Shown here: in pieces, positions 1 to 29,181 of the stretch
How the letters are laid out: each line of letters opens with the position of its first letter
How positions within the stretch are numbered: the stretch's first letter is position 1
Source: a virus
IMG/VR virus record: IMGVR_UViG_3300032093_000622
Location: 1-29,181 of that record
Direction: 5' to 3' (one strand)
DNA: 29,181 nucleotides
Made by a program: the position numbers and the translations under genes
Notes under the pieces: generated by a model
Seen by the model: the letters and a program-made list of their open reading frames with translations, nothing else
Database searches by the model: none
Told to the model about the DNA's origin: nothing

Positions 1-788
1 TAAGAAGTCGGGGTGTCTACGAGCGAATCGTTGCCTGCACCAGCGGTGACGCTGAGGTTATTCGGCGTCCAGTTGTTCCCCAGACCTGAGCTGTCCTTAC
101 CCAAGGTCGTGGCGGTTGCAGCAGAATTGTCCGCAAACTTCAGCCAGAATCCATTTGTACCAAAGCTGCCGGTGTAAGCCTTAGGAATCAGTTGCCCAGT
201 AGTGGCACTGACTTCTGTGAAGCTGCTGGGGTCTAGGGCTTGGCCGTCGATGAAGTGGATGTCGGCAAGGTAGCCGGATAATGTGGCAGTTCCAGCAGAT
301 GTCGCGCCTATCGAATGTGCTGCTGTTTGGTTTATGCCGAGGTCGTCGTTTTGATTTGGATTTACCGAAGACGAAAAAGCCGTAACCTCAGATCCGTTAA
401 CGTATAGCTTGATTCGATTTGCCGCCGTTGCTTGCGTGGTGTCTACCGCTAAGACAATGTGATACCAAGCACTAGGATCTCTATAGACGGCAGATGTCTG
501 CCTAAGGTTGTTGTTGTAGTTAGAAACACGAATGCTGTCGCTTACAAGCCAAAGGCGGAAATACGTTGCGTCAGTTGCTCCGGTTGTACAAGTAAATAGG
601 TGTGGATTTTCTGAAGTCGCAACGCTCTTCACCCACCCCGCCCAGGTCCACGTCTTCCTGTTACCCGCTGATGCAGGCGTTCTGGACAAGTAGGCACTGT
701 CACTACTGTTGAAGCGGAGGGATCTGGGAATGGTGTACCCAGCGCCACCTTCTTGGCCCAGAAGCAGGTCACTTTGGATCATGCTCAT
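1..788 (-). CDS. LamG/concanavalin A-like adhesin, partial (runs off left edge)
   Basis: Open reading frame on the minus strand from an ATG at 788 to the window edge, about 262 codons with no stop, so the C-terminus is missing. Its start overlaps the tail-fibre stop as ATGA, so the two are translationally coupled. My translation begins MSMIQSDLLLGQEGG and continues into IPRSLRFNSSDSAYLSRTP, then a W-T-W-A-G-W-V-K strand, a PSAWYHIVLAVDTTQAT segment, KLYVNGSEVTAF, a GYLADIHFIDGQALDPSSF block and a KDSSGLGNNWTPNN block. These are hallmarks of the LamG-like jelly-roll adhesins that many cyanophages carry in their tail regions. Inferred role: virion-borne receptor binding or tail-fibre accessory protein. 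The fold call rests on recognised sequence style; the receptor is unknown. Confidence 0.85.
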   Translation of the reverse strand, partial: MSMIQSDLLLGQEGGAGYTIPRSLRFNSSDSAYLSRTPASAGNRKTWTWAGWVKSVATSENPHLFTCTTGATDATYFRLWLVSDSIRVSNYNNNLRQTSAVYRDPSAWYHIVLAVDTTQATAANRIKLYVNGSEVTAFSSSVNPNQNDDLGINQTAAHSIGATSAGTATLSGYLADIHFIDGQALDPSSFTEVSATTGQLIPKAYTGSFGTNGFWLKFADNSAATATTLGKDSSGLGNNWTPNNLSVTAGAGNDSLVDTPTS

Positions 789-2788
789 TTCACGTCACCA
801 ATAAAGCGGACAGCAATGCGAGAAGCGGACTCGACGTGGAACGCCAGCAGATCCACTGAGTTAGCCGCAGTCGTGAGTGTGGGTGCGGTTCCACCTGGGA
901 ACTTGAAGACCGAGTTCCAAGACGCTGTTCTGGACCCTGTTCCGTCCTGCACCAGGCGGATCACGCCGCTCTGCCCAGCCACAACATTGGTCGGTGCTCC
1001 GATGACCCGGTTGCCACCGAGCGTGAGCTGGAAGTGGTTGCCGAGGCTTAGATCAATCGCCACAGTTGCGGCGTCAGTCAGGGTGACGTAGGTGCCCCGT
1101 TGTGCCTTGCTGAACGACTGAACAACATCAGTGACAGCGTTGTTGGCGTTGTATGCCTGGACCGTCGTGCCGATAGCTCCTGTCGCCAGGTAGCCGCTCA
1201 TTCCAGCTTGCGTCTGGTAGGTGCTGGCCGCGATGGCAGTGGTCAGGTAACCGCTGATGATTGCCCCCGCAGGGATCGTGACCGTGCCTGTAAACGTCGG
1301 GCTGGCCAGCGGGGCATAGGTCGTACCAGCAGCAGTGGTCGTCAGATAGGACGACATGCCAGCTTGCGTCTGGTAGGTGGAGGCAGCAGTCGCTGCATCC
1401 AGATAACCGCTGACGCTTGAACCAGCCGGGATCGTGACGGGCCCAGTAAAGGCAGCATTGCCCGCAGAATCAAAGGTCAGTCGATAGACGCCACCCGTGG
1501 CCAGCCCCAGCTCGTTGGGCCCTGGGCGGCCCATCCCGGTGTCAGGATCGCCATTGAAGGCATAGCCAGGCGTTGCAGCCGAATTGCTATTGCTGCCCCT
1601 AAGTTGTCCTGTGATGGTCCCGCCATTGGGACCGATATACCGGGTTTCAGGGTTATTGGCGAAATAGCTGAGGTAGTTCCAAGTCGTCCCAGCGGTTGTG
1701 TACCGCAATCGGACAGTCAGACCCGCGTCCCCAACAAAACCGGCCGGAACCCCGACCAGCGGGCTGAACGATTCAATGCCGGTGCTGTCAACAACCTCGA
1801 TGTAGGTGTTGTTGGCCGGGCTGGCAGGAATCGCGGCGGCGTTGTTCACCAGCGTGAACAGCACCGCGTTGGACACCGCCGCGGCCGCGTTGTTGGCGGT
1901 GGTGTTCGCCTGGTTGGCCGTTGTGACCGCGTTGCTGGCATTTGTGCTGGCGGTGTTGGCCGTGCTGACGGCAGCGCTTGCGTTGGCGCTTGCCGTGTTG
2001 GCCGTGCTCAGTGCCGTGCTGGCGTTGCCAGCCGCCGTGTTGGCCGTGCTCAGTGCCGTGCTGGCATTGCTAGCTGCCGTGTTGGCCGTGCTCAGCGCTG
2101 TGCCGGCGTTGCTCGCTGCGGTGTTGGCCGTTGTGACCGCATTGCTGGCATTGGTGCTGGCGGTGTTGGCAGTGCTCAGCGCCGTGCTGGCGTTGCTTGC
2201 TGCCGTGTTGGCAGTGCTGACAGCAGCGGCAGCGTTGGTGCTGGCGCTGTTGGCCGTTGCCGTTGCAGCCGTTGATGCAGCCGTTGATGCGTTGGCTGCA
2301 GTCGTGGCGTTATTGGCTGCCGTTGTTGCAGCCGCCGCGGTTGCATTGGCGGTGTTAGCGGCAGTCGTTGCCGCAGTCGCCGCGGCCGTCGCCGTGTTCG
2401 CGGCGGTCTGTGCTGCCACAGCCGCAGCAGCCCCGACGTCATTCCTGTCCTGCTGTTCCTGCACCACGTACAGGTTTTGCAGGTCAGCGTTGTTGAAGTC
2501 GTCGGCAATCAGGTTGGAGCCGTCCTGCCATGGCACCAGCTGTGAGCTGTCAGGCGTGTCCCGCAGAACTGTCAGCGTGACGCCGTTGGCGGGCGCCACT
2601 GTTGTCTGCACCTGCGTGCCACTGGTCCAGGTGTAGTTGGTGCCTTCAACAAGCTGCGATGTGAAGGCACCCGTAAGGATGTTGTAGCCCGTGTAGAGCT
2701 TGACGTGCGCCTTCAGCAGATACGGGAACGGGACCGAGAAGGTCGTCGTGGACCCGTTGCCCGCGTATTGCGCGTATGAGAAGGGCAC
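785..2788 (-). CDS. Tail fibre protein (T7 gp17-like N-terminus)
   Basis: A 667-residue tail fibre. Residues 1-115 (MPFSYAQYAGNG through DDFNNADLQNLYVVQEQQDR) match the T7 gp17 N-terminal domain that anchors fibres to the tail. Residues about 116-305 are an Ala/Thr/Asn/Ser-rich shaft with near-perfect 14-residue repeats, probably a trimeric coiled coil. Residues 325-385 form a cyanophage-fibre-like beta domain. Two copies of a VTIPAG...GYL...ASTYQTQAGMS module lie near residues 451-482 and 503-533. The C-terminal 120 residues (from about 546) are a beta-rich tip. The start is GTG with GGAG eight bases upstream; a CTGCAC motif lies just upstream. T7 gp17 is 553 residues, so this fibre is longer, mainly through the shaft. 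Receptor specificity cannot be read from the sequence. Confidence 0.93.
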   Translation of the reverse strand: MPFSYAQYAGNGSTTTFSVPFPYLLKAHVKLYTGYNILTGAFTSQLVEGTNYTWTSGTQVQTTVAPANGVTLTVLRDTPDSSQLVPWQDGSNLIADDFNNADLQNLYVVQEQQDRNDVGAAAAVAAQTAANTATAAATAATTAANTANATAAAATTAANNATTAANASTAASTAATATANSASTNAAAAVSTANTAASNASTALSTANTASTNASNAVTTANTAASNAGTALSTANTAASNASTALSTANTAAGNASTALSTANTASANASAAVSTANTASTNASNAVTTANQANTTANNAAAAVSNAVLFTLVNNAAAIPASPANNTYIEVVDSTGIESFSPLVGVPAGFVGDAGLTVRLRYTTAGTTWNYLSYFANNPETRYIGPNGGTITGQLRGSNSNSAATPGYAFNGDPDTGMGRPGPNELGLATGGVYRLTFDSAGNAAFTGPVTIPAGSSVSGYLDAATAASTYQTQAGMSSYLTTTAAGTTYAPLASPTFTGTVTIPAGAIISGYLTTAIAASTYQTQAGMSGYLATGAIGTTVQAYNANNAVTDVVQSFSKAQRGTYVTLTDAATVAIDLSLGNHFQLTLGGNRVIGAPTNVVAGQSGVIRLVQDGTGSRTASWNSVFKFPGGTAPTLTTAANSVDLLAFHVESASRIAVRFIGDVK
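1892..2233 (-). repeat. 42-bp tandem repeats encoding the fibre shaft
   Basis: About eight imperfect 42-bp units in frame within the tail fibre (residues about 186-299). Each encodes a 14-residue, two-heptad unit of the type ASTALSTANTASTN. Units differ mainly at third bases and at a few Ala/Ser/Thr/Asn positions, which points to expansion by unequal recombination with continuing selection on the protein. Confidence 0.85.
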
Positions 2789-2796
2789 GGAGTTGG

Positions 2797-2810
2797 CTCC
2801 ACCTGTGCAG
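2797..2810 (-). promoter_or_regulatory. Candidate phage promoter/operator motif upstream of tail fibre
   Basis: Coding-strand CTGCACAGGTGGAG in the 42-bp gap between the large internal protein and the tail fibre. It shares the CTGCAC core, orientation and imperfect dyad with five other sites. The position corresponds to the T7 phi17 promoter before gene 17. Its 3' end also overlaps the likely ribosome-binding GGAG of the fibre gene. Function is inferred from recurrence and position only. Confidence 0.45.
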
Positions 2811-2830
2811 TCCTTATGTTATGGGGCCTG

Positions 2831-5800
2831 CTACTGACGACCAACTCCCAGGCCAGACAGCTCTTCCATTCGAGTTCTGAGCTCATTGGATCTGTACTTG
2901 ACCATGGCGCCGTAACGCTGGGCAAAGCCCTGGGCGACAGGATCCTCGTTGGTGAGCAGCTGAATCAGGGCAGCGCGGTCGTAGTAGTCGATGATGTCCT
3001 GGATTGGCCGATACAGCTCGCTCTCCTTGCGCACCGAGAACTTGGCCTTGTTGACACGCTGGTCAGGCCCCATGGTGTCTGAGGCCAGCAGTTTCTGATA
3101 GCCAGGGCTGTTCTTCAGTGCCCGAAGTGCGCCGCGGAGATCCTTGCCTTGGATAAAGCCGTCGATCGGGATGTAGGTGTCACGGCCAAGCATGGCGGCC
3201 GCAGGGACTTCAGCCTTAATGCTGCGCATTTGCACGCGATAGAAGGCCTCCTCCTCATTGGTCATAGTGAGGCCGACATCGCCTTGGCCATTGGGACTTG
3301 GCAGCGCCACTTGGCCATTGGGCCTTGGCTTAGTCGTCACCCCTGCATCACTAAGCCACCGGTACAGATCGTCTTGCGGCTGGATCACAGGCATGAACGG
3401 AATCACCGCTTCTGCCGGGATGCCAAAGGGCCGCTTGATCTCGCTGCCCAGCCAGTCGAGGCGGGTAGGAGCCTTCAGGACTTGGTTGAGGCCAGGGATG
3501 GGACGGGCCACCTTCTCGCCAACCTTCTGCAGGAACTCGAGCACCGGCGCGATGTTCTCGACATAGATCGGATCCATCTCGAGAGCCTTTTTCTCATCAG
3601 CCGACAGGAAGCGCCTGCGATCCGTTGCCTCGAGCGGGGCGCGGCCAGCCCGGGCCAGCATTGAAGTGATGCCAGAAAGAGGCAGAAGGCCGCCCATCTG
3701 AGTGGCCAGGATGTCAGCCATGTCAGCCCTGTCGGGCTGTGTCATGGCATTGAGCACCGTGGTGGTGTTGAGCAGGCTGGCCTTGTTGTTGGCCATGCGC
3801 GAGAGCGCGATTGCAAGGCCAGTGGTGGCCTGCTGGAGATCGCCGTCGCTGATGGCTTCTTCGACCACCAGCTGCTGGATGTCGGCATAGAGGCCCAAGA
3901 TGTCGATCGGGTCGATGCCACCAAAGCGGAACCGTGCAGCCGGGATGACCTTGCCAAACAGCTGGAAGCTGTAGGGAGTGTTTAGTCGGCGCCAGCGGGC
4001 GTATTCCTCTGGGTCAGACGGGCCGCCACCAACAAAGCCGCCGGAGGCGATCATCGCGCTGCCGGCCGTCAGAAAGCCCAGCGAGACGATGGCCTGGGCC
4101 CGGGCTTGAGCCAGCACCTCTGGCGGGGCGTTTTCCATCTGGGCGCCCAGTGCCTTGATCACAGACGGCACGATCGTGCGATCCAAGCTCCACAGCAGCG
4201 AGTTCAGCGGTGTCTTGAAGAACGGCAGCTGCCACGCCACAAAAGCGTTCTGACGGGTCAGACCCAGGCCCTGAATGATTGGATCCTTGATCGTGTTGGT
4301 GAAGGTGACGTTGGCAGCACGCTGCAGGCCGATTGCACCCAGTTCGGTGTCAGCCCTGGGGACGCCCTTCAGATCGTTGAAAGCCTGCAGCCGCAGCACG
4401 TCATCAGGAAGCTCGTCACCCAGGGGGATGCCCCGCTCACGACGGAACTTCACCAGGTCTTCTTCGCTCATGTAGCCGCTAAAAAGGGAGCCCTCGGCCA
4501 TCTGCTCGGCACGCTGGGCCACCCAGTCGGAGCCCACCGGGCGACCGGTGCCCTCATCCACCACGCCCTTGGCCTCGTCAACAGCCCGCAAATAAGCCTC
4601 GTGGTTCACCTTCCACGAGTAGGCCATAGAACGGATCGCCTCATCACCAGCGCCCAGCAGTCGGAAGGACGGCAGGTAGCCGCCGTTCCAGCCCAGGAAC
4701 TTCTCGCCAAGGTTGCCGAGCGCCAGGCTGGTGGCTGCGTTCAGCACATTCACCAAGGTCACCGCTGGACCGGTGCCGGCGGTGTTGCGCCAGTAGCTGG
4801 GATCCGTCAGCAGATCGAATCCAACGGTCAGTGCATCAACGATTTGCTGTTTCTCGTTTTGAATCAGATCGGGCGCTACCTCCATGGCGTTGTCGAGGCC
4901 CATGACGGCACGGCCTGTGCCCAGATACGTGGTGGCGTTCTTCCACGCCATCTGCCACGCATCAAGGGTGGCCCGGTTGGCGAAGGCCGCAGCCCGCAGG
5001 CCATCCATAGCCCCAACGCGAAGGCCGCCCTCGATGATGTCCTCGACGCCATGGTGGAACGCCACCAGCGCGCCGCTGACCGGGTTGCGGGCCAGCCACG
5101 TGCCGGGCGACAGCAGCACGTTGTTGCGCCGGAAGTTGTTGAGCAGGTGAACCTGCGACATGAACCGGCTGCTGTTGAGGTTCGTGCGCGTGATGTTGTT
5201 CGTGCGAACGACGGCTGCCAGCTGCTTGAGCTTCAGCGCATCGCCCTTCTCGACGTGCTCGAGCGTTTGGCCAAGCAGGGTCTCGCCTTTGATGTCTTCG
5301 ATGGTCAGTCGTGCCCAGTTGGCGTCTGGGCTGATCAGCTCAAAGTCGGTGCCATCCATGCCGAACTGCAGGCCGCGCAGCGACTGGCCGATGCGACGGC
5401 GAACAGCGGCATCGAGGTTCTCGAAGAAATGCGCCCACTGAGCGGCATGGCCCAGCTGCAGCCTGAGCTCATCGGTCAAGGCGCCGGCTTCCAGGGCGCT
5501 GGCCACCTCCTCGAGCTTGTCGGCGTATTGGCTGACTGAATCCCATCGGGCCTTGGCAGCCTGCACCACAGCACCGGGAAGGCTGTCGATGCCACGGAAG
5601 CGGCGGCCCAGGGCACCAGCCAGCTCGCGCACATCGCCACCGGTCTCCCGTGCCATGCGCATCAGGCCCTGCATGGCCACTGATTCGCTGAAGGGCTTCT
5701 TGAGCTCAATGCCCTTCTTGGTGTTGGCACGCTTGAGCCCCATCACCTCGAGCAGGGCCGTGATGTTTTCTTCCTCCGGTGGGAGCTCGCTGTAATCAAC

Positions 5801-6118
5801 GCCGTATTGGCGGTAGTTGACCATGCGGCCGCTGCTGCCACGGGGGCCTTCGTTGTTGCGGAAGCCCATCTCCACGAGATCGCGGATGGCCTTGGTGCCT
5901 TTGGCAATCAGATCGCTTTCGCCCTGCTTGATCCAGGCCTCATTGGACACACCGACTTCCTCGCCGGTGTAGGTGCGCAACCGGGCCACGCTCTTGCCGG
6001 CCGCCGGTATGTCTTCCACCTCAAGGAGTGACCTTGCTGTGGCTTCCATCTCATCGAGTTGTTGAAGCTTCGCCTCGATCTCTGCGATCTGTTGGGCGAG
6101 GTTGTTGCAGTCAGCCAT
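2831..6118 (-). CDS. Large internal virion / DNA-ejection protein (third of three, gp16-position)
   Basis: A 1095-residue protein directly before the tail fibre, where T7 encodes gp16. It begins with a short coiled coil (residues about 5-35). Around residue 660 it has a stretch reading RQNAFVAWQLPFFKTPLNSLL, typical of the large internal proteins of podoviruses. A hydrophobic Gly/Ala-rich segment follows (AIVSLGFLTAGSAMIASGG), which could insert into the host membrane during ejection. The C-terminal region is charged and helical. I see no transglycosylase motif here. Its ATG overlaps the preceding stop as TGATG, indicating coupled translation and probably fixed stoichiometry with its neighbour. 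Role inferred: component of the core-derived channel that carries DNA across the cell envelope. The assignment rests on size, position and style rather than a catalytic motif. Confidence 0.75.
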   Translation of the reverse strand: MADCNNLAQQIAEIEAKLQQLDEMEATARSLLEVEDIPAAGKSVARLRTYTGEEVGVSNEAWIKQGESDLIAKGTKAIRDLVEMGFRNNEGPRGSSGRMVNYRQYGVDYSELPPEEENITALLEVMGLKRANTKKGIELKKPFSESVAMQGLMRMARETGGDVRELAGALGRRFRGIDSLPGAVVQAAKARWDSVSQYADKLEEVASALEAGALTDELRLQLGHAAQWAHFFENLDAAVRRRIGQSLRGLQFGMDGTDFELISPDANWARLTIEDIKGETLLGQTLEHVEKGDALKLKQLAAVVRTNNITRTNLNSSRFMSQVHLLNNFRRNNVLLSPGTWLARNPVSGALVAFHHGVEDIIEGGLRVGAMDGLRAAAFANRATLDAWQMAWKNATTYLGTGRAVMGLDNAMEVAPDLIQNEKQQIVDALTVGFDLLTDPSYWRNTAGTGPAVTLVNVLNAATSLALGNLGEKFLGWNGGYLPSFRLLGAGDEAIRSMAYSWKVNHEAYLRAVDEAKGVVDEGTGRPVGSDWVAQRAEQMAEGSLFSGYMSEEDLVKFRRERGIPLGDELPDDVLRLQAFNDLKGVPRADTELGAIGLQRAANVTFTNTIKDPIIQGLGLTRQNAFVAWQLPFFKTPLNSLLWSLDRTIVPSVIKALGAQMENAPPEVLAQARAQAIVSLGFLTAGSAMIASGGFVGGGPSDPEEYARWRRLNTPYSFQLFGKVIPAARFRFGGIDPIDILGLYADIQQLVVEEAISDGDLQQATTGLAIALSRMANNKASLLNTTTVLNAMTQPDRADMADILATQMGGLLPLSGITSMLARAGRAPLEATDRRRFLSADEKKALEMDPIYVENIAPVLEFLQKVGEKVARPIPGLNQVLKAPTRLDWLGSEIKRPFGIPAEAVIPFMPVIQPQDDLYRWLSDAGVTTKPRPNGQVALPSPNGQGDVGLTMTNEEEAFYRVQMRSIKAEVPAAAMLGRDTYIPIDGFIQGKDLRGALRALKNSPGYQKLLASDTMGPDQRVNKAKFSVRKESELYRPIQDIIDYYDRAALIQLLTNEDPVAQGFAQRYGAMVKYRSNELRTRMEELSGLGVGRQ

Positions 6119-9100
6119 CAGCAGGAGCCTCCTTGGGATTGTTTGCGCAGCTCCTCCAGCTGCCTGGCGAGCTCAGCTCGCGCCTTGGGAATGTCGGCCA
6201 GGGCCTGCTTGGCGGCCTGGGCCTCAGCAGTGGTGGGCTTGGGCTGTTTCTTGCCCTTGGCTGGCCCCTTGGCGGGGGCTGGGACCGCTTCTTTGGGCAC
6301 CACCACGGCCTCGCCGTTGATGCTCGCCATCACCGATTTGGTGTCGTAGAAGGCTGGCTTGCGATCAGGCTTTGGCTTCAGCTCTGGGTTGAACTGCTGT
6401 GCGCCATCAGCCTGTGCTGAGCCCTCCCCGCGATAGGGCTGCGGCGCACGCTCACCAGTGACCGACAGTTCTGGATTGAACTCAGGCGTGCCTGGCCGCA
6501 CGCGATCAATCGCACCGCCGAGCTCATAGCGGTTGTAGGCAAACATGCCGCGGCCCATCAGCCCCAGCCGCTTCTTCTCATCCCAGCTGAGGCGATCCCA
6601 GCCGTTGGCAGCCATCAGCGCATCCTTTTGCGCCTGCATGGCTTTGGCATCGAGCAGGTTGTACTCGAAGCGCAGACGCATCTCGTCGATCAGCGCATCA
6701 GCGTTCCGCCCGCCGGCCTTGTAAGGGGGCAGTGCGTCGGTGTTGAAGGCCATCGCCAGCTGGCCGGTTTCATCGCTGAACAGGTCATCCACGAAGTTGC
6801 CCTGCTGGAAGAAGTCCGGCGCTTTGGGGCGATTGGGGATTGGCGTCACCGGTGCCTGCACCTCGCCGTTGTCGATGGCACGGCGGAGGATCTCAGCCTT
6901 CATCTGCTCGCGTGCCTGCGCGTCCAAGCCACGGGGCTGGAACTCGCTCAGCGGCACCGCCATTGGGTTGCCATCAGCGTCCACCACCTGGCCCATCGGC
7001 GAGCCCGTGGACAGGTCCGCCGGCACATCGAGCAGCGGTGCATCTGCAACGCCGGCCACGTTGGTTGTCAACGGCATTGCCAACTGCTCTGCCTCAGGAG
7101 GCAGGTAGCGGCCGCGGCGTTGGCTGAGCTCAACCAGTGCGTCGATGATGTCGCTCTTCTTGGCGTTCCACACGCGGCGGCCGGTGCGGGCCTTCACCAG
7201 TGCTGCCACTTCAGGCGACGACTCCGGCATGGCGAGCCGGCGCAGCAGATCGCGGTTCCAGCCCTCCAGCGCTGCGCGGTAGTCATCAGGAGTGCGGTAG
7301 CCGAACTCGCTGGCGGTGCGGGTGAACTGCTCAAGGGGTGGCAGTTGGATCTCAGCGGCCAGATCGAGGCCCAGCTGCTGCGGCAGCACCATCTCGAGCT
7401 GATCGCCCACCAGGCTCTCGGGCACTGCCATGCGCTGCTGTACGGCTTGCAACTGCTGTTGTGCGACAGCCAGTTCGCGTTGCACCTTGGTCACTTGGCC
7501 TTTGGCCCCACGGGGGGTGAGCTCACCGGACTGCTGGCGGGCGTCGATCTCAGCCAGTCGCTCGTTCAGGCTGTTGATCTGGTCCTGAGCGGCCTGCAGT
7601 TCGTTGGCGTTGCGCTCAGCACCGATCTCACGCCACACGCGGGAGTGGATCTCGCGCAGTTGGCTGTCGTCGAGCTCATCCAGCTGAGCCAGGAAGGTGT
7701 CGATCTCAGGTCTGGTGTCGAGATCAAGCTCGCCCTGCCGGCTGCCCCTGGGTGCGAGGAACTGCTCAGTGGTGCCGCTCAGGTTGAGGTCGGCCACCTG
7801 CTGGTCGATCTGGTCGATCTGCTGCAGTAGCTGCTCGGCGGTTGCCTCGTCCACGCTCGGCAACTTGGCCAGCAGCTCGCCGCGTTGCATCGAGAGCTGC
7901 TCGATCTCGCCGCGAACGGATGGATCACCGGTGGTGACGCGCAGCTCGAGCTGCCCGGCCTCGCCTTGCTGCACCAGGCCCATGGACTGCAGGCGTTGGC
8001 GCTGGGCTTCCACCTGGCGGATCTGGGTGGCCTCATCGAGGTAGCGCTCGATGGCGCTGCCATTGGGCACGGCAGGAACGATGGCGCCGCCGCTCTGGTA
8101 CGGCGGCAGGGCCGGCGCCCCCGGGGCATCGCCTGGCAGTGATCCGCCTGGGGTTGCCTGATCAATCCGCACCGGCGTGATCGGCCCGCCTCCAGCGGCG
8201 GCCTGCATCTGAACGCTGGGCAGCTGGGGGATGTCGGCCCCGGGAGGCAGCTGCGGCGCATCGGTGCCCCGGTACATGTAGGGCGCCAGTTCGGCGTCGG
8301 CGATCTCATCCAACAGCGACACGCCGCCGTCAAACATGGCGCGGCGGGTGGGGCCGAACATGCTCAGCGCACCAATCACGGTGAGCGGTGCGGCCAGGCC
8401 CTCCACCAGCAGACCCTTGCCGAACTTCTGCAGGTAGTTGTCGGTCTCGTCGGCACGGCCGGGCAACCGCAGGCCAGCCATGTCGCCAAGGTTGGCGAGG
8501 TTGCCGTCGTCTTGGTTGATGAACGGTGCAGCCAGGGTGGTGCCAACCAAGGCTTCTCCCACCCGGGTGCCGGCAGTCAGGCCTGTGCGCAGGGCCGGGT
8601 TGGCCCGCTGCGCTACGGCCAGGCTGCGAACGGTGCGTGTTGCCTTCAAGGCATCAGCAGCACGCTTCACCTGGGCCAGCTGGCCGACGCGCTTGATCAG
8701 TGATGCACCGGTGACAGCACCGATGACCTCAGCGCCGATGGCCCCACCGACCTCGAGGCCGGGCTGGTCCGCTGGTGTGACCTCTTGGCCGATGCCGATG
8801 CGGAAGGGGTTGTACTGGCGGGCCACCTCATCGGGGATGGTCCATGCGTCTTTGACGTCGATCGTCTTGCGCTGGACAAGATCACCAACGGCATTGCCCA
8901 GCTTGCTGATTGCATTGATGGGCCCCACCACCAAGCCAGCTTTGGTGTCAGGCGAGGCCAGCACATTCATCAGCTGGCCGAGTGGTTTGAACGGGCCGAG
9001 ATTGCTCTCGAGCCTGCTGTTCATCTCGCCCCTGGTGGGCTTGCGGCCCTGGGTCTTGGCTTGTGCGGGAGCCGCAGAACCACCGCCTGCTGTGGGTTCA

Positions 9101-9162
9101 GTTGGAACGACTGGATCAAAGGCCGAGTCGTCTTCGATTGGAGCCAGGTTGAAAGCAGGCAT
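6118..9162 (-). CDS. Large internal virion / DNA-ejection protein (second of three)
   Basis: A 1014-residue protein between the transglycosylase-bearing ORF and the gp16-position ORF. The N-terminal 60 residues are Pro/Ala-rich and probably disordered. Residues about 130-300 contain Gly/Ala-rich hydrophobic stretches (such as GGAIGAEVIGAVTGAS and GLLVEGLAAPLTVIGALSMFG) that could be membrane-active or amphipathic helices. Residues about 375-600 are strongly Gln/Glu-rich and coiled-coil-like, with several blocks such as LQAAQDQINSLNERLAEIDA. The C-terminus is Lys/Ala/Gln-rich. The start has GGGGAG nine bases upstream and lies 3 bp after the previous stop; the end overlaps the next gene by TGATG. 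It could be a gp15 equivalent or one half of a split gp16. I recognise no enzymatic motif. Confidence 0.68.
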   Translation of the reverse strand: MPAFNLAPIEDDSAFDPVVPTEPTAGGGSAAPAQAKTQGRKPTRGEMNSRLESNLGPFKPLGQLMNVLASPDTKAGLVVGPINAISKLGNAVGDLVQRKTIDVKDAWTIPDEVARQYNPFRIGIGQEVTPADQPGLEVGGAIGAEVIGAVTGASLIKRVGQLAQVKRAADALKATRTVRSLAVAQRANPALRTGLTAGTRVGEALVGTTLAAPFINQDDGNLANLGDMAGLRLPGRADETDNYLQKFGKGLLVEGLAAPLTVIGALSMFGPTRRAMFDGGVSLLDEIADAELAPYMYRGTDAPQLPPGADIPQLPSVQMQAAAGGGPITPVRIDQATPGGSLPGDAPGAPALPPYQSGGAIVPAVPNGSAIERYLDEATQIRQVEAQRQRLQSMGLVQQGEAGQLELRVTTGDPSVRGEIEQLSMQRGELLAKLPSVDEATAEQLLQQIDQIDQQVADLNLSGTTEQFLAPRGSRQGELDLDTRPEIDTFLAQLDELDDSQLREIHSRVWREIGAERNANELQAAQDQINSLNERLAEIDARQQSGELTPRGAKGQVTKVQRELAVAQQQLQAVQQRMAVPESLVGDQLEMVLPQQLGLDLAAEIQLPPLEQFTRTASEFGYRTPDDYRAALEGWNRDLLRRLAMPESSPEVAALVKARTGRRVWNAKKSDIIDALVELSQRRGRYLPPEAEQLAMPLTTNVAGVADAPLLDVPADLSTGSPMGQVVDADGNPMAVPLSEFQPRGLDAQAREQMKAEILRRAIDNGEVQAPVTPIPNRPKAPDFFQQGNFVDDLFSDETGQLAMAFNTDALPPYKAGGRNADALIDEMRLRFEYNLLDAKAMQAQKDALMAANGWDRLSWDEKKRLGLMGRGMFAYNRYELGGAIDRVRPGTPEFNPELSVTGERAPQPYRGEGSAQADGAQQFNPELKPKPDRKPAFYDTKSVMASINGEAVVVPKEAVPAPAKGPAKGKKQPKPTTAEAQAAKQALADIPKARAELARQLEELRKQSQGGSC

Positions 9163-9165
9163 GGG

Positions 9166-12100
9166 TCAATACTCCCCTTGGTGTGGCAGGTCGATTGGCC
9201 TGATTGCGTCACGCCCCATCTGGAGCATGTCCACCGTGTTTTCAGCTATCCGCTTCCTCCTGGTGTTCCATTCGTAGAGAAAGTCGTTGCCGATCTTGCG
9301 CAGATCAAGCTGGAACGGCAGGGGCAAATCCCAGATCTTTGCTTCGCCAGACGCTCCGGCGCGTTCCTTATCAAGGAAGAGGAACACTTGCTGTTTCAGG
9401 GCCCTGCGCGTCTTGTCATCCACGAAAATCGATAAATCAATTTTGTCCCTGACAAACACGTCGCCTGGCGCGGACGCAAATGCGCCGGCCTTTCTGGCCT
9501 CTCGAGCCCAAGCATCAATTTGAGGCTTTAGCGCCTCCTTGAACTGGCGTTCGGTAGGAGCCGTGACCCGACTCCTTGGGTTGGGATTGGTGTTGTTTAG
9601 GCGCTGCTTGTTCTCTGCCTCAATAGGGTTCCAGCTGTCAATTACCTCACGGATCTTCTGGTTCCTTTTGATTGCCTCTTCATGGAGCCGCGGATCAATC
9701 TTGAGATCTTTTTTCTCCAGCCTCCAGTAGCCAGGCCCGTTTGGCAGGCTGCGCCTGTCAGGGTCCATCGGCCTTCCGGCCTGCTGGAACATCCGCCGCA
9801 TTGGCAGCGGCTGCAGCCCGGCCACGTCCTCAAAACCGCCTTGCTGAGTCAGTTGCGCCGCTAGCTGATCGCCGAGCTGTGTGTTCGGCTCAACAGCAGA
9901 GCGACGCCCCACCTCGCCGCCATTGCGCTTGTACGACTCCCAGATCGCTTGGGTGTACTCAGCGATGGATGGATAGCGCCGGCCTTTGTAGAACTGCGGC
10001 TTGGTGTCGTTCCAGAGCTTCGCCTGCCCGGAGTACCAGACAGCCGCTGCTCGCCGAATCGCTTGTTCTCCGCTGTACCCGGCCGACTGCTGATCGGCAA
10101 GCATGTCGCGGAACCGGCCATTAACCACCGCATCCTGCGCATTGCGATCACGTAAGAACTGCTGTGGTGTTAGCCGTCTTCCCAGATACTTCTGCGTCCA
10201 AGGCCCTACGTTCTCCGGCATGACTTGGCCAATGCCAAGCGCCCCAGAGTCCGGGTTCACGGCGCTGTAGTTGCCGCCTGATTCCTTGCCAATGATCGCA
10301 GCGCGAAAGGCGCCGATGCTTCCTGTCGGCGCTGGCTGGCCGCCAGATGGTGCTGACAAAGATGGCGGCAGCGTTGCTGCAGCGGCGGGCGGCGTGAGTA
10401 TCCGCATGAGCCAGCCACCAGGCCGCAGTGGGTTGTACCCAACCGGCAGCATCCCCAGCCCTGAACCCTGCAGGCTGGGCAGTTGGCTGCTCGACACCGT
10501 GTTGTTCGCACGAGATTGCTTGACCTTCTCCTGCAGCCAGCGCGTGGCATCACCGTTGGGATCGAGCTTCGGGTAGAAGCGCAGTTGCTCGAGCAGGTAG
10601 CGGAACGTGCTGGTGTTGGCACGCTTCGCCAGGTTGTAGAGCTCAGCGCTCACCGGCTTGTTGCCCTGCAGGTTGACCAGCTCGGACCGCAGCCACTGGC
10701 CGTCCATCACCGGCCGGCGCTGATAGGTGCGAATCGTCTCGTCAGACAGCGATGCGGCACCAGCCTTGGGCACCCCGCGAGCAGCGGCAGGGTCAGTGCC
10801 AACGGTGCGTGGCCCAACCTCGCCAGGTTTACGGCCAGTGAGCTCGGTCATCACCTTGGCCCACTCCGGTGTTTTGCGCACCGCCGCCTCGGCCTCAGCC
10901 ATCACCACGCTGCGGGCAGCAGGACTCATCACCTGCCCAGGCCGTTCGGCCTTCCAGGAGCGAATCGCCTTGGACAGCTCCCTCTCGTAGAGGTTGGTGA
11001 GCCGGTTGGCGGCAGCCGTCAGCTTGGTGTTCTGATAAGCCGCTGAGATCGCCGCTGTTGCTGTCGCACCACCCGACAGCTGCTGCGCCACCACCTGGGC
11101 CAACGCATCACCGCTGCGGCCATTCACCTTCTGCTGGCTCTTGAGCTCACGCACGGCCTGGCTGTCGAGATCCTGCAGCACTGCTGCTGTGACCTTCTCC
11201 TTCACGCCAGGGTCAAACTCGGCCGCCGAATCACGGGCCTTGTTGATGGCAGCCACCATGCGCTGGTAGTCATCGCGCCGCCCCTCGGGGGTGGGGTTGA
11301 GACTGGCGATCTGCCTGGCCTGTTGCAGGGCGTTCTTGTAGGCGCCAGGGTCATCGGTCCAGGTGCTCGGCCCGACCGCTTCCATCTGAACGATGAAGTC
11401 CTCCACCTGGAATGGATCAGGGGGCCGCACCACCTGGGTGAACTCGCTTTGATCTTTGGCCCGCTGGGCGATGTACTCCTCAGGCTTGAGGTAGCCCATA
11501 CCCAGGGCTTGATTGCGGAACTCGAGCAGTGCTGCCGGATAGCCGGGGTCCGCCGGATCGAATTGGCCAGGGCCTGAGTACCAGAGCCGATCGAGCGTCA
11601 GCTCGATGTTCTTCTGCCGCAGATCGTGTGTCTTCTGCACAGCTTCCTGTCCGCGCACCTGCAGTTCGAGGGTCTCGAACGGGGCCATCGCGCCCCAGGT
11701 CGGCCGCTTCTCGTAGGGCATGGACGGGTCGCCGGCCCTGATGTTCTGCAGCACCGCACCGGCAACCGGGTCGCTGCCGTAGGTGCCGATGATCTGCTCG
11801 CGCAGGAACTGCACCGTGCGCTTGCGGGCATCGGGGGCCAGCAGCTTCAGCTGTTGATCCAGCGCAAACGTGATCGCCGCAGCGCCGTATTGGGTGAACT
11901 CAGGAGTGCCGGGCTTGAAGGTGACGCCTTGATGCGTGTAGCCCTTGGTCATCAAGTCCTCCATCACTGCGGCCGTTGCGGCCACCGTGCTGTTGCGGGT
12001 CGATTCCTCAACAGCTGTGTCGTAGAACTTGCGCTGCTTGTCGCGGTATTGATCCCAGGCCTGGTTGAGCTTGGGGGTCACATAGAACTGCACCTCTGGT

Positions 12101-12723
12101 TCGTCACCCGTCAGCTGAAACCGGTTGAGCACCTGTGACGTCAGCTGCACCTGGCGCTTGGTGAGCTCTGGGCTGTCAGGACGCAGGGTGCCGAGCATCC
12201 CGGCATTGGCGGTCAGGTCGTCTTCCAGTGCATTGGAGATCTCAGAGCCGGCCAACTGCGCCAGGGCCCGCCGACGGCCGATCAGCTTCCACGGGTTCGA
12301 CTCGTTGAGCAGCTGAGCAGCAACCGGGTCCACCTTCTCCAGCTGCCCGATCTGGCTGGCTGCATCAGCAGCACCGGCCTCGGCCTGCACCTGCAGCGAG
12401 AGCGTGGCTTTCGCCTGCTGGTTCTTCAGCTCGGCGTAGTACCCCTCCTCGATCTGGCCTTTGCGCAGCGACAGATAGCCCTGCCCGGCGACATCCATCA
12501 ACGCCTTGTTGAACGGCGCCAGCGCAGTGGCGAGCTGCTCGTATTGGTTGAAGCCAGCGACATTGCCGCGCGATCCGATCTGAATCGTGCTGATCCCGCT
12601 CGGGTTGTCGAGCTGCACTGGCCTGGCCGGCGCAGCAGGCTCCGGTTGCGCCGCCTGAACAAAGGCCCCGATCGGCCGGGCGACCGGCGTGATCTGACCA
12701 AGGGGAAGGTTCCTGTCTGCCAT
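9166..12723 (-). CDS. Internal virion protein with lytic transglycosylase (SLT) domain
   Basis: A 1185-residue protein after the gp14 homologue. Residues about 801-935 are a soluble lytic transglycosylase (goose-lysozyme-like) domain. It starts with GKESGGNYSAVNPDSGALGI, where E814 is the expected catalytic glutamate, followed by GQVMPENVGPWTQKYLG and ending near EYTQAIWESYKR. Such domains cleave peptidoglycan locally so that the ejection channel can cross the wall. In T7 the domain is at the N-terminus of gp16; here it lies two thirds along the first large ORF after gp14. The N-terminal 750 residues are long and helical, like gp15-type core proteins, and a Pro/Ala-rich linker (about 777-800) precedes the enzyme domain. 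It is spaced 6 bp from gp14 and 3 bp from the next gene. Confidence 0.85.
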   Translation of the reverse strand: MADRNLPLGQITPVARPIGAFVQAAQPEPAAPARPVQLDNPSGISTIQIGSRGNVAGFNQYEQLATALAPFNKALMDVAGQGYLSLRKGQIEEGYYAELKNQQAKATLSLQVQAEAGAADAASQIGQLEKVDPVAAQLLNESNPWKLIGRRRALAQLAGSEISNALEDDLTANAGMLGTLRPDSPELTKRQVQLTSQVLNRFQLTGDEPEVQFYVTPKLNQAWDQYRDKQRKFYDTAVEESTRNSTVAATAAVMEDLMTKGYTHQGVTFKPGTPEFTQYGAAAITFALDQQLKLLAPDARKRTVQFLREQIIGTYGSDPVAGAVLQNIRAGDPSMPYEKRPTWGAMAPFETLELQVRGQEAVQKTHDLRQKNIELTLDRLWYSGPGQFDPADPGYPAALLEFRNQALGMGYLKPEEYIAQRAKDQSEFTQVVRPPDPFQVEDFIVQMEAVGPSTWTDDPGAYKNALQQARQIASLNPTPEGRRDDYQRMVAAINKARDSAAEFDPGVKEKVTAAVLQDLDSQAVRELKSQQKVNGRSGDALAQVVAQQLSGGATATAAISAAYQNTKLTAAANRLTNLYERELSKAIRSWKAERPGQVMSPAARSVVMAEAEAAVRKTPEWAKVMTELTGRKPGEVGPRTVGTDPAAARGVPKAGAASLSDETIRTYQRRPVMDGQWLRSELVNLQGNKPVSAELYNLAKRANTSTFRYLLEQLRFYPKLDPNGDATRWLQEKVKQSRANNTVSSSQLPSLQGSGLGMLPVGYNPLRPGGWLMRILTPPAAAATLPPSLSAPSGGQPAPTGSIGAFRAAIIGKESGGNYSAVNPDSGALGIGQVMPENVGPWTQKYLGRRLTPQQFLRDRNAQDAVVNGRFRDMLADQQSAGYSGEQAIRRAAAVWYSGQAKLWNDTKPQFYKGRRYPSIAEYTQAIWESYKRNGGEVGRRSAVEPNTQLGDQLAAQLTQQGGFEDVAGLQPLPMRRMFQQAGRPMDPDRRSLPNGPGYWRLEKKDLKIDPRLHEEAIKRNQKIREVIDSWNPIEAENKQRLNNTNPNPRSRVTAPTERQFKEALKPQIDAWAREARKAGAFASAPGDVFVRDKIDLSIFVDDKTRRALKQQVFLFLDKERAGASGEAKIWDLPLPFQLDLRKIGNDFLYEWNTRRKRIAENTVDMLQMGRDAIRPIDLPHQGEY

Positions 12724-12729
12724 TGATCG

Positions 12730-13563
12730 TTAGCCGGGTGTGCCGGGGCCGCTGGGGGATGAGGGCCTCTTCAGCCCTTTGACTGCGCCGGCCATCGAGA
12801 CGGCCGACTGCACGCCACCGAGCACTGCGGTGCCGATGTTCAGTGCCGCCGCTGCACCGCTTGGACCCGCACCCGTCATCGACGGAGGCGGTGGTGTCAG
12901 CAGTGTTGGCAGCGGAGCAAACGGTGGGATCGGGTCGATGTAGGGCTGCTCTTCGTAGAACTGCTGGCTGTTCCAGCGGTTCAGGTACTGGGCCACCTGG
13001 CCCGCTTGCTCCCGGGTGTACTGGCGAGTGCGCAGTCCGCGGTTGATCGACTGCAGCGTTTCGTAGTCACCTACCTGGCGGGCATAGTCGTTGACGATGC
13101 GATCAACGGACCGGCCTTCCTGGCCCATGGCCTGCACAGATGCCCGCGCCTGCAGCGCTCTCCAGCGGTATTGCTGCATCGCCACGGCTTCTTGCATCGA
13201 GGCCTCCTGGAAGGCCTGGCTCATCGCATCGCTGTCTTGGATGTAGGCAGCACCAGCAGCGGCACGGGTCTGCCCCACCACTTCTGCTTGGCGGATGCTC
13301 TTGACCAGCTCGAAGTTTCTCAGCGAGTTGGTGTAGGCCAGCTGCTGGTTGTAATTGACCGTCTCGGCCCAATACTTCTGCTGAGCATTGGCATCGGTGA
13401 TCCGAGCGTTAAAACCCGCCTGCCATTCGGCAAAACGCCCGTTGGCATCCTGGAAGGCCTTTTGATTTTCGTAGTCCTGGCGCTGGGCGGCATGGCTGGC
13501 GCCAGCCCCCAGGATCCCCATGCCCGCGTTGGCAACGCCAAACGCAATCGAAAACGGATCCAT
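12730..13563 (-). CDS. Internal virion protein (T7 gp14-like)
   Basis: A 277-residue protein in the gp14 position. It opens MDPFSIAFGVANAGMGILGA, a hydrophobic Gly/Ala helix typical of gp14. Long Gln/Ala-rich helices follow (residues about 25-200), then a Pro-rich stretch (residues about 205-230) and a short Ala/Gly C-terminus. T7 gp14 is 196 residues and forms the outer-membrane part of the ejection channel; the extra length here is mostly the Pro-rich tail. The start overlaps the gp13 stop as TGATG. Identification rests on the N-terminal signature, composition and synteny. Confidence 0.85.
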   Translation of the reverse strand: MDPFSIAFGVANAGMGILGAGASHAAQRQDYENQKAFQDANGRFAEWQAGFNARITDANAQQKYWAETVNYNQQLAYTNSLRNFELVKSIRQAEVVGQTRAAAGAAYIQDSDAMSQAFQEASMQEAVAMQQYRWRALQARASVQAMGQEGRSVDRIVNDYARQVGDYETLQSINRGLRTRQYTREQAGQVAQYLNRWNSQQFYEEQPYIDPIPPFAPLPTLLTPPPPSMTGAGPSGAAAALNIGTAVLGGVQSAVSMAGAVKGLKRPSSPSGPGTPG

Positions 13564-14009
13564 CAGCTTGCCCTCCAGAAGTGGCAGAACAGCTGAGCGC
13601 TGCGCCCCCGCGGGGCGGGCGTGTCGATCGTGAAGCCCAGGTGCTCAAGCCACCGCAACGTGGCCAGGTTGGATGCCAGAGCCCAGTTCTCAAGGCAGCC
13701 GGCCCCATCACGCAGCAGGCCATCGACCCACACCCTGCCGCCACGAATGAACTGGCGGCGATGGCTAGCTGTTGCGAGCAGCTTGTCGGTGCCCAGCAGC
13801 CAGATCAACGATCCATTGACGCCGCAGATGCCCACCGGCTCACCATCATCTGCATCTATGCAACGACAGATCGAGCTGCTTTTCCAGCTCCCAATCACGG
13901 CCTCTTCTCCTGTGATCCCATGGCTGTAGAGCACCTCAAGCTGATCTTGATAGCGGACCCGACTTGCAATGCGCTGCACCCGTGCAGTTGTTGGCTCAGA
14001 CCAGTTCAT
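13563..14009 (-). CDS. gp13-like protein with GNAT-type fold features
   Basis: A 148-residue protein between tail tube B and gp14, where T7 has gene 13. I chose the ATG at 14009 (MNWSEPTTARVQ) rather than an upstream in-frame start at 14048. It has AAGGAG six bases upstream and forms an ATGA overlap with the tail tube B stop. The central part (GEPVGICGVNGSLIWLLGTD) and the end (NLATLRWLEHLGFTID, then a short strand) follow the T7 gp13 pattern, which resembles GNAT acetyltransferases. T7 gp13 is 138 residues and is needed for assembly of the internal core but is not retained as a major virion component. Catalytic activity is not established for this family. Confidence 0.8.
   Translation of the reverse strand: MNWSEPTTARVQRIASRVRYQDQLEVLYSHGITGEEAVIGSWKSSSICRCIDADDGEPVGICGVNGSLIWLLGTDKLLATASHRRQFIRGGRVWVDGLLRDGAGCLENWALASNLATLRWLEHLGFTIDTPAPRGRSAQLFCHFWRAS
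13974..13987 (-). promoter_or_regulatory. CTGCAC motif at the start of gp13
   Basis: Coding-strand CTGCACGGGTGCAG, a perfect 6-bp inverted repeat around a 2-bp centre, beginning 22 bases inside the gp13 coding sequence. It is the most symmetric member of the motif family and lies near where T7 has phi13. Because it is within a gene it may be chance; the identity to the intergenic copies argues otherwise. Confidence 0.3.
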
Positions 14010-16510
14010 TGCAGGCTCCTTGCTTGACTTGTGATCAGGCCCACCCACTCGCAGGTACTGAACTTGCAGGGGTGGATGGTGTCGTTGTGGACCTCGACGA
14101 TGCAGTTCTCTCCCTTGCTTGCGATGGGGATCTGGAACACACCCTCGAAGTACCGCTTGTTCTCAAGGTCGTAGCCATTCGCCATTGCGCTACCCAGCGA
14201 GGAGTTGCGACTGCCGAGCACCGTGCCATCAAACTTGTAGAGCGCCATGTCACGGCGTTCTGCCATGACATAGACCTCGAAGTACGAGGTCTCGTGATAA
14301 CGGAGCTTGGCGTGACGAACCTGTGTCCGCTCGACGTTGGCTGCAGCCTTCCCGCCACCAACCTCCTTGTAGAGCTTGAAGCGAGTGAAGCGATACACGA
14401 AGTCGTAGACCTCACCGAAGAACACCGGTGCCGCAGACCAGTCGCCACTGGCCACGATCGTGTTGCCACTACTTGCTGATCCCAGCCGCACGCCGCCATT
14501 GCTGGTCATGCCATAACCAGACCAGGCCTGTGTTGGCGCCTTGATCGTGTACGGCAGCGTCCAGGTGGTCTGCTTGGTGGTGGCGTTGTAAGTGCCAGCC
14601 GCCACTCGAATCGCCGCCGGTGTTTCGGTGGTAGTTGAGATCCGCCTGTCCAGCAGCAGGGGGTAGGGATTGGGGGTGACGTCGCTGAGGCGATCTGCGA
14701 CCGGCATCTTCTCCAGCCACACCTCAGTGCCGTACTCCACCAGCAAATACATGATCTCCTGCACGCAGAGGATCTGCAGGATTCGATCAGCGCCATTGAG
14801 CTGCCAATGGCTCCAGCTGCTCTGTGCGCGTTCAGCGCCACCGCCGGTGTTGCGGTAGAAGTATTTGTAGACGTAGATGCGGTCGGTAAAACCGCTCTTG
14901 TCTGACACGGCAAACCAGCTGTTGCCCGTGTCGTTGGCCGTCAGCTTGAACACATCCGCTGGGATGTAGCTGCTCACGTAGCCGGTCAGATCAGACGCAT
15001 CAGCCACCAGCGCAGTTCCCGCACCGCGGACACTGAACTCACGGAACTGACTCCACTGGCCGTTGGCCTGACAGAAGATGATCGTGCCCTGCACCGGAAT
15101 TGGCCTGCAGTCAGGGTCGATCTCGTACTGGGTCAACACCGTGATCACGGCGCTGGCGGGGGTCAGGATGGTTTCGGCAGCGTTAAACCTGAACTGGATC
15201 TGGTCGGAGAAGATGATCAGCTCGTCCTGGTACGGGATCGCGTAACGCAGCACCGACACCCGGTTGTTGCTGGCCGTCAGGTCGATCGGATCCGTGTCCA
15301 GCACGGCAGTCACGGTCTCTGGGAAGAACTCGAAGAAGTCCCGGGTGCGGCTCAAGATGACGTTCTCATCTGCCAAGAAGCCCAGCCGGTTCTTGTAGAT
15401 GAAGACGTCCTGGATGGGATACCCAATGAAGCTGGGGTCCGGTGCGGTGTCGTAATCACCTGCAGTGCGTTCGCCCCAGGTGGGGATCGTTACGCCACCC
15501 TGGGTGCTGCCATTGGCCGGGCCGAAATAGAACGTGCCATTCGGCAGCCGCACCAGCAGGTGAGGCATCGTCGCCGGGTTGATCTTGTACTCAACTCCGG
15601 GGCTGACGGTCTCTTGCCATGAGCCCTCGCCAAAGGTGCCGGCGCCCGTGCGAGGAACAAAGCTGACGTAGTAGCCGTCGAACTTGTTGCCCGGATCGCC
15701 CACCACCTCAACCTGATAACCCTGGGGGGCAATGGTCGGAAGCTCGGTGAAGGCCTGAACGCTGCTGGTGATCGCCGTGATGTCAGCGTTGGCCCGGGCG
15801 TCAGACGCTGCAATCGTGATTGCACTCGAGGAGGTGAAGTGCAGCACGCTGCCTCTCCTCGAGATCGACACTCCACTCACACCACCCAGTGCCGACTGAA
15901 TGGCAGTGGCGATGTCCTCTGTGCTGATGCGGTTCTCAGTCGTGGTGCTGCCGCTCACCACAACCGGCGCCACTGGAGTTTGCACCGTGGCCTGGGTGCC
16001 GTTCACGTTGACCTTGTAGGTCTGGCCGTAGTTGGCAGCCTTCACCCACACCAGCGCTTCATGGTTTGCCGGCCTCGCAGTTGCTGGCGCCAGGCTTGGG
16101 TCCATCGCCGGCACCGCCTTCGTGTTCGAGATGAAGGTGTAGTCGGCAATCGTCGCCGCCCTGATGTCGCTCTTGGCGCTCACCACCGACGACAGGTAGC
16201 TGTAACCCGATGGCGCGTTGACGGTCTTCTCGTTGCCATCCAGATCGAAGACCTTGATGGCGGTCTTGCCAATCACCACCAGGTATTTCTCTCCTGCATC
16301 ACGCAGGATCTGATGGAAGTAGACGTCCCCGAAACTACTGTTGCTGACCTTGGCGATGACTTGCGTTGGCTCACGCTTGCGCAGCCCCTCTGCCAGGGAG
16401 CTCATCGCATTGATCTGTGTCTCGCCTTGGCTGGGTTCGCGCTGCGCGTCGGGCTGCTGGCTAATCCCCTGAATCAGGTTGGGGATCGTGTAGCTGACGA
16501 GGTTAGCCAC
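14006..16510 (-). CDS. Tail tubular protein B / nozzle (T7 gp12-like)
   Basis: An 834-residue nozzle protein; T7 gp12 is 794 residues. The N-terminus, MANLVSYTIPNLIQGISQQP, is the family signature. Further family-typical segments are AEGLRKREPTQVIAKV, VYVYK-type strands, FIYKNRLGFLADENVILSRT near residue 375 and DLTASNNRVSVLRYAIPYQD. Six copies form the distal tail nozzle that docks fibres to the portal-adaptor complex and gates DNA release. It overlaps the end of tail tube A by 8 bp and ends in an ATGA overlap with gp13. Confidence 0.96.
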   Translation of the reverse strand: MANLVSYTIPNLIQGISQQPDAQREPSQGETQINAMSSLAEGLRKREPTQVIAKVSNSSFGDVYFHQILRDAGEKYLVVIGKTAIKVFDLDGNEKTVNAPSGYSYLSSVVSAKSDIRAATIADYTFISNTKAVPAMDPSLAPATARPANHEALVWVKAANYGQTYKVNVNGTQATVQTPVAPVVVSGSTTTENRISTEDIATAIQSALGGVSGVSISRRGSVLHFTSSSAITIAASDARANADITAITSSVQAFTELPTIAPQGYQVEVVGDPGNKFDGYYVSFVPRTGAGTFGEGSWQETVSPGVEYKINPATMPHLLVRLPNGTFYFGPANGSTQGGVTIPTWGERTAGDYDTAPDPSFIGYPIQDVFIYKNRLGFLADENVILSRTRDFFEFFPETVTAVLDTDPIDLTASNNRVSVLRYAIPYQDELIIFSDQIQFRFNAAETILTPASAVITVLTQYEIDPDCRPIPVQGTIIFCQANGQWSQFREFSVRGAGTALVADASDLTGYVSSYIPADVFKLTANDTGNSWFAVSDKSGFTDRIYVYKYFYRNTGGGAERAQSSWSHWQLNGADRILQILCVQEIMYLLVEYGTEVWLEKMPVADRLSDVTPNPYPLLLDRRISTTTETPAAIRVAAGTYNATTKQTTWTLPYTIKAPTQAWSGYGMTSNGGVRLGSASSGNTIVASGDWSAAPVFFGEVYDFVYRFTRFKLYKEVGGGKAAANVERTQVRHAKLRYHETSYFEVYVMAERRDMALYKFDGTVLGSRNSSLGSAMANGYDLENKRYFEGVFQIPIASKGENCIVEVHNDTIHPCKFSTCEWVGLITSQARSLQ

Positions 16511-17162
16511 GCAGATACCCCCGGTTCCTGCCCAGCAGACCCATGCCCGGCGAGTAGGTCGGCATCGGCCTGAGCCCCGGGCCGCCGGTCAGGCTGTTGG
16601 GCTGGGCCTGCTCGATCTCAACGCGCTGCAATTCCACCAGCGCCATCTGTTCATCCAACGCGGTGTATTTGAAGATCGCGTCAGAGCCCAGCACCCGGTT
16701 GCTAAACACCCGCGCTGAACGGATCACGATCCAGCGGTTGAACGCCTCCGGGCACTCGTCCCAGGGCAGAAGCCAGACCACATCCGCTTCAAGGCTGGGG
16801 ATGTCTGCGCCCAGGATGTAGCTGCGCTTCTCGCGGTCATACACCCGTTGGCCGCGCAGCTGGAAACGCCCGGCCCACTGGTAGGCATCAGGGGCAAAGG
16901 AGACGACGTTGGCCGGCACCACGATCTGATTGGTGCCGGCGTCCTTTACGAACTCGTAGGCCTGTTCACTGTTCCAGCTCCAGCCTCTTGTCTGTCCTTC
17001 TTTGTGGAACTCGAGGATGGTGCGCTCAGCCATGGTTGCTTCCACAACCTGCTGGTTCTCAAGGCTGTTGACCGGCTGCTCGCCAATGTTCTGCAGGCAG
17101 ATGTTGACCGCCTCAAGCAGGGTCGTCCTGCCAGGTGTGTTTCCCTGATTTGCGAGGCCCAT
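16503..17162 (-). CDS. Tail tubular protein A / adaptor (T7 gp11-like)
   Basis: A 219-residue adaptor; T7 gp11 is 196 residues. The family pattern is visible in LLEAVNICLQNIGEQPVNSLE and in the ILEFHKEGQTRGWSWNSE block. Twelve copies form the ring between portal and nozzle. The ATG at 17162 gives the same spacing to the LEAVN block as in T7. No clear Shine-Dalgarno sequence precedes it; instead a CTGCAC dyad lies 8 bp upstream, so initiation or regulation here may be unusual. Confidence 0.94.
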   Translation of the reverse strand: MGLANQGNTPGRTTLLEAVNICLQNIGEQPVNSLENQQVVEATMAERTILEFHKEGQTRGWSWNSEQAYEFVKDAGTNQIVVPANVVSFAPDAYQWAGRFQLRGQRVYDREKRSYILGADIPSLEADVVWLLPWDECPEAFNRWIVIRSARVFSNRVLGSDAIFKYTALDEQMALVELQRVEIEQAQPNSLTGGPGLRPMPTYSPGMGLLGRNRGYLRG

Positions 17163-17169
17163 CTGAGCA

Positions 17170-17183
17170 CTGCAGGGGTGCAG
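17170..17183 (-). promoter_or_regulatory. CTGCAC dyad upstream of tail tube A
   Basis: Coding-strand CTGCACCCCTGCAG, extended on both sides to a 6-bp perfect inverted repeat around CCCC (17169-17184). It lies between the capsid terminator and the tail tube A start, 8 bp from the ATG. It could restart transcription after the terminator. As RNA it could also form a small hairpin over the ribosome-binding region. Confidence 0.5.
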
Positions 17184-17205
17184 TCTTCATGCTATCGGCA
17201 GGCAC

Positions 17206-17237
17206 AAAAAAGCCCCCTGTTGAAGCTGACAGGGGGC
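17206..17237 (-). terminator. Intrinsic terminator after the major capsid gene
   Basis: On the coding strand an 8-bp GC-rich stem, CCCCCTGT pairing with ACAGGGGG across an 8-base loop, is followed closely by six T. It lies about 25 bp after the capsid stop codon. T7 has its main late terminator, T-phi, in the equivalent place after gene 10, where partial termination boosts capsid mRNA over tail mRNA. Confidence 0.88.
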
Positions 17238-17262
17238 CTAGGCCTCGTCCTCCGGACTAAGC

Positions 17263-18270
17263 CTATGGGAGTTCGATCACACCTGCACACTCAGCACGCA
17301 GGACACCCATGCCGATCGCCATACGGCTGACCATCAGGCTGGCCTGGTACATGATGTTGAAGTCGCCGCCCTGAGGGGTGACTTGCAGGCTGGGGCTGCG
17401 CAGGGTCAGCACACCGATGGCATCGCGGTGGAACACGATTGCCTTGTTCTTCGACAGATCCTGCTGATAAGCGGTGTTCTTGTCGTAGGTGCCGTTGGTG
17501 TAAGCAGCCTGGGTGACGTGGTTCGACTCGATCACGGGGATACCCTTCACGCGCAGCACACGGCCGCTGGCGAAAGATCCGTTCTCACCGCCGGCTCCAT
17601 TGAAGTCCGCGTTGATAGCGCGGGTGGAATCCAGCAGGACGTCGTACTCATCGGGACCCACGACACAGAGGAGATCCTCGGTGGGTACGTCCTTCTTCTT
17701 CATCGCCACCTTCAAGGCGCTGATCTTGGCGACCAGCTCATCGCCCTTGGCATTGGAGCTGGCAGCGGCATAGCCAGCCGAGAGGGTCTGGCTCTGGCCG
17801 ATGCGACCGGCGTTGCCGGCTTTGCTCAGGGGTTCAGTGGTGGTCTTGGCAGCGGCGTACAGCACACGAGCAGCACGCCGGTCCCATTCCCGGGCGAGGG
17901 CCTGGCCCAGCTGATGGGTGACGTCCTGGCGGACGTCGTAGTAATTCATCAGCTCGTCCAGGTCATAGATCACCTGGTCGGCAATCATTAGACCATCGAG
18001 GTTGATGATCTGCTCATTGCGGTCGCCGGGGCTGTTTGTGGCCCCCAGGATCGGGGTGCCAGGAACGTGGTAGCCGGCTTCTGCCTTGCCGCTGACGGGG
18101 AACGCAGCGGACTTGCCGCCGCGAATGTTGCGCTCACGCACCTTGCCCTTGAAGACGCAAGCGCGATCGAACGCAGACAGCAGCTCGGCAATACCGAGCT
18201 TGAGGAACAGGGCGTCAACTGCACCTGCGCCTTTAATTTGACCAATCCGGTCGAGAGAAGCGTTGGCCAT
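17263..18270 (-). CDS. Major capsid protein (T7 gp10-like)
   Basis: A 335-residue capsid protein of the HK97 fold family; T7 gp10A is 345 residues. T7-like blocks are seen in order: LFLKLGIAELLSAFDRACVF (residues about 21-40), RGGKSAAFPVSGKAEAGYH, NLDGLMIADQVIYDLDELMN, YYDVRQDVTHQLGQALARE, and a C-terminal YQASLMVSRMAIGMGVLR. The ATG has AAAGG four to five bases upstream. It is flanked upstream by two candidate promoter elements and downstream by an intrinsic terminator, the arrangement expected for the most highly expressed late gene. I see no sign of a frameshifted long form like T7 gp10B. Confidence 0.97.
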   Translation of the reverse strand: MANASLDRIGQIKGAGAVDALFLKLGIAELLSAFDRACVFKGKVRERNIRGGKSAAFPVSGKAEAGYHVPGTPILGATNSPGDRNEQIINLDGLMIADQVIYDLDELMNYYDVRQDVTHQLGQALAREWDRRAARVLYAAAKTTTEPLSKAGNAGRIGQSQTLSAGYAAASSNAKGDELVAKISALKVAMKKKDVPTEDLLCVVGPDEYDVLLDSTRAINADFNGAGGENGSFASGRVLRVKGIPVIESNHVTQAAYTNGTYDKNTAYQQDLSKNKAIVFHRDAIGVLTLRSPSLQVTPQGGDFNIMYQASLMVSRMAIGMGVLRAECAGVIELP

Positions 18271-18319
18271 TGGCCTTTAGGGATAGCGAGCTTCTGTCCG
18301 TTGTTTGGCTGAGCGGGGT

Positions 18320-18340
18320 GTCTCCCTAGGGAGGCCCAAT
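18320..18340 (-). promoter_or_regulatory. Candidate phage RNA polymerase promoter before the capsid gene
   Basis: Coding strand reads ATTGGGCCTCCCTAGG followed by GAGACACC. The first 15 bases agree at 11 positions with the promoter I recall for cyanophage Syn5 RNA polymerase (ATTGGGCACCCGTAA). The following GGGAGA resembles the initially transcribed bases of T7 class III promoters. It also contains a 12-bp perfect palindrome, CTCCCTAGGGAG (18322-18333). It lies about 50-70 bp upstream of the capsid ATG. The comparison is from memory and only one such site was found. Confidence 0.4.
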
Positions 18341-18343
18341 CAG

Positions 18344-18357
18344 TTGCACTGGTGCAG
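18344..18357 (-). promoter_or_regulatory. CTGCAC motif upstream of major capsid gene
   Basis: Coding-strand CTGCACCAGTGCAA in the 106-bp gap between scaffold and capsid genes, about 75-87 bp before the capsid ATG. Same core and orientation as the sites before the tail fibre, tail tube A and RNA polymerase. T7 places phi10 in this gap. Confidence 0.5.
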
Positions 18358-18376
18358 AGCAACTCATGCCCTGACC

Positions 18377-19267
18377 TTACATAAAGACATTCGACCTGGC
18401 GAGAGTCTTGTCGTACCACTGGCGGTACTTCGGGTCGGTCTCATACAGGAACTTGCCGTTCTTGTCCCGCTTGCCACGGGCATCAACAGCCTGCTGGTCG
18501 CTGTCAAACACGTCGGTCTTCACGGCACTGCCGCCACCGATGAGCTTCGGCTCTTGGCCGCCGGCGCTGGCCCGGGCTTGCAGTTGCTTGATGGCAAAGC
18601 GGGCTGCAGCCTTGTTGCCGCTGTCCACTGCGGCGTTGTAATCCGCCAGCTCCTGCTGGTCGAGGTTGCTCATGGCCCACTGGCTGAGCTGCTGGAACTG
18701 CTGCTCACCGCCGACCATTCCCTTGAGCTCGGCCACATCGGCATCGGTCAGACCCGGGGCTGAACTATCCGGAACGGCCGGAGAGTTGCCTTTGGCTGGG
18801 GCCACGCCCTGCAGGTAGGTCTCCACCACCTCGCGGGGCAGGCCGCCTTTCTCCACCAGGGCATCGACGTAGCTACTGACGTCTTGGCCGGCGTAAACCT
18901 TTTCCGCCATCTCGAGCGGGTTGATCTCTGCGGCTTCGATGGCGGTCGCCACCGTGTCGCCATAGAGCTGCTTGCCCAGCTCAGGGGTGTACTGATCGGG
19001 GGTGATCGCAGGCTGAGGCTCAGGCTCGCTCTGCGCTGGCTGCTGGCCCCGCTGGCTGATCAGCTTCTGCGCCTCGAGATAGGCCCTCTCCAGCTCCTCG
19101 GTGCTCTTGAACTTGCCGGCCAGCAAAGCTTCGCCGTCATCGGTTGACTCGGGCTGGGTGTTGAGCTGCTGCTGTTCCTGCTCGAGCTCCTGCAGGAACC
19201 CGTCGATGAGATCCTCCTGGCCGGGTGCCACCAGGTCTTGCAGTTCGGGGCTTGGTGTTGCGGTCAT
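18377..19267 (-). CDS. Scaffolding / capsid assembly protein (T7 gp9-like)
   Basis: A 296-residue protein between portal and capsid genes; T7 gp9 is 307 residues. It is acidic and Gln/Glu-rich at the N-terminus (residues 1-100, including EELERAYLEAQKLISQRG). It then has a GKQLYGDTVATAIEAAEINP block and helical segments, and a basic, aromatic C-terminus (KYRQWYDKTLARSNVFM) of the kind that contacts the capsid protein. It directs procapsid assembly and is lost on maturation. The ATG overlaps the portal stop as ATGA. Confidence 0.93.
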   Translation of the reverse strand: MTATPSPELQDLVAPGQEDLIDGFLQELEQEQQQLNTQPESTDDGEALLAGKFKSTEELERAYLEAQKLISQRGQQPAQSEPEPQPAITPDQYTPELGKQLYGDTVATAIEAAEINPLEMAEKVYAGQDVSSYVDALVEKGGLPREVVETYLQGVAPAKGNSPAVPDSSAPGLTDADVAELKGMVGGEQQFQQLSQWAMSNLDQQELADYNAAVDSGNKAAARFAIKQLQARASAGGQEPKLIGGGSAVKTDVFDSDQQAVDARGKRDKNGKFLYETDPKYRQWYDKTLARSNVFM

Positions 19268-20895
19268 GCGGGTGGTTGTTCGGTGGGTTGGGGTTCAGCC
19301 ATCTGCTGGCTGGTGGCCGCGGCATTGGCCAGCTTTTGCGGGTCGGCCATGCCGCTCGCCATTGCTTGCTGAACCATTGCGGCCTGCTGCTGGGCTTGCT
19401 GTTCCTGCGCCAGCTGCTCTTCCGTCTTGACCAGGCCGATGATGTCCATGCCCATGGCGCCGGCCAGACGGCGGATGAGCTCAGCCGGCATCACATAGGT
19501 GGCGATGCCCTCGGGCCCCAGCGATTGCTGAAGGATGGTCATGAAGCGAGCGGTCTTCTCCAGGTCATTGCCGCGGCCAACAGCAGCCAGGCCGACGCTG
19601 ACCACCGGCTGAACCAGCCCCTCCGGCAGCTTGGGCAGCTTGCCCCTGCGGGTCAGGATCGCCAGCTTGCGGGAGACGTAGGGCTGCTGGAACTCAGTGG
19701 TGAGGATGGCGTAGATCGAGCCGAGTGAGTTCTCGATCTGCAATGCCTGCAGCCTGACCTCTTCTGCTGTGGTGCGTTCCGAGTCGCGCACGTCGGCGAG
19801 CATGAAAGCCTGAGCCAGCCGGGCCTCGATTCGTGCCAGGCCCTGGGCCGCGACGTTGAGATCGGCGGCCTTGTTCACCTGGATGGTGAAGACGTCATCG
19901 GGGTTGCCGGGCAGGTAGGCGCCGTTGGGGGCCTCGGCCAGCTTCTTGGGGTTGGCGATCCCACTGGGTTTGACCAGGTGCTTCACCTGGGCTGACACCA
20001 ATGAGCCCTCGGCAATGGCCTGGCTCAAGGCCTCAGCGGTTTGCAGGTCCGCGATGCAGGCCGCTTCGACGTAGCCAGGGGAATAGCCCTGGCCGTCGAT
20101 CCGGTACATCCGCAGCGGCAGCCAAGGTGATTCGCTGACGCTGGCAGTCCCGCGAGAGCCAGGGATCTCCTGGTCTTTGATCTCCTGATACCACTTGACC
20201 TTTTTCCCTTCCCACTCGATGTGGGTGTAGAGCCGAACGACACGCTCGTACTCCGGGGTCACGTCGTCATCGACGATGCCCTGTACCTCGCCGTCTTCTT
20301 CCTCGAGCAGTTGACGTGCGTTGCTGGGCAGCGATTCAACCGACAGCTGTTCGCAGACGATTGCTTCGATGGGGTTGCCCATCAGGTCGCGGCGGCACAC
20401 GTAGCGGTTGAGGTGAAAGCACTTCAACCCCTCATCTGACACGTACATCAGCACGTTGCCGCTAACGATCAGGTGCAGCAGCATCTCGTGGACTGCCACC
20501 CGGTCGTTGCTGGTCTCGATGCTGCGCAGCACCGCCCGCTCGAGCCGGGCTAGGGCCAGATCGAACTCGCTCTTGGCACGGCCCAGCTCCTCTGGTGTGG
20601 AACCGGCCGCCTGCATCTGCTGCTCGTTCTTGGCCATCTCGATCTCGTCGATCGTGAAGCGGAAGAACGTCTCAGTCGGCGGCAGCAACGCCAACAGCAA
20701 ACGGCTGGCCAAGTTGTGAACGCCCCGGGCGCCGATGCCATTCCACGGCAAGGGAAATGTCTGGTTGTCGTTGGGGTACGGCTCGTCGCTGACCGGGATC
20801 AGATACGGCAGCGTCAGCCGCGAAGCAGTCCGGGCCCGCTCGAGGTAGTAGTTCCGGTCTGACTCCAGGGCCCGGTAACGCTTTTCGCAGCTCAT
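19264..20895 (-). CDS. Portal (head-tail connector) protein (T7 gp8-like)
   Basis: A 543-residue portal; T7 gp8 is 536 residues. Family blocks include RYRALESDRNYYLERARTAS at the N-terminus, PYPNDNQTFPLPWNGIGARG, HNLASRLLLALLPPTETFFR, and a central LPLRMYRIDGQGYSPGYVEA region. The C-terminal 90 residues are Gln/Ala/Pro-rich. Twelve copies form the channel at the packaging vertex. It starts 2 bp after the preceding small virion gene with the same stop-CC-ATG junction seen at the two upstream junctions. Confidence 0.96.
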   Translation of the reverse strand: MSCEKRYRALESDRNYYLERARTASRLTLPYLIPVSDEPYPNDNQTFPLPWNGIGARGVHNLASRLLLALLPPTETFFRFTIDEIEMAKNEQQMQAAGSTPEELGRAKSEFDLALARLERAVLRSIETSNDRVAVHEMLLHLIVSGNVLMYVSDEGLKCFHLNRYVCRRDLMGNPIEAIVCEQLSVESLPSNARQLLEEEDGEVQGIVDDDVTPEYERVVRLYTHIEWEGKKVKWYQEIKDQEIPGSRGTASVSESPWLPLRMYRIDGQGYSPGYVEAACIADLQTAEALSQAIAEGSLVSAQVKHLVKPSGIANPKKLAEAPNGAYLPGNPDDVFTIQVNKAADLNVAAQGLARIEARLAQAFMLADVRDSERTTAEEVRLQALQIENSLGSIYAILTTEFQQPYVSRKLAILTRRGKLPKLPEGLVQPVVSVGLAAVGRGNDLEKTARFMTILQQSLGPEGIATYVMPAELIRRLAGAMGMDIIGLVKTEEQLAQEQQAQQQAAMVQQAMASGMADPQKLANAAATSQQMAEPQPTEQPPA

Positions 20896-20897
20896 GG

Positions 20898-21386
20898 TCA
20901 GCCTCCGATGTTTACGCCGACGCCAGCGCTGCGGCCTGATGAGCCGATGCGCAGGGTCTGAGTAGCGGATGTCGCCTTGACAGCGGGCTCGGACCCCCGA
21001 CGGGTGATCGGTGCCGTTGGTGCTTTGGACTGCGCATCACGCCCGGCCAGCACCCGCAGCGATTGCGATGCGGCCTGCGTGTTCAGCCGGTCTGAAGCGA
21101 TCTGGGTTTCCTGGGCCCTGCGTGTCTGGTCGATCTGTGCCAGCTGTGCCTGCTCCTCTGCTCGCAAATCAGCTACGGCTCGCTCTTGTCCGGCCATGGC
21201 TTGCTGCTGAGCTTGCTCAAGTCGCTGCCTCTCGGTCTGCTGTGCTGCCACCTGGGCCTGCATCGCTGCAGCCTGGCGATCAAGCTCGGCCTGGCGTTCA
21301 CGAGCGATTTGGTTCAGCCGTTCCTGCTCGCGCTTGGCTGCTTCATTGGCGTGATGCTGCCGTCTGCCGGCGTTCCCAGCGCACAT
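20898..21386 (-). CDS. Small virion-associated protein, copy 3 (gp6.7/gp7.3-like)
   Basis: A 162-residue protein just upstream of the portal gene. It starts MCAGNAGRR, has a long Gln/Ala/Arg/Glu coiled coil (residues about 12-105), and ends with a TLRIGSSG block and then GVGVNIGG. The end pattern (short L-R-I block, then G-x-G-V-N-I) matches the two genes before it and T7 gp7.3, whose C-terminus, as I recall, is GGGINI. T7 gp6.7 and gp7.3 are minor virion proteins encoded in this interval and released during infection. Of the three copies this has the longest coiled coil and the most divergent ends. Confidence 0.7.
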   Translation of the reverse strand: MCAGNAGRRQHHANEAAKREQERLNQIARERQAELDRQAAAMQAQVAAQQTERQRLEQAQQQAMAGQERAVADLRAEEQAQLAQIDQTRRAQETQIASDRLNTQAASQSLRVLAGRDAQSKAPTAPITRRGSEPAVKATSATQTLRIGSSGRSAGVGVNIGG

Positions 21387-21388
21387 GG

Positions 21389-21817
21389 TCAGACTCCGAT
21401 GTTGAGGCCAGTGCCTGCGCTCATCGCCGTTGCGCCTGGCGCAATCTTGAGCGTGGACTTGTTCTTGTCCTTGGGCTTGGGCGCCTCTGTCGTCTGTGCG
21501 TTGGTGGGTTCCGTCATCGTGGTGGTGACGGCATAGGCGGCCTGGCGCTGTGCAGCGGTCTCGGCTGCAGCTCCAACACGCTGAGCTTCCAACTCAGCAG
21601 CGGCGGTCAGCCTGTCCTCTTCCAGCCGCTTGCGCTGAGCGTCGGCCTGGGCATTGGCTTGGTCGATTTGCTTCTGCAGTGCATCAGCGAACTGCTGTTG
21701 CTGGGTCATCGACTGCTGCCGATAGGTCTCCAGCGCAGCGTTGTTGGCCGCGATGTCGGACTCGCTGGGGCCGACGTACCTGATCTCAGGGGCCTGGGGG
21801 GCAGATCCGAAACACAT
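21389..21817 (-). CDS. Small virion-associated protein, copy 2 (gp6.7/gp7.3-like)
   Basis: A 142-residue protein starting MCFGSAPQAPEIRYVG. It has a Gln/Ala/Glu-rich helix (residues about 25-95), a Lys/Pro-rich linker, a STLKIAPG block and a GTGLNIGV C-terminus. The MCF start resembles T7 gp6.7 (recalled as MCFSPK) and the end resembles gp7.3, so this gene combines both signatures. It is separated from its neighbours by two bases on each side. Role in the virion is inferred from position and signatures only. Confidence 0.72.
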   Translation of the reverse strand: MCFGSAPQAPEIRYVGPSESDIAANNAALETYRQQSMTQQQQFADALQKQIDQANAQADAQRKRLEEDRLTAAAELEAQRVGAAAETAAQRQAAYAVTTTMTEPTNAQTTEAPKPKDKNKSTLKIAPGATAMSAGTGLNIGV

Positions 21818-21819
21818 GG

Positions 21820-22230
21820 CTACGAGGTGGCGATGTTGAGGCCAGTGCCGCTGCCCTGGCTGGTGGGTGTGGACTGACCGACGCGATCAATCCGCAGGCC
21901 CTGCTTGCCCCGTGGCTTGGCCATGGCCTCGCGGTCCGTGCCAATCACAGGGGCTTGCGCTGTTCGATCCGGCGGTGGCGTACCAATCAACGCAGCCATG
22001 CGTGCGGCATTGGCTTGCGTTTCGTTGGCGCGTTGGACCTTGAAGTCACGCACCTCAGCAAGGGACTGCTCCTGCCCTTTCAGGGCCTGAGTGAGCTCCA
22101 TCTGTTTCAGGGACATGACGCCCTGCTGCTGCTGGCGCATCAGGTCCAGCTGCAGATCGGCCTGCCGGTCGTAGGCCTTGGTGTCGGGCATCGTGATTGT
22201 TGCCCTGCTGCCGCCTCCCCCGAAGCACAT
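21820..22230 (-). CDS. Small virion-associated protein, copy 1 (gp6.7/gp7.3-like)
   Basis: A 136-residue protein starting MCFGGGGSRATITMPD. It has a helical Gln-rich middle (residues about 20-75), then a KQGLRIDRVG block and a GTGLNIATS C-terminus. The KGL(R/K)(I/V) block echoes GRKGLKVE in T7 gp6.7 as I recall it. Its ATG overlaps the preceding stop as TGATG. It is probably the least altered of the three copies. It could be a head- or tail-resident protein ejected with the DNA; no enzymatic motif is visible. Confidence 0.72.
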   Translation of the reverse strand: MCFGGGGSRATITMPDTKAYDRQADLQLDLMRQQQQGVMSLKQMELTQALKGQEQSLAEVRDFKVQRANETQANAARMAALIGTPPPDRTAQAPVIGTDREAMAKPRGKQGLRIDRVGQSTPTSQGSGTGLNIATS

Positions 22231-22415
22231 CAGAGTTCCTCCAGGTTGAGCGGATCTGCCTGCTGTTCCTCCCGCAGTTTCACCAGATAGCCGATCACTT
22301 CCTGCGTTCCGATCCAGTGATCAATTTCCCGATGGGACATTGCACGACTGGGGACATCAGGGAAGACGCCCCGCAGCTTTTCGATCAGCTCGTCAGTAAC
22401 GATGGGCTGTAACAC
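22230..22415 (-). CDS. Small conserved-looking protein in gp6.5 position
   Basis: A 61-residue protein if started at the GTG at 22415 (MLQPIVTDELIEKLRG...). An ATG at 22457 would overlap the exonuclease end and add 14 residues. The body, LRGVFPDVPSRAMSHREIDH followed by WIGTQEVIGYLVKLREEQ, looks like the short helical proteins found between exonuclease and portal in cyanopodoviruses; T7 has gp6.5 here. The start is uncertain because no good Shine-Dalgarno sequence precedes either candidate and a CTGCAC dyad overlaps the GTG by one base. Function unknown. Confidence 0.65.
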   Translation of the reverse strand: MLQPIVTDELIEKLRGVFPDVPSRAMSHREIDHWIGTQEVIGYLVKLREEQQADPLNLEEL

Positions 22416-22428
22416 TGCAGGAGTGCAG
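22415..22428 (-). promoter_or_regulatory. CTGCAC dyad between exonuclease and small virion genes
   Basis: Coding-strand CTGCACTCCTGCAG, differing from the tail tube A copy only at one of the four central bases. It lies immediately after the exonuclease stop, close to where T7 has phi6.5. It overlaps the candidate GTG start of the next gene by one base. Confidence 0.5.
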
Positions 22429-22435
22429 AACACTC

Positions 22436-23176
22436 TCAGGCTACCGGTGGCTCCCATAGCAGGGGAGTGCTGCTCGTCAAGTCGTACTCGCCTGCGCGAA
22501 GGATGCGAGCACAGCGTGCTTGCTGGATCACGTAGGGCAGGCCATAGCCCTTCTTCTCAAACGCCTTAAGCGTCTGATCCCACATCTCCACCTCTGTTGT
22601 GCAGCCAGCCAACAGCCGATCAGCGCCAACCGCGCCGATGCCAGGGCAGCCCGGGTAGTTGTCGCTGGTGTCACCCGTCAACACCTGGCTGTAGAAGCTG
22701 CGATCGGCCTGCAATCTGCTGACCTCGAGGATCTCCCCGTCACGCAGATGCAGCCCCGGCAAGGTGAGCATGTCCTTGTCGATGCTGACGATCACGTCGC
22801 CCTGTTCATAGAGAACGCCGAGCACGTCATCGCCTTCGATGTCGGGCAGCCGCTTCACCTGCCAGCCCCTTGCCGGGGCCGCCTTGTCCACCCACTCCAC
22901 AAGTTGCCGGTAGCCGGCGGGCTTGCGGTACTTCTTGCGGTTCGCCTTGTACTGGGGCCAGACGCCATAGCGAAAGCTCACCCGATCCGAGAACACGAGC
23001 ACGGGATCGTGATCGGGAAGGGTGTCGCGGATCTCGCCGATGGCGTCCTGGAACGTGGCCTGCGCATCGCCATGCCGGCAGAGATAGGTCCAGTCATCGG
23101 GCGCCCATTCGGCCTCGTACTCACTGGCCGCGGCGGCACGGTAGAGATACACCTCGGTGTCGATCAAGGCCTTCAT
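22436..23176 (-). CDS. 5'-3' exonuclease (T7 gp6-like, PIN/FEN fold)
   Basis: A 246-residue exonuclease; T7 gp6 is about 300 residues. Metal-binding acidic residues of the FEN family are in place: D6 at the start, E114/D116/D117 in IEGDDVLG, D133 and D135 in SIDKDMLTLPG, and D169/D172 in TGDTSDNYPGCPGIG, followed by the helix-hairpin-helix-like GIGAVGADRLL. The basic YKANRKKYRKP motif (residues about 76-86) is also typical. In T7 it removes RNA primers and helps degrade host DNA. Here it is kept although no phage DNA polymerase or primase is encoded in the usual neighbouring position. ATGA overlap with the preceding small gene. Confidence 0.94.
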   Translation of the reverse strand: MKALIDTEVYLYRAAAASEYEAEWAPDDWTYLCRHGDAQATFQDAIGEIRDTLPDHDPVLVFSDRVSFRYGVWPQYKANRKKYRKPAGYRQLVEWVDKAAPARGWQVKRLPDIEGDDVLGVLYEQGDVIVSIDKDMLTLPGLHLRDGEILEVSRLQADRSFYSQVLTGDTSDNYPGCPGIGAVGADRLLAGCTTEVEMWDQTLKAFEKKGYGLPYVIQQARCARILRAGEYDLTSSTPLLWEPPVA

Positions 23177-23373
23177 TGCTCACACTCCCTGATCAGCCGA
23201 TCGGCCACCTCGTTAATGGCCAGGTGGCAGATGCGGGCTTGGCCTTCGTCTGGCGCCCAGCTGCGAACGCGCTGGCTGACCTCGAACACAACAGCCTTCA
23301 TCCTGCGGCGGTCGTCGATGCTGTATTCACCCAGGCTCCAGTAGAGCTCGGTCAGTTCATTGAGCAGGGTCAT
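23173..23373 (-). CDS. Small hypothetical protein (66 aa)
   Basis: A 66-residue, probably all-helical protein (MTLLNELTELYWSLGEYSID through LIRECEQ). It overlaps the upstream gene and the exonuclease by ATGA on both sides, which is good support that it is translated. Not recognised. Charged helices without a membrane segment or Cys cluster suggest a small cytoplasmic early protein, perhaps a host-takeover or exonuclease partner, but this is speculation from position. Confidence 0.6.
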   Translation of the reverse strand: MTLLNELTELYWSLGEYSIDDRRRMKAVVFEVSQRVRSWAPDEGQARICHLAINEVADRLIRECEQ

Positions 23374-23594
23374 TTGATCACCTCAGCAGTGCAATCGGGC
23401 CAGCGGTTTTTGCAATACAGCAAGGCCTTCGCCTCGCTTGGGGCAGGAATAGTCACGCGCATCAAGGGCATTGCCGGCTGCTTGACGTGCAACCGGAACA
23501 GCCGTGTTGATTCATCGGGCTGTGGCCGGCTAATGCCTGGCCCCAGGTTTGGCTCCACCCAGCCAGGTGGGATGTAGTTGGGGTTGAGTCCCAT
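23370..23594 (-). CDS. Small hypothetical protein (74 aa)
   Basis: Starts at the ATG at 23594, which forms TGATG with the preceding stop, rather than at the GTG immediately before it. The N-terminus is Pro/Asn-rich (MGLNPNYIPPGWVEPNLGPG). A beta-rich part follows (TRLFRLHVKQPAMPLMRVTI), then a helix and an ALLYCKNRWPDCTAEVIK end. The tail looks like a short domain that handles one residue or ligand, but I do not recognise the family. Coupled on both sides. Confidence 0.6.
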   Translation of the reverse strand: MGLNPNYIPPGWVEPNLGPGISRPQPDESTRLFRLHVKQPAMPLMRVTIPAPSEAKALLYCKNRWPDCTAEVIK

Positions 23595-23767
23595 CACTCA
23601 TCCTCCATTTCGATGATGTGTTCCAGGGCCCGGATGTATCCGTTCCAATAGCCCTGCGTGAAGCTGCCTTCCACGGTCTCGCCGTAATGACCCAGCGCCA
23701 TGTCCCTCAATCGAACAAGGGCGCGTCGGGAGACGTCGATTGGCTCTTCTCCTTGTCTTGTTGCCAT
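23594..23767 (-). CDS. Small hypothetical protein (57 aa)
   Basis: I chose the ATG at 23767 (MATRQGEEPIDVSRRALVRL), giving 57 residues. The longer in-frame version from 23869 has a Pro/Arg-rich, low-complexity N-terminus that looks like shadow translation of the preceding gene. The rest, ALGHYGETVEGSFTQGYWNG then YIRALEHIIEMEDE, is compact and helical. The start lies inside the upstream gene (61-bp overlap) with no clear ribosome-binding site, so the exact start is uncertain. Function unknown. Confidence 0.5.
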   Translation of the reverse strand: MATRQGEEPIDVSRRALVRLRDMALGHYGETVEGSFTQGYWNGYIRALEHIIEMEDE

Positions 23768-23928
23768 GGCTGTACGTTGCGGGGGTCGTGGATGTTGACG
23801 TAGCCGTATTTGCCAAGGAACACCATCAGGCTTCTGACCCTGCGAGAGACAACAGCGCCGCGGCGCCATGCCCCCTGGTAGTAACCCTTGACCTCCTGGC
23901 CGATCTCGTACTCGTGGGTCCAGCTCAT
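23707..23928 (-). CDS. Small protein with SH3/KOW-like beta barrel appearance (73 aa)
   Basis: Starts at the ATG at 23928, which forms ATGA with the preceding stop. The sequence EYEIGQEVKGYYQGAWRRGA followed by VVSRRVRSLMVFLGKYGYVN and a NVQPW end is the strand pattern of small SH3/Tudor-like barrels (G-x-x-V-x-G...W-x-x-G-x-V). The last 20 residues are a polar tail. It could bind protein or nucleic acid. The fold is inferred from pattern only and no partner is evident. Confidence 0.58.
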   Translation of the reverse strand: MSWTHEYEIGQEVKGYYQGAWRRGAVVSRRVRSLMVFLGKYGYVNIHDPRNVQPWQQDKEKSQSTSPDAPLFD

Positions 23929-24122
23929 CCGTGGTGCTTGCGAAAGGCCTCCATGTCCCTGAAGTCCATCTCCTGAAACTGCGGGTGCTGTGCCAGGAAT
24001 CCAGGGCTGGGCAAGATCACATCCCGCCCGCTCTTGTTGAACTGCAGGGTTGACCACTTGCCTGTAAGCAGGCCGCGTTCAAGGATTCCTTGCAGCTCGT
24101 GCTTGTCGATCAGCGGCTCCAT
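23925..24122 (-). CDS. Small hypothetical protein (65 aa)
   Basis: Starts at the ATG at 24122, forming TGATG with the preceding stop. Sequence MEPLIDKHELQGILERGLLT then GKWSTLQFNKSGRDVILPSP has a basic, Trp-containing strand region. The C-terminus is Phe/Met/His-rich (EMDFRDMEAFRKHHG). Not recognised. Tight coupling on both sides supports that it is a real gene of the early operon. Confidence 0.58.
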   Translation of the reverse strand: MEPLIDKHELQGILERGLLTGKWSTLQFNKSGRDVILPSPGFLAQHPQFQEMDFRDMEAFRKHHG

Positions 24123-24655
24123 CACTGGGCCTCGAGTCGAGCTGCCTCCTGCTGTGCCCACTGCAGGTAACTGTTCCACTTTTCCGGCGTGAGCGGGCTG
24201 TCTTCCTTGGCAGGCGGCAGCAGCGGATGCTCATTGCTCTCGAAGGGCACGTAAGCCTGCGAGTTGTGCGGGTCTGGGGCTGAGATCAGCGACCGGCGCG
24301 TCGTTGGCAGCTTCTCCAGCTGCCAGCCGGCAGGACGACAGAAGCTCGGCAGCTCCTCGCGGAAACCCCAGCTTCTATTAGCCATGCCGTTCTCTGTTCG
24401 ATAAAGCGGTGCCATCAATTCCTTCCAGGTGGGGTAACGCTTGAACGTGTTGGGCTCGAGGCCTTGAATCCATTGCTCTGCGGCCCACATGAATTGCGGC
24501 TCAGTGATCTCGGGGAACTCACTGGTGAAGCTGTGAAACTTCAGCCGACAAACGTGTGGGCTCCAGCGGTCGCTGTCTTTGATGCGCAGGTGGGCTGCGA
24601 TCATTTCGGCGACCACCAGAAATGTCTCGGCGGTCAGGCTGATTGGCTTGGCCAT
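24122..24655 (-). CDS. Hypothetical early protein (177 aa)
   Basis: A 177-residue protein with a helical N-terminus (ISLTAETFLVVAEMIAAHLR). A conserved-looking core follows, FPEITEPQFMWAAEQWIQG, then YPTWKELMAPLYRTENG and NRSWGFREELPSFCRPAGW. The C-terminal 60 residues are Pro/Ser-rich and end in a Gln/Ala helix. The Trp-rich core reminds me of uncharacterised proteins in cyanobacterial phages and prophages, but I cannot name a function. It follows a zinc-ribbon gene with a 22-bp overlap. Because no polymerase or helicase is encoded nearby, a role in recruiting host replication proteins is worth considering but has no direct support. Confidence 0.68.
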   Translation of the reverse strand: MAKPISLTAETFLVVAEMIAAHLRIKDSDRWSPHVCRLKFHSFTSEFPEITEPQFMWAAEQWIQGLEPNTFKRYPTWKELMAPLYRTENGMANRSWGFREELPSFCRPAGWQLEKLPTTRRSLISAPDPHNSQAYVPFESNEHPLLPPAKEDSPLTPEKWNSYLQWAQQEAARLEAQ

Positions 24656-25209
24656 TGCTCGAGCGCGGCAAGCATCCGCGGGTCTTGGGGCATGGGCCGG
24701 CCCAGGGCAGTGGGCTTGGCTAGCTCTTCTTTGAGGTACTCAGGCTTCAGTGCCTGCCAGCCGTGCTCAACACCAGCTGCGCACAAGGCAACCTGCTGCC
24801 ATTCGGGCAAGCGTGCGATGCGATTGCAGGTGGCAAGCCATGCCGCCTCTGTCCAGGTGGCATTGCCTTTGTGCTTTGAGCGGCGGCTCTCGTTCCACCA
24901 CTGCAACAGCAGCGGGGCAGCCTCCTCGCAGACACCATCGGGCACAGCGCTCATCTGCCAAGCGGGTGCAGCGGCTCGCTTAGCGGCTGTCCTTTCCTCT
25001 TCTTCCAGGTCAGGCACCGCCGCAAGAAACGGTGCAGGCTGGCCAGCTTCGATGTAGCCAACCGCCCGGCCAGCAAACACACAGACACGTTCAAGTGTCT
25101 GGAATGTTTTGCCGCAGCTTTGGCACAGCCTGATCCTGCGATCAGCCTCAGCGGCCGAGCGTGTTTCAGTGACGCGGCTTTTGTCGTTGCCGCAGTGAGG
25201 GCATTTCAT
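24634..25209 (-). CDS. NrdR-type zinc-ribbon protein with novel C-terminal region
   Basis: A 191-residue protein started at the ATG at 25209, which overlaps the previous stop as ATGA. An upstream in-frame start (25242) would add 11 unlikely residues. Residues 1-42 form a zinc ribbon, MKCPHCGNDKSRVTETR ... LCQSCGKTFQTLERV, with ligands C3, C6, C29 and C32, very like the N-terminal DNA-binding ribbon of the ribonucleotide-reductase repressor NrdR. The NrdR ATP-cone is absent. Instead there is a helical C-terminal part containing WWNESRRSKHKGNATWTEAA and then RIARLPEWQQVALCAAGVEH. Possible roles: sequence-specific DNA binding as a transcription or replication-initiation factor. A primase-type zinc domain is an alternative, but no primase catalytic region follows. 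Confidence 0.72.
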   Translation of the reverse strand: MKCPHCGNDKSRVTETRSAAEADRRIRLCQSCGKTFQTLERVCVFAGRAVGYIEAGQPAPFLAAVPDLEEEERTAAKRAAAPAWQMSAVPDGVCEEAAPLLLQWWNESRRSKHKGNATWTEAAWLATCNRIARLPEWQQVALCAAGVEHGWQALKPEYLKEELAKPTALGRPMPQDPRMLAALEQWPSQSA

Positions 25210-25406
25210 TCGCCTTCCCCCACATCTGCCCAGCTGCCACACCAGCTGTCGTGATAGACGGTTGGCCAGCGCGGATGAAAGCGCGTGCTGTATTCAGGCG
25301 GTTGGCAGCGGCACTGAAGAAAGTGCTGCCTCTCGTAAACAAAGTCGCGTGCGTATCTGCAGTTGCTGCAGCACTGCTCACGCAGCGGCGGATAACTGTT
25401 CGTCAT
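25206..25406 (-). CDS. Small cysteine-rich zinc-binding protein (66 aa)
   Basis: A 66-residue protein with Cys at 12, 13, 16, 32, 34 and 56 in the order C-C-x2-C ... C-x-C-x-P-P ... W-C-G. The pattern CSNCRY ... LQCRCQPPEYS ... SWCGSW is common among small phage and prophage metal-binding proteins with a rubredoxin- or knuckle-like appearance. It overlaps the resolvase gene end by 29 bp and the zinc-ribbon gene by ATGA. Function unknown. Confidence 0.7.
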   Translation of the reverse strand: MTNSYPPLREQCCSNCRYARDFVYERQHFLQCRCQPPEYSTRFHPRWPTVYHDSWCGSWADVGEGE

Positions 25407-25767
25407 TCCAGATGACCTTCAAGTGAATTGACTGGTTGTTCTTGGGTTGCTGCTGCCACTGCGCTTCGATTCGCTGCAGCACCGTCACCCGGTCATCGGC
25501 CCACACAATCCCGTTGCCGGCATCCATCACGGCGCCGGCCAAGTTGTCCAGGTCAGATGTTCCGGGCCCAAAGAAGGTGAGGTGCAGCGCCACCACCTGA
25601 CCCTTCTCCAGCGGTGGGACAGTCCACCACTCACTGAGGATTGCCTGAACGCTTTCAGCCCAGGTGCGGTACTTGGTGTCCTTGTAGGCAGAGCCTCGCC
25701 CAAAGCGAGGCCGTGCCTTGGGCTGCAGCGGCACCGGCAATACGAAGTCGGCGGTGCGCAACGCCAT
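25378..25767 (-). CDS. rusA: RusA-family Holliday-junction resolvase
   Basis: A 129-residue RusA-like endonuclease, close to the usual 120 residues. Visible features are the N-terminal PVPLQPKARPRFGR segment and the catalytic acidic cluster SDLDNLAGAVMDAGNGIVWADD, with D72, D74 and D91/D92 matching the D-x-D...D arrangement of RusA. It resolves four-way DNA junctions formed during recombination and concatemer processing. In T7 this step is done by the unrelated endonuclease I (gp3) encoded in the same position, so this is a non-homologous replacement. Its ATG overlaps the SSB stop as TGATG. Confidence 0.92.
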   Translation of the reverse strand: MALRTADFVLPVPLQPKARPRFGRGSAYKDTKYRTWAESVQAILSEWWTVPPLEKGQVVALHLTFFGPGTSDLDNLAGAVMDAGNGIVWADDRVTVLQRIEAQWQQQPKNNQSIHLKVIWNDEQLSAAA

Positions 25768-26453
25768 CAGAAGGGGATCTCCTCGTCATCGGCTTCAGCC
25801 AGCACCGCGGGAGCCTCCGCCGCAACCTGCTTGGCGCGAGCCCGCAGCTTGTCAGCCATGCTCATTTCGGCTGGCTCCTCTGTAGCGAACGGGGTCTGGG
25901 CGGCAGGTGTCTCGGCCACGTAGCCGTCTTCCTCGCCGAAGGCCGACGCTGCATCAACCCGCTCGTAAGCCACCAGGTCAATTACCTGCAGCGACTCGAG
26001 GGTGAGGCTGATGCCCTTGGCACCACTGCGCTTCTCGGTCCAACCCCAGGCCGAGAACGCCACCTTGACCTTGGAGCCGTTGCCGATCAGGCAGTCCTGA
26101 GGCCAGAGGTTCTTCTTGCTATCGACGATCACCGGCGGGGACATCAGGTTCCCCTTGGCGCTCATCTCGGTGCGCTTGAACCGGAAGCGGATCTTTCCGG
26201 TGGGGTTCTTGTCCTTGTCCATCTGATCGGCGAAAGGCCAGGCGTTCTTCGCTTGCTTGGCGCCGGGGCCGTTCACTTCGACGAACAGAAGTTCGATTTT
26301 TTCGATGAAAGCAATGGTCTCTGGGTCGGCCGGATCAAGGGCCAGCTCGATCGACCAAGCGCGAGGGTCGCCTTCCTCGTAGCCATCAGCGGGCTCGAGA
26401 ACTTTGGCCCACCAGGCTTCGCCAAGCGGGGAAACGTGGAGCTGTCGCGGCAT
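25767..26453 (-). CDS. Single-stranded DNA-binding protein (T7 gp2.5-like) with bacterial-SSB-like tail
   Basis: A 228-residue protein from the ATG at 26453 (MPRQLHVSPLGEAWWAKVLE); T7 gp2.5 is 232 residues. An in-frame GTG at 26492 would add 13 residues but lies inside a hairpin, so I prefer the ATG. Family-like segments are the WWAKVLEPADGYE start, WSIELALDPADPETIAFIEK, KNAWPFADQMDKDKN followed by an FRFKRTEM strand, and KVKVAFSAWGW near the end of the OB fold. A flexible linker leads to an acidic C-terminus, AEADDEEIPF. T7 gp2.5 has an acidic tail ending in Phe; here the last residues closely resemble the D-D-D-I-P-F tip of bacterial SSB. Encoded directly after RNA polymerase and coupled to the resolvase. 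Confidence 0.9.
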   Translation of the reverse strand: MPRQLHVSPLGEAWWAKVLEPADGYEEGDPRAWSIELALDPADPETIAFIEKIELLFVEVNGPGAKQAKNAWPFADQMDKDKNPTGKIRFRFKRTEMSAKGNLMSPPVIVDSKKNLWPQDCLIGNGSKVKVAFSAWGWTEKRSGAKGISLTLESLQVIDLVAYERVDAASAFGEEDGYVAETPAAQTPFATEEPAEMSMADKLRARAKQVAAEAPAVLAEADDEEIPF

Positions 26454-26491
26454 TTGTGCGCCACATGTGGAGGACAGCGAGACCTTAAGCA

Positions 26492-26520
26492 CCTAGGAGT
26501 GCTACGGCAAGACTCCTAGG
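26492..26520 (-). terminator. Strong hairpin between RNA polymerase and SSB genes
   Basis: Perfect 9-bp inverted repeat, CCTAGGAGT and ACTCCTAGG, around an 11-base loop. Flanking GAGAC and GTCTC could extend it after an internal bulge. It lies 6 bp after the RNA polymerase stop and about 40 bp before the SSB ATG. There is no T-run, so it may be an RNA processing or stability element, a weak terminator, or a protein-binding site rather than a classic intrinsic terminator. Confidence 0.5.
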
Positions 26521-26526
26521 AGAGTC

Positions 26527-28938
26527 TCACGAGAAGCAATGTGGGTTCTGTCCGATCTCTCCGTGGCATAAGTCGCCCACCTGCGGCGGCGGTGGCAGGC
26601 TCTTAACCCCTGCAGCATCAGCGATCTGAGCCGACATCTCAGCCAGCCAGTCCGGTGCATACAACCCCCTGAGCTCATCGTGCAGGGTGTGATGCAGCCA
26701 GCCTGCGCGAGATGGAATTGTCGCAAAGCAGTCGTGATTGGTTAGGAGCTGCGCCCCTTGCTCTCCACTCTTCTCGATGACTAACTGGCACAGCGCCGCA
26801 TCAAACGAGTGGACCGTGTTGGCGGTCACCGCCCGGTTGGTACTGCGTGCTGACAGCTCTCCTTCTGTTGCCTCATCCGCCCACGTCTGCCACCGCCGCC
26901 GGCCATGGGCCAGGGTCGTGACAGTGGTGCGTGCATCCAGTGCATCGCCCAGCCGGATCGGCATCCCCATTGGGCTGGTCCACTGCACCGCCTTGCCCTC
27001 GGCCAGCACCGTCCTGGTCACGGTGCGCAGCCAGGTCTGCAGATCGAGGCAGCTCTTGAGCTCAGCCCCCAGCAGCACCCCCAGCTTGCGGGCCAGGTAG
27101 CGGGCCGGCGCCAGGTAGGCGAACTCCCACTGGTAGAGCTTGAGCCCGGCCTGCCGCTCCTCGAGCGCTGCCACCAGCCCCTCCACCACACCCAGGAACT
27201 GGGCGCCATAGATGGTCGTCATCACTGGGCCTTTGCACAGCGAGCGATCAACGCCGAACTCAAGCCAGAGCTGGGCCATGCGCTGCTCGCGCTCGGTGCC
27301 GTTGCTCAGATCCAGCCGCAGCAGCCGCTGCAGTTCGCCTGCGATGTGGGTGTAGAGATCGCGGTGGCTTTTGCCGGCGATGTTGGTCAGCTTGGCCAGC
27401 CTGCGATCACGCACCAGGGCAGACGCAATGCCAATGCCGCTGCAGGTTTGGTCGAACCGCACCGGTGTGGTGCAGCTGCTGCTCGGGTCAGCCACCTGCT
27501 GCGCAATGGCGCGGCACAACTGCAGGTACTGCCATGGATCCTTGGCATCACGCCACAGCTCAAGCCGATCCAGTGGCGCCTCTGCCGCTGCGCACATCTC
27601 GATCAGGTGATTGCGGCCCCACTCCAGCCGGGCCTGCCAGTTGCCTCGGATCCCCCAGTGACTGGCCGCACCTTTGAGCAGCCACTCAAGCGCCTCGACT
27701 GAGCAGGTCTCGCCGTGGCTGAAGTGAACGGCAGCCTTCTCCCAGTCCGGGCCCTGGTGGGTGGCGTAGCGGTTGGAGGTGTAGAGCCGGCCACGGAAAT
27801 CGCTGCAGTAGGCGAACCAGATCGGCATCCCAGCCACCTCCTCGCACTGCCGGATGGTCTGCTCAATCCGGTTGCGTTCTGCTGCGCCCTCGCAGCGGTC
27901 GCGCTGCGCCTTCAGGCGTTGTCGCTGGTAATCCTTGAAGGCCTCAGGCCCGAGCAACTCCTGTGGCCGCGCCGGATCCTCGAGCGGGTCGCGGGTGACA
28001 GGGAACAGCCCCCGGATGTTGTGATCCCAGGCGCAGCGCTGCAGCTCAACCATGCCCGGGTCGATGCGCAGCTCCTGCTGCTGCAGCTGGTTCACCGCCT
28101 TGAGCACTGGGGCCAGGGCGGCTGGTGTCAGGTGACCGAGGTCCAGCCCGGCCCTGCTGCGCACCAGCGGTTGCTTGTTGTCCAGGTGCCCGCCGCCGTG
28201 CATCCCCTCCCATGGCCGCGGCGGCACCAGCATTGGCAGTCGGCGTGCCTGGAAGGGCCGCGGCGGGTTGGCCTTGATCACCGCTTCAGCTGTTGCAGTT
28301 GGCCGCACGGTGCAGCGCAGCCGGCCATTGCGGCTGGTGGTGCCCACCTCCACCAGATCGGTGTTGCCCAGGATCACCTGCAGCAGCAGGTTGCCCACCT
28401 CCACCTTCTCTGTGTGTGTCCACCCGCTGCAGTCCAGCCGCAGCTGCTCGAGCACCTTGGTGTTGCTCAGCGCCTTTGCCCCTTTGCGTTTGCGGATCAG
28501 CCGCATCAGGTCAGGGCTGGCCTGTTCGATCCGTCCGGCCTTGAGCTCGTCCTGCAGGGCCTTGCCGATGACACCGGCCAGCCGGCGCTGCTCAGGGCGC
28601 TGACTGATCTGGTCGATCACCACTCCCAGGGCGATGGCAGCAATGGACCTTGGCCCTCGATTGGTGACGTGCAGCAGTAGTGGCCAGGCGGCGAAGTGCG
28701 GGCCCGGCTTGTTGGGGTTGGCCAGCAGCTCCTCGAGCAGCAGGCCCAGGGCCACGGTCACCTGCTCGGCGTACTGGGTGAAGAGGGCCCGGCCGTACTC
28801 AGTGACGCTCTCTTTGCCCTGCGCTTTGAGCTTGGCTCGGGCATTGATTGCATCCCATTTCGCCCGCTCTCTTTCCCTCTCCTCCCTCTGCTTCTGCAGT
28901 TTGTCCACAGGGGTGGACGCGGGATTTTTGGGTTTCAA
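26527..28938 (-). CDS. Single-subunit DNA-directed RNA polymerase (T7 gp1-like)
   Basis: An 803-residue T7-type RNA polymerase, somewhat shorter than T7 (883). Key motifs, numbered from the TTG at 28938: SDFRGRLYTSNRY (379-391); the motif A region VRFDQTCSGIG with catalytic D496; motif B RSLCKGPVMTTIYGAQ with K569 and Y577 (T7 K631 and Y639); and motif C NHDCFATIP with catalytic D736 (T7 D812, where the sequence is HDSFGT). NTVHSFDAA precedes it at about 707-715. The promoter-specificity loop region (about 670-700) is unlike T7, so promoters will differ. The start is uncertain: TTG at 28938 or GTG at residue 11, neither with a good ribosome-binding site. It should transcribe the middle and late genes to its left. 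Confidence 0.96.
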   Translation of the reverse strand: MKPKNPASTPVDKLQKQREERERERAKWDAINARAKLKAQGKESVTEYGRALFTQYAEQVTVALGLLLEELLANPNKPGPHFAAWPLLLHVTNRGPRSIAAIALGVVIDQISQRPEQRRLAGVIGKALQDELKAGRIEQASPDLMRLIRKRKGAKALSNTKVLEQLRLDCSGWTHTEKVEVGNLLLQVILGNTDLVEVGTTSRNGRLRCTVRPTATAEAVIKANPPRPFQARRLPMLVPPRPWEGMHGGGHLDNKQPLVRSRAGLDLGHLTPAALAPVLKAVNQLQQQELRIDPGMVELQRCAWDHNIRGLFPVTRDPLEDPARPQELLGPEAFKDYQRQRLKAQRDRCEGAAERNRIEQTIRQCEEVAGMPIWFAYCSDFRGRLYTSNRYATHQGPDWEKAAVHFSHGETCSVEALEWLLKGAASHWGIRGNWQARLEWGRNHLIEMCAAAEAPLDRLELWRDAKDPWQYLQLCRAIAQQVADPSSSCTTPVRFDQTCSGIGIASALVRDRRLAKLTNIAGKSHRDLYTHIAGELQRLLRLDLSNGTEREQRMAQLWLEFGVDRSLCKGPVMTTIYGAQFLGVVEGLVAALEERQAGLKLYQWEFAYLAPARYLARKLGVLLGAELKSCLDLQTWLRTVTRTVLAEGKAVQWTSPMGMPIRLGDALDARTTVTTLAHGRRRWQTWADEATEGELSARSTNRAVTANTVHSFDAALCQLVIEKSGEQGAQLLTNHDCFATIPSRAGWLHHTLHDELRGLYAPDWLAEMSAQIADAAGVKSLPPPPQVGDLCHGEIGQNPHCFS

Positions 28939-28966
28939 TTCGCATTTTCGGCTGCCTTCAGCAGTA

Positions 28967-29042
28967 ATTCCACCCCACCTGTGCAGAGATGGCTAACTGC
29001 TTGGTGCAACCGATGGATGCGAGTGCTCTGCAGGGGTGGAAT
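28967..29042. repeat. Imperfect inverted repeat between att core and RNA polymerase gene
   Basis: On the plus strand the left arm (28967-28988) reads ATTCCACCCC, five extra bases, then TGCAGAG. The right arm (29026-29042) reads CTCTGCAGGGGTGGAAT. Apart from the 5-base insertion, the 17-bp arms are exact complements around a 37-bp centre. The centre also contains TTGGTGCAAC. Both arms carry the CTGCA motif. Possible functions: divergent regulatory sites, a control region for lysogeny, or integrase arm-binding sites next to the attachment core. Confidence 0.6.
28973..28986 (-). promoter_or_regulatory. CTGCAC motif upstream of RNA polymerase
   Basis: Coding-strand CTGCACAGGTGGGG, sharing its first 11 bases with the copy upstream of the tail fibre. 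It lies about 35-48 bp before the RNA polymerase start. It is also the left arm of the larger inverted repeat of this region. Confidence 0.45.
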
Positions 29043-29051
29043 GACATTTTT

Positions 29052-29094
29052 CGGATTTTAAGTCCGCTGCGTATACCAATTCCGCCATGCTCCC
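29052..29094 (-). other. Attachment-site core: 5' half of tRNA-Leu(UAA)
   Basis: On the minus strand 43 bases read as the 5' half of a tRNA-Leu: acceptor strand GGGAGCA, T8-G9, a D-arm GCGGAATTGGTATACGC, then the anticodon arm GCGGACTTAAAATCCG with loop CTTAAAA and anticodon TAA. The match stops one base before the end of the anticodon stem; what follows (AAAAATGTC) cannot complete the stem, variable arm, T-arm or acceptor. It is therefore not a functional tRNA. A precise tRNA half next to the first phage gene is the classic form of a phage attP or prophage att core. Cyanophage P-SSP7 is known for a similar 42-bp tRNA-Leu match. An integrase gene would be expected just beyond the right edge. 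Confidence 0.82.
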
Positions 29095-29130
29095 GCCTGT
29101 GACCGCAAGGGATCTCAGGGATTCAGCCGT

Positions 29131-29166
29131 CTGCGGGGACTGCCGAACCTAAGCAGTCTGCCGCAG
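29131..29166. other. Imperfect hairpin right of the att core
   Basis: Plus-strand arms CTGCGG-GG-ACTGC and GCAGT-CTG-CCGCAG pair with an internal loop around a 9-base centre. No T-run follows on either strand. It may be the end of the gene lying to the right or a binding site near the att core. No reading frame in 29095-29181 is long enough to identify a gene end. Confidence 0.3.
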
Positions 29167-29181
29167 CGAGCAGGCAGAGAA

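Follow-up and report, generated by a model that had tools for sequence, protein, structure and literature searches.

The stretch of DNA analysed here (the window, 29,181 nucleotides) is IMGVR_UViG_3300032093_000622, a linear IMG/VR fragment of 29.2 kb from a genome of roughly 42 kb. On its minus strand lie, in order, the genes for an RNA polymerase (RNAP), an SSB, RusA, a Cys-rich ORF, the Zn-ribbon protein ZnR, the protein p177, five small ORFs and an exonuclease; small MCFG-type ORFs and then the portal gene come next (Table 1). The RNAP also matches PF14700 above the Pfam cut-off, as the exonuclease does PF02739; the latter protein has the N-terminal exonuclease domain without a polymerase domain. 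Identification of the SSB as gp2.5-like rests on phrog_112, the Pfam match being below cut-off, and its start was chosen from homologues in a reading frame that is open to 26492; the ZnR frame is open to 25242. The ZnR and p177 genes overlap by 22 bp. One of the small ORFs (23707..23928) ends in PLFD, and this end is kept by its orthologues in one subclade.

Table 1. Coordinates of the features of the window, with the matches that identify them
Feature	Position (strand)	Evidence and remarks
T7-type RNA polymerase, 803 aa	26527..28938 (-)	PF00940 E 3.3e-45; phrog_414 E 6e-127
gp2.5-like SSB	25767..26453 (-)	phrog_112 E 1.5e-24; C-terminus ...ADDEEIPF, like bacterial SSB tip
RusA-like Holliday junction resolvase, 129 aa	25378..25767 (-)	PF05866 E 3.9e-11 (passes Pfam cut-off)
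Cys-rich ORF, 66 aa, function unknown	25206..25406 (-)	ORF only, without family match
ZnR, 191 aa, NrdR-type Zn ribbon and helical C-terminal domain	24634..25209 (-)	PF22811 E 6e-11
p177, 177 aa, conserved lineage-specific protein	24122..24655 (-)	76 homologous IMG/VR loci
Small coupled ORF (MEPLIDKHEL...), unknown	23925..24122 (-)	Orthologue in G003
Small ORF (MSWTHEYEIG...), function unknown	23707..23928 (-)	C-terminus ...SPDAPLFD
Small ORF, unknown	23594..23869 (-)	
Small ORF, 75 aa, unknown	23370..23597 (-)	
Small ORF, 66 aa, unknown	23173..23373 (-)	
5'-3' exonuclease (T7 gp6-like), 246 aa	22436..23176 (-)	PF02739 E 1.3e-12; phrog_107 E 1e-51

Polymerase, helicase and primase domains were looked for in the interval 22436-25767 and none was found, and PF00476 (PolA) gave zero match across the whole window. 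The original prediction had stated that DNA polymerase and primase-helicase are missing from their usual interval and that RNA polymerase, SSB, resolvase and exonuclease are retained; both statements held, the former in domain searches and in contigs crossing the interval. Its 'eight small coupled genes' must be corrected, in that ZnR and p177 form a conserved pair in the primase-helicase position. Since the window is a linear fragment, absence in the window alone is weak evidence.

DNA polymerase and primase-helicase are absent genome-wide in relatives

Searches of a complete genome and of contigs for polymerase and helicase, which had been proposed as a check on the original prediction, returned no PolA and no DnaB-type helicase, and in relatives of the window virus both enzymes are absent genome-wide. 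The complete relative G001 (overlapping ends, about 42.1 kb of unique sequence) aligns colinearly to most of the window, with 91-92% nucleotide identity. Its complete gene list and profile searches revealed no DNA polymerase and no helicase; its genes include integrase, MarR, ArdC, a T7-type terminase, a glucosaminidase/C39 endolysin-like protein, a reverse transcriptase and structural genes. Likewise, PolA, PolB, Pol III alpha and DnaB helicase were all missing from the genomes of the isolate S-SRP02 and the marine S38-C3. Beyond G001 and S-SRP02, about 20 long relatives were examined for PolA and DnaB-type helicase. PolA was found in none of eight IMG/VR relatives, nor in S-SRP02 and three marine fosmid genomes, nor in any of six more contigs, and 16 further p177-bearing contigs of 30-54 kb contained neither PolA nor DnaB_C. 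The DnaB_C helicase was found only in S37-C6 and S31-C1, both of which lack p177 and carry a TOPRIM-helicase in that slot. PolB and Pol III alpha were absent from all 28 genomes searched, 25 of them from the polymerase-less lineage. As controls for the PolA search, Syn5 and HTVC011P matched, and P-SCSP1c of the polymerase-less MPP-C clade was silent, consistent with published data.

An assembly deletion, which the original prediction had left possible, is rejected because two independent assemblies from other metagenomes (L001 and L002), 100% identical to the window over 12,652 and 7,511 bases, cross all of 22436-25767. Alternatively, the missing genes might sit elsewhere in the genome of the window phage, as in any ordinary incomplete contig, and the record is indeed only a fragment. 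This explanation, the first of two options that the original prediction had offered, failed and is all but excluded: L002 extends the window's own virus by 8.9 kb upstream, into terminase, ArdC, MarR and integrase-type genes matching those of G001, and holds no PolA either there or in its remainder; the complete G001 has neither enzyme; and only about 4 kb of the window virus remain unseen. A fragment effect is rejected on G001, S-SRP02, L002 and other relatives. It is also very unlikely that a phage polymerase and/or helicase has escaped the profile searches by divergence, for example among the unknown ORFs. Numerous ORFs are without a family, and Cai et al. left the option of a diverged enzyme open for MPP-C (PMC9860041). 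However, G001 has no unassigned ORF of ≥500 aa besides its structural, RNAP and terminase genes, and at less than 260 aa each, neither p177 and ZnR nor any other unassigned protein that the lineage conserves is large enough to be a processive polymerase or a hexameric helicase. Some relatives, but not all, encode a diversity-generating type of reverse transcriptase, and this is the sole other nucleotide polymerase.

Placement among T7-like phages

The window virus is a member of a large, overlooked S-SRP02-related cluster of T7-like cyanopodoviruses. Its RNAP is 67% identical to that of S-SRP02, nucleotide matches in the comparison with the S-SRP02-like cluster are colinear over most of the window, and the portal, capsid and tail genes are orthologous to those annotated in S-SRP02. 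A freshwater cyanobacterial host (Synechococcus/Cyanobium) is inferred on the strength of S-SRP02, a Synechococcus phage isolated from fresh water, and of a Cyanobium MAG in which one contig carries the module. The criteria for Autographiviridae (T7-like) are fulfilled by the single-subunit RNAP in the window, the T7-type TerL in G001 and these portal and tail genes; that of a T7-type autonomous replisome (gp5-type DNA polymerase, gp4-type primase-helicase) is not. With T7 and Syn5, the lineage shares the order of RNAP, gp2.5-type SSB, endonuclease/resolvase and exonuclease as well as the T7-type terminase, whereas it lacks gp4 and gp5, has RusA as its resolvase and carries an SSB tail ending in IPF rather than DF.

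Like the window, S-SRP02 (MW822601) and uvMED S38-C3 have the order RNAP-SSB-RusA-ZnR-p177-exonuclease without PolA or DnaB helicase. The missing replisome went unreported in the S-SRP02 paper, which named the exonuclease 'DNA polymerase I' and left helicase and primase unmentioned (PMC8790148). The tree in that paper used 'DNA polymerase', and the only ORF annotated as such, besides p014 (see below), is the exonuclease. S-SRP02 is an isolate whose lytic growth does without genes for these enzymes; its latency is about 24 h, compared with 1-9 h in marine cyanopodoviruses (PMC8790148). Together with the longer latent period of MPP-C, this is compatible with host dependence, other causes being possible.

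T7-like cyanophages that have lost DNA polymerase were already known, which corrects the novelty implied by the original prediction. The MPP-C clade (P-SCSP1 etc.), published in 2022, is without any DNA polymerase gene and has a long latent period; its authors proposed recruitment of host Pol III and listed primase/helicase as a core gene (PMC9860041). Unlike the lineage described here, MPP-C phages keep the primase/helicase directly before the exonuclease, are without ZnR-p177, and have an SSB candidate that ends in EEEF, not [DE]IPF. On the exonuclease tree, MPP-C is placed with DNAP-bearing phages, a placement that is unsure given its long branch. The uvMED S37-C6/S31-C1 sister group belongs to the same polymerase-less clade as the lineage and shares with it the RNAP-SSB-RusA start and a Zn ribbon in the slot, but has a TOPRIM and DnaB-type helicase in place of p177 and mixed SSB tails. 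In the 58 sister loci fetched (S37-C6, S31-C1 and related), the TOPRIM-DnaB helicase occupies the slot, mostly behind a short Zn ribbon, and no DNA polymerase was found within these locus stretches. In the exonuclease tree, a branch with an SH-aLRT support of 99% separates the helicase-bearing and p177-bearing phages, taken together, from the polymerase-bearing T7-like phages.

The ZnR-p177 pair, the SSB tip and other candidates

Where the primase-helicase would sit, an overlapping ZnR-p177 pair is conserved. In 73 of 74 loci the gene immediately before p177 is ZnR, the sole exception being a contig that starts at p177, and the two ORFs overlap in most loci. A search for relatives sharing the gene order, likewise suggested as a check on the original prediction, found the full order RNAP-SSB-RusA-ZnR-p177-Exo visible in 54 of the 74; the remaining 20 have some genes missing, mostly at the ends of contigs or fetched stretches. 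IMG/VR yielded 76 loci with p177, yet among 50,697 public phage records just two, S-SRP02 and S38-C3, have it. The pair is not universally needed, because one relative (G006) has lost both genes while keeping an EIPF SSB tail.

Weak structural similarity makes p177 a candidate helicase loader or replisome organizer, loading and DnaB binding being inferred. Its AF2 model is confident (pLDDT 84), yet p177 has no match in the PDB by sequence or fold and no Pfam or PHROG family. In a library of viral structures (BFVD), p177 strongly matches nothing but its own homologue; among the weak matches, the phage proteins that bear a functional name are G39P, five replisome organizers and one putative helicase (E 1.6-5.5). 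An hhalign comparison with gp49 of Listeria phage A118, one arbitrary phage replication-region protein, gave nothing, and p177 and ZnR show no homology to each other.

For ZnR (AF2 pLDDT 79), the Zn ribbon of NrdR/TFIIS type is certain (PF22811). The C-terminal half of one homologue weakly matches the O-like initiator family phrog_678 (E 0.033), and the parallel structure search returned mainly Zn-ribbon and HTH proteins and one DUF1376 protein. We regard ZnR as a candidate initiator or adaptor, on weak similarity and with its role inferred. A function as an NrdR transcriptional repressor was rejected, because the search gave only the Zn ribbon and, even with E values of up to 10 allowed, no ATP-cone.

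A separate wHTH protein with similarity to RepL, encoded next to the terminase gene (terL), is suggested as another initiator candidate, the similarity again being weak. PF05732 (RepL) exceeds its cut-off (20.3 bits) in seven of 36 genomes, all seven from the lineage, with S-SRP02 below it at 15.9; the copy that the window virus itself carries, seen in L002, gives no Pfam hit, and no match over cut-off was found in Syn5, HTVC011P, P-SCSP1c or the helicase-bearing relatives. A caveat is that the RepL wHTH family matches all 14 control genomes, over cut-off in only three. Across genomes, most phrog_678 matches lie in this wHTH gene by the terminase rather than in ZnR. As marks of an origin, no iterons or DnaA boxes were found beyond chance-like repeats. 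A phage-encoded sliding clamp as recruiter, in the form of S-SRP02 p014 (annotated 'DNA polymerase III beta subunit'), was rejected: PF02768 gave nothing, there was no PDB match, the gene is absent from most relatives and its PHROG matches are equally good to a RusA-like family.

In bacteria, SSB recruits its partners through a tip that is conserved and reads DDDIPF in E. coli (PMC5872125); proteins known to bind it include PriA and DnaG. The SSB of the window ends in DDEEIPF, and a hydrophobic-PF end is present in 49 of 52 distinct lineage SSBs despite widely differing preceding linkers. Such an end occurs in 8 of 33 SSBs from polymerase-less, helicase-bearing relatives and in 1 of 68 SSBs adjoining a phage DNA polymerase, 64 of which carry the T7-type DF end. 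The SSB-family genes of one Cyanobium MAG end in SEEEVPF and GDDDIPF. As a sequence pattern, a bacterial-style recruiting tip ([DE][IVML]PF) at the end of the lineage SSB is shown. Because the helicase was lost just once on the tree, which leaves only one independent contrast between tail and helicase loss, the tail counts speak for conservation only, not for repeated evolution, and are not independent evidence.

Proposed mode of replication

How might such phages copy their DNA? We consider it likely that the lineage lost DNA polymerase and primase-helicase and replicates with the host replisome; the absence is shown, the recruitment is inferred. Reliance on the host was the second option of the original prediction, and it fits as an inference only. 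Recruitment would presumably be mediated by small adaptor proteins, one of which, the SSB, has a copy of the host's recruiting tag at its end, and that DnaB, DnaG and Pol III of the host are used is equally an inference. In the scenario that we favour, the RepL-like protein and/or ZnR would mark the phage origin, p177 would bring or load host DnaB, and the SSB tail would dock the usual host partners of an SSB tip, such as PriA and DnaG, whereupon host primase and Pol III would make the phage DNA. The phage exonuclease and RusA may process primers, host DNA and branched products, and the phage RNAP would drive late transcription and perhaps origin firing. Overall, this would amount to SPP1- or lambda-style recruitment of a host replisome inside a T7-style genome.

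The logic proposed here is shared with SPP1 gp38-gp39-gp40 and lambda O-P, in which a phage initiator and a loader steer the host replisome to phage DNA. Overlap of the putative initiator and loader genes is as in SPP1 and lambda; SPP1 genes 38, 39 and 40 overlap (PMC6316719). SPP1 differs in having its own DnaB-family helicase, gp40; moreover, no sequence homology is detectable between p177 and G39P, and no origin repeats were found in the lineage.

Alternatively, host DNA polymerase I rather than Pol III may be recruited, with RNAP transcripts serving as primers in a ColE1- or T7-origin-like manner and without a replicative helicase initially. T7 origins are transcription-primed, both RNAP and the 5'-3' exonuclease are retained, and Pol I has been raised for MPP-C (PMC9860041). 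Nevertheless, we deem this unlikely, as the type of SSB tip and the loader-like p177 favour a DnaB/PriA pathway and Pol I alone has poor processivity. A more serious possibility is that ZnR and p177 are not replication proteins at all (but, for example, host-takeover or transcription factors) and that the SSB alone recruits the host machinery. In its favour, nothing beyond the Zn ribbon is certain in ZnR, and G006 does without both genes; against it stand the strict linkage of the pair within the SSB-RusA-exonuclease module (73 of 74 loci), its position in place of the primase-helicase and the weak structural resemblance of p177 to helicase loaders.

Recruitment of the host replisome with the help of ZnR and p177 can also be put more boldly, in a form that we rate slightly more likely to be wrong than right: a globally distributed T7-like lineage may have discarded the entire phage replisome, one swap having replaced the primase-helicase with a novel cassette of two genes for host recruitment (a Zn-ribbon initiator and a helicase loader of a new family), with the SSB tail carrying a bacterial SSB tip, so that T7-style transcription would be combined with SPP1-/lambda-style replication. 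Among the open-licence papers searched, none described the loss of both enzymes, their replacement by ZnR-p177 or the pattern of SSB tips.

In practical terms, our findings correct the misannotation of the S-SRP02 exonuclease, on which a published phylogeny drew, and imply that surveys based on DNA polymerase as a marker miss such phages. With S-SRP02, one isolate is available in which the question of how polymerase-less cyanophages replicate can be put to a direct test. In textbooks, T7-like phages are the standard example of a phage replisome complete in itself; a lineage with the T7 RNAP and SSB but without polymerase, primase and helicase shows how replisome autonomy can be given up.

Genes annotated as replication proteins

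Two annotations in the lineage name polymerase components. In the isolate S-SRP02, the product annotated 'DNA polymerase I' is a 5'-3' exonuclease only. The S-SRP02 paper used terminase, 'DNA polymerase' and capsid as tree markers, and this exonuclease ORF appears to be its likely 'DNA polymerase' marker. The other annotation, 'DNA polymerase III beta subunit', concerns a gene of S-SRP02, G001 (a complete, colinear relative) and L032 in which no clamp domain was found; its PHROG matches to a RusA-like protein and to part of a processivity factor are equally good, such that neither settles its identity. The PLFD end of a small window ORF, kept by orthologues of a subclade (11 of 65 loci), recalls sliding-clamp-binding motifs, albeit by resemblance only.

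Coordinates of features
Feature	Sequence	Position
'DNA polymerase III beta subunit' (annotation)	S-SRP02 (L017)	10903-11607
	G001 (L023)	5919-6677
	L032	17006-17860
5'-3' exonuclease	S-SRP02	22389-23129
Small ORF ending ...SPDAPLFD	window	23707-23928
Region without ZnR-p177	G006 (L029)	3164-9190
Reverse transcriptase (diversity-generating retroelement type) + conserved 83-aa ORF, near tail genes	G001	12172-13391
46-nt leader repeat	G001	5484-5529; 5877-5922
Divergent tail-fibre end	window	1-2447

A relative without the zinc-ribbon pair

The relative G006, whose contig ends overlap, has lost both the Zn-ribbon protein (ZnR) and its partner p177, and their place is taken by a 421-aa protein of unknown function and two reverse-strand ORFs. 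Despite this loss the EEEIPF SSB end is retained, and neither helicase nor polymerase was found in G006.

Tail genes, leader repeat and host

The relatives G002 and G003, like G001, carry near their tail genes the conserved 83-aa ORF and a reverse transcriptase, assigned in all three to the diversity-generating retroelement type without mapped template or variable repeats. The two copies of the leader repeat in G001 (98% identical) probably reflect duplication of a regulatory stretch that lies upstream of early genes. The window's tail-fibre end diverges from G001, whereas the remainder is 91-92% identical, which suggests that fibres were exchanged. Finally, a phage module on a 5.5 kb contig (L122) was binned into a Cyanobium MAG, a weak hint that Cyanobium may be the host.
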